A stretch of 64,000 bases of DNA from Actinotalea sp. JY-7876 (lineage in GTDB: Bacteria; Actinomycetota; Actinomycetes; Actinomycetales; Cellulomonadaceae), in NCBI RefSeq assembly GCF_014042015.1, contig NZ_CP059493.1, positions 1,860,001 through 1,924,000 of the forward strand, given 5' to 3'. The notes under the pieces were generated by a model. It made no database searches, was not told the DNA's origin, and worked only from the letters and a program-made list of their open reading frames with translations. Shown here one piece after another: positions 1 through 64,000 of this stretch; the first letter of the stretch is position 1; every line of letters starts with the position of its first letter. The position numbers and the translations under genes were made by a program.

Positions 1-143
1 GGGACCGGCGCGGACAGGTCGCGCAGCTCGCCGTCCACACGGGCGACCACGACCTCGCGGCGCCCCTCGAAGAGCTCTGCCGCCGTCGTCCCCTCGGGCA
101 CCTCACGCTGGGCTCCGTCGACGGTCAGGGTGATCTGTGGCAC
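1..143 (-). CDS. thrS: Threonine-tRNA ligase, N-terminal fragment
   Basis: Only the first 47 codons are inside the window; the gene runs off the left edge. Read on the minus strand from a GTG at 143, the peptide starts [10 protein letters not shown] and continues through [12 protein letters not shown] and [13 protein letters not shown]. This is the ubiquitin-like TGS domain that opens threonyl-tRNA synthetase, the cytoplasmic enzyme that charges tRNA-Thr. A GAGGAG ribosome-binding site lies just upstream of the GTG. RelA/SpoT proteins also carry TGS domains, but there it is internal; a TGS domain directly at the N-terminus fits ThrRS best. Confidence 0.8.
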
Positions 144-421
144 GGCACGAACTCCTCGATTGGGCGGTCCGACGATGCTACCGACCGGGGACCGCCCGGG
201 GGACGCGCACAGGGCCGGGGCCCGTCTCAGGTGTCGGGAAGGCGGGCCTCACGGCACTGAGCCGGACGGGTGATGCACCCGGCGACGACTCCTGCGGCGC
301 ACCCGGACGGGACCTAGGTCACACATCACGGGCAGGCCGCCTGACCTGCGAGGTCTCAGGGAGTCATAAACAGTTTCACCCGGTGATGCCCCGTTCGGGG
401 GATGACCGGGGGCCGACAAGG
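144..421. other. Gene-free upstream region of thrS
   Basis: This 278-base stretch between thrS and the tRNA-Val gene holds no coding sequence I can support. It contains a short inverted repeat GACCT-gcg-AGGTC near 353-365 and an AT-richer patch near 366-380 (minus strand GTTTATGACT) that could be a thrS promoter. I looked for a T-box leader and could not identify one. Confidence 0.4.
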
Positions 422-493
422 TGGGCGATACTGGGTTCGAACCAGTGACCTCCTCGGTGTGAACGAGGCGCTCTACCACTGAGCCAATCGCCC
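422..493 (-). tRNA. tRNA-Val (anticodon CAC)
   Basis: The minus strand folds as a cloverleaf: acceptor GGGCGAT pairs with ATCGCCC, the D arm is GGCTCAGTGGTAGAGC, the anticodon stem CCTCG/CGAGG encloses loop TTCACAC (anticodon CAC, reading GUG), and the T arm contains GGTTCGAACC. The discriminator base is A and CCA is not encoded. It is the isoacceptor partner of the GAC tRNA-Val about 3 kb away and shares the same acceptor sequence. Confidence 0.95.
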
Positions 494-592
494 GTCATGC
501 GGCGTGGTGCTCACGAGGGAGCACCGCACGACGACGCGATGATGTTAGCGAACTCCGCGCCGAATACGGAATCGACAGGGAAAGGGGTGGCC

Positions 593-1021
593 ATGGCAGG
601 ACAGGTCGAGGACGTCCGCGAGGCCGTCCCGATGCACCTGGTGCTCTCCGACGCGAGCGTGATGCCCGTGCGGGCCGAGCTCAGCTTCGACGCGAGCGAT
701 CCCTACACGGTGCGCGTCGTCTTCACGGGGACCCACTCGACGTCCACGTGGCTGCTGGGCCGCGAGCTCATCGCGCACGGTGTGCTGGCCGACGCGTCGG
801 CGCCGGCGGGGACCGGCGACGCGCGGATCTGGCGCGACGAGGACCCGACCTACCTGCTCGTGGCGCTGAGCGGCGTCGAGGGCGACGCCCTGCTCGCCGG
901 CCCGGTCGAGCCGTTCAAGCGGTTCATCGCCGCCACGGTCGAGCTCGTGCCGTTCGGCAGCGAGGGTCAGCGCATGGAGAACGAGATCTCGCGGCTGATC
1001 GTGACGCTTCTCGACGCCTGA
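593..1021 (+). CDS. SsgA/SsgB-like sporulation and cell division regulator
   Basis: A 142-residue protein of the SsgA-like (SALP) family. In actinobacteria these small proteins position FtsZ during septation; SsgB is the conserved member, present also in non-sporulating genera. Visible family features are an N-terminal part containing MHLVLSDASVMPVRAELSFD, a central TGTHSTSTWLLGRELI block, and a C-terminal segment with EPFKRFIAATVELVPFGSE. The ATG at 593 is chosen because AAAGGGG precedes it and similarity begins soon after; an in-frame ATG at 497 would add 32 residues lacking family character and start next to the tRNA. It is a single-gene unit converging on pabC. Confidence 0.8.
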   Translation: MAGQVEDVREAVPMHLVLSDASVMPVRAELSFDASDPYTVRVVFTGTHSTSTWLLGRELIAHGVLADASAPAGTGDARIWRDEDPTYLLVALSGVEGDALLAGPVEPFKRFIAATVELVPFGSEGQRMENEISRLIVTLLDA

Positions 1022-1039
1022 GGCCCGGCCCCGCCGGCC

Positions 1040-1894
1040 TCACGGGTCGACGTCGGCCGCCTCGCGCTCGCGGTACAGGGCGGCGACCCGCTCGGTCAGC
1101 GGCCCGGCCGCCAGCCGGTGGCCGTCGAGCCCGACGATCGGCACGAACGTCCGGACCGAGCCGCTCAGCGCGAGGTGGGCCCGGCCGGCGACGACGTCGT
1201 CCAGCGCGGTCCAGGGCAGCTCGTCCGGTCCCGCCTCGCGCACCGGCAGCCCCGCCTGCGCGGACCACTCCAGCACGAGCTCCCGCGTGATGCCCGCGAG
1301 GCACCCGGTGCTCAGCGCGGGCGTCAGCAGCTCGCCGTCGCGCTCGACGAAGGTGTTGCTCCCCGTGCCCTCGCACAGCGCCCCGACGGTGTTGGCCAGG
1401 AGCGCCTCGTCCGCGCCCTGGCGCGTCGCCTCGCCCAGCGCCACGACGTTCTCGGCGTACGACGTCGTCTTGAGGCCCGCGACGGCGGAGCGCTCGTTGC
1501 GCGTCCACGGCACGCGGACCGCGGTGACGGGGCGCGGGGGTGCCGCGGGTCCGGCGACGACCAGGAGCGTCTGCGCGCCCGGGGTGCGCCCGGACCCGAG
1601 CGGGCCGAGGCCCGCCGTGAGCGTGATCCGCACCCGGCCCGCGCCGGGCTGCGCGGCGAGCACCGCCGACACACCGGCCCGGACGGCGTCGAGGTCCGGC
1701 TCGTCGAGCCCGAGCCCGCGCGCCGAGCGCCCGAGGCGCGCGAGGTGGCGGGTGAGGGCGAACGCGCTCCCCCGCACGACCCCGCAGGTCTCGAACACGC
1801 CGTCGCCCACCGTGACCCCGTGGTCGACGGGGCTGAGGACCGGTTCGGCCGCATCCCGCAGGCGTCCGTCCGCCCACACCGCAAGGTCGCTCAT
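1040..1894 (-). CDS. pabC: Aminodeoxychorismate lyase (class IV aminotransferase fold)
   Basis: A 284-residue PLP enzyme of the class IV aminotransferase family. It would release pyruvate from 4-amino-4-deoxychorismate to give p-aminobenzoate for folate synthesis. Lys142 in GLKTTSY is the expected Schiff-base lysine, and GDGVFET near residue 30 is the usual N-terminal block. The start codon overlaps the pabB stop as ATGA, so the two genes are translationally coupled. Branched-chain or D-amino-acid aminotransferases share the fold; the pabB partner makes PabC the best reading. Confidence 0.82.
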   Translation of the reverse strand: MSDLAVWADGRLRDAAEPVLSPVDHGVTVGDGVFETCGVVRGSAFALTRHLARLGRSARGLGLDEPDLDAVRAGVSAVLAAQPGAGRVRITLTAGLGPLGSGRTPGAQTLLVVAGPAAPPRPVTAVRVPWTRNERSAVAGLKTTSYAENVVALGEATRQGADEALLANTVGALCEGTGSNTFVERDGELLTPALSTGCLAGITRELVLEWSAQAGLPVREAGPDELPWTALDDVVAGRAHLALSGSVRTFVPIVGLDGHRLAAGPLTERVAALYREREAADVDP

Positions 1895-3009
1895 CGGTCG
1901 TCCTCCTCGTCCGCGCCCGGGGGCACCGTCCCATCATCCGCCGTCGCGCTCGCGAGGGCGACGAGGCGCGCGGCCTTGAGCTCGGTCTCGGCCCACTCGG
2001 CCGCCGCGTCGCTCCCCCACGTCAGGCCCGCCCCCGTGCCGAAGTGGAGCCGGCCGTCGGCGGTCCACCAGAACGTGCGGATGGCGACCGCGAGCTCGGC
2101 CTCACCGCGGTCGCCGTCGACCCAGCCGAACGCGCCGCAGTAGGGACCGCGGGGACCGGGCTCGAGCTCGCGGATGACCGAGAGCGCGGCGCGCTTCGGC
2201 GCCCCGGAGACCGACGCGGGCGGGAACGTGGCCGCGAGCAGCCTCTCCCAGCCCTGGCCGGGCAGCAGGCGCCCCTCGACCCGCGTGACGAGGTGGACCA
2301 GGCCCGGGTGGTGCTCGACCCCCAGCAACGACGTCACCTCGACCGTGCCGGGGCGGCACACGCGCTGCAGGTCGTTGCGCACCATGTCCGCGATCATCAC
2401 GTTCTCGGCCCGGTCCTTGCCGGACAGCCCGGCGGCGGTGGCGGCCGTGCCCTTGATCGGACCCGACCCCACCCCGCCGTCGCGCACGCGCAGGAAGAGC
2501 TCGGGTGACGCCGAGACCACCCACGCCGGGGGCAGGCCCTGCCCCGCCGGGACGTGCAGGGCGCCGGCGTGCGGCGCCGGGTTGCCCACCTCGAGGGCCG
2601 CCGCGAGGGCCGCGGCCGAGGGCTCCGCGCCGTCGGAGCCGGCCGGCAACGGCGCGCTGAGCACCCGGCACAGGTTCACCTGGTAGACGTCTCCGGCCCG
2701 GATCCGCTCCCGCACGGCCGCGACGCCGGCGAGGTAGGCGTCGCGGGACATCGAGCTCGACCAGGCGTCGGCCGGCGGGCCCCGCCACGGCAGACCGCCC
2801 GGTGACACGCCGTCCCGCGTGACCTCGGCGAAGCGCCAGGCGCGGACGGGACCGTCGAACTCCCCCACGACCACCCAGAACCCGTGCTCGAGACGCTCCG
2901 GGTGGCGGAGCACGTCGACGCACTCCACGGGCCCGCGGGCACGGACCCCGGCGAAGCGGGCCCAGCCCTCGACGGGCAGGCGCGGGACCTCGAGGGGATC
3001 GACCGGCAC
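1891..3009 (-). CDS. pabB: Aminodeoxychorismate synthase component I
   Basis: A 372-residue chorismate-utilising enzyme that aminates chorismate to 4-amino-4-deoxychorismate in the folate pathway. The motif GPIKGT near residue 185 carries the lysine typical of PabB; anthranilate synthases have alanine there. Further blocks are DMVRNDLQRVC near 210, FPPASVSGAPK near 265 and GAFGW near 300. It is shorter than the roughly 450 residues of E. coli PabB, mostly at the N-terminus, as is common in actinobacteria. The GTG start at 3009 gives the frame that overlaps pabC. No glutamine amidotransferase (PabA) gene is adjacent. Confidence 0.85.
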   Translation of the reverse strand: MPVDPLEVPRLPVEGWARFAGVRARGPVECVDVLRHPERLEHGFWVVVGEFDGPVRAWRFAEVTRDGVSPGGLPWRGPPADAWSSSMSRDAYLAGVAAVRERIRAGDVYQVNLCRVLSAPLPAGSDGAEPSAAALAAALEVGNPAPHAGALHVPAGQGLPPAWVVSASPELFLRVRDGGVGSGPIKGTAATAAGLSGKDRAENVMIADMVRNDLQRVCRPGTVEVTSLLGVEHHPGLVHLVTRVEGRLLPGQGWERLLAATFPPASVSGAPKRAALSVIRELEPGPRGPYCGAFGWVDGDRGEAELAVAIRTFWWTADGRLHFGTGAGLTWGSDAAAEWAETELKAARLVALASATADDGTVPPGADEEDDR

Positions 3010-3054
3010 GCGGCCACGCTAGCGGGCGCCCGACGCGCGGGGCGGCGGGCCGGT

Positions 3055-3084
3055 TTGGCTCTGGTCCTCGCGGTCCGTTAGAGT
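3055..3084 (+). promoter_or_regulatory. Promoter of the tRNA Gly-Cys-Val cluster
   Basis: TTGGCT at 3055-3060 and TAGAGT at 3079-3084, separated by 18 bases, form a plausible housekeeping sigma promoter. Transcription would begin near 3091, about 37 bases before the tRNA-Gly gene. No other promoter candidate was seen between the three tRNAs, so they are probably co-transcribed. Confidence 0.55.
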
Positions 3085-3127
3085 TCGGGACGCACAAGGC
3101 GCCGGGGAGACCCGGAGAGCGTGTCGC

Positions 3128-3199
3128 GCGGACGTGGCTCAGTGGTAGAGCATCACCTTGCCAAGGTGAGGGTCGCGGGTTCGAATCCCGTCGTCCGCT
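3128..3199 (+). tRNA. tRNA-Gly (anticodon GCC)
   Basis: Cloverleaf with acceptor GCGGACG/CGTCCGC, D arm GGCTCAGTGGTAGAGC, anticodon stem TCACC/GGTGA around loop TTGCCAA (anticodon GCC), and T arm with GGTTCGAATCC. The discriminator is T and CCA is not encoded. First gene of a three-tRNA cluster. Confidence 0.95.
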
Positions 3200-3251
3200 C
3201 GGAGGCGACATACCCGTACGGGCAACGCCCAGGTGGGTGCAGGAGCCTTAC

Positions 3252-3322
3252 GGTGGAGTGGCCGAGAGGCGAGGCAGCGGCCTGCAAAGCCGTCCACACG
3301 GGTTCGAATCCCGTCTCCACCT
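3252..3322 (+). tRNA. tRNA-Cys (anticodon GCA)
   Basis: Cloverleaf of 71 bases with acceptor GGTGGAG/CTCCACC, anticodon loop CTGCAAA closed by GGC/GCC (anticodon GCA), and T arm with GGTTCGAATCC. The discriminator is T and CCA is not encoded. Second gene of the cluster. Confidence 0.95.
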
Positions 3323-3371
3323 CGCATCAGCAGTCCAGCATCAACCGAGCAGCACAGCCGTGTTCCGGCAC

Positions 3372-3446
3372 GGGCGATTGGCGCAGCGGTAGCGCGCTTC
3401 CCTGACACGGAAGAGGTCACTGGTTCGATCCCAGTATCGCCCACCA
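3372..3446 (+). tRNA. tRNA-Val (anticodon GAC), CCA encoded
   Basis: Acceptor GGGCGAT/ATCGCCC, D arm GGCGCAGCGGTAGCGC, anticodon stem CTTCC/GGAAG around loop CTGACAC (anticodon GAC), and T arm with GGTTCGATCC. Unlike the other tRNAs here, the 3' CCA is encoded (3444-3446). Last gene of the Gly-Cys-Val cluster. Confidence 0.95.
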
Positions 3447-3671
3447 GCATCACCGCAGGTCACAGGCCGTTTCGGAGACATCCGAGGCGGCCTTCGGCGT
3501 GTCGGGGACCCCGCGCAGCAACGGCTGTAGAGGGGCCTCCCTGACAGTGGTGTCGCCCTCGGCACCGTGACGTGGACACCCCCGTCCCGACCCGGCGCGC
3601 GGACGCGCCGGTCCAGTCGTCGGGGTGACCTCGCTGTCCAACTCCCAGGTGGGGCGGCAGGATGGCGGCGC

Positions 3672-4838
3672 ATGACGACGCCCCCTCCCTTCCACCTCCG
3701 CACCGCCGACGATCTGCGGCGGCGCGGCTCGGTCAAGTGGTCGACCGCCGGGGACGTTCTGGGCGCCGGGGTCGCCGAGATGGACTTCCCGGCCAGCGAG
3801 CCCGTCGTGGCTGCCCTTCGCTCGGCGGTCGACGCCCAGGCGTTCGGCTACCTGCCGCCCTCGGTGGCGGCGGCGACGTCCCGGGCGACGGCCCACCGGC
3901 TGCGCAGCGCCTACCGGTGGGACGTGCCCGCATCCGCGGTGCATCTGGTCGCCGACGTGCACACCGCGTTCCGCACGGCCGTCGAGCACTTCTCCGCGCC
4001 CGGCTCACCGGTCGTCGTCCCCACACCCGCCTACATGCCGTTCCTCGCGGCGCCGGGCATCCTCGGGCGGCCGCTCGTCGAGGTCCCCATGGCGCGGGCC
4101 GCAGGGGGATGGACCCTGGACCTCGACGCGATCAGCCGGGCGCTGGAGCCCGCCGGCGGCCTGGTCGTGCTGGTCAACCCGCACAACCCCACGGGCCACG
4201 TGCACACCCGCGCGGAGCTGCTCGCACTGGCGGACGTCGTGGCGGCGACCGGGGCGCGAGTCCTCGCCGACGAGATCCACGCACCCCTCGTCCTTCCCGG
4301 CGCGACCCACGTCCCGTACGCGTCGCTGTCTGCCACGACCGCCGCCCACACCGTCACGGCCGTGTCGGCGTCGAAGGCGTGGAACCTGCCCGGGCTCAAG
4401 TGCGCCCAGCTCGTCACCACCAACCCTGCGGACGACGCCACGTGGGAGCGCATCGCCGTCGTCGCCGGGCAGGGGGCGAGCACTCTCGGTGCGATCGCCA
4501 CCACCGCGGCGTACACCGAGGGCGGCCCGTGGCTCGAGGAGGTGCGCGACTACCTCGACGGCACCCGGGCCCTGCTGGTGGACCTCGTCGCCGAGCACCT
4601 TCCCGAGGTGCGCTGGACGCCGCCGCAGGGCACCTACCTCGCCTGGCTCGACTGCCGAGGCCTCGACCTGGCGATGGCGCCGGCCACCTTCTTCGCCGAG
4701 CGGGCGGGTGTCGCGGGGGTCGACGGTGCGGCGTGCGGCGCCGTCGGCGCGGGATGGCTCCGGTACAACTTCGCCACGCCGCGGCCCCTCGTCGAGCAGG
4801 CCGTGCGACACATGGGGGCCGCGGCCGCGCGAGCCTGA
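3672..4838 (+). CDS. MalY/PatB-type aminotransferase (probable C-S lyase)
   Basis: A 388-residue fold-type I PLP enzyme of the MalY/PatB branch, which usually cleaves cystathionine or other cysteine S-conjugates (beta-C-S lyase). Lys235 in SASKAWNLPG is the expected PLP lysine, VNPHNPTGHVH is the cofactor-phosphate and substrate-carboxylate region, and DEIHAPLVLPG contains the PLP-binding aspartate. The ATG at 3672 begins the conserved region; an upstream in-frame ATG at 3567 would add 35 low-complexity residues. It stands alone downstream of the tRNAs. Some homologues, such as E. coli MalY, also have regulatory roles. Confidence 0.8.
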   Translation: MTTPPPFHLRTADDLRRRGSVKWSTAGDVLGAGVAEMDFPASEPVVAALRSAVDAQAFGYLPPSVAAATSRATAHRLRSAYRWDVPASAVHLVADVHTAFRTAVEHFSAPGSPVVVPTPAYMPFLAAPGILGRPLVEVPMARAAGGWTLDLDAISRALEPAGGLVVLVNPHNPTGHVHTRAELLALADVVAATGARVLADEIHAPLVLPGATHVPYASLSATTAAHTVTAVSASKAWNLPGLKCAQLVTTNPADDATWERIAVVAGQGASTLGAIATTAAYTEGGPWLEEVRDYLDGTRALLVDLVAEHLPEVRWTPPQGTYLAWLDCRGLDLAMAPATFFAERAGVAGVDGAACGAVGAGWLRYNFATPRPLVEQAVRHMGAAAARA

Positions 4839-4892
4839 GCCGACGGTCCAGCCCGGACCGGGCTGCGACCCGAGGGCTCGCCCTAGTCATCC

Positions 4893-4918
4893 TGGTACCG
4901 TTCCCGGTAACGTTCCCA
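4893..4918. promoter_or_regulatory. Tandem 12-bp repeats, candidate LacI-family operator
   Basis: Two adjacent 12-bp repeats differing at one base lie at 4894-4905 (GGTACCGTTCCC) and 4906-4917 (GGTAACGTTCCC). The second is a near-palindrome around AACGTT, the shape of many LacI-family operators with a central CG. The site is 70 bases upstream of the solute-binding protein gene whose operon includes a LacI regulator, so autoregulation is likely. This is inferred from sequence shape and position. Confidence 0.5.
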
Positions 4919-4987
4919 GAGCCGCGACGACGCGGCCGCGCCCGTCACCGGGTACGGGACAACGCCGACGCGAGAGGCCATGCAACG

Positions 4988-6301
4988 ATGCCTGAGACCC
5001 ACTGCCCGAGGCCGACCACCACCGGGAGCCGCCGTGCGGTCTTCGCCGGGGTCGGGGTGCTCGCCCTGGCTCTGAGCGCCTGCAGCGGCAGCACCGACCC
5101 GGGCGACGACGGCGACGTCGAGCTGCGATTCAGCTGGTGGGGCAGCGACGCACGGCACGAGATCACGCAGACCGTGATCGACGCCTACGAGGCCAAGAAC
5201 CCCGGTGTCACAATCACGCCCGAGTACAGCGACTACGGCGGCTACTGGGACAAGCTCGCCACCACGGTCGCCGCCAACGACATGCCCGACGTCATCCAGA
5301 TGGACGAGAAGTACCTGCGCGAGTACGCGGGGCGCGGTGCGCTCCTCGAGATCCCCGAGTCCGTGGACACCAGTGCGATCGACCCCGCGGCGCTCGGGAT
5401 CGGGCACATGGAAGATGGGCTCTTCGCGATCCCGGCCGGCATCAACTCGTTCGTGGTCATCGCGAACCCCGCGGTGTTCCGCGACGCCGGTGTCGAGCTG
5501 CCGGACGACTCGACGTGGACCTGGGACGACTACGACGAGATCGCCCGCCAGATCAGTGAGAACTCCCCGTCGGGCGTGTACGGGGCGGCCTCGATGGGCT
5601 CGTGGGACGCCTACCTCAACTACTTCGCGCGCCAGCGCGGCGAGTCGCTGTACACGGCCGACGGCGAGCTGGGGCTGAGCGTGCCGACGGTGACCGAGTT
5701 CTGGGAGACCGTCCTGCGCCGCAGCCAGGACGGCCTCACCCCGCCCCCGTCGGAGATCGTCGAGGACCTCACGGCGACGGTCGAGCAGAAGGTCTTCGCC
5801 CAGAACCGGCAGGGCATGACCGCCGCCGACAGCAACACGCTGAACTCCGCGATGACGGCCTCGGGGTCCTCGGAGCTCGTGCTGCTCCGGCCCCCCAGCC
5901 TGACCGGGAAGGCCTCCGAGAACGGGGCCTACTACAAGGGCTCGATGTTCTGGTCCATCTCCTCGCGCACGGAGCACCCGCAGGAGGCTGCGGCGTTCGT
6001 GGACTACCTGATCAACAGCACCGAGGCCGCAGAGGTCATGCTCGCCGAGCGCGGCGCGCCGCCCAACAGCGCGCTCCGCGAAGCCATCGCGGACCTGGTC
6101 AGCGACGCGGACGCAGCCACGCTCGCCTACATCGACGAGATCGCCGACGAGGTCGGAGAGGTCGCGCCGCCGGCGCCTGTGGGCGGCGGGAACACCTCCG
6201 AGGTGCTCAGCCGCTACCTGGCCGAGGTGCTCTTCGAGCGCCAGACTCCGGCTGAGGCCGCTCGGGCGTTCATCGACGAGGTGAACGCCGGCCTCGGATA
6301 G
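4988..6301 (+). CDS. Sugar ABC transporter substrate-binding lipoprotein (orphaned)
   Basis: A 437-residue family 1 extracellular solute-binding protein. The N-terminus has a basic region, a hydrophobic stretch (VFAGVGVLALAL) and a lipobox LSAC, so it should be a lipoprotein facing outside the membrane. The mature part starts FSWWGSDARHEITQTVIDAYEAKNP-like, typical of oligosaccharide-binding proteins. The ATG at 4988 places the signal peptide correctly and has a GAGAGG sequence upstream. It leads an operon with a LacI regulator and two glycosidases, but intact permeases are missing from the locus (see the remnant at 10290), so it may work with another transporter or be losing function. Confidence 0.85.
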   Translation: MPETHCPRPTTTGSRRAVFAGVGVLALALSACSGSTDPGDDGDVELRFSWWGSDARHEITQTVIDAYEAKNPGVTITPEYSDYGGYWDKLATTVAANDMPDVIQMDEKYLREYAGRGALLEIPESVDTSAIDPAALGIGHMEDGLFAIPAGINSFVVIANPAVFRDAGVELPDDSTWTWDDYDEIARQISENSPSGVYGAASMGSWDAYLNYFARQRGESLYTADGELGLSVPTVTEFWETVLRRSQDGLTPPPSEIVEDLTATVEQKVFAQNRQGMTAADSNTLNSAMTASGSSELVLLRPPSLTGKASENGAYYKGSMFWSISSRTEHPQEAAAFVDYLINSTEAAEVMLAERGAPPNSALREAIADLVSDADAATLAYIDEIADEVGEVAPPAPVGGGNTSEVLSRYLAEVLFERQTPAEAARAFIDEVNAGLG

Positions 6302-6335
6302 CCGCCACACCTCGTTGCCGACCACCGGAGGGCCC

Positions 6336-7313
6336 ATGACCGCGCGCAACATCACCATCAAGGACGTCGCCGCGGCCGCGGGAGTCGGGGTCTCGACGGT
6401 GTCGCGCGTCGTCAACGGCGAGCGCTACGTCAACCCGGCGACGCGCGAACGGGTGCAGGCCGCGATCCACGCGCTGGGTTTCCGGCCCAACCTGGCGGCC
6501 CGCAACCTCCGCCCCGGACGCCGCAGCGAGACCATCGCGCTGCTGATCGAGGACATCGCCAACCCCTTCTCCGCCGGCATCACGCACGGGGTCGAGGAGG
6601 TCGCCACCGCGCGCGGCGACCTCGTCACGATCGGAGTCACCGGGCGCAGCTTCCCGCTCGAGCAGAACCTCGTCACCGAGATGCTGCGTCGCAACGTGGA
6701 CGGTCTGCTCGTCGTGCCCGCGCCCGGCGACCACCGTCCCGTGGCGGTGGAGACCGGCGACGTCCCGCTCGTGTTCCTCGACCGTGAGCCCCAGGGCGTG
6801 GAGAGCGACGTGGTGCTCCTCGCCAACCTCGACGGCGCGCGCGGCGCCGTCGAGGACCTGCTCTCGTCGGGCCACCGCCGGATCGCCTACCTCGGTGGCG
6901 ACGTGACGGCCGAGCCCGGGTCCGAGCGCTGGGCGGGGTACCGCAGCGCCCTGGCGGACGCCGGGATACCGGTCGACCCACGGCTGGTGAGCGTCGATCA
7001 CATGACGGTGGCCTCGGCCGCGGACGCCGTGCGGGGCATCCTGCGTACCGCCGAGCCGCCGACCGCCCTGTTCGCCGACAACAACCGGATGACCCTCGCG
7101 GCGCTGACCGGTGCGGGACGCACGGCGCCTCCGACGATCGCCGGGTTCGACGACTTCGAGCTCGCCCCGCTCGTCGAGTCGCCCCTCACCCTGGTCACCT
7201 ATGACGCCGCAGAGCTCGGACGCAGTGCCGCACGCCTGCTCTACGACCGCATCGACGGTTCCACCGGCCCAGCGCGCCGGGTCGTCATCCCCACCCACCT
7301 GCGACGCGCCTGA
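6336..7313 (+). CDS. LacI-family transcriptional regulator
   Basis: A 325-residue repressor-type regulator. The N-terminal helix-turn-helix reads ITIKDVAAAAGVGVSTVSRVV with the hinge after RPNLAARNLR, followed by a periplasmic-binding-protein-like sensor domain that should bind a sugar ligand. The ATG at 6336 follows a GGAGGG site. It sits between the binding protein and the glycosidases in one plus-strand operon, so it most likely controls this locus, perhaps through the repeats at 4893-4918. Confidence 0.88.
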   Translation: MTARNITIKDVAAAAGVGVSTVSRVVNGERYVNPATRERVQAAIHALGFRPNLAARNLRPGRRSETIALLIEDIANPFSAGITHGVEEVATARGDLVTIGVTGRSFPLEQNLVTEMLRRNVDGLLVVPAPGDHRPVAVETGDVPLVFLDREPQGVESDVVLLANLDGARGAVEDLLSSGHRRIAYLGGDVTAEPGSERWAGYRSALADAGIPVDPRLVSVDHMTVASAADAVRGILRTAEPPTALFADNNRMTLAALTGAGRTAPPTIAGFDDFELAPLVESPLTLVTYDAAELGRSAARLLYDRIDGSTGPARRVVIPTHLRRA

Positions 7314-7337
7314 CGGCGCCCGACACCCGAGGACCCC

Positions 7338-8951
7338 ATGCCCTACTCCGCCGTTCCACCCCCCGACAGCGTCCACGTCGTGACGGGCTCCTCCACCGAG
7401 CCGCTGGCCGCGCGACCCGACCCCGAGCGCTCCACCTGGAGCTCCGTGGCCGCCGACGTGCTGGTGCGCCCCGTGGGCGACGGCCTGGCCGTCGCGCTCA
7501 GCGCGCCCGGTCACGAGATCGAGCGGATCGCCCTGCGCTGGGCGCTGCCCCAGCCCGAAGGGGTACGCATCCTCGGCGACGCCTGGGAGCGCAGCTACGG
7601 CGAGCTCGAGTGGGGGGTGATGCGCCCCGAGCGCACCCTGCCCTGGTACTGGCTGGCGCACGACCCACGCAGCGGGGGGACGACAGGCATGGGCGTGCAG
7701 GTCCGCCCGGCGGCGTTCTGCTCGTGGACCGTCGACCCGGCCGGCGTCACGCTCTGGTGCGACGTGCGGTCGGGCGGGAGCGCGGTCGTCCTCGGTCACC
7801 GCGTCCTGGACGTCGCCACGGTCCGCGCCGTCGTCGGCGCCGACGGCGAGGGCCCCTTCGCGGTCCACCGCCGCCTGTGCCGTGCGCTGAGCCCCGGCAC
7901 CAGCCCGTCGACCGCCCCGCTGGTCGGCTCGAACAACTGGTACCACACCTACGGCGAGTTCGACGTCGACACGATCCTTGCCGACGCCGACCTCGTCGCG
8001 GGACTCGCGGGCGATCACGCGGTCCGGCCCTTCAGCGTGGTCGACGGCGGCTGGAGCCCCGGTGGAGGCGCGGCCGGCGGCCCGTGGGACACGGGCACCG
8101 GCTCGTTCACCGACATGCCCGCCGTCGCCGAGCGCATCCGCGCCGCGGGTGCCCGCCCCGGGCTGTGGTTCCGGCCCGCGACGTCACGTGTGCGCACCGG
8201 CTACACACGAACGACGCCGCTCGGCGGCATGTGGCCGCTGGACCTCTCGCTGCCGGAGTCCCTCGAGGTGATCGGGGCGGACGTGAGGCGCTTCCGGGCG
8301 TGGGGCTACGAGCTCCTCAAGCACGACTTCTCCACCTTCGACGTGCTGGGGCGCTTCGGTCACGCCTTCCAGGGCGCCCGACTGACGTCACCGGGGTGGA
8401 GCTTCGCGGACCGCAGCCGGACGACCGCCGAGATCCTCGTCGGGCTGTACCGGGTCATCCACGACAACGCCGACGGCGCCGTCGTGCTCGGCTGCAACAC
8501 GGTCGGCCACCTCGCGGCCGGTCTGCAGACCGCCCAGCGCACCGGGGACGACACGTCCGGGCGGCAGTGGGAGCGGACACGCCGGATGGGGGTCAACACC
8601 CTGGCGTTCCGTCTCGCCCAGCATGGCTCCTTCTTCACGGTCGACCCGGACTGCGTCCCCGCCACGCCGCAGACCCCGTGGGAGCTCAACCGGCAGTTCC
8701 TCGACCTCGTGGCGCGCAGCGGCACCGCCCTGTTCCTGTCGGTCGATCCCGCGTCCCGCACGCCTCGCGTCGACGCCGACCTGCGCGCCGCCGTGCGCAT
8801 CGCGCTGGACGGGGGCGAGCCGGGCGGGGTCGAGCCGCTCGACTGGGTCCACACCTCGGCGCCGCGCCGCTGGCGGACCGGTGACCGGGAGACCACCTAC
8901 GCGTGGGAGAGCGCGTGGGGCACGGACCCGCTGCTGAGCGGGATCGAGTGA
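7338..8951 (+). CDS. Clan-D-like glycoside hydrolase (GH36/melibiase-related)
   Basis: A 537-residue cytoplasmic-looking protein without a signal peptide. An N-terminal beta-rich part is followed by a TIM barrel. Motifs resemble alpha-galactosidase-type clan D enzymes: GLWFRPATSRV, then YELLKHDFSTFD with Asp after KH in the position of the catalytic nucleophile, and RTGDDTSGRQW in the position of the acid/base aspartate. The exact substrate is not clear; the neighbouring GH125 suggests galactomannan or mannose-containing oligosaccharides. Its stop overlaps the start of the GH125 gene (GTGA). Confidence 0.65.
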   Translation: MPYSAVPPPDSVHVVTGSSTEPLAARPDPERSTWSSVAADVLVRPVGDGLAVALSAPGHEIERIALRWALPQPEGVRILGDAWERSYGELEWGVMRPERTLPWYWLAHDPRSGGTTGMGVQVRPAAFCSWTVDPAGVTLWCDVRSGGSAVVLGHRVLDVATVRAVVGADGEGPFAVHRRLCRALSPGTSPSTAPLVGSNNWYHTYGEFDVDTILADADLVAGLAGDHAVRPFSVVDGGWSPGGGAAGGPWDTGTGSFTDMPAVAERIRAAGARPGLWFRPATSRVRTGYTRTTPLGGMWPLDLSLPESLEVIGADVRRFRAWGYELLKHDFSTFDVLGRFGHAFQGARLTSPGWSFADRSRTTAEILVGLYRVIHDNADGAVVLGCNTVGHLAAGLQTAQRTGDDTSGRQWERTRRMGVNTLAFRLAQHGSFFTVDPDCVPATPQTPWELNRQFLDLVARSGTALFLSVDPASRTPRVDADLRAAVRIALDGGEPGGVEPLDWVHTSAPRRWRTGDRETTYAWESAWGTDPLLSGIE

Positions 8952-10228
8952 CCGTCCTCGACCCGGCGACCCGCGACCGGATGGTCTCGCTCGTCCGCGC
9001 CGCATGGCCCGACCCGGTCGTCGAGCGCATCTTCACCGACGCCATGACCCGGACCCTGCGCGACGCCGTCCGGACGGCGTCGGACGGCACGACGTTCGTC
9101 CTGACCGGGGACATCCCCGCCATGTGGCTTCGGGACTCGGCGGCGCAGATGCGCCCCTACCTCCCGTTCACCGCCGAGGACCCCGGCCTTCGTGACGTCG
9201 TCGTCGGGCTCGTGCGCCAGCAGGCCGCCGCGATCCTGCGTGACCCGTACGCCAACGCGGTCAACGCGCGGCCCGACGGCGCCGGCCACCAGGACGACCT
9301 CACCGAGATGTCGGCGTGGGTCTGGGAGCGCAAGTACGAGATCGACTCGCTGTGCTTCCCGCTGCAGCTCGCGCATCAGCTGTGGGCCCTCACCGGCACG
9401 ACGGACCACGTCGACACGACGTTCGCGCGGGCGGCCCGGCTGGTCGTGGACACGCTGCGCGTCGAGCAGGACCACGAGGCGAGATCGCCGTACCGCTTCC
9501 GCCGGCTCACCGGCCCGGCGTCCGACACCCTGGTCCGGGACGGGCGGGGCAACCCGGTCGCGCCGACCGGGATGAGCTGGAGCGCCTTCAGGCCCAGCGA
9601 CGACGCCTGCGCACTGAACTACAACGTCCCCGGGAACCTGTTCGCCGCGGCCGCGCTGACCCAGCTCGCCACGTTGGCTCGCCGGGTCCTCGGGGACGAC
9701 GTGCTCGCCGCCGACGCGGAGGCGCTCGCCGGGCAGATCCGGGCGGCGGTGGCCCGGCACGGAGTCGTCGAGCACCCCGTCCACGGTCGCATCTACGCCT
9801 ACGAGGTCGACGGGCTCGGGAACGCGGTCCTCATGGACGACGCGAACATGCCGAGCCTGCTCTCGCTGCCGCTGACCGGCGGCGTCGACCCGAGCGACCC
9901 CCTGTACCTCGCCACGCGCGCCTTCGTGCTCAGCCCGGCCAACCCCACCTACGTCCGGGGCCGGGCTGCGTCGGGCGTCGGGAGCCAGCACACGCCCGCG
10001 GGGTTCGTCTGGCCCATGGCCCTGTGCGTCGAAGGGCTGACCAGCCCTGCCGTCGACGTCAAGCGGGCGCTCGTGGCGACGCTGTGCTCGACCCACGCCG
10101 GCACGTACCGCATGCACGAGTCGTTCCACGGCGACGAACCCGCCGTGCACACCCGCGACTGGTTCTCCTGGGCGGACTCGATGTTCTGCGAGCTCGTCCT
10201 CGACGTCGCGGGCGTCCGGCTCCCGTAG
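8948..10228 (+). CDS. GH125 exo-alpha-1,6-mannosidase
   Basis: A 426-residue member of family GH125 (formerly DUF1237), metal-independent inverting exo-alpha-mannosidases that trim alpha-1,6-linked mannose. The hallmark GDIPAMWLRDS is at residues 54-64, followed by NARPDGAGHQDD and WERKYEIDSLCFP. The length matches the family and there is no signal peptide, so it should act on imported oligosaccharide. The GTG at 8948 overlaps the upstream stop codon, indicating coupling to the clan-D-like enzyme. Confidence 0.85.
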   Translation: MTVLDPATRDRMVSLVRAAWPDPVVERIFTDAMTRTLRDAVRTASDGTTFVLTGDIPAMWLRDSAAQMRPYLPFTAEDPGLRDVVVGLVRQQAAAILRDPYANAVNARPDGAGHQDDLTEMSAWVWERKYEIDSLCFPLQLAHQLWALTGTTDHVDTTFARAARLVVDTLRVEQDHEARSPYRFRRLTGPASDTLVRDGRGNPVAPTGMSWSAFRPSDDACALNYNVPGNLFAAAALTQLATLARRVLGDDVLAADAEALAGQIRAAVARHGVVEHPVHGRIYAYEVDGLGNAVLMDDANMPSLLSLPLTGGVDPSDPLYLATRAFVLSPANPTYVRGRAASGVGSQHTPAGFVWPMALCVEGLTSPAVDVKRALVATLCSTHAGTYRMHESFHGDEPAVHTRDWFSWADSMFCELVLDVAGVRLP

Positions 10229-10289
10229 CCGAGAGCTCAGCGACGTCGACCTCGGCTGCACTCCCCTGTCCCCTGACCGAAGGACCCTC

Positions 10290-10512
10290 ATGCCCCGAAC
10301 GCCACGCACGAACGAGACCCCGGCCACCGGCCCGACACCGACGCACGCCGACGGAAGGTGGTGAGCACGTGTCCGCATCTCCGAGCTGAGGGGCACTGGC
10401 GACCACCGCGATCTTCACGTTCATCTGGACCTGGTTCTTCGTGTTCCTCTTCGGTCAGAAGGACCTGGTCACGGGGATCGGGTGCTGTCAGCCCTCGCCG
10501 CGCACCGGGTAG
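10290..10512 (+). pseudogene. Remnant of ABC sugar permease gene(s)
   Basis: After a GAAGGA site, an ATG at 10290 opens a 24-codon stub (MPRTPRTNETPATG...) ending at TGA 10362. Overlapping it, a GTG at 10369 starts VSASPS and stops at 10387-10389. In the same frame, beyond that stop, comes GALATTAIFTFIWTW joined directly to FFVFLFGQKDLVTGIG. Those two pieces match separate parts of the C-terminal end of MalG-type permeases, which normally run FIWTWNDF...then VFLFGQKYLVTGI...GAVKG, so about 40 residues are missing between them. The final residues are replaced by sequence shared with the end of the opposite-strand oxidoreductase gene. I read this as two permease genes collapsed by deletions. 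Confidence 0.6.
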
Positions 10513-11663
10513 GTGCCCTCCTCGCGGATGCGCTCGTCGAGCAGCTTCAGGTACTGCTGGTCGTCGAAGTCCAGCCGGACCTCCTCGCCCAGCCAGCTCG
10601 ACAGGTGGATCGCATTGGCGAGGCGCACGCCGTTGATGCCGTCCGCCCCCGGAGCGATCAGGGGCGTGCCGTCCAGGACGTTGAGAGCGAAGTTCTCGAG
10701 CACGTCCGCATGCTGCTGGCCGAAGGGCGACTCGAACTCGATCGTCTCCTGCGTGTAGAGCGTGTCGAGGTCGACCTCGCCCGTGTACAGGCGTGCGACG
10801 TCGGCCATGTCCATGGCTGCGCTCAGCTCGGCCTCGGGCTTGCGCAGCCGTGTCACGACGGCGCGCCTGCTGTCCTCGACGACGACCTTCCCCTGGTCGC
10901 CGAGGATCTCGAACCGGTCCGTGCCCGCGATGTCGTAGGTGCAGGTGACGAAGGTGCCCGTCACGCCGTCGCCGTAGTCGACCAGGGCGGTGACCTCGTT
11001 CTCGACGGCGATGTCACGGTTCACCCCGTACCCGAGCTTGGAGTACACCCGCTGGGGCATGCCGCAGATCCACTGCCACAGGTCGAGCTGGTGCGGCGCC
11101 TGGTTCACCAGGACGCCCCCGCCTTCGCCGCCCCACGTCGCACGCCACGCGCTGGAGTCGTAGTAGCCCTGCGGCCGCCACCACGTGGTGATGATCCAGC
11201 TGCTCCGCAGGACCCGGCCGATCTCGCCGCCCTCGACGATCTCCTTCAGGCGCCGGTACAGCGGGTTCATGCGCTGGTTGAACATGATGGCGAAGGTGAG
11301 GTCGGGCCTCGTCCCGGCGACGGCGACGAGCTCGTCCGCCTGGCGGGTGTAGACCCCGACCGGTTTCTCCACGAGCACGTGCACACCGGCGCGCAGCGCG
11401 GCGATGCCCATCTCGGGGTGCAGGAAGTGCGGGACGGTCGTCACGACGGCGTCGACGTCGCCCGACGTCAGCATCGCCGTGTAGTCGTCGTGCACGGCGA
11501 CGCCGGGGTACGACGAGCGGACGAGCTCCCGCTTGGCGGGGTCCGTGTCGCAGACGGCTCCCAGGCTCATGTGCGGGACCCGTCCCTCGCTGATCAGCGT
11601 GGCGTACATGCTGCCCTGCTGCCCGAGTCCGATGATGCCGAGGCGTACGGCGGTGTCCGCCAT
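10488..11663 (-). CDS. Gfo/Idh/MocA-family oxidoreductase
   Basis: A 391-residue NAD(P)-dependent sugar oxidoreductase. The Rossmann domain opens LGIIGLGQQGSMYA, and the family EKP motif is in HVLVEKPVGV near residue 100. The C-terminal substrate domain contains WWRPQGYYDSSAWRATWGGEGGGVLVNQAPHQLD, where the final H and D belong to the usual catalytic group. It is transcribed away from the isomerase at 11888, sharing an intergenic region with two regulatory motif copies. The substrate is unknown; its neighbours suggest a sugar or glycoside C3-type oxidation, which is inference. Confidence 0.85.
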   Translation of the reverse strand: MADTAVRLGIIGLGQQGSMYATLISEGRVPHMSLGAVCDTDPAKRELVRSSYPGVAVHDDYTAMLTSGDVDAVVTTVPHFLHPEMGIAALRAGVHVLVEKPVGVYTRQADELVAVAGTRPDLTFAIMFNQRMNPLYRRLKEIVEGGEIGRVLRSSWIITTWWRPQGYYDSSAWRATWGGEGGGVLVNQAPHQLDLWQWICGMPQRVYSKLGYGVNRDIAVENEVTALVDYGDGVTGTFVTCTYDIAGTDRFEILGDQGKVVVEDSRRAVVTRLRKPEAELSAAMDMADVARLYTGEVDLDTLYTQETIEFESPFGQQHADVLENFALNVLDGTPLIAPGADGINGVRLANAIHLSSWLGEEVRLDFDDQQYLKLLDERIREEGTYPVRGEG

Positions 11664-11727
11664 GGGGGTGCTCCTGTGGGTCGTCGTGTCGGGGACCGTC
11701 CATCACACCGAGCCGCGGCCTGCGGGC

Positions 11728-11750
11728 ACAAGCAGTTGCTCTGAGTTGCC
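11728..11750 (+). promoter_or_regulatory. Shared 23-bp regulatory motif, copy A
   Basis: Matches the pattern ACAAsCrGTTGC, five free bases, GTTGCC exactly (ACAAGCAGTTGC, TCTGA, GTTGCC). The same pattern occurs at 47782, 47837 and 51941. It lies in the divergent promoter between two oxidoreductase/isomerase units. The binder is most likely a LacI-family protein, by analogy with the copies flanking lacI at 47880. Confidence 0.6.
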
Positions 11751-11778
11751 TGTCCCACCGGACAGGGGTCGGTCCCAC

Positions 11779-11801
11779 GGCAACATGCTGCAATCCGTTG
11801 C
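11779..11801 (-). promoter_or_regulatory. Shared 23-bp regulatory motif, copy A' (opposite strand)
   Basis: On the minus strand this reads GCAACGGATTGC, AGCAT, GTTGCC: the same spacing as the other copies, with three or four mismatches in the first half. It faces copy A across 28 bases, as expected if each copy serves one of the two divergent transcripts. Confidence 0.45.
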
Positions 11802-11887
11802 TGCGCGTACGCGCCCTCCCTAACGTAACGGGCACCGCTGCGGCGCCGTGCCCCTGCGTCCCCGCACCAACCCTGGAGGTCCTCGCG

Positions 11888-12715
11888 ATGTGGGTCCTGT
11901 CCGGATTCGCCGACGAGATCGATCCGGACCCGGAGGTCCAGTGCCGCGTTCTCGACGACCTCGGGATCCGGTACCTGGAGCTGCGCAGCGCGTGGGACGT
12001 CAACGTCCTGGACCTGAGCGACGAGCAGGTCACCGAGATCACCCGGATCCTCGCCGCGCACGGCATCGGGGTCTCGTCCATCGGCTCGCCCCTCGGCAAG
12101 GTCAACATCACCGACGACTTCGATGCGCACCTGCGCCGGATGGACCGCGCGGTCGAGGTCGCCCACGCGGTCGGCGCGCCGTACATCAGGGTCTTCTCCT
12201 TCTTCCTGACCGCGGAGCAGCGACCCGAGGCCTACCGGGACGAGGTGGTCCGCCGGATGAGCGCGCTGGCCGAGCGAGCCGCCGCGGGCGGCGTCGTCCT
12301 GCTCCACGAGAACGAGAAGGAGATCTTCGGCGACGTCCCCGAGCGGGTCCACGACCTCGTGACGGCGGTGGACTCCTCCGCACTACGCCTGGCGTGGGAC
12401 TCGGCGAACTTCGTGCAGTGCGGCGTCGTGCCGTTCCCCGAGGCCTACGCGCTCCTGCGCCCCTACACCGACTACATCCAGGTCAAGGACGCCGTCCTGG
12501 CCACCGGAGAGGTGGTGCCGGCCGGGGAGGGGGACGGCCGGCTGCGCGAGACCGTGCGCGCGCTCGCCGACGACGGCTACGAAGGGTTCGTGTCCATGGA
12601 GCCGCACCTGGCCGACGCGCACCACCTGGGTGGGTTCTCCGGCGCGGACAACTTCGTCCGCGCCACCCGGGCCTTCACGGCCATCCTCGAGGCCGAGGGC
12701 GTGCCCTACCGATGA
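11888..12715 (+). CDS. Sugar phosphate isomerase/epimerase-like TIM barrel protein
   Basis: A 275-residue protein of the xylose-isomerase-like TIM barrel superfamily (AP endonuclease family 2 type). Likely metal ligands are in HENEKEIFGD, LAWDSANF, YIQVKDAV and SMEPHL. Members include epimerases, isomerases, dehydratases and enzymes cleaving 3-keto-glycosides. The ATG at 11888 follows GGAGG; the frame is open further upstream but without family sequence. Its stop overlaps the next oxidoreductase start (ATGA). Confidence 0.75.
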   Translation: MWVLSGFADEIDPDPEVQCRVLDDLGIRYLELRSAWDVNVLDLSDEQVTEITRILAAHGIGVSSIGSPLGKVNITDDFDAHLRRMDRAVEVAHAVGAPYIRVFSFFLTAEQRPEAYRDEVVRRMSALAERAAAGGVVLLHENEKEIFGDVPERVHDLVTAVDSSALRLAWDSANFVQCGVVPFPEAYALLRPYTDYIQVKDAVLATGEVVPAGEGDGRLRETVRALADDGYEGFVSMEPHLADAHHLGGFSGADNFVRATRAFTAILEAEGVPYR

Positions 12716-13875
12716 GTCTGCGGTTCGCGCTCGTGGGCTGCGGCGTCATCGCACCGACGCACGCCCGGGCACTGCTCGACCTGCGCGGCCACGCCGATCT
12801 CGTGGTCTGCTCGGACGCCGTCCCCGAACGTGCCCGTGCCCTGGCCGCGGAGTTCGGCGTGCGGGCCGCCCCCTACGACGAGGTGCTCGCAGACCCCACG
12901 ATCGACGCCGTCACCGTGTGCACCCCGAGCGGTCTGCACGCGGAGGTGGGCGTGCCGGCCCTGCTCGCCGGGAAGCACGTGATCGTCGAGAAGCCCATGG
13001 ACGTCTCGGTGGAGGCATGCGACCAGCTCCTCGCCGCGCAGGCGGTCTCGGGTGCCGCGCTCGCGGTGGTCTCCCAGCACCGGTTCGACCCCGCGTCCCA
13101 GGTCGTCAAGGCCGCGGTCGACGACGGCGAGCTGGGCCGGCTCGTCCTCGCGGAGGCGCGCGTGCCGTGGTACCGCCCGCAGGCGTACTACGACTCCGGC
13201 GAGTGGCGGGGCACCTGGGCGATGGACGGCGGCGGTGCGCTGATCAACCAGGGCGTGCACACGCTGGACGTGCTGCGGTGGATCTGCGGCCCGGTCCGGA
13301 CGGTCTACGCCCAAGCGCGGACCGCTGCGCACGAACGCATCGAGGTCGAGGATGTCATCTGCGCGACGGTGGAGTTCACGAACGGCGCCATCGGCACGAT
13401 CATGGCGTCGACCGCTGCCTACCCCGGGTTCGCCGCACGGCTGGGCGTCCACGGCACACGTGGCGGCGCGGTCATCGAGGGCGACCGGCTCGCCACGTTC
13501 GTGACGGTCGACGGGGTCCGTCGCGGTGGCGAGTCCGCGACGGCGCACGCCCTGCAGGTGGCCACCGGGGGAACCCGCGCGGCGACCGAGGCGGTCGAGG
13601 ACTCCGCGCGCGCCCGCGGCGCCGAGCACACCGCCGACGACACGCCGGCTCCTGCCGACGCCTGGGGGCGGGCGCACCGCGACCAGCTCCTGGACTTCGT
13701 GGCGGCGGCCCAGGAGGGTCGGCCCCCGCTCGTGGACGGCATCGAGGGCCGCCACGCCGTCGAGCTGGTCCGTGCGATCTACCACTCGGCCCGCACCGGC
13801 GCGCCGGTCGCCCTCGCGCCGCCGTCTGTCGACATCGACGTGCTTGCCGTCCAGGAACATCACGCCGGGGTGTGA
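12712..13875 (+). CDS. Gfo/Idh/MocA-family oxidoreductase
   Basis: A 387-residue second member of the family, with the Rossmann start LRFALVGCGVIAPTHARAL, the motif HVIVEKPMDV near residue 95, and WYRPQAYYDSGEWRGTWAMDGGGALINQGVHTLD. The WYRPQ..YYDS..WRGTW block closely resembles the divergent paralogue at 10488, so the two probably act on similar substrates. It is coupled by ATGA to the TIM barrel protein. Confidence 0.85.
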   Translation: MSLRFALVGCGVIAPTHARALLDLRGHADLVVCSDAVPERARALAAEFGVRAAPYDEVLADPTIDAVTVCTPSGLHAEVGVPALLAGKHVIVEKPMDVSVEACDQLLAAQAVSGAALAVVSQHRFDPASQVVKAAVDDGELGRLVLAEARVPWYRPQAYYDSGEWRGTWAMDGGGALINQGVHTLDVLRWICGPVRTVYAQARTAAHERIEVEDVICATVEFTNGAIGTIMASTAAYPGFAARLGVHGTRGGAVIEGDRLATFVTVDGVRRGGESATAHALQVATGGTRAATEAVEDSARARGAEHTADDTPAPADAWGRAHRDQLLDFVAAAQEGRPPLVDGIEGRHAVELVRAIYHSARTGAPVALAPPSVDIDVLAVQEHHAGV

Positions 13876-13973
13876 CCGGGGCGTCGTGCCGCCCGCTCCC
13901 GTCCCATGGCGTGGCCTGCGCCCGGTGGAGGTCACCCGGACGTCCGTGAGCTGGTTGCCGCGCTCGCCCGCCT

Positions 13974-14663
13974 ATGCTCCGGATCGTGCGCCTGCGGCCG
14001 GTGACCCGACGCGCCGGGGGCGTCTGCGCCGCCGGCCTCGCGCTCGGCGCCCTCACGGGCTGCGGCCCGAGCGGCGACCCGCCCGCCCCCTCGGCACGGC
14101 CCCCCGCGACCGCGGCGCCACCCACCGAGGGCGACCTCCCGCCCGGGTGGGACGAGGCGCCGGACTCCCCCGTCGTCCCGGACCACGAGCTGTCGCAGGC
14201 GGACGTCGACGCGCTGCTCCGCGTCACAGCGACCGGACCGCAGGATGCGACCACCTGCGACGGCAACGCCGTCACGTACGAGCTGACCGGGTTCGACGCC
14301 GCGCTCGGCCACCGGTACGCGACGCTCGTCGTCACGAACACCGGCGAGGGCGCCTGCACCGTGTCGGGGTACGTCGGCCTGGGAGCGCGCGGGACGTGGG
14401 GCCACCGCCTCGAGCTGCTCGCCGAGCAGCGGGCCGCTGACGGCGGCGCCGCGACCCCCCGCCCGGTCGAGCTGCCTCCCGGCGGCTCGGCCCGCGCGGC
14501 ACTCGAGTGGACCGGGGAGCTCGCGGGCGCCGAGTCGGAGCCCGTCTCCTCGCTCGCCGTCCAGCTGGCGCACGGACAGCCCGCGCGCCTCGTCACGGCG
14601 GTGGGCCTGGACATCGGCATGCTCACGACGGTCCGCATCGGCCCCCTGACGCCGGCGCCCTGA
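13974..14663 (+). CDS. DUF4232-type secreted lipoprotein
   Basis: A 229-residue predicted lipoprotein: basic N-terminus, hydrophobic stretch (GGVCAAGLALGA) and lipobox LTGC, followed by a proline/alanine-rich linker to about residue 70. The C-terminal domain (NAVTYELTGFDAALGHRYATLVVTNTGEGACTVSGYVGL and onward) has the DUF4232 pattern found in actinobacterial cell-surface proteins of unknown function. The ATG at 13974 is used; a GTG four codons later is equally possible. It is not obviously part of the neighbouring sugar operons. Confidence 0.65.
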   Translation: MLRIVRLRPVTRRAGGVCAAGLALGALTGCGPSGDPPAPSARPPATAAPPTEGDLPPGWDEAPDSPVVPDHELSQADVDALLRVTATGPQDATTCDGNAVTYELTGFDAALGHRYATLVVTNTGEGACTVSGYVGLGARGTWGHRLELLAEQRAADGGAATPRPVELPPGGSARAALEWTGELAGAESEPVSSLAVQLAHGQPARLVTAVGLDIGMLTTVRIGPLTPAP

Positions 14664-14756
14664 CCCTCGCCCGGGCGGGCGCGCCCACGGTGGCCGCCCG
14701 CCCCGTCTCCCCGCCCGAGCGCCTGGCAGCCCGCGAGAGATCTCCCGGGAATCGCC

Positions 14757-14810
14757 TTCCCAAAGGATTGTTAGGGACCTATCCTTACCGACATGAAACA
14801 TGTAGTTTCA
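14757..14810 (+). promoter_or_regulatory. Leaderless promoter with operator-like palindromes for the ROK operon
   Basis: TTCCCA at 14757-14762 and TATCCT at 14780-14785 form a promoter with a 17-base spacer. The expected start site falls at about 14792-14793, that is on the ATG, and no ribosome-binding site is present, so the transcript is probably leaderless. An inverted repeat AAGGAT...ATCCTT (14763-14786) with inner TAGG-ga-CCTA overlaps the -10 region, and TGAAAC-atgta-GTTTCA (14794-14810, perfect 6-bp arms) begins one base inside the start codon. Both are plausible operators. Confidence 0.5.
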
Positions 14811-15824
14811 CGAAAGCCCTCGGCAGAGCCGCCGGAGGCCGGGGCCGGGGCGCCGGTCCGCGTCGGGGTCGACGTCGGGGGGACCAAGGTGCTCGCCGTG
14901 GTCCTCGACCCCCGGGGCACGATCGTCGGCCAGGCGCGACGCCCCACGGGGCACGGACCGGACGCCGTCGTCGAGAGCATCGTCGCGGCGGCGGTGGCCG
15001 CCCTGGAGCATGCCGGGACGCCCCTCGCCGCGGTCGCGTCGCTCGGCGTGGGCATGCCCGGCGCGGTCGACGCGGCGACCGGCGTGGTGCGCGACGCGGT
15101 CAACCTGGGGATCACTGCACTGGACCTCCGTGCGGTGCTCACCGAGCGCCTGGGCGCTCCGACGTACGTGGAGAACGACGTCAACGCCGCGGCCGTGGCC
15201 GCCTACGACGCCTTCGGCGGCGGCTGCCGCTGCGTGGCGTACCTCAACCTCGGCACGGGACTGGCCGCCGGGTTCGTGCTGGACGGCGCGCTGTGGCGAG
15301 GGGCCACGGGCGTCGCCGGGGAGATCGGCCACCTCGTCGTCGACCCGGCCGGCGCGCCGTGCGCGTGCGGACTGCGCGGCTGCCTGGAGACGGTCGCCTC
15401 AGGACTCGCGATCGCGCGGTCGTGGCCGGTCGCCGGCGACCACCCCGCGGCGCTCATGCTGGCAGCCGCGGCGCGGGGCGACGCCGCGGCGGCAGCCGCC
15501 GCCCGGAGCTTTGCTTCCGGGGTCCTGGCCGCTGCTCGGCTCGTCGTCCTGACCGTGGACGCGGAGCTCGTGCTGCTCGGCGGCGGTCTCGCGAACCTCG
15601 GCGCACCGCTTCTGCAGCTGCTGACGCAGCTCGACGCGCAGGAGTCGGCGGCGTCGCCGTTCGCGGCGTCGCTGGCGCTGTCCGCGCGCATCCGCCTGGT
15701 GCCGCCCGACTACCCGGTCGCGGCGCTCGGAGCTGCCCGGCTGGGTGGCTCGGACGCGGCACCGCCCCTCGGTTCGGCAGCAGCCCCCGACCAGGCCGGC
15801 GAGCGTGGGTGGGCCCGTGTCTGA
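14793..15824 (+). CDS. ROK-family sugar kinase
   Basis: A 343-residue ROK protein. DVGGTKVLAVV near residue 30 is the ATP-phosphate motif, the family signature spans residues around VENDVNAAAVAAY to LNLGTGLAAG, and the zinc-binding motif CACGLRGCLE follows GEIGHL. There is no helix-turn-helix, so it is a kinase (glucose, N-acetylglucosamine or similar) and not a NagC-type repressor. It leads a ten-kilobase plus-strand operon of transport and hydrolase genes and overlaps the first permease by a few bases. Confidence 0.82.
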   Translation: MKHVVSRKPSAEPPEAGAGAPVRVGVDVGGTKVLAVVLDPRGTIVGQARRPTGHGPDAVVESIVAAAVAALEHAGTPLAAVASLGVGMPGAVDAATGVVRDAVNLGITALDLRAVLTERLGAPTYVENDVNAAAVAAYDAFGGGCRCVAYLNLGTGLAAGFVLDGALWRGATGVAGEIGHLVVDPAGAPCACGLRGCLETVASGLAIARSWPVAGDHPAALMLAAAARGDAAAAAAARSFASGVLAAARLVVLTVDAELVLLGGGLANLGAPLLQLLTQLDAQESAASPFAASLALSARIRLVPPDYPVAALGAARLGGSDAAPPLGSAAAPDQAGERGWARV

Positions 15825-16770
15825 GCCCGGCACCGCCGCGACCCGGCGTCGCGCGACGCGCCCTGCGCCGACCCCCACGGAGCCGCACCGCCCTCGGCGC
15901 GGCCGCCGACGGGGCTCCTACGTCCCGTGGTGGTTCGCCGCCCCCGCGATCGTCCTCTTCCTGGCGCTGACCGTCCGCGCCAGCATCGAGGGCGTCTCCA
16001 TCTCCTTCACCGACTGGAACGGCCTCAGCCCGGAGCGCGAGTTCGTCGGGCTGGACAACTTCGTCTCGATCTTCACCGCGCCCGACGGGCTGGGGGCCGT
16101 CACCCGGACCTTCATCATCGCCTTCGCGCTGGTCGTCATCCAGAACGTGGCCGGCATGCTGCTCGCGCTGGCCCTGAACACGAAGATCAAGTCCCGGCTC
16201 GTCCTGCGGACCGTCTTCTTCGCCCCCGCGGTCCTCTCGCCCGTCGTGCTCGGGTACACGTTCAAGTACATCGTCGCGCCCGACGGGCCGGTCAACGAGG
16301 TCCTGGCGGTCGTGGGCGTCGACACGCCGCCCAACTGGCTCGGCACCCCGAGCCTCGGGCTGGCCGTGATCATCTTCGTGATCGCCTGGCAGTCCGTCGG
16401 CTCGACCATGGTGATCTACCTGGCGGGGCTGCAGGGCGTCCCGCCGGACGTCCTCGAGGCCGCGAGCCTCGACGGTGCAGGCCCCGTGCGCACCTTCTTC
16501 AGCGTCACCCTGCCGTACCTGTCCCACGCCGTGACGATCAACATGGTCCTGACCATGATCGCCGGTCTCCGCGTCTTCGACGAGGTGTACGTCCTGACCG
16601 GCGGGGGGCCCGCGAACCAGACCCAGACGATCTCCACCCTCCTGGTCCAGGAGGCGTTCAAGTTCGGCAACTACGGCTACGGCGCGGCCCTGGCCGTGGT
16701 CCTCAGCGTCGTCATCGCCGTCCTCACGGCCATCCAGTTCACCCTGCTCCGGAGGCAGCGAAGCGCATGA
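15817..16770 (+). CDS. Sugar ABC transporter permease (MalF type)
   Basis: A 317-residue inner-membrane permease with about six transmembrane helices (first at WWFAAPAIVLFLALTV). The cytoplasmic EAA loop EAASLDGAGPVRTFFSVTLPYL contacts the ATPase. The GTG at 15817 overlaps the ROK stop and is preferred over a GTG four codons upstream on spacing. It pairs with the next permease (ATGA overlap). No ATPase gene is present; such transporters usually share a genomic MsmK-type ATPase. Confidence 0.88.
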   Translation: MSEPGTAATRRRATRPAPTPTEPHRPRRGRRRGSYVPWWFAAPAIVLFLALTVRASIEGVSISFTDWNGLSPEREFVGLDNFVSIFTAPDGLGAVTRTFIIAFALVVIQNVAGMLLALALNTKIKSRLVLRTVFFAPAVLSPVVLGYTFKYIVAPDGPVNEVLAVVGVDTPPNWLGTPSLGLAVIIFVIAWQSVGSTMVIYLAGLQGVPPDVLEAASLDGAGPVRTFFSVTLPYLSHAVTINMVLTMIAGLRVFDEVYVLTGGGPANQTQTISTLLVQEAFKFGNYGYGAALAVVLSVVIAVLTAIQFTLLRRQRSA

Positions 16771-17591
16771 GATCCCGCTACACGTTCCGCACCGGCGTCC
16801 TCGAGGCCGTCATGATCGTGGTCGCGCTGCTCTTCGCGGTGCCGTTCTACCTCCTGGTCAACGTGGCGTTCCGGCAGGAGGGGACCACGAGCTCCGCGCT
16901 CGAGCCCAGCGTCCCGCCATCGTTCGACGGCGTCGTCACGGCGTGGGTCGACGGCGGCCTCGCCAAGGCCCTGGTGACCAGCATCCTCGTCACCGTCGTG
17001 AGCAGCGTGATCGTCATCGCCGTCTCGGCGATGGCGAGCTACTACCTCGTGCGCGGCACCGGCTGGTTCTCTAGCGCCTGGTCCGTCGTCTTCCTCGGCG
17101 GCCTCATGCTCCCGCTCCAGCTCGCCGCCCTGCCCCTCTACACGATGATCCGCGACCTGGGACTGATCGGGTCGCCGTGGGGCCTCGTCGTCGTCTACTC
17201 CTCGATCTACCTGCCCTTCTCCATCTTCCTGTACACGCTCTTCCTGCGGGCGCTGCCCGGCGAGTTCGAGGAGTCGGCGCAGATCGAGGGCTGCGGCCCC
17301 TTCCAGACCTTCCGGTACGTGGTCTTCCCGCTGCTGCGGCCGATCACCCTCACCATCGCGATCCTCAACGGCATCGCCATGTACAACGACTTCTTCACCC
17401 CCCTGCTCTACCTGGCCGGCAGCGGGGAGCAGACCGTGACGGTCGCGATCACGTCCTTCGTGGGCGAGTACGTCACGGAGTGGCAGGTCGTGTTCTCCGG
17501 CCTGCTCCTCGCCTCCATCCCCGTCCTGATCGCCTTCGCGCTGCTGCAGAAGCAGGTCATCGGCGGGTTCGCGGGCGGGCTCAAGGGCTAG
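16767..17591 (+). CDS. Sugar ABC transporter permease (MalG type)
   Basis: A 274-residue partner permease with six predicted helices, the EAA loop EFEESAQIEGCGPFQTFRYVVFPLLRP, and the characteristic C-terminus LLQKQVIGGFAGGLKG. The ATG overlaps the stop of the MalF-type gene. Its intact C-terminus is a useful comparison for the degraded permease remnant at 10290-10512. Confidence 0.88.
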   Translation: MRSRYTFRTGVLEAVMIVVALLFAVPFYLLVNVAFRQEGTTSSALEPSVPPSFDGVVTAWVDGGLAKALVTSILVTVVSSVIVIAVSAMASYYLVRGTGWFSSAWSVVFLGGLMLPLQLAALPLYTMIRDLGLIGSPWGLVVVYSSIYLPFSIFLYTLFLRALPGEFEESAQIEGCGPFQTFRYVVFPLLRPITLTIAILNGIAMYNDFFTPLLYLAGSGEQTVTVAITSFVGEYVTEWQVVFSGLLLASIPVLIAFALLQKQVIGGFAGGLKG

Positions 17592-17651
17592 GACCTCGCA
17601 TCCCCCCGCCCGGGCAGAACGTGACGCACGGGGACGGCAGAGCGACCGCGA

Positions 17652-17665
17652 CCACCGGACGGTGG
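17652..17665. other. Short hairpin between permease and binding-protein genes
   Basis: CCACCG-ga-CGGTGG, a perfect 6-bp stem in the 100-base gap before the binding-protein gene. Hairpins at such positions can protect or process operon mRNA so that the binding protein is made in excess; that role is inferred here. Confidence 0.3.
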
Positions 17666-17691
17666 CGCGGAGACAACGAAAGGACACTGCA

Positions 17692-18987
17692 ATGGAGCAC
17701 CGCAGGCTGGCCCCGCTCGTCGTGGCCGCACTGGCACTGATGTCCCTGACGGCGTGCAGCTCGGCCGCGGAGGAGCCCGAGGCACCGGAGACCGGCGGCG
17801 GGTCCGAGGGCGGCGAGGTCAGCGGCGAGCTGTCCTTCCTCTCGCCGTGGACCAAGGTGCAGACCGAGCCCCTGATCGCCGCGTTCGAGGAGTCGCACGA
17901 GGGCACGACCGTCAACGTCACGTACGTCGCGGGCAACGAGAACGCGCAGCAGCTGCTCTCGACGCAGCTGTCCGCCGGCAACGCCCCCGACGTGCTCTAC
18001 CTCAACCCGGGGGCCGGCTCGCCGACCTCGGTGGGCGTCCTGGCCGAGAACGGCTATCTCGCCGACCTCTCCGACGCCCCGTGGGCGGACCAGCTCGAGG
18101 AGCCGTACCGGTCCTTCCTCAGCTACGAGGACAAGGTCTACGGCTTCCCCTCCACGGCCTTCGGCATCGGCGCCATCTACAACCAGACGGCGATGGAGGC
18201 GGCGGGCCTGACGCCGCCGACCACCTGGAGCGAGGTGCTCGACTTCTGCGCCGACGCCCAGGACGCCGGCCTGCCGGCCTACGTGCTCGGCGCGAACATG
18301 GCGTGGATCTCGCAGCTGATCCCGTACGCGCTCGCCTCGACGCTGGTCGACAGCAAGGACCCCGAGTTCGAGGCCGGCGTGGGCACGGAGAACGACTTCA
18401 CGGACAGCGAGTGGGTCACGGTCATGGAGAAGTACGGCGAGATGATCGACGCCGGCTGCTTCCAGCAGAACCCGACCGGCACGGACGGTCCGGCGTCCTA
18501 CGTCATGCTCGGCAAGGGCGAGGCCCTCGCGGCGGTCCAGGTCGGCGCGCTTCTCTCGGAGATCCAGAAGAACGCCGAGGAGGGCACGGTCTTCGAGATG
18601 GTCCCCCTGCCCGCGACGGACGACCCCGACGAGACGACGCTCCCCGCGTCGCTCAGCTCCACCATGGGCGTCAACGCCGACGCGAAGAACCCCGAGCTCG
18701 CCATGGCGTTCGTGAACTGGATGAGCGAGGTCGAGCAGCTCTCGATGCTGGCCGAGCTGCAGGCCGGCGCGGTGCCGACCATCGGCGCGGAGAACTTCGA
18801 GGCGCCCGTCGAGGTGGCGGTCTTCCAGCAGTTCCAGGCCGAGGGCCGCACCACGCCGGCGCCCGACGTGTCGTGGCCCAACCCCGAGGTCCAGGCAGCC
18901 CTCCAGGCGGGCGCGCAGGGGATGCTCGTTGGCTCGTCGACCGCTGAGTCGGTGACCGCCGACATGCAGGCGGCGGCGCAGAAGTAG
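17692..18987 (+). CDS. Sugar ABC transporter substrate-binding lipoprotein
   Basis: A 431-residue family 1 solute-binding protein with signal peptide and lipobox LTAC near residue 20, then an acidic, glycine-rich linker before LSFLSPWTKVQTEPLIAAFEE. It is anchored outside the membrane and delivers the sugar to the two permeases encoded just upstream. The ATG at 17692 has a GAAAGGA site eight bases upstream. The ligand is unknown; the following GH78-like and GH20 genes point to a rhamnose- or hexosamine-containing oligosaccharide. Confidence 0.88.
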   Translation: MEHRRLAPLVVAALALMSLTACSSAAEEPEAPETGGGSEGGEVSGELSFLSPWTKVQTEPLIAAFEESHEGTTVNVTYVAGNENAQQLLSTQLSAGNAPDVLYLNPGAGSPTSVGVLAENGYLADLSDAPWADQLEEPYRSFLSYEDKVYGFPSTAFGIGAIYNQTAMEAAGLTPPTTWSEVLDFCADAQDAGLPAYVLGANMAWISQLIPYALASTLVDSKDPEFEAGVGTENDFTDSEWVTVMEKYGEMIDAGCFQQNPTGTDGPASYVMLGKGEALAAVQVGALLSEIQKNAEEGTVFEMVPLPATDDPDETTLPASLSSTMGVNADAKNPELAMAFVNWMSEVEQLSMLAELQAGAVPTIGAENFEAPVEVAVFQQFQAEGRTTPAPDVSWPNPEVQAALQAGAQGMLVGSSTAESVTADMQAAAQK

Positions 18988-19089
18988 CCGCGGAAGCAGG
19001 CCGGGCCGGTGGGCGTCGCACGCGTGGCGCCCACCGGACGACCCTGCCGCGGCGACCGCCGCGGCGCACCAGCGAGGAGAGGTTCGGCG

Positions 19090-21300
19090 ATGGCGTTCAC
19101 CCAGGAGCTCGGCGAGTGGATCACCGAGGCCCGCCACCACGAGGACGGCACGGGCCTGCCGGTCCTGGGGACCGTCGTCGAGATCGGCGACGACGTCGTC
19201 GCGGCGCACCTCGCGGTCGCGTGCCTCGGCGTCTTCCGGGCGCGGGTCAACGGCGAGGACGTCGGCGACGCGGCGCTCCAGCCGGGGTACACCGACTACC
19301 GGCGCCGCGTCGAGGTGGTCGAGCACGACGTCCTGGCTCACCTGCGGCCGGGGGCGAACACCGTGCGGCTCGACCTCGCCGGCGGCATGTACCGCTCCGT
19401 GCGCACGGACGACCGGTGGACGAAGGTCGAGCAGGACCTCGGCGACGTCGCCGCGGCTGCGCAGCTCCGCCTCGTGCACGCCGACGGCAGCCGCAGGACC
19501 GTCACGACCGACGCGACCTGGGGCGCGGTGCCCGGTGCGACGACTGTCTCGAACTGGGTAGGCGGCGAGGACTACGACGCCGCCCTCGAGCCCGACGACT
19601 CCCCCGCGGGCATCCGCGCGTGGCAGTCCGCCGTGCCCGCCCGGGTTCCCGACGGCGTGGTGGCCGTCGCGCAGCGCAGCCTGCCCGTGCGGGTCGTCGA
19701 GCACGTGCCCGCTGTCGCCGTCACCGAACCCGCGCCCGGGACGTACGTGGTCGACTTCGGCGTCAACGTCGCGGGGTGGCCGAGCCTGTCCCTGCCCGCG
19801 GCCGCCGAGGTCCGGCTCCGGCCCGCCGAGCTCCTGCTCCCCGACGGCTCCGTCGACGTGCGCACGCAGGGGTGGGGGCCCGTCTACCACCGCGTGCGCA
19901 CGGCGGCCGAGCCCGCGACCTGGCGACCGCTCGGCATGTACAACGGCCTGCGCTACCTCGAGGTCACGGGTCTGGCGCAGGCTCCGAAGCCGCAGGACGT
20001 CAGCGTGCTGGTCCTGGCGGCCGACGCGCCGGCCTCGGGCTCGCTGAGCACCTCCAACGCGCAGATCGACGCGATCGAGCGGATCACGCGCCGGGCGATC
20101 CGCTCGAACATGTTCTCGGTGATGACCGACTGCCCGCAGCGCGAGAAGCTGGGGTACATCGAGCAGGTGCACCTGGTCTTCGACGTGCTGGTCCGGACCT
20201 ACGCCGTGCGCCCGATCCTCGACCACACCGTCGACCTCGTCGTCGAGGCGCAGCGCCCGGACGGCAGCATCGGCCTCTACGTCCCCGAGTGGCACGAGTT
20301 CCCCGACCCGTGGCGCGGCGACCCGAACTGGGGCGGCGCCGTCGTGCTCCTGCCCTGGGCCCTGCACCGCGAGTTCGGTGACACCGAGGTGCTCCACCGG
20401 GCGTTCGGGGCGATGGACGCGTACCTGGAGTACCTGTGGTCGGCCACCGTCGACGGGCTCCTCCTGGAAGGGCTCGGCGACTTCAACGGTGCGTCGGTCA
20501 AGAAGTTCCGCTACGTGCCCCTGGTCTCCACCGCGACGCTGGTCAAGCTGCTCACCGTCGCGGCCCAGGTCGCCGACGTGGTGGACCGGCCGGAACGCGC
20601 CGGGCTCTGGCGCGAGCGGGCCGCGACGGGGGCTGCGCGGTTCCACGCCGAGTTCGCCCGCGCGGACGGTGGCTTCGGTGAGGGCTCGATCGCGGAGGAG
20701 ATCCTCGTGCTCGACGCCGGCCTCGTCACCGAGGCGGAGCACGACGCGCTGCTCGACCGCATCGAGCGGCGCATCGTGGCCGACGGCTACTACCTCGACG
20801 TCGGCGAGGTCGCGATGGCGGCGCTGGTCCGGCACCTGGGGGCGGGCGGGCGGCACGAGACGCTGTTCGCCACGACGCAGGTCTCCGACCGGCCCAGCTA
20901 TGGGTACATGCTCAAGCACGGCGCCACCAGCCTCACCGAGACCTGGGACGGGCCGACCTTCGGGTTCAGCCAGAACCACTTCATGAACGGCGCGATCGTG
21001 TCCTGGCTGTCCGAGCACGTGGTGGGGATCCGTCGCGACGGCGACGAGCCGGGCTTCACCCGGGCCCTCATCCAGCCCGCGCCCTGCGGCGACCTCCGGC
21101 ACGCGTCCGGGCACTACGACTCGCCCGCGGGGACCATCCGGGCCGCCTGGCGGGTCACCGACGGGGCGATCACGGTCAGCGGTGAGCTGCCGCCGGGGCT
21201 GCCCGGCCGCGTCGTGATGCCGTCCGGGGCCGCGCACGACCTCGGGGCCGGGAAGTTCGCCGTCGCGGAGCCGTACCCCACCGGGAGCGTGACGCGATGA
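19090..21300 (+). CDS. GH78-like alpha-L-rhamnosidase
   Basis: A 736-residue cytoplasmic enzyme. N-terminal beta-sandwich domains (residues about 1-330) include YTDYRRRVEVVEHDV, and the catalytic (alpha/alpha)6 barrel begins around RSNMFSVMTDCPQREKLGYIEQ, the REKLG variant of the GH78 catalytic-region motif (DCPQRDERLGW in other members). SFGFSQNHF-like sequence (FGFSQNHFMNGAIVSWLSEHVVGI) marks the barrel end. The family removes terminal alpha-L-rhamnose. The start follows GAGGAGAGG, and the stop overlaps the GH20 gene. Confidence 0.72.
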   Translation: MAFTQELGEWITEARHHEDGTGLPVLGTVVEIGDDVVAAHLAVACLGVFRARVNGEDVGDAALQPGYTDYRRRVEVVEHDVLAHLRPGANTVRLDLAGGMYRSVRTDDRWTKVEQDLGDVAAAAQLRLVHADGSRRTVTTDATWGAVPGATTVSNWVGGEDYDAALEPDDSPAGIRAWQSAVPARVPDGVVAVAQRSLPVRVVEHVPAVAVTEPAPGTYVVDFGVNVAGWPSLSLPAAAEVRLRPAELLLPDGSVDVRTQGWGPVYHRVRTAAEPATWRPLGMYNGLRYLEVTGLAQAPKPQDVSVLVLAADAPASGSLSTSNAQIDAIERITRRAIRSNMFSVMTDCPQREKLGYIEQVHLVFDVLVRTYAVRPILDHTVDLVVEAQRPDGSIGLYVPEWHEFPDPWRGDPNWGGAVVLLPWALHREFGDTEVLHRAFGAMDAYLEYLWSATVDGLLLEGLGDFNGASVKKFRYVPLVSTATLVKLLTVAAQVADVVDRPERAGLWRERAATGAARFHAEFARADGGFGEGSIAEEILVLDAGLVTEAEHDALLDRIERRIVADGYYLDVGEVAMAALVRHLGAGGRHETLFATTQVSDRPSYGYMLKHGATSLTETWDGPTFGFSQNHFMNGAIVSWLSEHVVGIRRDGDEPGFTRALIQPAPCGDLRHASGHYDSPAGTIRAAWRVTDGAITVSGELPPGLPGRVVMPSGAAHDLGAGKFAVAEPYPTGSVTR

Positions 21301-22883
21301 GCCTGGTCCCGTGGCCGACCCGCGTCGAGCCGGCGCCGGGGCGGCTCGAGGTCGCCGCCCTGTCTCCCGACGCCTCCTGGGACGAGCACTGGTCCGGACG
21401 GTGCGCGGACCTGCCCGCCCTCGCCGACCTGCCCCTGCGGGGCGACGGCCTCCCGCTCCGGCTGGTCCCCCGCGAGTCCGGCACGACCGACGGGCTCCCG
21501 GCGCTGCCCCCGCTGGGGCCGGACGGCGAGGTCGCCGACGAGCGGTACCGGCTGCGGGTGGACCGCACCGGCGTCGAGGTGCACGCGGCCGGACCCGAGG
21601 GAGCCTTCCGGGCGCTGACCACCCTGCGGCAGCTGCTCGCCGCGGCCGGCGGCGTCGACGGCATCGCCCGCCCGGACGTCGCCGAGATCCAGGACGGGCC
21701 TCGCTACGGCTGGCGCGGGCTGTCGCTCGACGTCGTGCGCACGTTCTTCACCGTGGCCGAGGTGATGGCGGTCATCGACCTCATGACGCTCTACAAGCTC
21801 AACGTGCTGCACCTGCACCTGACCGACGACCAGGGCTGGCGCCTCGAGGTGCCCGGCCGCCCCGAGCTGACGCGGACGAGCGCCGGCACGGCCTACGCGG
21901 GCCGCCCGGGCGGCTTCTACTCCACGGCGGAGCTGCGCGAGATCGTCCGGTACGCGGCCGACCGGTTCGTGCGCGTGGTGCCGGAGGTCGACATCCCCGG
22001 GCACAGCGGCGCCGTCCTGCGGGCCTACCCCCACCTGGGGCGCGGCCACGGCGAGCCGGGCGGGTACGCCTCCCACCTGCACCTCGACCACCGGCAGCCG
22101 GAGACGTTCGTCTTCCTCCAGCAGGTCGTCGATACCCTGGTCGACCTGACCCCGGGCCCGTACCTCCACCTCGGTGGGGACGAGGCCTTCGGGATGGGCG
22201 CCGAAGAGTACGCCACGTTCTGGTCGCGCTTCACCGCCGAGGTCGACCTCCGAGGGCGGCGCCTGGTCGGCTGGCAGGAGCTGTCGCGGGGCGGCCTCGG
22301 GGGCGACCCGCTGCTGCAGCACTGGCGCGACAGCTCCCGGACCGATGCCGAGGGCACGGCCGAGATGCGCCGCGCGCTCGGGCTCCCGGACGCGGCGCAG
22401 CTCGCCCTGCTCGTCGCCGCCGGGCGGGCCGACGTCGACCGCATGCGGCGGGACGGCAACCGGGTGATCGTCTCGCCCGCCACGGTCGCGTACCTCGACC
22501 GGCCGTACGCCGACGTGTCCACGGACCCGGAGGATGTCGCCCTGCGCGACGCCCTCGGCCTGCGCCTGTACGAGCCGATGACCGTCGAGGAGTACTACGC
22601 GTGGGACCCGGCGACGGTCGTGCCGGACCTGCCCGCCGACCAGGTCGTCGGCGTGGAGGCGGCCATGTGGACCGAGACCGTCGCCTCCGTGGCGGAGCTG
22701 CAGTTCATGCTGCTCCCCCGCCTCGCCGGGGTCGCCGAGAAGGCGTGGTCGACCGCGCCGCGCCCCTGGCAGGACTTCCGTGGGCGCCTGGCCGGGCAGG
22801 TGCCGCTGTGGGAGGCGCAGGGATGGCGCTACTTCCGGGCGGCCTCGGTGTGGCCCGACCCGCCCGTCGGACCCGCTCGATGA
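21297..22883 (+). CDS. GH20 beta-N-acetylhexosaminidase
   Basis: A 528-residue GH20 enzyme. An N-terminal GH20b-like domain (about residues 1-130) precedes the TIM barrel, with YKLNVLHLHLTDDQGWRLEV, VPEVDIPGHSGAV and the catalytic aspartate-glutamate pair in HLGGDEAFGM near residue 298. It would release terminal GlcNAc or GalNAc. No signal peptide is seen, so it fits hydrolysis after import. It is coupled by ATGA to the GH78-like gene. Confidence 0.85.
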   Translation: MSLVPWPTRVEPAPGRLEVAALSPDASWDEHWSGRCADLPALADLPLRGDGLPLRLVPRESGTTDGLPALPPLGPDGEVADERYRLRVDRTGVEVHAAGPEGAFRALTTLRQLLAAAGGVDGIARPDVAEIQDGPRYGWRGLSLDVVRTFFTVAEVMAVIDLMTLYKLNVLHLHLTDDQGWRLEVPGRPELTRTSAGTAYAGRPGGFYSTAELREIVRYAADRFVRVVPEVDIPGHSGAVLRAYPHLGRGHGEPGGYASHLHLDHRQPETFVFLQQVVDTLVDLTPGPYLHLGGDEAFGMGAEEYATFWSRFTAEVDLRGRRLVGWQELSRGGLGGDPLLQHWRDSSRTDAEGTAEMRRALGLPDAAQLALLVAAGRADVDRMRRDGNRVIVSPATVAYLDRPYADVSTDPEDVALRDALGLRLYEPMTVEEYYAWDPATVVPDLPADQVVGVEAAMWTETVASVAELQFMLLPRLAGVAEKAWSTAPRPWQDFRGRLAGQVPLWEAQGWRYFRAASVWPDPPVGPAR

Positions 22884-22956
22884 ACTTCGCGCCGAGGAAC
22901 GGGACCGTGACCCTGCCGAGCGCACCGTCACCCGCCGCAGCACCACGAGGAGCCGC

Positions 22957-24405
22957 ATGACCACCGCACCGCTCGACGAGCTCGTCCCGTTCCGCCGGCG
23001 TCGGCCCCGCATCGGCCTCGTGTCCGGCGGTCTCGGCACCTACTGGCCGCAGTTCCCGGGACTGCTCCCCCAGCTGCAGCAGTCCGCCCGGTACGTCGCC
23101 GAGCGCTTCGAGGGCCTCGACGTCGACGTCGTCGACGCGGGGTTCGTCTCCGACGCGCAGGAGGGCGCGGCCGCGGCCGAGACGCTCCGCGTGGCGGACT
23201 GCGACCTGATCGTCCTCTTCCTCACCACCTACCTCACGTCCTCGATGGTGCTGCCGGTCGCCCAGCGCAGCGGTGCGCCGGTGCTGGTCATCGACCTGCA
23301 GCCGACCGAGGCCATGGACCACGCGACCTTCGACACCGGGCAGTGGCTGGCCTACTGCAGCCAGTGCTCGGTGCCCGAGGTCGGCAACGTCTTCCGGCGG
23401 GCGGGGATCGAATTCCGCTCCGTGTCCGGCCACCTGCGCAGCGAGCGCGCGTGGACCCGCATCGACCGCTGGGTCCGCGCGGCCGGCGTCCGCGCGCGCC
23501 TGCGCACCGCGCGCCACGGCCTGCTCGGCCACCTCTACCCCGGGATGCTCGACGTCGCGACCGACCTCACGCTCCTGCCCACCCAGCTCGGCTCGCACGT
23601 CGAGGTGCTCGAGATCGACGACCTGCGGGTGCGGGTCGCGCAGGTGCGCGACGACGAGCTCGCGGCGCGCCTCCGGCTGGCCCACGAGCTGTTCGAGCTG
23701 GACGCCTCCGTCGACCCGGTGGATCTGGAGTGGGCGGCACGGGTCTCCGTCGGGCTCGACCGGCTGGTCGCCGACTTCGACCTCGACTCCCTGGCCTACT
23801 ACCACCGGGGCCTCGAGGGCGAGCAGCACGAGCGGCTCGGCGCCGGCATGATCCTCGGCGCCTCGCTCCTGACCGCGCGCGGCATCCCCGCCGCCGGGGA
23901 GTACGAGCTGCGCACCAGCGTCGCCATGCTCGCGACCCAGGCGCTCGGCGCGGGCGGGTCGTTCACCGAGATCCAGGCGCTCAACTTCCACGACGACGTC
24001 GTCGAGATGGGGCACGACGGGCCGGCGCACCTGGCCGTGAGCGCGCAGCAGCCGCTGCTGCGCGGGCTCGGGGTCTTCCACGGCAAGCGGGGCTGGGGCG
24101 TGTCGGTCGAGTTCGACGTCCGACCGGGTCCGGTGACGACAGTCGGCCTGGGCCAGGAGCGCGACGGCCGGCTCACCTTCCTCACGAGCGAGGGCGAGGT
24201 CGTGCCGGGCCCGCTGCTGGCGATCGGGAACACGACGTCGCGCGTGGCCTTCGGGTGCGACCCCGGCGAGTGGGTCGACGCGTGGAGCGCCTCCGGCGTC
24301 GGGCACCACTGGGCGCTCGCGCTCGGTCACCGGTCGGCCGACGTTGCCGCCGTGGCGAGCCTCCTGGGCGTCGAGCACCGCCACGTGAGCGGCGGCGCGC
24401 ACTGA
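22957..24405 (+). CDS. L-arabinose/L-fucose isomerase-like protein
   Basis: A 482-residue protein with the layout of the fucose/arabinose isomerase superfamily: an N-terminal domain starting RIGLVSGGLGTYWPQFPG, a middle domain with LLGHLYPGMLDVATD, and a C-terminal beta domain. EVLEIDDL and FTEIQALNFHDDVVEMGHDGP include candidate metal ligands. The ATG at 22957 follows GAGGAG. It probably interconverts an aldose and ketose, or epimerises a sugar, released by the upstream hydrolases; the exact substrate cannot be read from sequence. Confidence 0.65.
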   Translation: MTTAPLDELVPFRRRRPRIGLVSGGLGTYWPQFPGLLPQLQQSARYVAERFEGLDVDVVDAGFVSDAQEGAAAAETLRVADCDLIVLFLTTYLTSSMVLPVAQRSGAPVLVIDLQPTEAMDHATFDTGQWLAYCSQCSVPEVGNVFRRAGIEFRSVSGHLRSERAWTRIDRWVRAAGVRARLRTARHGLLGHLYPGMLDVATDLTLLPTQLGSHVEVLEIDDLRVRVAQVRDDELAARLRLAHELFELDASVDPVDLEWAARVSVGLDRLVADFDLDSLAYYHRGLEGEQHERLGAGMILGASLLTARGIPAAGEYELRTSVAMLATQALGAGGSFTEIQALNFHDDVVEMGHDGPAHLAVSAQQPLLRGLGVFHGKRGWGVSVEFDVRPGPVTTVGLGQERDGRLTFLTSEGEVVPGPLLAIGNTTSRVAFGCDPGEWVDAWSASGVGHHWALALGHRSADVAAVASLLGVEHRHVSGGAH

Positions 24406-24490
24406 TGCGGGGGCCGGTTCGTCCTGCGGGGCGCCCGCTAGTGTCGTGCTCACCAGCCCGCACAGCCACCGAGACAGGACGTGCCCGGCG

Positions 24491-25171
24491 ATGAGCTCCC
24501 TCACCCCTCTCCCGCAGGTGGCCCGCGTGGCGGACACCGTCTACGCCACGCTGCGCGGCGCCATCCTCGAGGGCGGCCTCGCCCCCGGGAGCCGGCTCAG
24601 CGTGCCCCAGCTCGCCCAGCAGCTCGCGGTGAGCCGGAGCCCCGTGCGCGAGGCGGTCCAGCGCCTCGTGCAGGACGGTCTGGCGACCGAGGAGCCGCAC
24701 CGCGGCGCGGTCGTCGCCGTGCTGGACCCGTCCGAGCTGCTGCCGCTCTACGAGGTGCGCGAGGTGCTCGAGGGACTGTCCGCGCGTCTCGCGGCCGAGC
24801 GCGGCACCCCCGAGGAGATCGAGACCCTGCGCGAGGCGTACGACCGCCACGCGGAGGCGCTCGCCGGGGGCGCCTCGGACCAGCACGTCCCGCTCGACCT
24901 CGCGTTCCACGCCGCGCTGCGGGCGGCGGCGCACAACAGCGAGCTCCATACGTCGCTCGACCGGGTCCAGGGCAAGATCGCGGTCGCCATGCTCGGCGGC
25001 GACCCGGCGAACTGGTCGCATCAGGCGATCAAGGAGCACCACGCCATCCTGCAGGCGGTCGTCGACCGGCGACCGGACGAGGCGGAGCAGGCGGCGCGGG
25101 CGCACATCGTGCGTATCCGGCACGACATCGCAGCCCGGTTCGCCGTCCCGGACCGTCCGGCCGGGACCTAG
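24491..25171 (+). CDS. GntR-family regulator, FadR/FCD subfamily
   Basis: A 226-residue regulator. The N-terminal winged helix reads LRGAILEGGLAPGSRLSVPQLAQQLAVSRSPVREAVQRL, and the C-terminal all-helical FCD domain (from about residue 85) has the ligand/metal histidines expected in DLAFHAAL and HHAIL. FCD members usually sense carboxylic acids such as sugar acids or hydroxy acids. It lies beside the convergent dehydrogenase/larA operon, so it is a good candidate to bind the palindrome at 27655-27669. Confidence 0.82.
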   Translation: MSSLTPLPQVARVADTVYATLRGAILEGGLAPGSRLSVPQLAQQLAVSRSPVREAVQRLVQDGLATEEPHRGAVVAVLDPSELLPLYEVREVLEGLSARLAAERGTPEEIETLREAYDRHAEALAGGASDQHVPLDLAFHAALRAAAHNSELHTSLDRVQGKIAVAMLGGDPANWSHQAIKEHHAILQAVVDRRPDEAEQAARAHIVRIRHDIAARFAVPDRPAGT

Positions 25172-25174
25172 GCC

Positions 25175-25208
25175 GGTCGGCGCGGGTCGGACCGACGCCG
25201 CGCCGACC
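25175..25208. terminator. Bidirectional terminator-like hairpin
   Basis: A perfect 11-bp stem, GGTCGGCGCGG (25175-25185) with CCGCGCCGACC (25198-25208), encloses a 12-base loop that can itself fold (GTCGG/CCGAC). It lies in the 51-base gap between the convergent gntR-type and dehydrogenase genes. There is no U tract, as is common for terminators in high-GC actinobacteria. Confidence 0.6.
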
Positions 25209-25222
25209 GACGACGGACGAGC

Positions 25223-26140
25223 TCAGTGCCGCCTCGCGGTGCGGCCCGTGATCTCCTCGAGCACCCTCAGCACCGCGATCGAGTCCTCGTGCCCGTGCCC
25301 CGCGGCCAGCGCCATGGTGTTGAGGTGCTGGGCCGCCGGGCCGACGGCGAGCGGCACGCCGAGGCTGTCGGCGAGACGGAGCGCGAGGCCGTTGTCCTTG
25401 TGCATCAGGTGCAGCGAGAACGTCGGGCTGAAGTCGCCCGCCACCGCGCGCGGCGCGACGTCTCGGAAGAGCCCGCTCACCGACGCCGCCCCGGAGTCCA
25501 GTAGCGTGTCCACGAACATGCCAGGGTCGACGCCCGCCGCCTCGGCCAGGAGCAGCACCTCCGCCGTGGCGGCGTTGATGGTGCCGAGCATGAGGTTGTT
25601 GAGCAGCTTGATCGTCTGTCCCGCACCGACCGGGCCGGCGAGCAGGATCCGTGCCGCCACGGGCGCGAGAGCCCGTCGCGCCGTCTCCAGGACGTCCTCG
25701 TCCCCGCCGACCGCCAGCGTCCAGCGGCCCACCGCCTCGGGCCGCCCGAGGACCGGGCAGTCGGCGTAGCGGCCGCCCGCCGCGCGGAGCAGCTCGTCGC
25801 TGCGCCGCGCGGTGGCGGGGTCGATCGTGCTCGTGTCGAGGACCGTCGGGGCGGGCCGCCGCGACGCCGCGACCTGCGCGACGACGTCGGCGACGACGTC
25901 CGGCGTCGGCAGCGAGAGCACGACCACGTCGCAGCGGTCCACGAGGTCGGCGAGGTCCTGCGCCAGCGCGACGCCGGCGGTGGCGGCACGGTCGCGCGCC
26001 CCCGGATCCGGGTCGTAGGCGAGAACGCCGTCCAGGACGCGGGCGATGGGCAGCCCCATCGCCCCGAGTCCGACCACGCCGACGCGGGCGCCGCCGGCGG
26101 TGCCCGCCGGTCGGGTTGCACCGCCGGTGGGTGTGGTCAT
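25223..26140 (-). CDS. 2-hydroxyacid dehydrogenase of the 3-hydroxyisobutyrate/tartronate semialdehyde reductase family
   Basis: A 305-residue NAD(P)-dependent beta-hydroxyacid dehydrogenase. The Rossmann motif GVVGLGAMGLPIA is near residue 20. The family segment DTSTIDPATAR and the region VGAGQTIKLLNNLMLGTINAATAEVL, with the catalytic lysine in IKLLNN, follow. The typical substrate-binding residues DCPVLGRPEAV differ slightly from the usual DAPVSGG. It is coupled (ATGA) to the larA homologue upstream, which suggests the two handle related hydroxy acids. Confidence 0.78.
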   Translation of the reverse strand: MTTPTGGATRPAGTAGGARVGVVGLGAMGLPIARVLDGVLAYDPDPGARDRAATAGVALAQDLADLVDRCDVVVLSLPTPDVVADVVAQVAASRRPAPTVLDTSTIDPATARRSDELLRAAGGRYADCPVLGRPEAVGRWTLAVGGDEDVLETARRALAPVAARILLAGPVGAGQTIKLLNNLMLGTINAATAEVLLLAEAAGVDPGMFVDTLLDSGAASVSGLFRDVAPRAVAGDFSPTFSLHLMHKDNGLALRLADSLGVPLAVGPAAQHLNTMALAAGHGHEDSIAVLRVLEEITGRTARRH

Positions 26141-27633
26141 GACGCGGGTCCTCTCGTGTCGGTGGTCGGCACATCATGGCGGGATGCCTGGGCGAGGGCC
26201 TCCGGACCGTCCTTGAGGCACAGGTGCACGGCCGCCGTCCGGAAGGCGCGGGGCAGCGCGAGGACCCGCGGCTGCGGGCCGACGTACTTGCGCTTCGCGT
26301 CCGCGAGGGCCTCCTCGAACGTCGCCCGGGTCTTCATCCCCATGCCTCGCGCGTACCCCGGCTCGCGCGCGCCCACGAGGTACACGGCCGACGTGTTCAT
26401 CTCGGCGATGTGACCGGAACTGATCATCGAGAACCCGTGGAACGGGTGGAACCCGTAGCCGAAGCGGTAGCGGCGGATCAGCTCCGCGTCGGTAGCCAGC
26501 AGCTCCGCGTAGGCGTTGACGTCGGGGAGCTGCTGGTTGCCGTTCGTCTGGAACATGTCGTAGATCGCGCGGTAGCCCGTGAACAGCTCGTCGTGGAACC
26601 AGCCGTCGCAGATCGAGGACGCGATGATGACGCAGTTGTCGGCCAGGACGCGCTTGTGCCGCACGACCTGGGCCGAGATGGCCTGCATGATCATGAGCGG
26701 GTTGGTGCCCATGCCGTCGCCGTAGTGGAACGACTGCGGCAGGCCGAACACCATCACGTCGTACTTCTGCTCGGCGAACGGCACGAAGGTCCGCCGGTCC
26801 GCGACGGGCCACGACGCGCGTTGCACGCTCTCCGCGTCGCCCGCGTGCACCGCGATCTGCCGCGCGCGCGTGTCCAGCACCGCGTCGACGCAGAAGAGCC
26901 TGCGTCCCATCCGCTCCTCGATGTGGCGCCCGATCTGCTCGAACTTGCTGCGCATCAGCGAGCGATGGCTCACGGGCGTGAAGTCCGGCCGGTGCATGAC
27001 CTTGGGGACGTGGTGCGCGGCGATGCAGCGCCAGTGGGTGATGCCCGTCGCGATGTGCTTGTACGCACCGGAGTAGCCGCCGTACGGGTTGCCGAGGGTG
27101 TGCCCGATCATCACGACGACGTCGGCTTCGAACACGGCACGGTTCACGATGACCGGGTCCCCCTGGGCCGTGCGGCCGAGGTCGACGAGGTTCGCCTCGT
27201 CCTCGCTGTCGTGGTTGACGAGGCGGCCGCCGGAGAACTCGGCGTAGAGGTCCGGGCCGAGGATGCCCCGCAGCTCCGCCTCGGTGTTCTTGGCGTGCAG
27301 CCCGTTGGAGCACAGCAGCAGGATGTCGCCGGGCGCCACCCCGGCCGCCTCCAGCTCGTCGAGCACGAGGCGGATCGCGACGCGCCGGTGCGAGGTCGCG
27401 TGCTCCCCTCCCTTCACGCGGTCGGGGAAGACGATGACGACGCGCGAGCCGGGACCCGCCTGCTCGCCGATCGGCGGGAGACCCAGCGGCGCGCGCAGGG
27501 CGGCGCGGGTGGCACCGATCGGGTCCGGGAGGAACGCCGGGTCCGCGACGGTCTCCCCCGGCACGAACACGTCGGTGTCGTCCGGCAGCTCCGCCGTCAT
27601 GGTCCCGTGGCCGTACTCGAGGTCGACCTTCAT
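26137..27633 (-). CDS. LarA-like nickel-dependent hydroxyacid racemase/epimerase homologue (divergent)
   Basis: A 498-residue LarA superfamily protein (DUF2088 type), longer than the roughly 425 residues of lactate racemase. Lys192 in GAYKHIATG aligns with the lysine that binds the nickel-pincer nucleotide, and His208 keeps the same 16-residue spacing seen in LarA. His113 and His178 are likely partners. The usual S-D-x-T-R phosphate motif is PDRVK here and GTHR is SNGLHAKN, so it belongs to a divergent subgroup whose substrate is unknown. The ATG at 27633 follows AAGGAG. It is divergent from larE/larBC, which make the cofactor. Confidence 0.75.
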   Translation of the reverse strand: MKVDLEYGHGTMTAELPDDTDVFVPGETVADPAFLPDPIGATRAALRAPLGLPPIGEQAGPGSRVVIVFPDRVKGGEHATSHRRVAIRLVLDELEAAGVAPGDILLLCSNGLHAKNTEAELRGILGPDLYAEFSGGRLVNHDSEDEANLVDLGRTAQGDPVIVNRAVFEADVVVMIGHTLGNPYGGYSGAYKHIATGITHWRCIAAHHVPKVMHRPDFTPVSHRSLMRSKFEQIGRHIEERMGRRLFCVDAVLDTRARQIAVHAGDAESVQRASWPVADRRTFVPFAEQKYDVMVFGLPQSFHYGDGMGTNPLMIMQAISAQVVRHKRVLADNCVIIASSICDGWFHDELFTGYRAIYDMFQTNGNQQLPDVNAYAELLATDAELIRRYRFGYGFHPFHGFSMISSGHIAEMNTSAVYLVGAREPGYARGMGMKTRATFEEALADAKRKYVGPQPRVLALPRAFRTAAVHLCLKDGPEALAQASRHDVPTTDTRGPAS

Positions 27634-27654
27634 GCGGGCTCCTTCGGCAGTCTG

Positions 27655-27669
27655 TGCATGTTGCATGCA
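27655..27669. promoter_or_regulatory. Palindromic operator TGCATG-ttg-CATGCA
   Basis: A perfect inverted repeat with 6-bp arms and 3-bp centre in the 81-base gap between the divergent larA homologue and larE. A -10-like TATCCT follows at 27671-27676 in the larE direction, so a bound protein could block both promoters. The FCD-type GntR protein at 24491 is the nearest regulator of suitable kind; that assignment is inferred. Confidence 0.5.
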
Positions 27670-27714
27670 GTATCCTCTACGGAACGGTGCCCGGGCACCA
27701 GGCAGGAGGATGAC

Positions 27715-28644
27715 GTGGTCCGCATGGCCCCACCCGCCGCCCGCGGCGACCTCGCCGCGCGCGAGCCGGAGGAGACCTCCGCGGAGGCGGTCGAGCAGCG
27801 GATCGTCACCGCGCTGGCCCGCACCGGTGCCGACGGCCGACCCGCGTTCTCCCCCGGTTCCCCCCTCGGCGTCGCGTACTCCGGGGGCGTCGACTCCGCG
27901 GTCGTGGTCGCCGTCGCCGCACGTGCCTTCGGCGCGGGGGCGGTGCGCGCGCTGCTCGGCGTCTCGCCGTCGCTGGCGCGGCGTGAGCGCACGCTCGCGC
28001 ACGCCACCGCGGCAGGGCTCGGGGTGCAGGTCGTCGAGGTCCCCACCCACGAGATGGCCAACCCGGCGTACCGCGCCAACGCGGCCGACCGCTGCTTCCA
28101 CTGCAAGGACGAGCTCTTCACACGCATCGACGACGACCTCGTCGCGCGCCTGCGTCTGGCCGCCGTCGCCTACGGCGAGAACGCGGACGACGTGCTGCGG
28201 CCCGACCGACCCGGGTCGCGCGCCGCGAGCGCCCACGCCGTGCTGCGGCCGCTCGCTGATGCCGGCGTGACGAAGGCGGAGGTGCGCGCGGTTGCGCGCC
28301 GCCTGGGCCTGACGGTCGCCGAGAAGCCGGCCGCGCCCTGCCTCGCCTCGCGGATCCCGCACGGCGTCGAGGTCACTCCCGAGCGCCTGCGGCAGGCGGA
28401 GGCGGCCGAGGACGCCGTGCTGCGGCTCGGTTTCGCCGACTGCCGCGTGCGCCATCACGGGGAGGTCGCGCGCATCGAGGTCCCCGCCGCGGACCTCGGA
28501 CGACTCGTCGCGCCCGACGTGCGAGGCGAGCTGGTCGCGGCGGTGCGCGCGGTCGGATTCCGGTTCGTCACCGTCGACCTGGCCGGTATCCAGTCCGGCG
28601 CCTTCACCCTGCCCCTGGTCGAGGTCAGCCGTGGACCGCGATGA
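27715..28644 (+). CDS. larE: ATP-dependent sacrificial sulfur transferase LarE
   Basis: A 309-residue PP-loop protein that activates and thiolates the pyridinium dicarboxylate intermediate of the nickel-pincer cofactor. The ATP motif YSGGVDSAV is near residue 60. RCFHCKDELF and the PCLASRIPHG motif are present; the cysteine of PCLASR corresponds to the sacrificial sulfur donor of lactobacillar LarE. The GTG at 27715 is chosen because GGAGG lies six bases upstream. It overlaps larBC by 14 bases. A paralogue is at 43480. Confidence 0.85.
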   Translation: MVRMAPPAARGDLAAREPEETSAEAVEQRIVTALARTGADGRPAFSPGSPLGVAYSGGVDSAVVVAVAARAFGAGAVRALLGVSPSLARRERTLAHATAAGLGVQVVEVPTHEMANPAYRANAADRCFHCKDELFTRIDDDLVARLRLAAVAYGENADDVLRPDRPGSRAASAHAVLRPLADAGVTKAEVRAVARRLGLTVAEKPAAPCLASRIPHGVEVTPERLRQAEAAEDAVLRLGFADCRVRHHGEVARIEVPAADLGRLVAPDVRGELVAAVRAVGFRFVTVDLAGIQSGAFTLPLVEVSRGPR

Positions 28645-30136
28645 CCTGAGCGGCGTGGCCCACCTCGACCACGACCGCCTCCGGCGCCGCGGCTACCCGG
28701 AGGCCGTCCTCGCCGACGCCAAGACACCGGAGCAGCTCGGCAGGATCGCGCGCGCCCTGCGCGAGCGCGGCCCCGACCGCCTCCCGACGGTCTTCACACG
28801 GGTCGACGACGCACGGGCCGCCGCCGTGCTCGCCGAGCTGCCCGACGCGCGGTACGAGCCCGTGCCCCGCCTGGTGATCTGGCCGGCGGCACCGCCCGAG
28901 GTCAGCGGCGGCCTCGTGGTCGTGGCGTGCGCGGGCACCTCGGACCTCCCTGTCGCGACGGAGGCGGCGCTCGTCGCCTCGTCCTCGGGCCGACCGACCG
29001 AGCTGGTCGTGGACATCGGCGTCGCCGGCCTGCACCGGGTGCTGGACCGGCTCGAGCTGCTGCGCTCAGCCGCCGCGATCGTCGTCGTTGCGGGGATGGA
29101 CGGCGCCCTGCCCGGCGTGATCGCGGGACTGGTCAGCGCCCCCGTGGTGGCCGTCCCGACGTCGGTCGGCTACGGCGCCGCCTTCGGCGGTCTCGCGCCC
29201 CTGCTCACCATGCTCACGTCGTGCGCGCCGGGCGTCGCGGTCGTCAACATCGACAACGGGTACGGCGCGGGCCACCTCGCCGCGCAGATCGCGGCGCCCG
29301 CGACACCACCGGCCGCCGCTGCACCGGACACCGCGGCACCGGACACGGCCGTGGGCCGGACGCTGTGGCTCGACGCCTCCGCGGGGATCGCGGGCGACAT
29401 GCTGCTCGGCGCCCTGCTGGACGCGGGCGCACCGCTCGCGTCGGTGCAGGCGGCGGTCGACGCCGTCACCCCCGGCTCCGTCCGGCTCTCCGTGCGGCCG
29501 GTGACACGCGGCGGCCAGCGTGCGACGAAGGTCGACGTCGACGTGCTCGTGCCGGACCCGCCCCACCGCACCTGGGCCGCCGTCGAGGAGCACCTCGAGG
29601 CGGCACCGCTGCACGCCGAGACCCGCGCCCTCGCGTCGGCCGTCTTCCGGCGGCTCGCCGAGGCGGAGGGTCACGTCCACGGCGTCGACCCGGCGTCGGT
29701 GCACTTCCACGAGGTCGGGGCCCTGGACGCGATCGCGGACGTGGTCGGGACCTGCGAGGCGCTGCGCCTGCTCGGCGTCACCGAGGTCGTCGGCACGCCC
29801 GTGGCGGTGGGCAGCGGCCACGTGGACGGCGCCCACGGCCGCATGCCGGTGCCCGTGCCGGCCGTGGCGCAGCTGGCCCTCGGCTGGCCGACCACCTCCG
29901 GGGACCTGGCGAGACCCCCGGGCGACCACGAGGGGTCCGGCGGCGGCGCACTGGGCGAGCTCGCGACACCGACCGGGATGGCCCTGCTGCGCGCGCTTGC
30001 CCCCGGCTGGGGGCCGGTGCCCACCATGGTCACGGTCGCCGTGGGCGTCGGCGCCGGCACCCGGGACCCCGCAGGCCGTGCCAACGTCGTCCGCGCGGTC
30101 CTCGGGCACCGGGGAGCACCGGCGGCCGCACGGTGA
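28631..30136 (+). CDS. larBC: Fused LarB-LarC1 nickel-pincer cofactor biosynthesis protein, LarC2 absent
   Basis: A 501-residue fusion. Residues 1 to about 228 are LarB, the carboxylase/hydrolase that makes the dicarboxylated nicotinate mononucleotide; it resembles PurE, with GTSDLPVATEAAL, GMDGALPGVIAGL and VVNIDNGYGAGHLAAQIAAP. After an alanine/proline linker, residues about 246-490 are the LarC1 domain (WLDASAGIAGDMLLGAL, VHFHEVGALDAIADVVG). The protein ends at ANVVRAVLGHRG, where the paralogue at 41536 continues into LarC2 (EANVDDLDPRVW). LarC2 is needed for CTP-dependent nickel insertion in known systems, so it must come from elsewhere. The GTG start lies within larE. Confidence 0.82.
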   Translation: MDRDDLSGVAHLDHDRLRRRGYPEAVLADAKTPEQLGRIARALRERGPDRLPTVFTRVDDARAAAVLAELPDARYEPVPRLVIWPAAPPEVSGGLVVVACAGTSDLPVATEAALVASSSGRPTELVVDIGVAGLHRVLDRLELLRSAAAIVVVAGMDGALPGVIAGLVSAPVVAVPTSVGYGAAFGGLAPLLTMLTSCAPGVAVVNIDNGYGAGHLAAQIAAPATPPAAAAPDTAAPDTAVGRTLWLDASAGIAGDMLLGALLDAGAPLASVQAAVDAVTPGSVRLSVRPVTRGGQRATKVDVDVLVPDPPHRTWAAVEEHLEAAPLHAETRALASAVFRRLAEAEGHVHGVDPASVHFHEVGALDAIADVVGTCEALRLLGVTEVVGTPVAVGSGHVDGAHGRMPVPVPAVAQLALGWPTTSGDLARPPGDHEGSGGGALGELATPTGMALLRALAPGWGPVPTMVTVAVGVGAGTRDPAGRANVVRAVLGHRGAPAAAR

Positions 30137-30501
30137 GCGGCCCGGAACGCCGGTTCCCCCGCGCCGTGTACGGCGGTGGGAGGGAGCCGGACGTCCGCTT
30201 CTCCCTGGCCAACGAACGCACGTTCCTGGCCTGGATCCGGACCTCCCTCGCCCTGCTGGCCGTCGGCATCGCCCTCGAGGCCCTGCCCCTGCCGATGGAG
30301 CCGGGGCTGCGCCGGGCGGCCGCGCTCCTCTTCCTCGCGATGGGCGCCGCGACACCGGTGCAGGCGTGGTTCGGGTGGGTGCGCGTCGAGCGGGCGATCC
30401 GCCACGACCGGCCCCTGCCCGCGTCGCTCCTCGCCGCACCGCTCACGGTCGGGATCCTGCTGGCCGTGGCGCTGCTCGGCGTCGGCGTCCTCGTCGCGTG
30501 A
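30133..30501 (+). CDS. DUF202 (YidH-like) membrane protein
   Basis: A 122-residue protein with three predicted transmembrane helices. FSLANERTFLAWIRTSLALLAVGIALE is the DUF202 signature in its YidH-like form, including the conserved LANERTFLAW motif. The function is unknown. The GTG start overlaps the larBC stop (GTGA), so it is coupled to cofactor genes, and a second DUF202 protein follows. Confidence 0.78.
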   Translation: MSGPERRFPRAVYGGGREPDVRFSLANERTFLAWIRTSLALLAVGIALEALPLPMEPGLRRAAALLFLAMGAATPVQAWFGWVRVERAIRHDRPLPASLLAAPLTVGILLAVALLGVGVLVA

Positions 30502-30860
30502 GGGGCGGCGCGCGGCACGTCCCCTTCGACCCGGGGCTGCAGCCCGAGCGGACCGCGCTGGCGTGGCGGCGCACGTCGCTCACCCTCATGGTCGGACCCC
30601 TGGTCGCCGTGCGGCTGCTGGCTCCGGAGCTCCGGGCCTCCGCCGTGGTCGTCGCGGCCCTCGGAGCCCTCGGCGGGTTCGCCCTGGCCGTCGGCGCGGC
30701 ACGTCGGGACCGGCGCACCAGCGCCGCCCTCAGCGGCGTCGCCGGCTCCCCGGGCCTGCCCGGGGCGGGCCTACCCGGGGCGGGCCTCCTGCTGCTGCTC
30801 GCGACGGTGACCGCCGGGTGCGGGGCGGGCGTCGTCGTGCTCGTGCTGCTCGCCGGGTAG
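30498..30860 (+). CDS. DUF202 membrane protein, second copy
   Basis: A 120-residue relative of the preceding protein with the diverged signature LQPERTALAWRRTSLTLMVG and three predicted helices. Tandem DUF202 pairs with one ANERTFLAW and one PERTALAWRRT member are common in actinobacteria and probably form a heteromeric membrane complex (inference). The GTG start overlaps the previous stop (GTGA). Confidence 0.75.
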   Translation: MRGGARHVPFDPGLQPERTALAWRRTSLTLMVGPLVAVRLLAPELRASAVVVAALGALGGFALAVGAARRDRRTSAALSGVAGSPGLPGAGLPGAGLLLLLATVTAGCGAGVVVLVLLAG

Positions 30861-30890
30861 GCGCGAGCCCTCCGCAGCCTCAGGGCGGCG

Positions 30891-31319
30891 TCACGCCCCC
30901 GCGAGCCGCACCGTCACCGGTGTGCCCGCCTCGATCGTTCGCGACACCGTGCAGGTGCGATCGTGCGACGTCGCCAGGGCGCGCGGCAGGATCGCGCGCG
31001 CCGCGTCCCCTGCCTCGCCCTCGGGGAACGTGACCGTGAACGTCACCCGGACGTCCGTGAGGCGGTTGCCGGTCTCGTCGCGCACCTTGAGCGCCTCGAC
31101 GTCGGCCGTGAACGTCTCGGGCGTCGCCCGGCGAGCCGTCACGGCGTCGACGTCGACGGCGCTGCACCCGGCGACCGCCGCGAGGAGCAGCTCCACGGGC
31201 GTGAAGTCCGTCCCGTCGCCGCCGCCCATCCGCACGACGCCGCCGCGGTCGTTGCTCGCGACGTACACCCCCTGGCCCTCGCGCCGGAGGGACACGTGGC
31301 GTCGACTCTGCTCGCTCAT
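30891..31319 (-). CDS. OsmC-family protein
   Basis: A 142-residue OsmC/Ohr-fold protein. The key region DFTPVELLLAAVAGCSAVDVDAV holds the first conserved cysteine, and the second is in TSHDRTCTVSRTI near residue 125. These cysteines reduce organic peroxides in OsmC and Ohr. The start at 31319 is favoured over an ATG eleven codons upstream because similarity begins after it. It is divergent from the SpeD-like gene. Confidence 0.8.
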   Translation of the reverse strand: MSEQSRRHVSLRREGQGVYVASNDRGGVVRMGGGDGTDFTPVELLLAAVAGCSAVDVDAVTARRATPETFTADVEALKVRDETGNRLTDVRVTFTVTFPEGEAGDAARAILPRALATSHDRTCTVSRTIEAGTPVTVRLAGA

Positions 31320-31466
31320 CGGACGATCGTCCCACTCGCGGCGCACCGACATGACCCCACGTGACAGAGCAGCGATGACAAGGGCCGTTCGGGTGACGAC
31401 GAAACCGGGCGATGATCACCGACCGCCCGATACTCGGAGCACATCCACCCCGACCGAGGAGTCACA

Positions 31467-31808
31467 GTGCTCGACCTTGCCCCCACCATCTGCCGCCAGC
31501 GTCTCGTCGTCGAGGGCCTGTGCCGCGAGCCGATCACGGCGGAGGCCATCTCCGCGTACCTCTCGCGGCTCTCGAAGGAGATCGACATGGTCGCCCTCAT
31601 GGAGCCGGCGACGCACCAGTCGCCGCTGTACGGCTGGGCCGGGTGGATCCACTGGGAGACGTCCGGCGCGCACTTCTACGCCTGGGACGAGCCCGACCTG
31701 TTCTTCAGCGTCGACATCTACGCCTGCAAGCCGTTCTCCGTCGACGCCGTCGTGACCTACACCCGCGAGTTCTTCGACGCGACGACGGTCGTCCACAAGG
31801 AGTTCTGA
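31467..31808 (+). CDS. SpeD-like (S-adenosylmethionine decarboxylase-related) protein
   Basis: A 113-residue protein that fits the prokaryotic SpeD fold end to end: an N-terminal RQRLVVEGLC strand-helix start, a central WETSGAHFYAWDE, then FFSVDIYACKPFS. Aligning on the conserved tryptophan, the serine of ETSG falls on the pyruvoyl-forming serine and the cysteine of IYAC on the catalytic cysteine of SpeD. The residue before the serine is Thr instead of Glu, and the processing histidine is Tyr, so self-cleavage is uncertain. GTG start with GAGGAG upstream; the stop overlaps the next gene (TGATG). Confidence 0.6.
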   Translation: MLDLAPTICRQRLVVEGLCREPITAEAISAYLSRLSKEIDMVALMEPATHQSPLYGWAGWIHWETSGAHFYAWDEPDLFFSVDIYACKPFSVDAVVTYTREFFDATTVVHKEF

Positions 31809-32548
31809 TGGCACCGCACCTGGCGCTCCACTTCGACGTCACCGGCGACCTGCGGGAGTCGGCGCTCGCGTGCGAGGCCGAGGTCTTCTCCGCCTGGTAC
31901 GGCAACACCCGCGAGGAGCTCGACCTGGAGTACGGCCCGTACGACGACGACTCGGCGTTCCTCGTCCTCGCGGCCGACGACGACGTGATCGGCGCGGTCC
32001 GGCTCCTGGCCCCGGGGGGCGCCGCGGGCCTCAAGACGCTCGTCGAGCTCGACCGCGAGCCCTGGGGGGTCGACGGGAGGCGTGCGGCCGCCGCGGCCGG
32101 GCTCGACCTGTCGACGACCTGGGAGATCGCTACCCTGGGCGTGCGCCGCGACACCAAGGCCCTGAGCCAGCACCTCGGGGTGGCGCTCTACCACGGGCTG
32201 ATCAACGTGTGCCGCGCCAACGGCATGTCCGCCTACGTCGCCGTGCTCGACGAGCGCGTCCGGCGCATGCTGACCGCGGTCGGCCTGACGAGCCGCGCCC
32301 TGCCCGGCACCCGCACCGCGCCGTACCTCGGCTCGGCGGCGAGCACCCCGGTCTACACGATGTGCGCCTCGACGCTCGACGCCCAGCGGCGCGATCTGCC
32401 CGACGCGTACCGGCTCGTCACGCTCGGCGTCGGGCTCGACGGCGTCGACGTGCCGCCGCTGACCGAGTTCCGGCTGCGGCGCGACCGTTCGGCGTCGCCG
32501 GAGCGGGCCCTGCTCGACCCGCTCACCGCGGAGCCGCTCATGGCGTGA
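31808..32548 (+). CDS. GNAT/acyl-homoserine lactone synthase-like acyltransferase
   Basis: A 246-residue protein resembling LuxI/FeeM-type N-acyltransferases. EVFSAWYGNT and YDDDSAFLVLAADDDVIGAVRLLAPG correspond to the N-terminal SAM/substrate platform and the conserved arginine strand (RLLPT in LuxI). TWEIATLGVRR matches the glutamate strand (WELSRF in LuxI), with the SRF part changed. A C-terminal tail of about 45 residues is extra. It is translationally coupled to the SpeD-like gene. Its product could be an N-acyl metabolite; neither donor nor acceptor can be read from sequence. Confidence 0.5.
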   Translation: MAPHLALHFDVTGDLRESALACEAEVFSAWYGNTREELDLEYGPYDDDSAFLVLAADDDVIGAVRLLAPGGAAGLKTLVELDREPWGVDGRRAAAAAGLDLSTTWEIATLGVRRDTKALSQHLGVALYHGLINVCRANGMSAYVAVLDERVRRMLTAVGLTSRALPGTRTAPYLGSAASTPVYTMCASTLDAQRRDLPDAYRLVTLGVGLDGVDVPPLTEFRLRRDRSASPERALLDPLTAEPLMA

Positions 32549-32552
32549 CCCA

Positions 32553-32588
32553 CCGCGGCCCGACGCCGTCGTCGCGTCGGGCCCGCGG
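32553..32588. terminator. Terminator-like hairpin between convergent genes
   Basis: CCGCGGCCCGACGC (32553-32566) can pair with GCGTCGGGCCCGCGG (32574-32588) with one bulged base and a 7-base loop. It lies in the 65-base gap between the acyltransferase gene and the convergent GGDEF-EAL gene. Confidence 0.5.
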
Positions 32589-32613
32589 GGCCGACGCGAC
32601 CACGGCGACGCCC

Positions 32614-34875
32614 TCAGCGGTCCGCCTGGCCCCACGGGTGCGGGACGGCGGTCGCCGCCGCGTCCCACTCGCGCACCCAGCGCTCCACGTCGGCGGCGGG
32701 CATCGGACGGGCGATGTGGTAGCCCTGCAGGACGTCGACGCCGATCGGGAGGAGCTGCGCGGCGGCCTGCTCGTCCTCGACACCCTCGGCGACCAGGCGC
32801 ATGCCGAGCGCGCGGGCCATCTGCGTCGTCGACTGGACGATCATGCGGCTGCGCTCGTCCGTCGCGACCGCCCGCACGAAGGAGCGGTCCATCTTGAGCT
32901 CCTGCACCGGGAGGTCCCGCAGGTACGCCAGGGACGAGAAGCCCGTGCCGTAGTCGTCGATCGAGACCTGGACGCCGTGCGTGCGCAGCTCGTGCAGCGC
33001 GGCACGGGCCCGCTCCGGGTCCGCCAGGAACGAGTCCTCGGTGACCTCCACGATGAGGCGGTCCGACGGCAGGCCCGACGCCGCGAGCGCGGAGAACAGC
33101 CGCGGCAGCAGCTGGCCCCCGACCAGCTCTGGCGGCGCCCAGTTCATCGCGACGCGCATACCGAGGCCGGCCGCGTACCAGCGCTGGGCGTCCGCGATGA
33201 CCCGGCGCATCACCGTCTCGGTGAGGGCGGGCATGAGACCCGACCGGCGGGCGTCGGGCAGGAACGAGACCGGGAGCAGCAGCCCCTCGGTCGGGTGGGA
33301 CCACCGCACGAGCGCCTCCACCGCGACCACCTGCCGCGTCCGGGCGTCCACCTGGGGCTGGTACCAGACCACGAGCTCGTCGCCCGCGAGCCCGGAGCGC
33401 AGCGCCTCGCCCTGGCGCAGCCGGTGCGCCGCGACACCGTCCTGCGAGGAGTCGAACAGCAGGACGCCGCACGCGGTCTGCTTCGCCTCGTACATCGCGA
33501 TGTCCGCCCGGCGGAGCAGCTCGGTGGCCGAGCCGCCGTCCGGCTCGTGCACGGCGATGCCCACCGACGCGTCGAGCGTGAGATCCATCGCGTCGACGCG
33601 CAGCGGCGCCTGGATGGCGCCCCGCACCCGTTCCCCCACCTCGAACAGCGCGAGCACGTCGTCGCACGGGGCAAGGACGGCGAACTCGTCACCGCCGAGG
33701 CGGGCGACCATCAACCGGGGGTCGAGCGCTGCGCGCAGCCGGTCGGCGAGCGTGACGAGCACGTCGTCGCCCACCGCGTGCCCCAGGCTGTCGTTGATGT
33801 CCTTGAAGGCGTCGACGTCGAGCAGCATCACCCCGACGGGACGACCCTGCTCGAGCGCCTCGTCGGCGGCGGCCAGCAGCGCCCGCCGGTTGGGCAGGCC
33901 CGTGAGCTCGTCGGTGAGCGAGAGCCGCAGGGCCTCGGCGGCGCCCTGCGCCTCGCGCAGGGCCAGGACCGTGCGGGCGCCGGCGCAGACGAGCGTGGCG
34001 ATCGCGAAGCTCTTGAGGCACCACCCGACGAGGCCCGCCGGGTTCAGCACCAGTACCGCCACCGCCAGCGCGGCGCCGGCCAGCATGAGGTGCCCGGTGG
34101 CCGGCCGCGGCGACGTCGTGACCGTCGCCACCCGGCGTGTCGCGGCGGCACCGACCACCAGGCCGAAGCTCGCCCCCCACAGGGCGGCGGTCGCCAGGCT
34201 GGTCGTGTACGTCCGGGTGGACATGATGGCCACGATGAACGTGCTGTCGGCGACGGCCAGGCCCAGGAAGCCGGCGATGAGCCCGACGGTCGCCCGCGAC
34301 CACTCCCGCTGCCGCAGGAGCACCTGGGCCAGCGTCAGCGCCGCGAGGAGCACGTTGATCAGCGGGAACAGGATCGCGAGCAGGAGCGAGAGGTCGGCCG
34401 CGGCGAACACGCCGGAGAGCGGCGTCAGGACGACGAACGCGGCGAGGCAGACGCTGGCGCCGCACACGACGGCGGCCTCGAGCCAGATCGCCGCCGTCGT
34501 GGTCGGACGGTGCCGCGCGTCGAGCAGGAGGAAGGCGGCCATCCCGAGGTACGAGGCCAGGCAGAGCACCTCGCCCGGGGCCGGGAAGGTCACCTCGGCC
34601 ACCGTCTGGACGGCGCTCACCGTCGCGCTCCCGACCGCCCACGTCGCGACGGCCACGCCGAGGAACCCGAGCGCCGGGCGTCGGTGCGGGTCCCGCCGCG
34701 CGGCGACGGCCAGCCGCGCGAGCAGGACCAGGAAGAACACGGTCAGCGTGACGACGAGGGCCGTGCGGGTCGGCGCGTCGGCGTCCGTCCCCGGCAGCAC
34801 GAGCGTGACGCCGGCGCCGAGCGCCAGGATGAGCCAGGGCAGCGTGGCCGGCAGCCTGCCGACGCGTGCGCTCAT
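32614..34875 (-). CDS. Membrane GGDEF-EAL protein (cyclic di-GMP turnover)
   Basis: A 753-residue protein: eight or more transmembrane helices in residues 1-300, a GGDEF domain (VMLLDVDAFKDINDSLGHAVGD ... ARLGGDEFAVLAP) and an EAL domain (VVAVEALVRWSHPTEGLLLP ... IEVTEDSF ... IDDYGTGFSSLAYLRDLPVQELKMDRSF). Both active-site motifs look intact, so it could make as well as degrade cyclic di-GMP; which activity dominates cannot be told. The ATG at 34875 begins just before the first hydrophobic segment; an upstream ATG at 34938 adds a charged, unlikely N-terminus. It is a single-gene unit. Confidence 0.88.
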   Translation of the reverse strand: MSARVGRLPATLPWLILALGAGVTLVLPGTDADAPTRTALVVTLTVFFLVLLARLAVAARRDPHRRPALGFLGVAVATWAVGSATVSAVQTVAEVTFPAPGEVLCLASYLGMAAFLLLDARHRPTTTAAIWLEAAVVCGASVCLAAFVVLTPLSGVFAAADLSLLLAILFPLINVLLAALTLAQVLLRQREWSRATVGLIAGFLGLAVADSTFIVAIMSTRTYTTSLATAALWGASFGLVVGAAATRRVATVTTSPRPATGHLMLAGAALAVAVLVLNPAGLVGWCLKSFAIATLVCAGARTVLALREAQGAAEALRLSLTDELTGLPNRRALLAAADEALEQGRPVGVMLLDVDAFKDINDSLGHAVGDDVLVTLADRLRAALDPRLMVARLGGDEFAVLAPCDDVLALFEVGERVRGAIQAPLRVDAMDLTLDASVGIAVHEPDGGSATELLRRADIAMYEAKQTACGVLLFDSSQDGVAAHRLRQGEALRSGLAGDELVVWYQPQVDARTRQVVAVEALVRWSHPTEGLLLPVSFLPDARRSGLMPALTETVMRRVIADAQRWYAAGLGMRVAMNWAPPELVGGQLLPRLFSALAASGLPSDRLIVEVTEDSFLADPERARAALHELRTHGVQVSIDDYGTGFSSLAYLRDLPVQELKMDRSFVRAVATDERSRMIVQSTTQMARALGMRLVAEGVEDEQAAAQLLPIGVDVLQGYHIARPMPAADVERWVREWDAAATAVPHPWGQADR

Positions 34876-35135
34876 CTCGTCCCCGTCCGGTCGCTCGAGC
34901 GCCCGTCGACGGTCACGGCGTCCCGGGTGCGGTCCCATGTGCTCTGATGCATCGCCGGACTATCGGACGCCCACAACCTGATCTTGAGGGGTCCGGGACG
35001 TCGCGCACGTCACAGCGCGGGTGAAGAACTGTCACGGCCCGTGCGACCGCAGACGTGTACACGGACCGGAGTCCGTGCCAGGCTGGCGGTGGTACGGCGG
35101 GGCGGGCACCCGCCGTCGTGGGGACGGGGGAACCC
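34876..35135. other. Divergent intergenic region with inverted repeat
   Basis: About 260 bases between the divergent GGDEF-EAL gene and a small plus-strand ORF. It contains CACGGAC-cgga-GTCCGTG (35060-35077, perfect 7-bp arms), which could be an operator or a leader hairpin. No other gene or RNA was recognised. Confidence 0.35.
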
Positions 35136-35354
35136 ATGCGTGACCTGACGAGGATGGGGACGACCGAGCTGCGCGAGCTGGTCCGCGACGCCGCGACGAC
35201 GCGGATGTGGGCGGTGTCGGGCATCGAGCGACAGCGCGCGGGCGACCGGCTGCTGGCGGCGCTCGACGAGCTCGAACGACGACGCGGGGTGCTGCTCAGC
35301 CGCACGACGCACCTGTCGCGCGTGCGACACACGCGCGCCGCCCGGGGCGCCTGA
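35136..35354 (+). CDS. Small hypothetical protein
   Basis: A 72-residue, arginine-rich, soluble protein (MRDLTRMGTTELRELVRD ... DRLLAALDELERRRG) that looks mostly helical, with a possible short coiled coil at ALDELERRRGVLL. It has no recognisable family. GGGGGA lies upstream of the ATG. Codon use resembles that of neighbouring genes, so it is probably real. Confidence 0.4.
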   Translation: MRDLTRMGTTELRELVRDAATTRMWAVSGIERQRAGDRLLAALDELERRRGVLLSRTTHLSRVRHTRAARGA

Positions 35355-35410
35355 GCGCGCGCGCCAGGCGGCAGCGCGTCCGGCGGCGAGAGGCACGGGC
35401 GGTCGGAGGG

Positions 35411-35773
35411 CTAGAGGCTGACCTCGAACCACACCGTCTTGCCGTCGGGGTCCCGGTCCACGCCCCAGCGCCGCGAGAGCCGGTCGATGAGCATCACGCC
35501 ACGGCCGCCGTGGGCGGTCACCTGCACCTCGCGCCGCACCGGCAGGCGCGTGCTCTGGTCGTGGACGCCGACCCGCAGCACGCCGTCGTGGGCCAGCACG
35601 TCGACGCTGACCTCGCCGTCGGACGGCCCGTGGACGACCGCGTTGGCCACCGCCTCGGACGTCAGCAGCGCCACGATCCGCAGCGCGTGGCCCGACGCGC
35701 CCGCCTCCTGCGCCTCACGCGTGACGGCGCGGCGCGACCGCGAGATCCACGCGGGGTCGGCAGGGAACCTCAC
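35411..35773 (-). CDS. RsbW-like ATP-binding regulatory protein
   Basis: A 120-residue stand-alone HATPase domain of the anti-sigma-factor kinase type. N box SEAVANAVVHG, G1 box VGVHDQS, G2 box GGRGVMLIDRLSRRWG, and the C-terminal DGKTVWFEV are all present. Such proteins regulate sigma factors or PP2C partners; no partner gene is adjacent. GTG start at 35773. A related protein is at 40775. Confidence 0.75.
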   Translation of the reverse strand: MRFPADPAWISRSRRAVTREAQEAGASGHALRIVALLTSEAVANAVVHGPSDGEVSVDVLAHDGVLRVGVHDQSTRLPVRREVQVTAHGGRGVMLIDRLSRRWGVDRDPDGKTVWFEVSL

Positions 35774-35859
35774 GGGACTCCCCTCAGCGTTCCGGGCCGC
35801 GGTGGCAGCGAGAGACGGCGTCGGGTGTCAGCGTCACCCACGCGACGGGCGCGCGCATC

Positions 35860-36884
35860 TCAGCGCCCCCAGCCGGCGTCGAGCCACGCGTGCGGCGGGG
35901 GCAGGAGACCGTCGAGGTCGTCGAAGAGCGCGTCGGGCAGCTCGACCGACGCGGCCGCGACCGTCTGCGCCACCCGGGCGGGGCGGCTCATGCCCACCAC
36001 TGTCGCGTCGACGCGGGGCTCGCGCAGCGAGAACTGCAGGGCCGCGGTCGCCAGGTCGGTGCCGTGATCGCGGCAGACCCGATCCATGGCGTCGACCGCC
36101 GCCACCACCTCGGGCGGCGCGGTGCGGTAGCCGTACCGGGCGGGCCCCTCGCCGGTGACGCCCGTCGCCAGGATGCCGCCGCCGTGCACGGCGGCGTTCA
36201 CCACGCCCATCCCCCGCTCGGCGGCGGCGTCCAGGAGGGGTCCGGCGCTGCGGTCGACGAGCGTCCAGCGGTTGTGCACCAGGAGGACGTCGAAGACGCC
36301 GAGGTCGAGGTACCGCGCCATCTCGGGGACGGGACCGCCGGCCAGGCCGATCGCGCCGACCTCCCCGGCGTCGCGCAGGGCCACGAGAGTCTCCAGGGCA
36401 CCCCCGGGGCCGTGATCTCGGCGAAGGGGAAGTTCTCCGGGTCGTGCAGGTGGACCAGCGGCAGCGTCTCGACGCCGAGGCGCGCCCTGCTCTCGGCGAC
36501 CGACGTCCGCACCCGGTCGCCCGAGTAGTCGCGGCCTGACGGGTCCACCTTGGTCGCCAGGAGCATGTCGGGCGGCAGCCCGCCCGCCTCGGCGATCGCC
36601 CGCCCGATCCGGCGTTCGCTCTCGCCGCCGCTGTAGCCGTTGGCCGTGTCGAGGAAGCGGATCGGGCTCGCGAGGACGGCCCGCACGGTCGCGACCCCCT
36701 CGTCGGCCGGCACGTCGCGACCGAACAGGTTCGGCATGCTGCCCAGTGGCCCGCCGCCCGCCCCGACGGCCGAGACGGTCAGGCCGGTGCGCCCCAGGGT
36801 CCGGAGCCAGGGTCGGCCGGAGGGCGCCGGGCGGGGCCCGCTCGCCGGTGTGCCGGGTCCGTGAGGGGAGGTGGGCGTCGGCAC
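35860..36884 (-). pseudogene. Aldo/keto reductase with a frameshift
   Basis: Reading from a GTG at 36884 (AGGAG just upstream), the first part encodes LGRTGLTVSAVGAGGGPLG, FLDTANGYSGGESERRIG (Asp and Tyr of the catalytic set), LLATKV (Lys) and PLVHLHDPENFPF (His). The frame is then lost at a run of five C (36401-36405 on the plus strand). The rest, ALETLVALRDAGEVGAIGLAGG to WLDAGWGR, continues in the next frame to the stop at 35860. One extra base in the run would restore a reductase of 341 residues. This is a recent mutation or a sequencing error at a C5/G4 tract. Confidence 0.75.
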
Positions 36885-37136
36885 GGGGGCTCCTGGGCTC
36901 GGCGGGGGCTGCCGCACCCAAGGATGCCCCGACCGGCCCGCGCCCGCAGGTCGGGCGCGCCCGGGTCCCTCCGCCAGGTCGGGCGACAGCCACCGGATGC
37001 GCCTCACGCCTCGTGGCGCGATGGTGGAGCGACCGTTCCGCGCACAGCCCTCCGGAGGTGGCGCCGTGACCCCGTCGACCATCGCGACACGACCCGCGGC
37101 GTGCGCCGCCACGGCACGCCCGGACCGCGCGCACGG

Positions 37137-37997
37137 ATGGGACGCGTGAGCGTCGACGCGGCGGTCACCGACCGTCCGCTGGCGGTCGTCACGGGCGCCT
37201 CGAGCGGCATCGGGCGCGCGCTGGCCGACGACCTGGCGGAGCGCGGCCACGACCTCGTCCTGTGCGCCGAGGACGCCGAGCTGGCGGTCGCCGCGGAGCA
37301 GCTCGCCCGGCGCGCGGGCGTCGTTCCCGTGCGCACCGACCTGGCGACGTCCGACGGCGTCGAGCAGCTCGTCGCCGCGATCTCGGCGACCGGGCGGCCG
37401 GTCGCCGTCCTCGCCCTCAACGCCGGGGTGGGCCTCGGCGGGGCCTTCGTCGGGTCCGACCTGACCGCGCAGCTGCGCGTGGTGCACCTGGACGTGGTCT
37501 CGACGGTGCACCTCGCGCACCGCCTGCTCCCCGGGATGGTCGCGCAGGGCGCGGGCCGGGTGCTGGTCACCTCGTCCGTCGCCGCGACCATGCCCGGCCC
37601 GTGGAACGCCACGTACGCGGCGTCCAAGGCCTTCGTGCAGTCGTTCGCCGAGGCGGTCCGCCGCGAGCTCGCCGGCACGGGGGTCACCGTGACGGCGCTG
37701 CAGCCGGGCCCGACGGACACGGAGTTCTTCGACCGCTCCGGCATGGACGAGACGCTGCTCGGGCGCGGGCCCAGGACCGACGCCGCCACCGTCGCGCGCA
37801 AGGGGCTCGACGCCCTGTTCGCCGGCAAGGACCACGTCGTCGTCTCGGCGATGGGCGCCACCCAGGCGGGCCTGTCCCGTGTGCTGCCCGAGCGCGCACG
37901 CGCGGCGGTGCACGGTGCCATGGCCAAGCCACGGGGCGACGACGCGGACGACGCACCGGCACGCGGGACCCCCGACGCCCCGCAGGAGGGGTCATGA
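37137..37997 (+). CDS. Short-chain dehydrogenase/reductase
   Basis: A 286-residue classical-type SDR with cofactor motif TGASSGIG near residue 18, LNAGVG, catalytic Ser in LVTSSVAATMPG and Tyr-Lys in YAASKAF. The C-terminal extension (about 30 residues, PRGDDADDAPARG) is low complexity. The start could also be the GTG at 37146. The substrate is unknown. Its stop overlaps a 14-codon ORF (ATGA). Confidence 0.8.
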   Translation: MGRVSVDAAVTDRPLAVVTGASSGIGRALADDLAERGHDLVLCAEDAELAVAAEQLARRAGVVPVRTDLATSDGVEQLVAAISATGRPVAVLALNAGVGLGGAFVGSDLTAQLRVVHLDVVSTVHLAHRLLPGMVAQGAGRVLVTSSVAATMPGPWNATYAASKAFVQSFAEAVRRELAGTGVTVTALQPGPTDTEFFDRSGMDETLLGRGPRTDAATVARKGLDALFAGKDHVVVSAMGATQAGLSRVLPERARAAVHGAMAKPRGDDADDAPARGTPDAPQEGS

Positions 37998-38079
37998 CCG
38001 CCCTCCGCCCCCTCCCGGCCGCCCAGGTGCGGCGATGAACCCGCACGGTGACCCCACCCACCCGGCGCAGCCGCGCTGA
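37994..38079 (+). other. Two overlapping 14-codon micro-ORFs
   Basis: An ATG at 37994 overlaps the SDR stop and encodes MTALRPLPAAQVRR, ending at 38038. A second ATG at 38035 overlaps that stop and encodes MNPHGDPTHPAQPR, ending at 38079, seventeen bases before the DUF2231 gene. Both junctions are ATGA. They may be only coupling devices or chance reading frames; no peptide function can be claimed. Confidence 0.25.
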
Positions 38080-38096
38080 CGACCCCTGGAGGACGC

Positions 38097-38744
38097 ATGA
38101 CGCACGCAACGACGACGTCGACCGACACGGGAGCCTCCCCCGGCGCCCCCCGGCCCCCGATGGTGGGCGTGGCCCGCGCGATCGAGGACGACTCCCGCCT
38201 CGACGGCGCGGTACGGGCGCTGCGGCCGCTCGGCGAGGCGCTGGTCGCGGACGAGGGCAGGCGCGACCTGCTGCTCGGCCGGCAGATGGGCCACGCGCTG
38301 CACCCGCTGCTCACCGACGCGCCCATCGGCGCCTGGATGTCCGCGGTCGTCCTCGACCTGGTGGGCGGCGAGGAGTCGCGCGCGGCCGCACAGCGGCTGG
38401 TGGGACTCGGCATCCTCACGGCGGTGCCCACCGCCCTGACGGGGATGGCCGAGTGGGCGCACACCGACGAGCGCAGCGCCCGCGTCGGGGTCGTGCACGC
38501 CGCCGGCAACTCGCTCGCGCTCGGGCTCTTCTCCGCCTCCTGGCTCGCGCGCCGCCGGGGCCGGCACGGCCGGGGACGCGCGCTCGGGCTCGTCGGGGTC
38601 GCCGCCGTGGCGGCCGGCGGGTTCCTCGGCGCCCACCTCGCCATCGCGCGCAACGTGTCCAGCCGCGACGCGGCGTTCGCCGAGTCGCTGCCCCCGGCCC
38701 AGCGGGTCGGGGCGACGCCCGCGACCGACGCCGTCGTCGCCTGA
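38097..38744 (+). CDS. DUF2231-family membrane protein
   Basis: A 215-residue protein with four hydrophobic segments. GHALHPLLTDAPIGAWMSAVVLDLVGG matches the DUF2231 core, in which the conserved HP-containing segment enters the membrane, and IARNVSSRD follows the last helix. The function is unknown; related domains are found with heme or redox proteins. The ATG at 38097 follows GGAGG and the gene ends at a very strong hairpin. Confidence 0.7.
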   Translation: MTHATTTSTDTGASPGAPRPPMVGVARAIEDDSRLDGAVRALRPLGEALVADEGRRDLLLGRQMGHALHPLLTDAPIGAWMSAVVLDLVGGEESRAAAQRLVGLGILTAVPTALTGMAEWAHTDERSARVGVVHAAGNSLALGLFSASWLARRRGRHGRGRALGLVGVAAVAAGGFLGAHLAIARNVSSRDAAFAESLPPAQRVGATPATDAVVA

Positions 38745-38753
38745 GCGTGTCCG

Positions 38754-38795
38754 CGCCGGGCGCCCGCCACCGGTCCGGGTGGCGGGCGCCCGGCG
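38754..38795 (+). terminator. Strong terminator hairpin
   Basis: An uninterrupted 18-bp stem (38754-38771 with 38778-38795; arms begin CGCCGGGCGCCC) and a 6-base loop GGTCCG, located 10 bases after the DUF2231 stop. There is no T tract, but the stability makes it the clearest terminator candidate in the window. Confidence 0.7.
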
Positions 38796-38836
38796 TCCCG
38801 GTAGCGCAGGAGCCGCGGCATGAGCAGACTGCACGC

Positions 38837-40012
38837 GTGCGCACCGTCGGGGTCGAGGAGGAGTACCTGCTGGTCGAGCCCGACGGGAGCGTCGTCGGGG
38901 TCGCCGGCGCCGTCCTCGCCGCCCACGGGACGGCGCTCTCAGGCCCAGCGCTCGCCGGTCCCTGGCTCGCGGACCCGGCCCTCGCGGACGCGGACGCAGG
39001 ACCGGTGGACCCGCCGGACCGCAGCGACGAGCCCGGCGGGGACCTGGAGGCCGAGCTCAAGCAGCAGATGATCGAGACGGGCACGCGACCGTGCACCAGC
39101 CTGGGCGACCTGCGCGAGGAGATCGCGGCCGGCCGGGCGCGGGCCGCGCACGCCGCCGCGCGCGTGGGCGCCGGGATCGCCGCGCTCGGCACGGCGCCGC
39201 CCAAGGTCGTCCCGACCCTCTCCCCCGGCGACAGGTACCTCGCCATCAACCGCGAGTTCGCGCTCACGGCGCGCGAGCAGCTCACGTGCGGCTGCCACGT
39301 GCACGTGGGGGTCGAGGACGACGAGGAGGGCGTCGCCGTCCTCGACCGCATCGGCCCGTGGCTGCCCGTGCTCCTGGCCCTGACGGCCAACTCGCCGTTC
39401 TGGAACGGCGAGGACAGCGGCTACGCGAGCTTCCGTTCCCAGGTCTGGAACCGCTGGCCGACGGCGGGCCCGGTCGCGCCGCTCGGCTCGGCGGCGGCCT
39501 ACCACCAGCTCGTCGAGGAGCTCATCGCGACGGGCACCGTGCTCGACCCGGGCATGGTCTACTTCGACGCCCGACTCTCGGCGCGCTACCCGACCGTCGA
39601 GGTCCGCATCGCCGACGTGTGCCTCCAGGCGGACGACGCCACGCTCCTGGCCGCCCTCGTGCGCGGGCTCGTCGAGACGGCGGCGCGCGACGCCGCCTCC
39701 GGGACGCCCACGCCGACCACGCGCGTCGAGCACCTGCGCGGCGCCTCGTGGCGGGCGGCGCGCTCGGGGCTGCGCGGCCAGCTGGTCAGCCCGACGACGT
39801 CCCGCCCGGTGCCCGCCGCGGCCGCGGTCGCCGAGCTGGTCGACCACGTGCGGGAGGCGCTGCGCGACGCGGGCGACGAGGAGGCCGTGACGGAGCTGCT
39901 GGAGGGCCCGTGGCGGCGCGGGACCGGTGCGACGCGGCAGCGGGCGTGGTTCGCCGAGAGCGCCGACCACGGTCACGTGGTGCGGCGCGCCGCGGCCCTG
40001 ACCGTGCGCTGA
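38837..40012 (+). CDS. Carboxylate-amine ligase, YbdK-type glutamate-cysteine ligase family 2
   Basis: A 391-residue ATP-dependent ligase of the GCS2/YbdK family. The start VRTVGVEEEYLLVEPDG is the family N-terminus, with QQMIETGTRPC, INREFALTAREQLTCGCHVHVG and YPTVEVRIADVCLQADDA following. YbdK-type enzymes have weak gamma-glutamylcysteine synthetase activity; in actinobacteria they may serve mycothiol-independent thiol chemistry, but the true substrate is unknown. The GTG at 38837 gives the conserved start; the ribosome-binding site is weak. Confidence 0.8.
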   Translation: MRTVGVEEEYLLVEPDGSVVGVAGAVLAAHGTALSGPALAGPWLADPALADADAGPVDPPDRSDEPGGDLEAELKQQMIETGTRPCTSLGDLREEIAAGRARAAHAAARVGAGIAALGTAPPKVVPTLSPGDRYLAINREFALTAREQLTCGCHVHVGVEDDEEGVAVLDRIGPWLPVLLALTANSPFWNGEDSGYASFRSQVWNRWPTAGPVAPLGSAAAYHQLVEELIATGTVLDPGMVYFDARLSARYPTVEVRIADVCLQADDATLLAALVRGLVETAARDAASGTPTPTTRVEHLRGASWRAARSGLRGQLVSPTTSRPVPAAAAVAELVDHVREALRDAGDEEAVTELLEGPWRRGTGATRQRAWFAESADHGHVVRRAAALTVR

Positions 40013-40046
40013 GCGACCGGCGCCGGGCGCGACCGGCGCCGCCGGC

Positions 40047-40778
40047 TCACCCCCCGACGAGCTCGCGGAGGCGCAGGGCGTTGCGGACCGCGTTCGCGTC
40101 GCCGTCGTTGTTGAAGTAGGCGAAGACCTCGCGCCCGCCCGCGCGCCACTCCCCGATGCGGTCCGCCCACCACCGCAGGTCGTCCTCGCCGTACGAGCCG
40201 CCGTAGAGGTGGTGGTGGTCGGGCCCGTGCAGGCGGACGTAGACGAAGGGCGCCGTCGCCCGCAGCACGCACGGCAGGCCGGCACCGCTCATCACGCAGT
40301 ACGCGGCGCCGTGCCGCTCGAGCAGCGCGAGGACGGCGTCGTCGTGCCAGCTGGGGTGCCGCGCCTCCACCGCGACCCGCACCCAGTCCGGCAGCCGGCC
40401 CAGGAACCAGTCGAGCCGGGCGTCGTCGCGCTCGAGGGTGGGCGGCAGCTGGACCAGCAGCACGGCGCGGCGCGCCCCGAGCTCGTGCCAGCCGCGGGCG
40501 ATGCGTCCGACCCACGCCTCGGGCGCGTACAGGCGCTTGGCGTGCGTCAGGCCGCGCGGGGCCTTGACGGAGAGCAGGAACCCCTCGGGCAGACGCCGAC
40601 GCCAGGAGGCGAAGGCCCGGTCCGTCGGCCACCGGTAGAAGCTCGCGTTGAGCTCGGCGGTGCCGAAGCGCGACACGTAGTGACCGAGGCGGTCGTGCGG
40701 CGCCGACCCGTGGGGGTACAGCTCCGGGTGCCAGTGGTCGTAGCTCCAGCCGGACGTGCCGACGTGGACCCCCGTCAC
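40047..40778 (-). CDS. DUF72 family protein (YecE-like)
   Basis: A 243-residue DUF72 protein with a TIM barrel-like fold. VHVGTSGWSYDHWHPELYP near the N-terminus, FGTAELNASFYRWP, and FAYFNNDGDANAVRNALRL at the end are family blocks. The biochemical role is not established. The GTG at 40778 overlaps the stop of the upstream HATPase gene (GTGA). Confidence 0.82.
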   Translation of the reverse strand: MTGVHVGTSGWSYDHWHPELYPHGSAPHDRLGHYVSRFGTAELNASFYRWPTDRAFASWRRRLPEGFLLSVKAPRGLTHAKRLYAPEAWVGRIARGWHELGARRAVLLVQLPPTLERDDARLDWFLGRLPDWVRVAVEARHPSWHDDAVLALLERHGAAYCVMSGAGLPCVLRATAPFVYVRLHGPDHHHLYGGSYGEDDLRWWADRIGEWRAGGREVFAYFNNDGDANAVRNALRLRELVGG

Positions 40779-41188
40779 CCGGCGCGGGTGCCTGCCTCGG
40801 CGCCCTCGGGCGCCAGGGCGAGGGCGAACCAGACGGACTTGCCGTCCTCGGCGTGCTCGACGACGCCCCAGGCCTGGGCGAGGCTCCGCACGAGGTGCAT
40901 CCCCCGGCCGCCGAGCTCGACCTCGCCCGGGTCGAGCAGTGCCGGCGGCTCCGGGTTCGTGTCGCGCACGCCCACGCGCACGACGTCGTCCTCGACGGCG
41001 ACGCGCACGCGCACCTCTCGGCCCCCGCCGTACTTCACGGCGTTCGTCACGACCTCGCTCGTGAGGAGCTCCAGGACACGCAGGATGTGGTCGTGGACGC
41101 CGCAGGCGACCGCCTGACGGCGCACCCACTGCCGGCCGTGCCGGATGTGGCCGGGGTGGGCGGGCAGACGGAGCTCCATCGACCTCAC
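40775..41188 (-). CDS. RsbW-like ATP-binding regulatory protein
   Basis: A 137-residue HATPase-only protein: N box TSEVVTNAVKYG, G1 box VGVRDTNPEPP, G2 box GGRGMHLVRSL, and DGKSVWFALAL. A GGAGGAGG site precedes a GTG at 41188, which I take as start; an ATG three codons later and one eleven codons earlier are alternatives. Like the protein at 35411, it may control a sigma factor or phosphatase. It is co-transcribed with the DUF72 gene. Confidence 0.72.
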   Translation of the reverse strand: MRSMELRLPAHPGHIRHGRQWVRRQAVACGVHDHILRVLELLTSEVVTNAVKYGGGREVRVRVAVEDDVVRVGVRDTNPEPPALLDPGEVELGGRGMHLVRSLAQAWGVVEHAEDGKSVWFALALAPEGAEAGTRAG

Positions 41189-41228
41189 CACACCCACCTC
41201 CTCCCCAGCCGTCGACGGCAACCGCGAC

Positions 41229-41405
41229 TCAGTCCTTGCGGAACGCGTCCTTGACCTTCTCGCCGGCCTGCTTGAGGTCGGCCTTCTTCTGGTCGCCGCG
41301 GCCCTCCGCCTCGAGCTCGCGGTCGCCCGTGGCCCCGCCGGTCGCCTGCTTGGCCTTGCCGCCCAGACCCTCGGCGGCGTTGGCGATCTTGTCGTCCAGT
41401 CCCAT
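41229..41405 (-). CDS. CsbD-family stress protein
   Basis: A 58-residue, very hydrophilic protein (MGLDDKIANAAEGLGGKAKQATGGATGDRELEAEGRGDQKK...). The KAKQATGGATGDRELEAEG block is the CsbD signature. CsbD proteins are abundant general-stress proteins of unknown mechanism, in Bacillus controlled by sigma-B. A strong AAGGAGG site precedes the ATG. It is divergent from larC. Confidence 0.85.
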   Translation of the reverse strand: MGLDDKIANAAEGLGGKAKQATGGATGDRELEAEGRGDQKKADLKQAGEKVKDAFRKD

Positions 41406-41535
41406 GGTTCCTCCTTGGTGGAGCGGTGTTTCCGAGCCGAACGTACGACGATCCGCGCGCTTTCGCCCGTCGAGCGGACGGTCCGACGCGCCCGGCGGTG
41501 CGGCGATAGCGTCGGCGTTCGACCTGAGGAGACCC

Positions 41536-42747
41536 GTGACGACGATCTGGATCGATGCGTCCGCCGGCGTGGCCGGCGACATGCTGCTCGGCGCGCTGGT
41601 GGACGCCGGCGCCCCGCTGCCGGCGCTGCAGGAGGCGGTCGACGCCGTCGTGCCCGGCGCCGTGGCGCTGCGCGTGGAGCAGGTCCGGCGCGCCGGGCTG
41701 CGCGCGGCCAAGGTGCACGTGGACGTGCTCGTGGAGGACCCGCCGCACCGGACCTGGTCCACGATCCGCGGGCTGCTCGCCGCGGCCGACCTGCCCGAGG
41801 AGGTCCGGTCCCGTGCCGGGGCGACGTTCGAGCGGCTCGCCGACGCCGAGGGGCGCGTGCACGGGGTCCCCGCCGCCGAGGTCCACTTCCACGAGGTCGG
41901 CGCCCTCGACGCGATCGCCGACGTCGTCGGCACGGCGGCCGGCCTGGCCGCCCTCGGTGCGGAGCGTGTCGTCGTCTCCCCCGTCGCCCTGGGCTCGGGC
42001 ACCGTCCGGGCGCACCACGGCGTGCTGCCCGTGCCCGCCCCGGCGGTGCTCGAGCTGTCCCGTGGGTGGGCCGTGCTCGCGGGCGGCGACGGCGAGCTCG
42101 CGACGCCGACGGGCCTGGCGCTGGTCACCGCGCTGGCCGGGTCGTCCGGCCCGCTGCCGGCGATGACCGTCACCGGCAGCGGCATCGGCGCCGGCACGCG
42201 CGACACGCCGCACCGCGCCAACGTCGTGCGCGTCGTGCTCGGCGACGAGTCACCCGCGGCGGCCGAGGCCGCCGGCGCCCCGACCTCCGCCGTGCTCCTC
42301 GAGGCGAACGTCGACGACCTCGACCCGCGCGTGTGGCCCGAGGTGCTCACCGAGCTGCTCGGCCGGGGCGCCCTGGACGCCTGGCTCAGTCCCGTCGTGA
42401 TGAAGAAGGGGCGACCCGCGCACACGCTCCACGTGCTCAGCGGGCACGACGGCGCCGACGCCCTGGCCGACGTCGTGCTCGAGCACACGTCCACCCTCGG
42501 CGTGCGTCGCTCCTCGGTGCAGCGGGAGGTCCTGGAGCGCGCCTGGGTGCCGGTCGACGTCCAGGACGGCACGGTGCGCGTCAAGGTCGGCCACCGCGAC
42601 GGGCGGGTGCTGCAGGCGATGCCCGAGTTCGACGACGTGGTGGCGCTGGCGCACGGGTCCGGCCGGCCGGTCGCGGTCGTCCTGGCCGCGGCGCGCGCGG
42701 CCGCCCACGCCGCAGGCCTGGTCGCCGGCGCCTCCTGGCCCCGGTGA
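41536..42747 (+). CDS. larC: Nickel-pincer cofactor biosynthesis protein LarC (full length)
   Basis: A 403-residue protein with both LarC domains in one frame. LarC1 is residues about 1-240 (WIDASAGVAGDMLLGALVDAG, VHFHEVGALDAIADVVG, ATPTGLALV), and LarC2 is about 255-395 (EANVDDLDPRVWPEVLTELL, VVMKKGRPAHTLHVL). LarC is the CTP-dependent nickel insertase that completes the cofactor. In some lactobacilli the two parts are joined by a frameshift; here they are continuous. GTG start with GAGGAG upstream. It converges on larB with 26 bases between. Confidence 0.88.
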   Translation: MTTIWIDASAGVAGDMLLGALVDAGAPLPALQEAVDAVVPGAVALRVEQVRRAGLRAAKVHVDVLVEDPPHRTWSTIRGLLAAADLPEEVRSRAGATFERLADAEGRVHGVPAAEVHFHEVGALDAIADVVGTAAGLAALGAERVVVSPVALGSGTVRAHHGVLPVPAPAVLELSRGWAVLAGGDGELATPTGLALVTALAGSSGPLPAMTVTGSGIGAGTRDTPHRANVVRVVLGDESPAAAEAAGAPTSAVLLEANVDDLDPRVWPEVLTELLGRGALDAWLSPVVMKKGRPAHTLHVLSGHDGADALADVVLEHTSTLGVRRSSVQREVLERAWVPVDVQDGTVRVKVGHRDGRVLQAMPEFDDVVALAHGSGRPVAVVLAAARAAAHAAGLVAGASWPR

Positions 42748-42773
42748 GTCGGCCCGGCGGCCCCGGCCCGGCC

Positions 42774-43487
42774 TCAGGCCGGCTGGGGCGCCGCGATCTG
42801 CGCCGCGAGGTGCCCGGCGCCGTAGCCGTTGTCGATGTTGACGACGGCGACACCCGGGGCGCACGCGGTGAGCATGGTCAGCAGGGGGGCCACACCCTGG
42901 AAGGCGGCGCCGTAGCCGACCGACGTCGGCACGGCCACGACCGGCGCGCTGACCAGTCCCGCCACCACGCCCGGCAGAGCGCCGTCCATCCCGGCGGCGA
43001 CGACCACGACGCGGGCGGCGCGCAGCAGCTCCAGGTGCTCGAGCACGCGGTGCAGCCCCGCCACCCCGACGTCCACGACCAGGCTCGTCGCCCGGCCCAG
43101 GTGCTGGGCCGTGAGGGCCGCCTCGGCGGCGACCGGGAGGTCCGACGTGCCGGCCGCCAGCACCACGACGTGCCCGCCGCTCGGCGCGGGCGGACGCGCC
43201 GGCCAGGCCACGACCCGCGCGACCGGGTCGTGGTGCGCGTCCGGCAGCGCCTCCAGGACGGCGGCGGCCTGCTCCGGCGTCGCGCGCGTGAACAGCGTGC
43301 GCGCCCCCCGGTCGCCGACCTCGCGCGCGATCGCGGCGACCTGGTCCACGGTCTTCGGCTCGCACAGCACCGCCTCCGCGAAGCCGCGGCGCCGCGCCCG
43401 GTCGTGGTCGAGGCGCACGAAGGCGTCCAGCGCGGCGGGCGGCGACCAGGCCGCCGGGGCGCCGCCGTCCGGCACGGCCTCAGCCAC
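42774..43487 (-). CDS. larB: Nickel-pincer cofactor biosynthesis protein LarB
   Basis: A 237-residue LarB with a PurE-like C-terminal domain: GTSDLPVAAEAAL, GMDGALPGVVAGLVSAPVVAVPTSVGYGAAF and VVNIDNGYGAGHLAAQIAAP. It carboxylates and hydrolyses nicotinic acid adenine dinucleotide in the first cofactor step. It is very similar over its length to the LarB half of the fusion at 28631, so the two sets arose by duplication or share a recent ancestor. Its GTG start lies inside the end of larE (8-base overlap). Confidence 0.87.
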   Translation of the reverse strand: MAEAVPDGGAPAAWSPPAALDAFVRLDHDRARRRGFAEAVLCEPKTVDQVAAIAREVGDRGARTLFTRATPEQAAAVLEALPDAHHDPVARVVAWPARPPAPSGGHVVVLAAGTSDLPVAAEAALTAQHLGRATSLVVDVGVAGLHRVLEHLELLRAARVVVVAAGMDGALPGVVAGLVSAPVVAVPTSVGYGAAFQGVAPLLTMLTACAPGVAVVNIDNGYGAGHLAAQIAAPQPA

Positions 43488-44385
43488 GGTGGTCCCCTCC
43501 CCCGCGCGCCGTCACGAGCGGCAGGGTGAAGGCGCCCGACTGCACCCCCGCGAGGTCGAGCGCGACGAAGCGGAACCCCGCCGAGCGCACGGCGCGCAGG
43601 ACCTCGCCCCGCAACGGCTCCGAGGCGACGGCGACGACCTGCTCGGCCGGGACCTCGAGCCGCGCGACGTCGCCGTGGTGCCGCACGCGCAGGTCGCCGA
43701 GCCCGACCCGCCGCAGTGCCGCCTCGGCGGCCTCCACCTGCGCGAGCTTGTCCGGCGTGACCTCCTCGAAGTGCGGGATGCGCGAGGCGAGGCACGGGGC
43801 GGCGGGCTTGTCCGCCGACGGCAGGCGCAGCGCTCGCGCCACGCGCCGCACGGCCTGCTTGTCGAGCCCGGCGTCCGCGAGGGGCCGCAGCACGGCGTGC
43901 GACGTCGCGGCGCGCGAGCCGGGGCGGTCGGGCCGGCGGGCGTCGTCGGCGTTCTCCCCGTACGCGACGGCCGTCAGCCCGTGGGCCTCGACCACCTCGT
44001 CACCGATGCGCGCGAAGAGCTCGTCCTTGCAGAAGAAGCACCGGTCCGGTCCGTTGCGGCGGTACTCCGGGTTCTCGCCCTCGTGCGTGCGGACCTCGAC
44101 CACGGGCGCACCGACGGCGCGCGCGACGTCGTGCGCCGCGGTGCGCTCGTCCGCCGCGAGGCTCGGGGAGACGCCGAGCACGGCCACGACCCGCTCGGCC
44201 CCGAGCGCCCGGACGGCCAGGCCCAGGACCACCGACGAGTCGACGCCTCCGGAGAAGGCGACGCCGAGGCGACCGGAGGGCACGGCGCGCCGCAGCGCCG
44301 CGGAGACGTGCTCCACGGCGCCGCGGTCGTCCGGGCCCAGCGGGTCCGCCCAGCGGGTGCCGGGCCGGTCCACCGGTGCGTGCAT
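43480..44385 (-). CDS. larE: ATP-dependent sacrificial sulfur transferase LarE
   Basis: A 301-residue LarE paralogue with PP-loop FSGGVDSSV, CFFCKDELF and the sulfur-donor motif PCLASRIPH. Its ATG at 44385 overlaps by one base the stop of the GPH symporter gene (TGATG) and has GGGAGG upstream, so cofactor synthesis is transcribed with glucuronide uptake and hydrolysis. This arrangement is strong context evidence that the pathway needs a nickel-pincer enzyme. Confidence 0.87.
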   Translation of the reverse strand: MHAPVDRPGTRWADPLGPDDRGAVEHVSAALRRAVPSGRLGVAFSGGVDSSVVLGLAVRALGAERVVAVLGVSPSLAADERTAAHDVARAVGAPVVEVRTHEGENPEYRRNGPDRCFFCKDELFARIGDEVVEAHGLTAVAYGENADDARRPDRPGSRAATSHAVLRPLADAGLDKQAVRRVARALRLPSADKPAAPCLASRIPHFEEVTPDKLAQVEAAEAALRRVGLGDLRVRHHGDVARLEVPAEQVVAVASEPLRGEVLRAVRSAGFRFVALDLAGVQSGAFTLPLVTARGGGDHRG

Positions 44386-45818
44386 CAGACCTCCCGCGAT
44401 CCGTCCGTGGCGGCGCCGGCGCGTGCGGCGCGCCGGGCCTCGACCTCGCCGACCATAGACCGGAAGACCTTCTCCGTGAGCGGGTAGGCCAGCATGATGA
44501 GCACGCCGACGGCGATGAACACGGCGGGGACGAAGCCCGCGATGTAGCGGATGCCGTCGGTCGTGGCCTGCGTCTGCTGCTCCGCCTCGGCGACGTAGCC
44601 GACCAGCCCGAGCCCGTACGCGGCGGCCGCCCCGCCCACGGCCTGGCCGAGCTTGCGGGTGAAGGAGAACACGGCGTAGGTGGTGCCCTCGGTGCGGACC
44701 CCGCTGCGCCACTCGCCGTACTCGACGGTGTCCGCCTCGAGCGCGAACATCAGCATGTTCACGGCGGCGAGCCCGATGCCGTACAGGCCGAAGAAGACGA
44801 TCGCGAGCCACGACATGGTGGGCGGCGTGAGGGCCACGCCGGTCGCGGCCACGACGGCCAGGGCGCCCGCACCGACGTACGCGGCCTTCTTGCCGACGCC
44901 GCGCACGAGCCTGGGGATGACCGGCGCGACCGCGAACATCGCCAGCGTGCTGACCACCGTCAGGACGATGAACAGGTTCGCGTCCCCCAGGACGTCACGG
45001 GCGTAGTAGGCCTGCACGGTCTGCAACGTGAACATGCCCGTGAGGAAGCACAGCGCCGACAGGCACAGCATGAGCAGCGGCCTGTTGCCCCTGAGGGTGC
45101 CCAGGCTCTGGCGCAGGCTCACCCTCGCCACGTCGCGGACGACGTTCTCCCGCGAGGTCCGGAAGAGCAGGCCGTACAGCCCGAGCCCCACGACGACGAA
45201 GAGCAGCGTGGTGAGCGTCAGGGACTGCTGCAGGTCGTCCGAGCGGGTGATCTGCGGCGCGACGACGAACGCCAGCAAGATCATCGTGGCGGCGGTGCCC
45301 ACCATCCGGAAGCTCGCCAGCTTGGCGCGCTCCTCGGGGACCTGCGTCATCGCCGACGCGAGCGAGCCGTACGGGATGTTGACGAGGCTGTACGCCAGCC
45401 CCAGCAGCGCGTACGTGACGTACGCGTAGACGAGCGTGCCGGTGCCCCCGAGCCCGCCCGGCACCGTGAAGGTCGCCACGCTCAGGAGCAGCAGGGGCAG
45501 CGAGCCGAAGAGGAAGAACGGACGGAACTTGCCCCACCGCGTCATCGTCCGGTCCACGAGGCGGCCCGCGAAGATGTCGGCGAACGCGTCCCACGCCCGC
45601 ACGACGAGGAAGAGCGTGCCCGCCGCGGCGGCCGAGATGCCCACGACGTCGGTGTAGTAGAGCAGCAGGAACATCGACGACATGGAGAACGCGAGGTTGT
45701 TCGCGGCGTCGCCCGAGGCGTAGCCGACCAGCTGCGACAGGCGCAGCCTCCCGCCGGTGGCGGGTGCCGGCGTGGCCGACGGGACGGAGGCTGCCGGGGC
45801 AGCCGCGGTGCTGGTCAT
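44385..45818 (-). CDS. GPH-family sugar/glucuronide cation symporter
   Basis: A 477-residue transporter with about 12 transmembrane helices, of the glycoside-pentoside-hexuronide:cation family (MelB/UidB type). LSQLVGYASGDAANNLAFSM and the helix 2-3 region FAGRLVDRTMTRWGKFRPFFL (conserved D-R-T-x-x-x-W-G-K/R-F-R-P) are diagnostic. Its position directly after the beta-glucuronidase gene suggests a glucuronide or uronate as substrate. The ATG at 45818 is chosen because an earlier in-frame ATG would add 35 low-complexity residues. Confidence 0.85.
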   Translation of the reverse strand: MTSTAAAPAASVPSATPAPATGGRLRLSQLVGYASGDAANNLAFSMSSMFLLLYYTDVVGISAAAAGTLFLVVRAWDAFADIFAGRLVDRTMTRWGKFRPFFLFGSLPLLLLSVATFTVPGGLGGTGTLVYAYVTYALLGLAYSLVNIPYGSLASAMTQVPEERAKLASFRMVGTAATMILLAFVVAPQITRSDDLQQSLTLTTLLFVVVGLGLYGLLFRTSRENVVRDVARVSLRQSLGTLRGNRPLLMLCLSALCFLTGMFTLQTVQAYYARDVLGDANLFIVLTVVSTLAMFAVAPVIPRLVRGVGKKAAYVGAGALAVVAATGVALTPPTMSWLAIVFFGLYGIGLAAVNMLMFALEADTVEYGEWRSGVRTEGTTYAVFSFTRKLGQAVGGAAAAYGLGLVGYVAEAEQQTQATTDGIRYIAGFVPAVFIAVGVLIMLAYPLTEKVFRSMVGEVEARRAARAGAATDGSREV

Positions 45819-45912
45819 GGCACTCCCTCGATCGGTGGCGGACCCGGCGGTGCCGGTGGTGGCTCCGGGGACGGTGGCGGTGCTGCGCAGCGGCGCGGGG
45901 GGACGCCGGTGG

Positions 45913-47694
45913 TCAGCGGTCACGGGTCCAGCGGCGGCGCAGCGCGTGCGCCGCCGCCTTCGGGCGCCGGTCGCGCGTGAAGGCGCCCTTCTTGTTGCCG
46001 TCGACGCGGAACACGCCCGACGACGTCGCGAAGTCCGCGAAGTTCCACACGTGCTCGCCGACGACCGCGTCGACGGCGTCGAACACGCGGTGGTTCATGT
46101 CGAGGTACTCGACCTGGTACTCCTCGGTCCACGGGACCGGGGTGACCGAGTGCAGGCCCGGCATGGTGTCGGCGCCGTACTCGGTGATGATGATCGGCTT
46201 GCCGTCGGAGGCCCACTGGCCGAGCTCCTCGCGCCAGGCGGCCTCGGCGGCCTCGAGGTCACCCGTGTGGACGTACCAGCCGTAGTACCGGTTGAGCATG
46301 AGCACGTCGCCGAGCTGGGAGACCTGGCACGCGCCGTGGGGCGCGAGCATGACGTTGACGAACCCCACGGGCCGGCTCGGGTCGAGCTCGCGCGTGAGGG
46401 CGAAGAGCGGCTCGAAGTACTCGCGGGCCGCGTCCGTGTCGGACTCGGGCTCGTTCGCGATCGACCAGAGCACGACGCTCGGGTGGTTCTTGTCCCGCGC
46501 GACCAGCTCGCGGATCGCGCGGGCGTGCACCTCGCGGGTCGCGTCGTTGATCGTCTCCGGCGAGAACGTCGGGTACCCCTGGGTGCCGAAGATCCCGCCG
46601 CCCAGGCCCATGTTCAGGCCGACGGCGGCGACCTCGTCGATGACGACGATGCCGCGCCGGTCCGCGTAGTCGTAGACCTCGTCGGCGTAGGGGTAGTGCG
46701 AGGTGCGGAACGAGTTGGCGCCGATCCAGTCGAGCAGGGCGAAGTCGTTGACGAGGTGGACGTCGTCGTGGGCCTTGCCCCGCACGGGCGCGTCCTCGTG
46801 CTTGCCGAAGCCGGTGAAGTAGAACGGCTCGCCGTTGATGAGGAACTGCGTGCCCCGGACCTCGACGGTCCGGATCCCGACGCTCTGGAGGTAGCTGTCG
46901 AGCGTCGCGCCGTCGGCGTCGAGCAGCTCGACCTCGGCCTCGTAGAGGTACCCGTCGCCCGGCGCCCACAGGTGGGCACGCGCGACCTCGAGCTCGGCCC
47001 GGGCGCCCTCGCCCGTCGCCACCGCACGGCCGTCGGCGTCGCGCAGGGTGACGCGCACGGCGACACCGCCCGAGTGCTCGACCTCGTAGCGCACGACGCC
47101 GGTCACGCCGTCCTCGCCTACCTCGGTCACCACCCGCACGTCGGTGACGTGCTCGGGCGCCGTGGCGTACAGCCACACCGAGCGGTGCAGGCCCGCGTAG
47201 TTGAAGAAGTCGTGGAAGTAGCGCTGGCGCCGCCCGTGCGGCGTGTCCTCGACGATGCCGGGCGGGATCGTCTGGAAGCTCAGCTCGTTGTTGACGACGG
47301 CGGTCACGCGGACCTCCTCGCCGGGGGCGACCAGTGCGGTGACGTCGGCCTCGAACGGCGTGTAGCCACCCTCGTGCGTCATGACCTCCGTGTCGCCGAC
47401 CCACACGACCGCGCGGTGCGTCGCGGAGTCGAACCGCAGCACCACGCGCCGGCCGGCCCAGCCGCGCGGGACGCGGACGACGGTCTGGTACCAGACGTCG
47501 CCCACGTGGTCGCGCGCGTCGGCGTCGGCCGGGACGTCGTTGTAGCTGGCGGGGACCGGCATCGACGTCGCACCCTCGAGGCGCCCGGCGAACCAGCCCG
47601 CCGCGCGGCCCTCGCCCGCCGCGTCGAGCCGGAAGTCCCAGAGGCCGTCGAGCGCCTTGCGCTCCCGCGTGCTGGTGTCCTGGGGACGAAGCAT
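45913..47694 (-). CDS. uidA: Beta-glucuronidase (GH2)
   Basis: A 593-residue GH2 enzyme, nearly the length of E. coli UidA (603). Sugar-binding domain at residues about 15-185, beta-sandwich to about 280, then TIM barrel. NSFRTSHYPY, acid/base Glu in SIANEPES and nucleophile Glu in ITEYGADT are clear. The NKKGAFTRDRRPK loop carries the Asn-x-Lys motif that recognises the glucuronate carboxylate, which separates glucuronidases from other GH2 enzymes. No signal peptide is present. It leads the minus-strand operon uidA-symporter-larE-larB. Confidence 0.88.
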   Translation of the reverse strand: MLRPQDTSTRERKALDGLWDFRLDAAGEGRAAGWFAGRLEGATSMPVPASYNDVPADADARDHVGDVWYQTVVRVPRGWAGRRVVLRFDSATHRAVVWVGDTEVMTHEGGYTPFEADVTALVAPGEEVRVTAVVNNELSFQTIPPGIVEDTPHGRRQRYFHDFFNYAGLHRSVWLYATAPEHVTDVRVVTEVGEDGVTGVVRYEVEHSGGVAVRVTLRDADGRAVATGEGARAELEVARAHLWAPGDGYLYEAEVELLDADGATLDSYLQSVGIRTVEVRGTQFLINGEPFYFTGFGKHEDAPVRGKAHDDVHLVNDFALLDWIGANSFRTSHYPYADEVYDYADRRGIVVIDEVAAVGLNMGLGGGIFGTQGYPTFSPETINDATREVHARAIRELVARDKNHPSVVLWSIANEPESDTDAAREYFEPLFALTRELDPSRPVGFVNVMLAPHGACQVSQLGDVLMLNRYYGWYVHTGDLEAAEAAWREELGQWASDGKPIIITEYGADTMPGLHSVTPVPWTEEYQVEYLDMNHRVFDAVDAVVGEHVWNFADFATSSGVFRVDGNKKGAFTRDRRPKAAAHALRRRWTRDR

Positions 47695-47781
47695 GTCGTG
47701 CTCCTCTCGGCCCGCGTCGGCCGCTCAAGGGATCCGGGACGTTCCCGCGTGCCTCCATTGAGCGCGTGCCGTCGCGGGGCG

Positions 47782-47804
47782 ACAAGCGGTTGCCATTCGT
47801 TGCC
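47782..47804 (+). promoter_or_regulatory. Shared 23-bp regulatory motif, copy B
   Basis: ACAAGCGGTTGC, CATTC, GTTGCC: an exact fit to the shared pattern. It lies 88 bases from the uidA start and 98 bases from the lacI start, in the divergent intergenic region. Likely operator for the LacI-family protein encoded next to it. Confidence 0.65.
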
Positions 47805-47836
47805 ACCCGGTCGGGCACGGCCCCCTCGGGGCAACG

Positions 47837-47859
47837 ACAACCGGTTGCCACCGGTTGCC
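47837..47859 (+). promoter_or_regulatory. Shared 23-bp regulatory motif, copy C
   Basis: ACAACCGGTTGC, CACCG, GTTGCC. The first half contains the perfect palindrome CAACCGGTTG with a central CG, the typical LacI-family core, and a further GTTGCC half-site sits about one helical turn downstream. It ends 20 bases before the lacI start codon, where repressor binding would block lacI transcription (autoregulation). Confidence 0.68.
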
Positions 47860-47879
47860 GCGAAACCTACGGTGGGGTG

Positions 47880-49016
47880 ATGGACGTCCAGGACGAGGGC
47901 ACGGCCCTCCCGGTCGCCGGCGCTGGGCCCCTCCGCCGCGCCACGCCGACCATCTACGACGTCGCGCGGGCCTGCGGGGTGGCGCCGTCCACGGTCTCGC
48001 GGACGTTCTCCCGCCCGGGCCGGGTCAACGCCGAGACCGCCGAGCGGATCCGCCAGACCGCCGCCGCCATGGGCTACCGCACCAACCCCCTCGCGCGCGC
48101 CCTGCCGACCGGCCGCACGTCGCTCCTCGCGCTCGTCGTCTCCGACGTCACGAACCCGTTCTTCTTCGACATCATCCGCGGCGCGCAGCAGGAGGCGAAC
48201 GCGGCGGGCTACACCATGCTGGTCGCCGACGTGGACGAGTCGAGCGAGGCCGAGCGCGAGGCGCTGGACCGGACCCTCCCGCTCGTCGAGGGGCTCGTCC
48301 TGGCGACGTCACGCATGTCGGACTCCGCGATCCGGGTCGCCGCGAAGCAGCGACCGACGGTCGTGCTCAACCGCGTCATGACCGACGTGCCGAGCGTCGT
48401 GACCGACAATGCGCGCGGGACGCGCCGCGCGGTCGAGCACCTCGCGGGCCTGGGGCACACGACGCTGACGTACCTGGCGGGTCCGGAGGCCTCGTGGGCC
48501 GACGGCATGCGCTGGCGCTCGATGCGCGAGGCGGCGTTCGAGCTCGATCTCCGGGTCCGGCGCCTCGGGCCGTTCCCGCCCACGCTCGCCGGCGGCGCGG
48601 CGGCGACGACGGCGCTCGCGGAGCAGCCGACGACGGCGGTCGTGGCCTACAACGACCTGCTGGCGATCGGGCTGATGCGCGGCCTCGCCGCGCTCGGCGC
48701 CCGCGTCCCGCAGGACGTCAGCGTGGTGGGCTTCGACAACATCTTCGGTGCGGACTTCTGCAGCCCGCCGCTGACGACGGTCGCCGCGCCGCTGCGCAAC
48801 CTCGGTGCGTACGCGGTGCGCTCGCTCCTGGAGCAGCACGACCGCCGCCAGCTCCGCGACGTGCGACCGGTGCTCCTGCCCGCCCAGCTGCTGGTCCGCG
48901 GGTCGACCGGCCCCCGGCCACGACGGCGCACGGGATGGGCCGCGCGCGCTCAGTCCGCCGCGGCGGGCGGCACGCCCGTGCCCGGCACCGCGACCGCGCC
49001 GAGCGCCGCCAGGTAG
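47880..49016 (+). CDS. LacI-family regulator of the glucuronide locus
   Basis: A 378-residue regulator: HTH TIYDVARACGVAPSTVSRTF, hinge region TNPLARAL, and a sugar-binding sensor domain (LALVVSDVTNPFFFDIIRGAQQEANAAGY ... VSVVGFDNIFGADFCSPPLTTV). About 35 low-complexity residues extend the C-terminus, overlapping the end of the convergent gluconokinase gene by 67 bases. The ATG at 47880 is used since upstream sequence holds operator copies. It most likely binds the shared 23-bp motif and senses a uronate or pathway intermediate. Confidence 0.85.
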   Translation: MDVQDEGTALPVAGAGPLRRATPTIYDVARACGVAPSTVSRTFSRPGRVNAETAERIRQTAAAMGYRTNPLARALPTGRTSLLALVVSDVTNPFFFDIIRGAQQEANAAGYTMLVADVDESSEAEREALDRTLPLVEGLVLATSRMSDSAIRVAAKQRPTVVLNRVMTDVPSVVTDNARGTRRAVEHLAGLGHTTLTYLAGPEASWADGMRWRSMREAAFELDLRVRRLGPFPPTLAGGAAATTALAEQPTTAVVAYNDLLAIGLMRGLAALGARVPQDVSVVGFDNIFGADFCSPPLTTVAAPLRNLGAYAVRSLLEQHDRRQLRDVRPVLLPAQLLVRGSTGPRPRRRTGWAARAQSAAAGGTPVPGTATAPSAAR

Positions 49017-50518
49017 CGCGGGACGCTCGCGCGGGCCGCGGCCAGGGCCGTGACGGCCTCGCGGTCCGGGACCACGACGTCGTCGTCCGTGCCGGTGCCG
49101 CCGAGGAGCGCGAGCGCCGCCGGCAGGTCCGGCGCGAGGCCGAGCGCGTGCGCACCGAGGGCCGCCGCGCCGAGCGCCGAGCCCGCGAGCGCGTCGACGA
49201 CGCGCACCGGGCGGTCGAGGGCCGCGGCGAGCGACGCGCGCCACACCGGCGAGCGCAGCGCTCCCCCGGTCGCGCGCACCTCGGTGACCGGGTGCAGGGC
49301 GTCGAGGCGCCGGACCAGGTCGGCCAGCTGGAGCGCGACGCCCTCGACGGCGGCGCGCACGAGGTGGCCGCGTCGGTGGCGTGCGGCCAGCCCGAGGTAG
49401 GCGCCCGGCAGGGTCGGGTCCCACGAGGGGGCGCGCTCCGGCAGGAGGTGGGGCAGCATCACCAGCCCGTCGCTGCCCGGCGGGACGGCCGCGGCCTCCG
49501 CCAGCAGCAGCGCCTCGGGGGCGTCGTGGTGCCCGCGCAGCTCGGGCGCGAACGCGTCGACGGCCCAGCCGAGCGCCACGCCTCCCGTGCTCACGGCGCC
49601 CCCGACGACGGACAGGTCGCCGCTGAGGGCGTAGCAGAACAGCGCGGGGTCGAGCCGCTCGGGCTGGTGCGCGATGACGGTGCGCACCGCGCCGGAGGTG
49701 CCGAGCGAGAGCCCGAGCACGCCGGGCGCGAGCGCGCGCACCCCCAGGTTGCCCAGGGGCCCGTCGGCGCCGCCGGCCACGACCGGCGTCCCGGCCGGCA
49801 GGCCGAGCCTGCGGGCGACGTCCGGGAGGAGGGCCAGGCGCTCCTCCGGCTCGACGACCCGGGGCAGGTGCGCGGCCGTGGTGCCGGCGACCGCCAGCGC
49901 GTGCGGGTCCCATGCCCGCGTCCGCCGGTCCCACAGGCCCGAGGCGGAGGCCGAGGACCGCTCGGTCACCACCTTCCCCGTGAGGTGGGCGAGCACGAGG
50001 GCCTTGAGGTCCGCCCAGCACGCGGTGCGGGCGACGGTCGCCGCGTCGTGCCGGGCCAGCCACGCGAGCTTGGTCAGCGGGGACATCGGGTGGACGGGCG
50101 TGCCGGTGCGGTCGTGGAGCACGGCCGCCGCGCCCGACGCCCGCAGCTGCCCGGCGACGTCCGCCGCGCGCCCGTCGGCCCAGGTCAGGAGCGGCGTCGT
50201 GGGCAGACCGGCGGCGTCCAGGCCGGCGAGCCCGTGCATCGCCGCGCTCACCGCGACGCCGGCGACGTCCGCACCGCCGACCGCGCGGACGCACTCCCCG
50301 AGGGCCCGCTCCAGGGCGCGCAGCACGTGCGCCGGGTCCTGCACCTGGTGGCCCGGTGCCGGCTCGAGCAGCGGGTAGTGGCGGCTCGCGACGCTGCGCC
50401 GTCCCGTGCCGACCTCGAAGGCGACGGCCTTGACGGCGGTCGTGCCGACGTCGAGCCCGACGACCACCCGCGCCCGGTGTCCGGTGGACCCGGCGGCCGC
50501 GGCACCCGTGCCGCTCAT
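48950..50518 (-). CDS. FGGY-family gluconokinase
   Basis: A 522-residue FGGY kinase: GLDVGTTAVKAVAFE at the N-terminal phosphate loop, SAAMHGLAGLD, LTWADGRAADVA, and DRTGTPVHPMSPLTKLAWL, all of which match the Bacillus-type gluconokinase pattern more closely than xylulokinase. GLSLGTSGAVRTV and AVEGVALQLADLV lie in the second domain. It would phosphorylate D-gluconate to 6-phosphogluconate. Its start overlaps the dehydrogenase stop (ATGA). Xylulokinase or another FGGY activity is the main alternative. Confidence 0.75.
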   Translation of the reverse strand: MSGTGAAAAGSTGHRARVVVGLDVGTTAVKAVAFEVGTGRRSVASRHYPLLEPAPGHQVQDPAHVLRALERALGECVRAVGGADVAGVAVSAAMHGLAGLDAAGLPTTPLLTWADGRAADVAGQLRASGAAAVLHDRTGTPVHPMSPLTKLAWLARHDAATVARTACWADLKALVLAHLTGKVVTERSSASASGLWDRRTRAWDPHALAVAGTTAAHLPRVVEPEERLALLPDVARRLGLPAGTPVVAGGADGPLGNLGVRALAPGVLGLSLGTSGAVRTVIAHQPERLDPALFCYALSGDLSVVGGAVSTGGVALGWAVDAFAPELRGHHDAPEALLLAEAAAVPPGSDGLVMLPHLLPERAPSWDPTLPGAYLGLAARHRRGHLVRAAVEGVALQLADLVRRLDALHPVTEVRATGGALRSPVWRASLAAALDRPVRVVDALAGSALGAAALGAHALGLAPDLPAALALLGGTGTDDDVVVPDREAVTALAAARASVPRYLAALGAVAVPGTGVPPAAAD

Positions 50519-51909
50519 GGCCGCGCGACCTCCTCGATCTGGGCGAGCACCGCGGCGAGCACCGTCTCGTCCTGCGCGACCTCGGGGTCCAGCAGCGCGA
50601 GGACCCGGCGCACCGCGGGTGCCGTCGGCCCGGACGCGGCGACGCGCAGCCGCTCGCCGTCGGGGTCGCGCAGCGGGGCGTCGCCCCGCAGGTGGTGGAT
50701 CCAGGCGGCGACGACGCGGCTGGCGCCCGCCGCGAGCCCGCCCCGGGCGCGCTCCGCCCGCAGCGTCGGCAGGACGCGCACGGGCAGCTTGAGGGAGCCG
50801 TCCGCCGCGATCTGGTCCAGCCGGTGCCGGATGCTCGGGTTCGCGAAGCGCTCGAGGAGCGCGGCGCGGTAGGCGGCGACGTCGGCGGCGGGCAGGGGCA
50901 CATGGGCGGAGGCCTCGTCCCACCACTGCTCGACCCAGCCCCGGCAGGTCTCGTCCGCGATCGCCTCGGCGACGGTGCCGTGGCCGCGCGCGAGGCCGGC
51001 GTACGCGAGCAGCGAGTGGGCGCCGTTGAGGAGCCAGAGCTTGCGGCGCTCGTACGGCTCCACGTCGGGGACCACGAGCGCGCCCGCGGCCTCCCACGCC
51101 GGCCGCCCGGCGGCGAAGGTGCCCGCCATGACCCACTCGCTGAACGGCTCGGTGGTCACCGGGGCCGCGTCGAGCGCTCCGGTGACGGCGCGGACGCGGG
51201 CCACGTCCTCGGCGGTCGGCTCCGGCGTGATCCGGTCGACCATCGTGGTCACCGCCGTCACGTGCGCCGCGGCCCACGCCGCGAGCGCCGGGTCCAGCGC
51301 CTCCGCGAGGTCGAGGACGGCCCGGGCCACGGCCGCGCCGTTGCCGGGCAGGTTGTCGCACGGGACCAGGCTGAGCGGGCCCGCGTCGCTCCTGCGGCGT
51401 GCCGCGAGGCCGGCGACCAGCCGCCCGGGGGCGGTGGCGACCAGGGCGCGCGGGTCCGCCCGGAGCGCGGCCAGGTCCGCCCCCACGTCGGAGCGGTCCA
51501 GGTCGAGGTGCCCGTCCGGCCGCAGCGCGTAACCGGCCTCGGTGACGGTCGTGGTCACGAGCGCGACGCGGGGGTCCGCCAGGTACCGGAGCCACGCCTC
51601 GTGGTCGGCCGCCGCGTGGACGGCGGCCACCGACTCGACGACCTCGTACCGGTCCTGCGCCGCGCCCCGCACCGTGAGCGTGTAGACCGCGTCCTGCGCC
51701 GCGAGGGCGCGCGCGAGGTCGGGGCGGCGGCCGGTGAAGGCCGCGATCCCCCAGTCGCCGCCGTCGGGGGCGTGCTGGGTGTACCAGGCCTGGTGGGCCC
51801 GGAAGAAGCTGCCGAGGCCGAGGTGCACGTGCCGCACCGGCGGGCGGGGCGAGGAGCGGCGGGGGGCACCGCTCGACGACGTCGTCGCTGCGGTCGGTGC
51901 GGTGGTCAT
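50515..51909 (-). CDS. Mannitol dehydrogenase-family oxidoreductase, probable fructuronate reductase
   Basis: A 464-residue long-chain polyol dehydrogenase. HVHLGLGSFFRAHQAWYT is the N-terminal NAD-binding block, VPCDNLPGNGA the conserved middle block, and ERRKLWLLNGAHSLLAY carries the catalytic lysine and the NGxHS motif. The family includes fructuronate reductase (UxuB), tagaturonate reductase and mannitol/arabinitol dehydrogenases. Linkage to beta-glucuronidase and gluconokinase favours reduction of D-fructuronate to D-mannonate. It is transcribed with the kinase from a promoter shared with larA. Confidence 0.72.
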   Translation of the reverse strand: MTTAPTAATTSSSGAPRRSSPRPPVRHVHLGLGSFFRAHQAWYTQHAPDGGDWGIAAFTGRRPDLARALAAQDAVYTLTVRGAAQDRYEVVESVAAVHAAADHEAWLRYLADPRVALVTTTVTEAGYALRPDGHLDLDRSDVGADLAALRADPRALVATAPGRLVAGLAARRRSDAGPLSLVPCDNLPGNGAAVARAVLDLAEALDPALAAWAAAHVTAVTTMVDRITPEPTAEDVARVRAVTGALDAAPVTTEPFSEWVMAGTFAAGRPAWEAAGALVVPDVEPYERRKLWLLNGAHSLLAYAGLARGHGTVAEAIADETCRGWVEQWWDEASAHVPLPAADVAAYRAALLERFANPSIRHRLDQIAADGSLKLPVRVLPTLRAERARGGLAAGASRVVAAWIHHLRGDAPLRDPDGERLRVAASGPTAPAVRRVLALLDPEVAQDETVLAAVLAQIEEVARP

Positions 51910-51940
51910 CCCGCGAGTCTTCAGCGCCCGCACCGGAGCG

Positions 51941-51963
51941 ACAACCGGTTGCCGCCAGTTGCC
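51941..51963 (+). promoter_or_regulatory. Shared 23-bp regulatory motif, copy D
   Basis: ACAACCGGTTGC, CGCCA, GTTGCC, again with the CAACCGGTTG palindrome. It occupies the 98-base divergent gap between the fructuronate reductase-type gene and larA, so one bound repressor could silence both operons. Its near-identity with copy C joins these operons to the uidA-lacI regulon. Confidence 0.68.
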
Positions 51964-52007
51964 GGGCGACGTTGCTCCCCGACCGCGGTGACGGCAGGGT
52001 GGGGCCC

Positions 52008-53300
52008 ATGACGACGTCGACGACCACCACGCCCGAGACCGCCGCGGTGGTCGGCGACCCGACCAGCGTGCTGACGCCCGACGAGGTCCGCGCGTTCGTG
52101 GCCGAGCAGCTCGGCACGCTCGACCTCGACGGGCGCAGCCTGTGCCTCGTGGTCCCCGACGGGACCCGCTCCTGCCCCCTGCCCCTGCTGCTGCGGGCGG
52201 TCCACGAGAGCGTGCACGGCCGGGTGACGCACCTGACGGTGCTCGTCGCGCTGGGGACCCACGCACCCATGGGCGAGGCGGAGCTCGCACGCCACCTCGG
52301 GTACGCCGAGGGTGAGCTGGCGGCGACCTACCCCGGCACCACGGTCCTCAACCACGAGTGGTGGGACGAGGGCACGTTCGTCACGGTCGGCACCATCACG
52401 GCCGACCGCCTGGCCGAGCTGTCCGAGGGCCGCCTGGTGCGCGACGTCGAGGTGCGGCTCAACCGGGCCGTGGTCGAGCACGACGTCACCCTCATCGTCG
52501 GGCCGGTCTTCCCCCACGAGGTCGTCGGCTTCTCGGGCGGCAACAAGTACCTGTTCCCGGGCATCGCCGTGAAGGACGTCATCAACGTCTCGCACTGGCT
52601 GGGCGCCCTCATCTCCAGCGTCGAGATCATCGGGACGCGCGGGACGACGCCCGTGCGCGCGCTCATCGACGAGGCCGCCGCGCTCGTCCCGGGCGAGCGG
52701 CACGCCCTGTGCCTCGTGGTGCGCTCCGGCACGGCCGACCTGCACGCCGCGGCGTTCGGCACGCCCACGTCCGCGTGGGCGGCGGCCGCCGACGTGTCGG
52801 CACAGACCCACGTGCGCTACCTCGACGCGCCGGTGCGCCGGGTCCTGTCGCTGATCCCGGAGAAGTACGAGGACATGTGGACGGGCGCGAAGGGCTTCTA
52901 CAAGGTCGAGCCGGTCGTCGCCGACGGCGGCCAGGTGGTGCTCTACGCGCCGCACATCACGGAGATCTCCGTGATGCACCCGCAGATCGTGGAGATCGGC
53001 TACCACTGCCGCGACTACTTCGTGAAGCAGTGGGACCGCTTCAAGGACGTGCCCTGGGGCGACCTCGCGCACTCCACCCACCTGCGCGGCGCGGGCACCT
53101 ACGACGACGAGCACGGCGAGCGCTGCCGCGTGACGGTCACCCTCGCGACGGGCATCCCGGAGGAGGTCGTGCGCGCCGCCAACCTCGACTACCTGGACCC
53201 CGCCGAGGTGGACGTCGACGCGTGGTCCGCCGACCCGGACACGCTCGTCGTGCCGCAGGCGGGCGAGGTCCTGCACCGGCTCCGCGGCGTCGCGCCGTGA
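52008..53300 (+). CDS. LarA-family nickel-pincer racemase/epimerase, proposed mannonate/gluconate 2-epimerase
   Basis: A 430-residue LarA homologue of typical length. DGTR (51-54), GTHAPMGE (His85), His170, Lys180 in SGGNKYLFPG and His196 reproduce the LarA set; the spacings His170-Lys180 (10) and Lys180-His196 (16) equal those of Lactobacillus lactate racemase (174, 184, 200). Lysine binds the pincer nucleotide and histidines bind nickel or move protons. LarA relatives include a D-gluconate 2-epimerase. Here the enzyme lies in a regulon with UxuB-like and gluconokinase genes, so C2 epimerisation of D-mannonate to D-gluconate is proposed. It overlaps the mutarotase gene (GTGA). Confidence 0.8.
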   Translation: MTTSTTTTPETAAVVGDPTSVLTPDEVRAFVAEQLGTLDLDGRSLCLVVPDGTRSCPLPLLLRAVHESVHGRVTHLTVLVALGTHAPMGEAELARHLGYAEGELAATYPGTTVLNHEWWDEGTFVTVGTITADRLAELSEGRLVRDVEVRLNRAVVEHDVTLIVGPVFPHEVVGFSGGNKYLFPGIAVKDVINVSHWLGALISSVEIIGTRGTTPVRALIDEAAALVPGERHALCLVVRSGTADLHAAAFGTPTSAWAAAADVSAQTHVRYLDAPVRRVLSLIPEKYEDMWTGAKGFYKVEPVVADGGQVVLYAPHITEISVMHPQIVEIGYHCRDYFVKQWDRFKDVPWGDLAHSTHLRGAGTYDDEHGERCRVTVTLATGIPEEVVRAANLDYLDPAEVDVDAWSADPDTLVVPQAGEVLHRLRGVAP

Positions 53301-54202
53301 CCCTCCCCGCGGGCGTCACGCTCGCCGAGGGCGCCGGAGGGCTCCCCGTCGTCCGCGTCGAGAGCCCGGCCGCCACCGCCGTCGTGCACCTCCAGGGTGC
53401 CCACGTCCTCGAGTGGGCGCCCCGGGGGCACGGGCCGGTCCTGTTCCACAGCCGCGCGAGCCGGTTCGAGCCGGGCGTCGCCATCCGCGGCGGGATCCCG
53501 GTGTGCTTCCCGTGGTTCGGCGGGCACGCGAGCGGCGCGGGACCGGCGCACGGCTTCGCCCGCGTGAGCCGGTGGCGGCTCACGGGGGCCGAGCGGCGGG
53601 GCGAGGACGTCGCGCTGCGCCTGGGGCTGGGCGACGACGAGACGACGCGCAGCGGTCCGTGGCCGCACCGCTTCGCCGCCGAGCTCGAGGTCGTCGTCGG
53701 GCAGCGCCTGGGGATCACGCTGGCCGTCACCAACCTCGGCGACGCCGAGCTGACGTACGAGGCGGCCCTGCACACCTACCTGCGGGTGGCCGACGTCGGC
53801 CGCGTCCGCGTGACGGGGCTGGCGGGGCTGCCGTACCTCGACAAGGCGGCCGGGGGCGAGCGCGTCGGGCCGGGCGCGGAGCCGACGCTCGTCCGGGGCG
53901 AGGTCGACCGCGTCTACCTCGGCGCCGGCGAGCCCGTCGTCGTGCACGACGACGGGCGACGGGTCGTGGTGACCACGGACGGGGCCCGCGGCACGGTGCT
54001 CTGGAACCCCGGCCCGGACCGGGCTGCGGCGCTGCCCGACCTGGCCGACGACGAGTGGCCCGAGATGCTGTGCGTCGAGGCCGCCGACGTCGGGCAGGGG
54101 GCGGTGACGCTGGCGCCGGGCGAGACCGGCCGGACGGTCACCGTCCTCACGGTGGAGCCGGGGGGTCCCGGCGACCGGCGCGCACCGTCCCTCACGCGGT
54201 GA
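53297..54202 (+). CDS. Aldose 1-epimerase / D-hexose-6-phosphate mutarotase family protein
   Basis: A 301-residue galactose-mutarotase-fold protein of the YeaD type. AIRGGIPVCFPWFGGH, AHGFARVSRW (catalytic His) and LHTYLRVADV are visible, and Glu in MLCVEAADV matches the catalytic glutamate of the family. It would speed anomer exchange of a hexose, hexuronate or hexose phosphate. The GTG start overlaps the larA stop, so it probably serves the glucuronate pathway, perhaps converting beta-glucuronate released by UidA. Confidence 0.78.
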   Translation: MTLPAGVTLAEGAGGLPVVRVESPAATAVVHLQGAHVLEWAPRGHGPVLFHSRASRFEPGVAIRGGIPVCFPWFGGHASGAGPAHGFARVSRWRLTGAERRGEDVALRLGLGDDETTRSGPWPHRFAAELEVVVGQRLGITLAVTNLGDAELTYEAALHTYLRVADVGRVRVTGLAGLPYLDKAAGGERVGPGAEPTLVRGEVDRVYLGAGEPVVVHDDGRRVVVTTDGARGTVLWNPGPDRAAALPDLADDEWPEMLCVEAADVGQGAVTLAPGETGRTVTVLTVEPGGPGDRRAPSLTR

Positions 54203-54233
54203 CCCCTCACGCGGTGACCCCTCACGCGGTGAG
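54189..54233. repeat. Three tandem 15-bp repeats spanning two stop codons
   Basis: Unit CCCTCACGCGGTGAC is repeated at 54189, 54204 and 54219 (the last unit ends in G). Each unit contains TCAC-gcg-GTGA, giving a stop codon on either strand. The mutarotase gene ends in the first unit and the convergent small gene ends in the third, so the repeat forms the whole junction between them. Confidence 0.8.
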
Positions 54234-54458
54234 CGCCAGGTACGCCACGTCGTCGCCCACCCCGGTGACGTGACCGACCGCGCGCGCGAGCGCCGGGACG
54301 GTCGTCAGGAGGCGCTCGGGTCCCAGGCGCAGGACCCGTCCGTCCGCGTCGCGCGCGAGCTCGGCCCAGTAGCACTCCAGCGCGGGGTCGTACCCCCAGC
54401 GGGACGCGCGCCAGCCCGGGACGGCTGTGGGGCGCTCGAAGGGCGGACGTGCTGCCAT
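54222..54458 (-). CDS. Small conserved-looking hypothetical protein
   Basis: A 78-residue acidic/aromatic protein (FERPTAVPGWRASRWGYDPALECYWAELARDADGRVLRLG...) without signal peptide or membrane segment. The WGYDPALECYWAEL core looks like a small globular domain, but I do not recognise a family. It is divergent from the molybdopterin enzyme gene and its end lies in the tandem repeat. Confidence 0.5.
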   Translation of the reverse strand: MAARPPFERPTAVPGWRASRWGYDPALECYWAELARDADGRVLRLGPERLLTTVPALARAVGHVTGVGDDVAYLALTA

Positions 54459-54531
54459 GGCACGAGCATCTCCCCCACCACCGACACGGCCCGGGGGTGA
54501 CACCGGCCCGCTCAGGACGCAGGCTCGGGAC

Positions 54532-56082
54532 ATGTCCCGTCGCGCGGTCGTCGCCGGCCTCCTGGCCGCCGCGCTGACGCTCGGTGTCGCGCAGCTGGTG
54601 GCGGCGCTGCTGCCGGTCGGCGCCGCACCGCTGACGGCGGTCGGCGACGCGTTCATCGACGTGACCCCGGGATGGCTCAAGGACCTGGCCATCGGCGCCT
54701 TCGGTACGGCTGACAAGACGGCGCTCGTGGTCGCCATGGTCCTCGTGCTGGCGGTGGTCGCGGCCGCGACCGGCCTGCTCGCGGTGCGGTCCCCCGTCGC
54801 GGCGAGCGCCGTCGTGCTCGCGATCGGCGTGCTCGGCGGCGTCGTGGCGGCCGGGCGGCCGGGCAACGGCGTCGCCGCCGCGCTGCCCAGCGTCGTCGGC
54901 GGCGTCGCGGGAGCCCTCGCGCTGCGGATGCTCGCGGAGCGGATCACGCGGGCCTCCCCCGACGACGGCCGGATGTCCCCGGGCGCCCCCGCGAGCGCCG
55001 ACGTGTCCCCCGGACCCGACCGCCGCGGCTTCCTCGCCGGCGCGCTCACGGTCGCCGTCGTCGCGGCGCTGACCGCCGCCGCCGGCACCGTCGCGGGCTC
55101 GACGGCGCGGACCGTCGCCCGCGCCCGCGAGGCCCTGCGCCTGCCGCCCGCGGCCCGGCGGGCGGCGCCGGTGCCGGCGGGCGCGCAGTCGCCCGTGCCG
55201 GGCGTGGTCGACGTCGTGACCGGCAACGGCGCCTTCTACCGGATCGACACCGCGCTGGTGGTGCCGCAGGTCGACCCGGCGACGTGGCGCCTGCGGGTGC
55301 ACGGGATGGTCGAGCGGGAGGTCACCCTCGCCCTGGACGAGCTGCTGGCGGAGGACCTCGTCGAGGCCCACGTGACGCTCGCGTGCGTCTCGAACCCGGT
55401 GGGCGGCGACCTGGTCGGCACCGCGCTGTGGCTGGGCCTTCCGGTGCGCGCGCTGCTCGAGCGCGCCGGGCCGCTGCCCGGGGCGGACATGGTGCTCTCC
55501 ACGAGCGCGGACGGCTTCACGGCGTCCACCCCCCTGCCCGTGCTCCTGGACGACCGGGACGCGCTGCTGGCCGTCGGCATGAACGGTGACCCCCTGCCCG
55601 CGGCGCACGGCTTCCCCGTGCGGATGGTCGTGCCGGGGCTGTTCGGGTACGTGTCGGCGACCAAGTGGCTCACCGACCTCGAGGTGACGCGGTTCGCCGA
55701 CCGGGAGGCCTACTGGACCGCGCGGGGCTGGTCCGCCGAGGGACCCGTCAAGACGGCCTCACGCATCGAGGTGCCGCGGCGCGGCGCCGTCGTCGCGGCC
55801 GGCGACGTCGGCGTGGGTGGTACGGCATGGGCCCAGCACCGCGGGATCACCGGGGTCGAGGTCCAGGTGGACGACGGCCCGTGGGAGGCGGCGACGCTGG
55901 CCGACGAGATCAGCGTCGACACGTGGCGCCAGTGGTCGTGGACGTGGGCGGCGGAGCCCGGGCGCCACGTCCTGCGCGTCCGGGCGGCCGATCCGGACGG
56001 CGTGCAGACCGGGCGCCGGGCCGACGTCGTGCCGGACGGCGCGACCGGCTGGCACGAGGTCGACGTCGAGGTGCGCGGCTGA
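54532..56082 (+). CDS. Membrane-anchored molybdopterin-dependent oxidoreductase, sulfite oxidase-like
   Basis: A 516-residue protein. The first 200 residues hold four or five transmembrane helices, including one just after DRRGFLAGALTVAVV. The rest is a sulfite-oxidase fold: the Moco domain with TLACVSNPVGGDLVGTALWLGLPVRALL, whose cysteine should coordinate molybdenum, FPVRMVVPGLFGYVSATKWL, and a C-terminal Mo-co dimerisation domain (GITGVEVQVDDGPWEAATL). The catalytic part should face outside. The ATG at 54532 is next to the first helix; an upstream start at 54427 adds a hydrophilic stretch. Confidence 0.82.
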   Translation: MSRRAVVAGLLAAALTLGVAQLVAALLPVGAAPLTAVGDAFIDVTPGWLKDLAIGAFGTADKTALVVAMVLVLAVVAAATGLLAVRSPVAASAVVLAIGVLGGVVAAGRPGNGVAAALPSVVGGVAGALALRMLAERITRASPDDGRMSPGAPASADVSPGPDRRGFLAGALTVAVVAALTAAAGTVAGSTARTVARAREALRLPPAARRAAPVPAGAQSPVPGVVDVVTGNGAFYRIDTALVVPQVDPATWRLRVHGMVEREVTLALDELLAEDLVEAHVTLACVSNPVGGDLVGTALWLGLPVRALLERAGPLPGADMVLSTSADGFTASTPLPVLLDDRDALLAVGMNGDPLPAAHGFPVRMVVPGLFGYVSATKWLTDLEVTRFADREAYWTARGWSAEGPVKTASRIEVPRRGAVVAAGDVGVGGTAWAQHRGITGVEVQVDDGPWEAATLADEISVDTWRQWSWTWAAEPGRHVLRVRAADPDGVQTGRRADVVPDGATGWHEVDVEVRG

Positions 56083-56141
56083 GCCGGCGGCGCCCACGGG
56101 CAGGTCACGGGTCAGCCCGCGAGTGACCGTACGATGCGCGC

Positions 56142-57551
56142 ATGACTGACGCCGACGTCGATCTTGCCGCTCCCGTGGACGCACGGCACCGGCGCCGACG
56201 CGTCGTCGCGTGGGCGCTGTGGGACTGGGGGTCGGCGGCGTTCAACGCGGTCATCACCACCTTCGTCTTCACGCGGTGGCTCACCAGCTCGAGCTTCGTC
56301 GACCCCGCCGTGGTCGCCGCCGCCGAGCTGGACCCGGACGGGGCGGCGGGCACCGCCCTGGACCGGGTGCTGGCCGAGCACAGCACCTGGCTCGGGTGGG
56401 GCCTGACCGCCGGCGGCCTCGCGATCGCGCTGCTCGCCCCCGTGCTGGGCGCCCGCGCGGACGACACCGGTCGGCGCAAGCTCCTCCTGGGCGTCTACAC
56501 CGCCGTCACCGTCGCGATCAGCGCCGCGATGTTCTTCGTCACGCCCGACCCGACGAACCTCCAGCAGAACCTGCTGCTCGGGATCTTCCTGCTCGCCGTC
56601 GGCAACATCTTCTTCGAGCTGGCCTCGGTCAACTACAACGCGACGCTGGCGCAGGTCTCGACCCCGCGCGACGTCGGGCGCGTGAGCGGCATCGGGTGGG
56701 GCGCGGGCTACCTGGGCGGCATCGTGCTGCTGCTCATCCTCTTCGTCGGCTTCATCAACCCGGAGACCGGCTGGTTCGGCGTGACCGGCGAGGACGGCCT
56801 GAACATCCGGGCGGCCGTGCTCGTCTCCGCCCTCTGGTTCGCCGCGTTCGCGGTGCCCGTGCTCGTCGCGGTGCCCGAGGTGCCGCGCAGCGCGGGGCGC
56901 GCGCGGCTCGGCATCCTCGGGTCCTACCGCCAGCTCTTCGCCGACGTGCGCGCCCTGTGGCGCGACCGGCGGCAGACGCTGTGGTTCCTGCTCGCGAGCG
57001 CGGTGTACCGGGACGGGCTCGCGGGGGTCTTCACGTTCGGGGCCGTCATCGCGTCCGGGACGTTCGGGTTCACGGCCGACGGCGTCATCGTGTTCGCGAT
57101 CGCGGCGAACGTCGTGGCAGGGCTCGCGACGATCGCGGCCGGGTGGCTCGACGACCGCGTCGGACCGAAGGCGATCATCACGACCTCGCTCGTCGGGCTG
57201 CTCGTCGCCGGGACGGCCGTCTTCCTCCTGCACGACGCCGGCCAGACCGCGTTCTGGGTCTTCGGGCTGCTGCTGTGCCTCTTCGTCGGCCCCGCGCAGT
57301 CCGCGAGCCGCACGCTGCTCGCGCGTCTCATCCCGGCCGGCCGCGAGAGCGAGATCTTCGGGCTGTACGCGACGACGGGGCGCGCGGCGAGCTTCCTCGC
57401 CCCGCTCGGCTTCTCGACCTTCATCGCGCTGTCGGGCTCGCAGCACTGGGGCGTCCTCGGGATCATGGTGGTCCTCGCGATCGGCCTGGCGCTGCTGCTC
57501 CCGGTCAAGGCGGGCCGTCCCCGGGACCGGGTCCTCCTGCCCGCCGCCTGA
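56142..57551 (+). CDS. MFS transporter, UMF1 (Atg22-like) family
   Basis: A 469-residue membrane protein with about 12 helices. AWALWDWGSAAFNAVITTFVF at the start and RVSGIGWGAGYLGGIVLLLI are the markers of the UMF1/Atg22-like group of major facilitator proteins, some of which export amino acids. The bacterial substrate is unknown. It has its own unit downstream of the molybdopterin enzyme. Confidence 0.82.
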   Translation: MTDADVDLAAPVDARHRRRRVVAWALWDWGSAAFNAVITTFVFTRWLTSSSFVDPAVVAAAELDPDGAAGTALDRVLAEHSTWLGWGLTAGGLAIALLAPVLGARADDTGRRKLLLGVYTAVTVAISAAMFFVTPDPTNLQQNLLLGIFLLAVGNIFFELASVNYNATLAQVSTPRDVGRVSGIGWGAGYLGGIVLLLILFVGFINPETGWFGVTGEDGLNIRAAVLVSALWFAAFAVPVLVAVPEVPRSAGRARLGILGSYRQLFADVRALWRDRRQTLWFLLASAVYRDGLAGVFTFGAVIASGTFGFTADGVIVFAIAANVVAGLATIAAGWLDDRVGPKAIITTSLVGLLVAGTAVFLLHDAGQTAFWVFGLLLCLFVGPAQSASRTLLARLIPAGRESEIFGLYATTGRAASFLAPLGFSTFIALSGSQHWGVLGIMVVLAIGLALLLPVKAGRPRDRVLLPAA

Positions 57552-57571
57552 CCCCGACCGCAGCACCCCGC

Positions 57572-57587
57572 GACGGGCGCGCCCGTC
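57572..57587. other. Perfect 16-bp palindrome after the MFS gene
   Basis: GACGGGCGCGCCCGTC lies 21 bases after the UMF1-type gene stop. It could be a short terminator stem or an operator for the hydrolase gene at 57678; I cannot decide between them. Confidence 0.3.
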
Positions 57588-57677
57588 CGGCCCACACTGG
57601 AGGCCTCCGCCGCGGCCCCGGACCGGCGCGGCCGAGGAGGCGCTGGTGCAGGGGTCGCGGTCGGGCGGAGGTGGGTC

Positions 57678-58676
57678 ATGCGCTCCTGGGTGCCGGACGT
57701 GCTGGGGGCGGGCTTCAGCGCGACGACGCTCGAGCTCGGCACGGGGCCGGACGCGGCGGTCGCGACGCTGGTCCGCCACCGGCCCGACCCGCTGCCGGAG
57801 GGGTTCGGCGAGCGGCCCGCGGTGCTGTACGTGCACGGCTTCAACGACTACTTCTTCCAGCGCCACCTGGCCGAGCGCGCCCACGCCGAGGGGTACGCGT
57901 TCTACGCGCTGGACCTGCGCCACGCCGGTCGCTCGCTGCGCGAGGGGCAGGTCCCGCACTACGTCACCGACCTCGCCGAGCACGCGCCCGAGCTCACGCG
58001 GGCGGCGCGCGTGGTCCGCCACGACGAGGGGCACCCGCGGCTCGTGGTGATGGCGCACTCCACGGGCGGGCTGATCGCGAGCCTGTGGGCGCACGGCCTG
58101 CGCCGTGTCGGCGCCATCGACGCGCTGGTCCTCAACAGCCCGTGGTTCGACCTGAACGCGCGCTGGTTCCGGCGCGTCGTGGAGAGCCGCGTGCTCGACG
58201 TCGTCGGTCCGCTCGACCCGCTGCGCGTGGTGGCGGGCGGGACGTCCGCGTACTCCTACCACCTGCACGTCAGCCACGGCGGGCGCTGGGACTACGACCT
58301 CGCGCTCAAGCCGCCCGAGGGCTTCCCCGTGCGGGCCGGGTGGCTGCGCGCCGTCCGCCGGGGGCACGCGCGGCTCGCGCGTGGGCTGCGGATCCCCGTG
58401 CCCGTCCTCGTGGCGACGTCGGCGGAGTCGGGGCCCAACCGGCTCGACAACCCCGATCTGGACCGCCAGGACACCGTGCTGGACGTCGCCCAGATCGCGC
58501 TGCGGGCACCGCTGCTCGGCCCCGACGTCACGCTGGTGAGGATCGAGGGCGGCGTCCACGACCTCGTGCTGTCGGCGCCCGGGCCGCGCGAGGACTACCT
58601 CGCGACGGTGTTCTCGTGGCTGCCCGCGGCGCTGGACCGGCCGCGCACCCTCACCCCGGACGCGGCGACCGTCTGA
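57678..58676 (+). CDS. Alpha/beta hydrolase, monoacylglycerol lipase-like
   Basis: A 332-residue serine hydrolase. VLYVHGFNDYFFQRHLAE contains the oxyanion HG motif, VMAHSTGGLIASL the nucleophile serine elbow, and GGVHDLVLS the catalytic histidine. The pattern fits the serine aminopeptidase S33 / lysophospholipase group. There is no signal peptide, so it acts in the cytoplasm on a small ester or lipid. It converges on the UbiA gene. Confidence 0.78.
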   Translation: MRSWVPDVLGAGFSATTLELGTGPDAAVATLVRHRPDPLPEGFGERPAVLYVHGFNDYFFQRHLAERAHAEGYAFYALDLRHAGRSLREGQVPHYVTDLAEHAPELTRAARVVRHDEGHPRLVVMAHSTGGLIASLWAHGLRRVGAIDALVLNSPWFDLNARWFRRVVESRVLDVVGPLDPLRVVAGGTSAYSYHLHVSHGGRWDYDLALKPPEGFPVRAGWLRAVRRGHARLARGLRIPVPVLVATSAESGPNRLDNPDLDRQDTVLDVAQIALRAPLLGPDVTLVRIEGGVHDLVLSAPGPREDYLATVFSWLPAALDRPRTLTPDAATV

Positions 58677-58700
58677 GCGGAGCCCGCGGCTCGAGGCCTC

Positions 58701-59579
58701 TCAGTCGACGACGGCGCGGCCCCCGGACGCGGTGAGCAGCACGGCGCACAGCGCCGCGACGACCATGGTGAGCCGGAAGGGCAGGCGGCTGGCGGGCCGG
58801 CCGAGCGCCAGGGCCCCGGCGCACAGCGCCAGGACCGTCGCCGCCGCGGCCGCGGGCAGCGCGAGCGCGGCACGCTCCTGCGGACCGAGCACCACGACGA
58901 GCACCGCGCCGACGAGCAGGCTCGGGGCCAGGACGCCCGAGGCCGTCCGGCCGAGGCGGTGCGGCAGGCCGCGGACGCCCGTGGCGGCGTCGGCCTCGAG
59001 GTCCGGGAGCACGTTGGCGACGTGCGCCCCCGCGCCCAGCAGCGCACCCGTGGCGATCACCCACCAGGCCGCCTGGCGGCCCTGGGCCAGGACGAGGAAG
59101 AGGGGCAGCAGGGCGAAGGAGACGGTGTAGGGCAGGAACGACGCGACGGTGCGCTTGAGCGGCGCGTTGTACGCCCACCCGCTCGCGACCGCGGCGACGT
59201 GCACGAACCCGGCGACCGCCCCGGTGGCGAGGGACAGCCCCACGCACGCCGCGGCGGCGAGCAGCGCACCGGTCCGCAGCGCGGGCGCGCTCACCAGGCC
59301 CGCCACGACGGGCTTGTCCCTGCGGCCGACCGCCAGGTCGCGCCCGGCGTCGAGCCAGTCGTTGGACCACCCGATGCTGAGCTGGCCGGCGAGGACCGCC
59401 GCGGTCGCGAGCAGCGCGGTCGGCACGGGCGCCCCGGCGCCCAGCGCGAAGGTCAGGGAGATGGCCGTCACGACGACGGTGGGCCCCGGGTGGCACGCGC
59501 GGACCAGGCCCTCGAGCCGGCGGCCGAGCGTCGCCCGCCCGAGCCGCGCGGGCACGGCCCCGGCACCCTGCGCGGTCAT
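58701..59579 (-). CDS. UbiA-family prenyltransferase
   Basis: A 292-residue membrane protein with about eight helices. SNDWLDAGRD (the NDxxD prenyl-diphosphate motif) is near residue 72 and LPDLEADAATG (second aspartate-rich motif) near 193. The family transfers prenyl groups onto aromatic or other acceptors. It is transcribed away from a type III polyketide synthase across 147 bases, so prenylation of a polyketide is plausible; menaquinone or other lipid roles are alternatives. Confidence 0.78.
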   Translation of the reverse strand: MTAQGAGAVPARLGRATLGRRLEGLVRACHPGPTVVVTAISLTFALGAGAPVPTALLATAAVLAGQLSIGWSNDWLDAGRDLAVGRRDKPVVAGLVSAPALRTGALLAAAACVGLSLATGAVAGFVHVAAVASGWAYNAPLKRTVASFLPYTVSFALLPLFLVLAQGRQAAWWVIATGALLGAGAHVANVLPDLEADAATGVRGLPHRLGRTASGVLAPSLLVGAVLVVVLGPQERAALALPAAAAATVLALCAGALALGRPASRLPFRLTMVVAALCAVLLTASGGRAVVD

Positions 59580-59672
59580 CGACCCTCCCGGCGGACGTGC
59601 GGCGCGGACCTCGCGACGCTAGCGCGGCGCACCGTCGCGCGCGCGAGCACCGGGTCGTCACGACGGCTGCGA

Positions 59673-59715
59673 CCGGATGTGACGCGTCCCCGGGCCGGAT
59701 ATGACCGGGCGTGAC
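59673..59715 (+). promoter_or_regulatory. Three CCGGATrTGAC-like direct repeats upstream of the PKS gene
   Basis: CCGGATGTGAC (59673-59683), CCGGATATGAC (59695-59705) and the weaker CCGGGCGTGAC (59705-59715) lie in the divergent UbiA/PKS promoter region. Spacings of 22 and 10 bases place them on one DNA face, as for activator sites. The binder is unknown. Confidence 0.4.
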
Positions 59716-59726
59716 ACGATTCCGCC

Positions 59727-60803
59727 ATGTCGCGCGTTCTGGCTGTCGCCCCGGTGCTCCCCGGACAGTCGTACCCCCAGGAAGAGATCACGGCCGCCAT
59801 CGGGCCGCTGCTCGCCGGCCCCGACCGGCTGTCCCGTCTGGAGTCGCTGCACCGCGCCTCCCAGGTGCGCTCACGGCACTTCGTCCTCCCGCTGGAGGAG
59901 TACGCCGGGCTGACGTCGTTCGGGACCGCGAACGACCACTTCATCCGGATCGGCACCGACCTCGCCGTCGAGGCGTCCGCCGCGGCGCTCGCGAGCGCCG
60001 GCCTGCGAGCGCAGGACGTCGACGTCGTGGTGTTCACGTCGGTCACGGGCATCGGCGCGCCGTCCCTGGACGCCCTGTTCGCGCCGCGCCTCGGTCTGCG
60101 GCCGGACGTGCGCCGCGTGCCGTCGTTCGGGTGGGGCTGCGCCGGCGGCGCGGCAGGGCTCGGCACCGTGCACGAGCTCCTGCTGGGCCGCCCGCAGGGC
60201 GTCGCGCTCCTGGTCTGCGTCGAGCTCTGCTCGCTGACGATGCAGCACGGCGACGACTCGATGGCGAACCTCGTGGCGAGCGGTCTGTTCGGCGACGGCG
60301 CCGCGGCGGTGGTGGTCGTCGGCGACGAGCACCCGGCCGCGCGCACCGCCCCGGCCTCGGCGCCCGAGCTCGTCGGGTCCCGCAGCCGGATCGTCAGCGG
60401 GACCCAGGGCCAGCTCGGGTGGTCGATCGGCGGCAGCGGCTTCCGGATCGTCCTCGCCGCCGGCCTGCCCGACCTCCTCGCCGCCACGCTGCCCGACGAC
60501 GTCGGCGCCCTGCTCGAGGGGCACGACCTCAAGGTCCGCGACGTCGCGGCGTGGGTCGTGCACCCGGGCGGGCCGCGCATCCTCGACGTGGTCCGCGACG
60601 CGCTGGACCTCGACGAGGCCGCGCTGGCCGTCTCGCGCCGGTGCCTGGCCGAGAACGGGAACCTCTCCTCTGCTTCCGTCCTGCACGTCCTGGCGGGCAC
60701 CATGGAGGCCCCACCACCGCCGGGGGGCGTCGGCGTCCTCATGGCGTTCGGCCCCGGGGTCGGTGCCGAGCACGTCCTGCTGCGCTGGCCGGAGGCCTCA
60801 TGA
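59727..60803 (+). CDS. Type III polyketide synthase
   Basis: A 358-residue chalcone/stilbene synthase-type enzyme. The catalytic triad is visible as Cys138 in FGWGCAGGAAG, His in WVVHPGGPRIL near residue 280 and Asn in AENGNLSSASV near 313. Bacterial relatives make alkylpyrones or alkylresorcinols from fatty acyl starters and malonyl-CoA. There is no clear ribosome-binding site at the ATG. The stop overlaps the ICMT-like gene (ATGA), giving a PKS-methyltransferase pair like BpsA-BpsB of Bacillus. Confidence 0.87.
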   Translation: MSRVLAVAPVLPGQSYPQEEITAAIGPLLAGPDRLSRLESLHRASQVRSRHFVLPLEEYAGLTSFGTANDHFIRIGTDLAVEASAAALASAGLRAQDVDVVVFTSVTGIGAPSLDALFAPRLGLRPDVRRVPSFGWGCAGGAAGLGTVHELLLGRPQGVALLVCVELCSLTMQHGDDSMANLVASGLFGDGAAAVVVVGDEHPAARTAPASAPELVGSRSRIVSGTQGQLGWSIGGSGFRIVLAAGLPDLLAATLPDDVGALLEGHDLKVRDVAAWVVHPGGPRILDVVRDALDLDEAALAVSRRCLAENGNLSSASVLHVLAGTMEAPPPPGGVGVLMAFGPGVGAEHVLLRWPEAS

Positions 60804-61345
60804 GACTGCTGTTCGATCTCGTCGTCGCGGTGACTGCCCTGGAGCGGCTCGCCGAGCTCGTCGTGTCCACCCGCAACGCCCGCTGGTCCTTCGCGCGTGG
60901 GGGGGTGGAGACCGGCAAGGGGCACTTCCCGCCCATGGTGGCGCTGCACACCGGCCTGCTCGCGGCGTGCGTGGTCGAGGTGCACGCGTTCGACCGCCCG
61001 TTCATCCCCGTGCTCGGGTGGACGGCGCTCGCCGCCGTGGTGGCCAGCCAGGCGCTGCGCTGGTGGTGCATCGGCACGCTCGGGCCGCAGTGGAACACCC
61101 GGGTGATCGTCGTGCCGGGCCTCCCGCTCGTGAACCGCGGTCCCTACCGGTTCCTGCGCCACCCCAACTACCTCGTGGTGGTGGCCGAGGGCATCGCCCT
61201 GCCGCTCGTGCACACGGCCTGGGTCACGGCGCTCGCGTTCACGGTGCTCAACGCGGTCCTGCTGCTCGGCTTCCGCATCCCGGCGGAGGAGCGCGCGCTG
61301 GCGGCCCTGCCCCAGCCGGCGGAGGCGCGGCCGGTCGCACCGTGA
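60800..61345 (+). CDS. Isoprenylcysteine carboxyl methyltransferase-like (ICMT) protein
   Basis: A 181-residue membrane protein with four or five helices. The C-terminal part GPQWNTRVIVVPGLPLVNRGPYRFLRHPNYLVVVAEG is the ICMT/NnrU-type SAM-binding signature (RHPNYL). In Bacillus the homologue BpsB methylates type III PKS alkylpyrones, so O-methylation of the polyketide is the likely role. Coupled on both sides by overlaps. Confidence 0.8.
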   Translation: MRLLFDLVVAVTALERLAELVVSTRNARWSFARGGVETGKGHFPPMVALHTGLLAACVVEVHAFDRPFIPVLGWTALAAVVASQALRWWCIGTLGPQWNTRVIVVPGLPLVNRGPYRFLRHPNYLVVVAEGIALPLVHTAWVTALAFTVLNAVLLLGFRIPAEERALAALPQPAEARPVAP

Positions 61346-62361
61346 CCCCGGCGACCGACGTCCTGGTCGTCGGCGGCGGACCCGTCGGCCTGGCGGCGGC
61401 GATCGAGGCCCGGCTCGCCGGGTACGACGTCGTCGTGCTCGAGCCCCGCGAGGGCGACATCGACAAGGCGTGCGGCGAGGGCCTCATGCCGGGCACGCTG
61501 CGCGCGCTCACGCGCCTGGGCGTCGACCCGGGCGGTCACGTCATCGCGGGCATCAGCTACCGGGCCCCCGCGCGGCACGTCGACCACCGGTTCCGCTCCG
61601 GTCCCGGCCGCGGCGTGCGGCGCACGACCCTGCACGCCGCGCTCCGCGAGCGCGCGGCGGGCCTCGGGATCGACGTGCGCCACGCCCGCGTGACGGCGCT
61701 CGAGCAGGACGAGGACGCCGTCCGCGCCGCGGGCGTCACGGCCCGCTGGCTCCTGGCCTGCGACGGGCTGCACTCGACGGTCCGCCGGCTCGTCGGGCTC
61801 GAGGTGCCCGGCCGCGGCCGGCGCCGGTACGGGCTGCGCCGGCACTTCCGGCTCGCGCCCTGGACCGACCTGGTCGAGGTGCACTGGTCCCGCACCGCCG
61901 AGGCGTACGTGACGCCGGTCGCCGACGACCTCGTCGGGATCGCGCTGCTCGGGCCCCAGGGCATGTCCTTCGAGGCCGCCCTCGCCGGGTTCCCGGAGCT
62001 GAGTGCCCGCCTGGCCGCGGCGCCGGCGGCCGGCTCGGTCCGCGGCGCCGGGCCGCTGCGCCAGCAGGCCGCCCGGCGCGCGGCGGGCCGGGTGCGGCTC
62101 GTCGGGGACGCGTCCGGCTACGTGGACGCGCTCACGGGCGAGGGCCTGCGGGTGGGGCTCGCGCAGGCCCGGGCCGCGGTGCTCACGCTCGAGGACCCCG
62201 GCGCGTACGAGCGCGCCTGGTCGGACGCGACCCGGGACTACCGCGTGCTCACGGGCGGGCTCGTGGCCTGGGCGACGTCGCCGCTGCGGCCCGGGATCGT
62301 GCCCGTGTCGGCCGGCATCCCGGCACTGTTCGGCGCGCTCGTGGAGCGCATCGCGCGCTGA
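61342..62361 (+). CDS. FAD-dependent oxidoreductase (aromatic hydroxylase / geranylgeranyl reductase-like)
   Basis: A 339-residue flavoprotein. VLVVGGGPVGLAAAIEARLAGYDVVVLEPR is the N-terminal FAD Rossmann motif. LACDGLHSTVRRLVGL matches the DG motif of group A flavin monooxygenases, and RVRLVGDASGYVDALTGEGLRVGL the second FAD motif. It is short for a hydroxylase and close to the geranylgeranyl reductase branch (KACGEGLMP near residue 40). It would oxidise or reduce the polyketide or prenyl product. GTG start overlapping the ICMT stop. Confidence 0.78.
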   Translation: MTPATDVLVVGGGPVGLAAAIEARLAGYDVVVLEPREGDIDKACGEGLMPGTLRALTRLGVDPGGHVIAGISYRAPARHVDHRFRSGPGRGVRRTTLHAALRERAAGLGIDVRHARVTALEQDEDAVRAAGVTARWLLACDGLHSTVRRLVGLEVPGRGRRRYGLRRHFRLAPWTDLVEVHWSRTAEAYVTPVADDLVGIALLGPQGMSFEAALAGFPELSARLAAAPAAGSVRGAGPLRQQAARRAAGRVRLVGDASGYVDALTGEGLRVGLAQARAAVLTLEDPGAYERAWSDATRDYRVLTGGLVAWATSPLRPGIVPVSAGIPALFGALVERIAR

Positions 62362-62431
62362 GCCGGCGGCGTGGCACCACGGCGCGCCCTCTCGCCGCGC
62401 GCGCGGGCGCGTCCGTGCCGATACTCCGGGG

Positions 62432-63817
62432 ATGTCCTCGAACGAACCAGCCGCCACGAGCGCCCCGGGCGAGAACCCGACCAGGCTCCGTCGCGCGGTC
62501 ACCGGTCCCCTGCTGTACCTGTTCATCCTGGGCGACGTGCTCGGGGCGGGCATCTACGCCCTCGTCGGCGAGATGGCCGGCGTCGCGGGCGGGGCCGTGT
62601 GGCTCGCGTTCGCGCTCGCTCTGCTCATGGCGCTGCTCACGGCGTGCTCCTACGCCGAGCTGGTCACGAAGTACCCGCGCGCGGGCGGCTCCGCCGTCTT
62701 CGCGGAGCGCGCCTTCCGGCACCCCCTGGTGGCCTTCCTCGTCGGGTTCTCGATGCTGTCCGCGGGTGTCGTCAGCGCGGCCGGGCTCGCCCTCGCGTTC
62801 GCCGGCGACTACCTCGGCGCCTTCGTGGACGTCCCCGTGCCGGTGACCGCGATCGTCTTCCTCGTGCTGGTCGCGCTGCTCAACGCGCGCGGCATCAAGG
62901 AGTCGCTCGGCGCCAACGTCGCCATGACGCTGATCGAGACGGCCGGCCTGGTGCTGGTCATCGTGGTCGGCGCGATCGTCCTGGGCCGTGGTGACGGCGC
63001 CGGCGTCGGGCCTCTGGAGGTGCCCGAGGGCACCACGGCGGGCGCGGCCGTGCTGGGCAGCGCGCTCATCGCGTTCTACTCCTTCGTCGGCTTCGAGACG
63101 TCGGCCAACCTGGCCGAGGAGGTCCGCGACGTCAGCCGCGTCTACCCGCGAGCCCTGTTCTGGTCGATGGTGACCGCCGGGGTGGTGTACCTCGCCGTGG
63201 GCTACGTCGCACCGGCGGTCGTCGCGCCGCAGACGCTGTCGGAGTCGTCCGGACCGCTGCTCGAGGTGGTCGAGGCGTTCGGCGGGATCCCGCCGCAGCT
63301 CTTCGCCGTCGTGGCGCTCATCGCCGTCGCCAACGGCGCGCTGCTGACGATGATCATGGCCAGCCGGCTCGCCTACGGCATGGCGGACCGCGGGCTGCTG
63401 CCGCGCGTCCTCGGCCGCGTGCTGCCGGGCCGCCGGACGCCGTGGGTCGCCATCGCTGTCACGACGCTCGTCGCCATCGTGCTCGCGCTCACCGGCGAGC
63501 TCGTGGACCTGGCCGCCACGGTGGTCCTGCTGCTCCTCGTGGTCTTCCTCAGCACGAACGTCGCGGTGCTGGTCCTGCGCCGCGAGACGGTCGAGCACGA
63601 CCACTTCCGCGCGCCCACCGTGATCCCGTACCTGGCGATCGCGAGCTGCCTCGTCCTGCTCACCCAGCAGGAGCCGCAGCACTTCCTGCTCGCCGGCATC
63701 CTGCTCGGCGCCGGCGCGCTGCTGCACCTCGCGACCGGTGGCGCGGGCGGGGCACGGCGTCGGCGCGCCGAGGTCGAGTCGGAGGAGGGCGCCGCCGCGG
63801 ACGGCGGGCACCACTGA
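62432..63817 (+). CDS. APC-family amino acid permease
   Basis: A 461-residue transporter with about 12 helices. GDVLGAGIYALVGEMAG is the helix-1 motif that binds the amino-acid backbone, and FYSFVGFETSANLAEEVRDVSRVYPRA the helix-6 and following loop. It belongs to the APC superfamily, cationic amino acid transporter-like group. The substrate is not certain. It stands alone after the polyketide cluster. Confidence 0.82.
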   Translation: MSSNEPAATSAPGENPTRLRRAVTGPLLYLFILGDVLGAGIYALVGEMAGVAGGAVWLAFALALLMALLTACSYAELVTKYPRAGGSAVFAERAFRHPLVAFLVGFSMLSAGVVSAAGLALAFAGDYLGAFVDVPVPVTAIVFLVLVALLNARGIKESLGANVAMTLIETAGLVLVIVVGAIVLGRGDGAGVGPLEVPEGTTAGAAVLGSALIAFYSFVGFETSANLAEEVRDVSRVYPRALFWSMVTAGVVYLAVGYVAPAVVAPQTLSESSGPLLEVVEAFGGIPPQLFAVVALIAVANGALLTMIMASRLAYGMADRGLLPRVLGRVLPGRRTPWVAIAVTTLVAIVLALTGELVDLAATVVLLLLVVFLSTNVAVLVLRRETVEHDHFRAPTVIPYLAIASCLVLLTQQEPQHFLLAGILLGAGALLHLATGGAGGARRRRAEVESEEGAAADGGHH

Positions 63818-63852
63818 GGCGTCGGGCCCGGGCTCGGCCCAGGGCGCACGCC

Positions 63853-64000
63853 TCAGCGCTCGGCGGCCTGTCCCCCGAGCAGGGACCGCCTGGCCCGTGA
63901 CCGGGGCCGCAGGGGCGGGCTCGCTGTCCCCGACCCGTGCGCCAGGCCGTCGACCAGATCGGCGAGCGCCTCCTGAGCGGTCCATGTGGGTCGCCAGCCG
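63853..64000 (-). CDS. NAD-dependent epimerase/dehydratase-like protein, C-terminal fragment
   Basis: The minus strand encodes the last 48 residues of a protein that continues beyond the window: GWRPTWTAQEALADLVDGL followed by a low-complexity basic tail ending GGQAAER and a stop at 63853-63855. LGW.P.....EAL.DL..G is the usual end of sugar-nucleotide epimerases and related short-chain dehydrogenases. The rest is needed for any finer assignment. Confidence 0.5.
   Translation of the reverse strand, partial: GWRPTWTAQEALADLVDGLAHGSGTASPPLRPRSRARRSLLGGQAAER

Follow-up and report, generated by a model that had tools for sequence, protein, structure and literature searches.

A probable glucuronide regulon of Actinotalea with a predicted nickel-pincer D-mannonate/D-gluconate 2-epimerase

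The window analysed here, a stretch of 64,000 nucleotides from the genome of Actinotalea sp. JY-7876, contains three operons, which encode 1) a glucuronide symporter and beta-glucuronidase along with LarE and LarB, 2) a Mannitol_dh-family reductase and an FGGY kinase, and 3) a LarA homologue and a mutarotase. Genes for a LacI-family regulator and for LarC accompany them:

41536 to 42747, plus strand: larC, pincer-cofactor nickel insertion protein (PF01969, 4.9e-128; start read from the sequence)
42774 to 43487, minus strand: larB, pincer cofactor synthesis enzyme (NF033503, 269.8 bits, cut-off 175)
43480 to 44385, minus strand: larE, sacrificial sulfur transferase (TIGR00268, 265.9 bits, cut-off 150)
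44385 to 45923, minus strand: uidB-like glucuronide:cation symporter of the GPH family (NF007353 glucuronide transporter, 553 bits, equivalog cut-off 528)
45913 to 47694, minus strand: beta-glucuronidase GUS of family GH2 (NF007538, 912 bits, equivalog cut-off 544)
47836 to 47849: palindromic operator GACAACCGGTTGCC, an exact GNCAACCGGTTGNC match, in the divergent GUS/lacI promoter region
47880 to 49016, plus strand: LacI-family regulator (PF00356/PF13377)
48950 to 50518, minus strand: FGGY kinase, probable gluconokinase (TIGR01314 gntK, 307 bits, versus TIGR01312 XylB, 257)
50515 to 51909, minus strand: Mannitol_dh-family reductase, probable fructuronate reductase in the UxuB role (PF01232/PF08125; start taken from the frame)
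51940 to 51953: palindromic operator GACAACCGGTTGCC, an exact GNCAACCGGTTGNC match, in the divergent uxuB/larA-homologue promoter region
52008 to 53300, plus strand: LarA homologue, predicted nickel-pincer D-mannonate/D-gluconate 2-epimerase (GntE; closest structure 4nar)
53297 to 54202, plus strand: aldose-1-epimerase-like mutarotase (PF01263, 2.4e-39), with glucuronate as its putative substrate

The genes described in a first-pass annotation of this DNA were all recovered at or very near the places where it had put them, and larC is also present in the window, convergent with the larB-larE operon. Its product scores 201 bits against TIGR00299 (cut-off 90) and 135 against NF052512 (cut-off 50), so that all three genes for synthesis of the cofactor, larB, larC and larE, are found in the window above their cut-offs. 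Reference proteins for uxuA, kdgK and uxaC gave no tblastn match in the window, in agreement with that annotation, and uxaC lies, as it had anticipated, elsewhere in the same genome (C1:3127419-3128750).

The operator-like motifs that had been proposed to be common to the operons are real, and the exact pattern is confined to the two divergent promoters: the matches at 47836-47849 and 51940-51953 are the only two to GNCAACCGGTTGNC in the whole 3.55-Mb genome, and the reversed control pattern has zero matches across the same genome. The GUS/lacI region additionally contains near-copies at 47781-47794 (one mismatch) and 47846-47859 (two mismatches). The three operons probably constitute a single LacI-controlled glucuronide regulon, with the regulator encoded in the window as its putative repressor. 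Of the 80 named LarA-homologue loci, 41 have a LacI match no more than 10 kb away.

Profile alignment of the LarA homologue onto lactate racemase (2yjg) shows that D51, R54, H85, H170, K180, H196 and K295 correspond to D72, R75, H108, H174, K184, H200 and K298 of LarA. All seven cofactor-binding and catalytic positions are therefore intact, as first claimed, and they do not vary among 23 aligned actinobacterial sequences, including the window protein, and are shared by Thermotoga maritima GntE2 (4nar). This is the nearest structure by both sequence and fold; the predicted fold is that of lactate racemase, and among the fold matches listed only LarA-family chains stand clearly above background. 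The substrate pocket of GntE enzymes is marked by E, V, A and H at LarA positions 175, 176, 358 and 359 (PMC11770544). By the same mapping E171 and V172 of the window protein agree with this signature, while A354-H355, invariant in the 23 sequences, probably correspond to 358/359, a region before which the profile alignment stops. Against the model for putative hexonate epimerases of LarAH group 18 (NF052594) the protein scores 152.5 bits, far below the cut-off of 500. The LarA homologue is predicted to act on D-mannonate and D-gluconate, with mannonate to gluconate as the presumptive direction.

The partner enzymes are less sharply defined by profile scores. The reductase does not reach the cut-off of 603 for the fructuronate reductase UxuB model NF011611 (248 bits), and scores slightly higher against a D-arabinitol dehydrogenase model (278 bits), also below its cut-off. 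This would be expected if the reductase-kinase pair were a polyol operon, comprising a D-arabinitol dehydrogenase and a xylulokinase, unconnected to the LarA homologue. In relatives, however, the reductase adjoins UxaC, one locus (L122) having the row UxuA-UxuB-UxaC, and in the window it shares its operator with GUS. A phylogenetic tree places the window reductase outside the E. coli UxuB clade but in a group with L120 and L122, reductases of relatives that are linked to UxuA; the two further UxuA-linked reductases in the tree (L124 and L127), which lie beside divergent UxuA-like genes, fall with the E. coli clade. The UxuB role proposed in the first-pass annotation is accordingly a probable one, based on linkage to UxaC and UxuA in relatives and on the tree rather than on the profile scores. 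The kinase likewise falls short of the cut-off of the FGGY gluconokinase model TIGR01314 (307 bits against 648.55) and of that for xylulokinase, so that its earlier identification as a gluconokinase stands as a ranking. This ranking of gluconokinase over xylulokinase holds in all five cluster kinases scored and is reversed in two xylulokinase controls, and the best relative of the kinase in the PDB is a gluconate kinase (3gbt). Given these observations, a polyol operon is hardly credible, though the substrates and reaction directions of the kinase, the reductase and the mutarotase are presumptive. The mutarotase gene follows the LarA homologue in loci L039, L040 and L042.

Contextual analysis shows that the linkage, for which the first-pass annotation had suggested a survey of other Cellulomonadaceae, recurs in relatives: 42 of the 80 named actinobacterial loci have both UxaC and UxuB no more than 10 kb from the LarA homologue. 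Neither was found within the stretch examined in 31 loci, some of which are short contigs, and eight Kribbella loci have no reference gene linked to the LarA homologue. The gluconokinases linked to it belong to two non-homologous families, with P-loop GntK/IdnK-type enzymes in 5/80 loci; a candidate kinase was not found in 54 of the 80, and the stretch from genome G050 yielded a PfkB-like kinase and no other. A gene for 6-phosphogluconate dehydrogenase (Gnd) is present in 14/80 LarA-homologue loci versus 0/9 UxuA loci, a contrast that is not significant alone (p 0.34); the weight of this linkage derives instead from its low chance rate, set at 1% on the assumption that a genome carries gnd once or twice.

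These neighbourhoods also bear on the substrate and on the order of the reactions. The enzyme might have another native hydroxyacid, for instance an aldarate or some other hexonate, its location reflecting a mere uronate context. For the Corynebacterium glutamicum enzyme GntE1 the KM for mannonate is very high (120 mM), and its authors doubted mannonate as the native substrate, suggesting glucarate/mannarate (PMC7583248). Yet the product of the flanking reductase and the substrate of the flanking kinase would be precisely the pair of C2 epimers, many clusters continue with Gnd, and no aldarate enzyme occurs among those recurrent ORF clusters at these loci that could be identified (clusters 10, 11 and 12 matched no family, and the family search did not take in 15, 18, 19 and 21), which makes a different substrate quite improbable. 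Alternatively, the kinase might act first on D-mannonate, followed by epimerisation of 6-phosphomannonate, as proposed for Lactobacillus suebicus (PMC6978723). The characterised GntEs use free mannonate, P-loop gluconokinases of the GntK/IdnK type occur in some of the loci (see above), and the E. coli gluconokinase is reportedly inactive on mannonate (PMC6978723); we consider this order very improbable. The order and the mannonate/gluconate assignment originally put forward are instead well supported by the conserved linkage, part of the active-site signature, the shared operator, and the presence of Gnd and gluconokinase in relatives.

The UxuA family (PF03786) has zero matches in the whole Actinotalea genome. 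Across 121 genomes sampled from the family, UxuA is present in none of the nine with a LarA homologue versus 49 of the 112 others (stratified p 0.007 counting a UxuA fragment in genome G047, 0.028 without it). LarB is present in all nine, as is UxaC, though the latter is uninformative (85/112 in the others; p 0.21). In a class-level sample of 394 genomes (thresholds of E 1e-60 for the LarA homologue and 1e-40 for UxuA) the LarA homologue occurs in 18 and UxuA in 14 with no overlap, which is uninformative as to exclusion (p 0.51).

The first-pass annotation had further envisaged a full bypass of mannonate dehydratase, KDG kinase and KDPG aldolase, which the genome-wide search does not support: the genome encodes ManD, a mannonate dehydratase non-homologous to UxuA (NF043051, 659 bits, cut-off 550), together in one locus with a KdgK-like PfkB kinase and Eda, and another locus contains the uxaC gene noted above with a second UxuB-like reductase. 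Because of these genes, we dropped the absence of UxuA as proof of a bypass in this strain. The main glucuronate flux might then follow the classical KDG route (UxaC, reductase, ManD, KdgK and Eda), with a minor role for the LarA homologue, e.g. from gluconate to mannonate. ManD-type genes (NF011654, over cut-off) are indeed found in seven of the nine family genomes with the LarA homologue in a search down to E 1e-60. However, the ManD and second-reductase loci lack an exact operator copy and include UxaA-like and KduI genes, which together suggest galacturonate or pectin use. Furthermore, genomes G050 and G079 have neither a UxuA nor a ManD-type match (E 1e-60), G050 also lacking KDPG aldolase, and the KDG route would make the gluconokinase and Gnd in the clusters superfluous. 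We therefore regard it as an unlikely explanation of the regulon.

In the pathway that we propose, the symporter would import glucuronides, from which GUS would free beta-glucuronate, and the mutarotase may interconvert glucuronate forms. UxaC, encoded elsewhere in the genome, would convert glucuronate to fructuronate, which the UxuB-type reductase would reduce to D-mannonate. The LarA homologue, carrying the cofactor that LarB, LarE and LarC produce, would then invert C2 of D-mannonate via transient hydride transfer to give D-gluconate; the FGGY kinase would phosphorylate this to 6-phosphogluconate, from which 6-phosphogluconate dehydrogenase would yield ribulose 5-phosphate and CO2. This reading of the three operons, to which we assign a probability of about 0.8, builds on the gene families, the operator motif common to the two promoters, the linkage and residues conserved in relatives, and the predicted fold. 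We also lean, with less assurance, towards a broader view in which scattered actinobacterial lineages have re-routed their breakdown of glucuronate, the nickel-pincer epimerase replacing UxuA beside UxaC and UxuB, so that carbon enters as 6-phosphogluconate, often with a dedicated Gnd. This would imply strict nickel dependence and redox neutrality to ribulose 5-phosphate on glucuronides in genomes without ManD and KDPG aldolase (e.g. G050), and would represent the native role of LarAH19-type enzymes.

Such a role would be a probable native function for a nickel-pincer enzyme group whose substrate was uncertain, and it predicts that some actinobacteria require nickel for glucuronide use; genomes without another route offer a clean genetic test. 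UxuA is the commoner gene in the family sample (49 versus 9 of 121), but in the class sample the LarA homologue is about as common, so annotation by UxuA alone could misjudge species as glucuronate non-users.

The reaction itself has precedents, contrary to the novelty implied by the first-pass annotation. A mannonate to gluconate route was put forward for Thermotoga maritima by Rodionova in 2012 (as related in PMC7583248, PMC6978723 and PMC6353982), and epimerisation was demonstrated in vitro in 2020 for two GntEs, one from C. glutamicum (PMC7583248). We found no paper on a nickel-epimerase glucuronate pathway in Actinobacteria, in a search mostly without subscription journals; what is new here is evidence for a native mannonate/gluconate role in that group. 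The hexuronate branch of T. maritima (gntE, gntK) would, in those accounts, lead from mannonate to 6-phosphogluconate by the same reactions, and its GntE2 (4NAR) is 35% identical to the window epimerase over the compared stretch and agrees with it at the catalytic positions and in the loop residue E. It differs in that T. maritima also possesses a UxuA-family gene, whereas UxuA is missing wherever the LarA homologue occurs in the Cellulomonadaceae sample, where entry is via GUS and a glucuronide transporter and several clusters include a linked Gnd. C. glutamicum GntE1 (LarAH19) is the relative whose native substrate its own authors doubted (PMC7583248). The L. suebicus hybrid isomerase/phosphoketolase pathway also brings mannonate into 6-phosphogluconate but reportedly by phosphorylation before the action of a 6-phosphomannonate epimerase not yet tied to a gene (PMC6978723). 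The canonical glucuronate pathway (UxaC-UxuB-UxuA-KdgK-Eda) shares UxaC and fructuronate reductase with the system described here, but dehydrates mannonate, where the actinobacterial route would use C2 epimerisation followed by gluconokinase and 6-phosphogluconate dehydrogenase.

All the ORFs named in the first-pass annotation are present in the window, confirming its observation. In a Pfam and NCBIfam search LarB, LarC and LarE of the pincer-cofactor set, the glucuronide transporter (UidB) and the β-glucuronidase (GUS) score above curated NCBIfam cut-offs. Three further genes match their Pfam families but reach none of the equivalog or subfamily cut-offs that NCBIfam lists for them:

48950-50518, minus strand: FGGY kinase, probable gluconokinase
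50515-51909, minus strand: Mannitol_dh-family reductase, probably in the UxuB role
52008-53300, plus strand: LarA homologue (430 aa), predicted D-mannonate/D-gluconate 2-epimerase (GntE)

The genome is a single contig of 3,546,809 bases (window at C1:1860001-1924000). Among the best 80 of at least 567 relatives of the LarA homologue, the nearest named ones are from Actinotalea, family Cellulomonadaceae (92 and 90% identity), and all named members are Actinobacteria, one MAG being labelled just 'bacterium'.

The neighbourhoods of these 80 relatives (up to 10 kb per side; 56 loci at least 20 kb long) were searched by tblastn. UxuB is found in 47/80 and UxaC in 44/80 (both in 42, either in 49), and in 31 loci UxaC is divergent to the LarA homologue at less than 500 bp. 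LacI occurs in 41 loci, LarE in 32, LarC in 31, LarB in 29, GUS in 17 and UidB in 11. Candidate kinases are seen in 26 loci and none in 54; they include FGGY gluconokinases (15/80) and KdgK-like PfkB proteins (7/80), and P-loop gluconokinases exceed the TIGR01313 cut-off in five. The non-UxuA mannonate dehydratase ManD is present in one locus and UxuA in none of the 80. The fullest arrangement noted (L022, genome G081) places kinase, reductase, UxaC, LarA homologue, LacI, GUS, UidB, 6-phosphogluconate dehydrogenase (Gnd), mutarotase, LarE, LarB and LarC within ~16 kb. In Actinotalea solisilvae (L040) UxaC sits between the reductase and the LarA homologue, and no such UxaC occurs in the window, suggesting that it was lost from the window cluster.

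Some loci depart from this pattern. In Nakamurella lactea (L090) two UxaC-UxuB units are next to the LarA homologue. Eight Kribbella loci (L072, L075, L079, L082, L084, L093, L096, L098) share a conserved context that includes cystathionine β-synthase, with no lar, UxaC or UxuB match near the LarA homologue. The LarE-like matches adjoining it in L043, L057 and L073 are far more divergent than elsewhere (38-39% identity).

Across 121 family genomes, including that of Actinotalea sp. JY-7876, a close LarA homologue (at least 68% identity) is found in nine, G026 and G101 being left out as having weak or partial matches only. UxuA is present in 49 of the 121 and in none of these nine (Fisher p 0.0075); with stratification by the three genera that carry the LarA homologue, the non-overlap gives p 0.007, or 0.028 without a UxuA fragment in G047. 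UxaC is present in 94 genomes, including all nine, and LarB exceeds its cut-off in ten, namely the nine and G026. KDPG aldolase (Eda) is found in 108 genomes and in eight of the nine, the G079 match reaching 124 bits only; G050, the ninth, has none.

A recurrent, previously unlabelled ORF cluster near the LarA homologue proved to be Gnd, as judged from one representative scored against NCBIfam; it exceeds 250 bits in 14/80 loci (15 if a contig-end fragment is included). Gnd lies within the lar clusters of G016, G050, G076, G079 and G081, each with a second full copy elsewhere. Four loci (L105, L110, L111, L115) have consecutive genes for Gnd, a PfkB kinase and the LarA homologue in a stretch devoid of UxaC and UxuB, which suggests a gluconate kinase of the PfkB type. 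Nine control UxuA loci (L119-L125, L127, L128) contain no Gnd, no gluconokinase of either kind and no LarA homologue. Among these controls, L123 and L125 span less than 20 kb, the L121 stretch starts 2.3 kb from UxuA, and the UxuA-like genes of L124 and L127 share just 33-35% identity with the references. As no phosphogluconate dehydratase scored above cut-off in the 12 genomes examined, the exit from 6-phosphogluconate is most likely Gnd. Actinotalea sp. JY-7876 has one decarboxylating Gnd above cut-off (C1:1936350-1937744), ~12 kb past the window.

All five FGGY cluster kinases scored are closer to gluconokinase than to xylulokinase (307/257, 388/289, 311/262, 347/268 and 317/229), the controls being E. 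coli XylB (178/654) and a second xylulokinase-like protein (69/353). In a 39-row reductase tree, a nine-row group (98/96) joins the window reductase with the UxuA-linked reductases of L120 and L122, apart from the second UxuB-like type (UxuB2) and E. coli UxuB/YdfI; the other two UxuA-linked reductases (L124, L127) cluster with UxuB2. From the grouping of L120 and L122, one reductase type supplies, at least in part, either UxuA or the LarA homologue, marking mannonate as the branch point.

Both divergent promoter regions, one between GUS and LacI and the other between the reductase and the LarA homologue, contain an identical GACAACCGGTTGCC. The pattern GNCAACCGGTTGNC has only two sites genome-wide, one in each of these regions, and its reversed control has none. 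With up to two mismatches the window holds 8 sites against 3.5 expected, a modest excess reached by 5 of 100 shuffles; it is thus the number of exact sites across the genome that carries the operator case. The motif occurs in 17 of 139 loci, some being overlapping stretches, three of them from the JY-7876 genome itself, and stands immediately upstream of the LarA homologue in the Actinotalea loci L039, L040 and L041. Since both divergent promoters share it, the genes for importing and cleaving glucuronides and for making the cofactor probably form one regulon with those of the reductase, the kinase and the epimerase. A whole-genome search found no exact GNCAACCGGTTGNC sites at the UxaC, ManD or Eda loci.

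These loci bear on whether glucuronate could instead be degraded by the classical route. One (L025) encodes UxaC (NF002794, 518 bits, cut-off 387) alongside UxaA-like and LacI genes plus a second reductase; the other (L026) groups ManD (659 bits, cut-off 550), a KdgK-like kinase, Eda (241, cut-off 156) and KduI (402, cut-off 250). From this gene content the classical route is genetically possible in Actinotalea sp. JY-7876. ManD-type genes (NF011654 above cut-off) are found in 60/121 family genomes and 7/9 of those with the LarA homologue. The classical route does not appear genetically possible in G050, which has no UxuA, no ManD-type match at E 1e-60 and no KDPG aldolase; the sole kinase seen in its lar cluster is PfkB-like. 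A Geodermatophilaceae locus (URHB0062, L060) mixes both routes, with the LarA homologue alongside ManD, Eda and genes resembling UxaA and KdgK. The chemistry proposed for the window, from glucuronate through fructuronate, mannonate and gluconate to 6-phosphogluconate, is probably right (about 0.8), but its claim to bypass the classical enzymes altogether was overstated, with UxaC, ManD, a KdgK-like kinase and Eda elsewhere in the genome.

A second lar set lies elsewhere in the window, with these neighbours and parts:

22780-26140: weakly sulfoquinovose-isomerase-like protein (45.8 bits, cut-off 700) and, by eye, GntR-regulator-like and hydroxyacid-dehydrogenase-like genes
26137-30136: the set itself, made up of a LarA-like gene (NF052592 LarAH14/15/16, 183 bits, cut-off 740; minus strand, divergent), a second LarE (plus strand) and the ORF below
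28631-30136, plus strand: 501-aa ORF following this LarE and containing both LarB and LarC, apparently a fusion

The adjoining genes hint at a different pathway, one for a hydroxyacid or a sugar acid.

Novelty was also overstated. An epimerase branch in T. maritima was proposed in 2012, as recounted in later papers (PMC7583248, PMC6978723, PMC6353982), and GntE activity was demonstrated in 2020 (PMC7583248), so the epimerisation of mannonate to gluconate is an already known reaction; PMC11770544 and PMC11796402 were also drawn on. For C. glutamicum GntE1 a KM of 120 mM for mannonate is given, and its authors thought another substrate possible (PMC7583248). Linkage to Gnd and to gluconokinases of two kinds speaks for mannonate/gluconate as the native pair of actinobacterial GntE1 relatives, provided that the window enzyme shares GntE1's group. 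The branch is of the same type as that of Thermotoga, but here it occupies the place of UxuA and is joined to a glucuronide regulon, and several relatives add a second, cluster-borne 6-phosphogluconate dehydrogenase.
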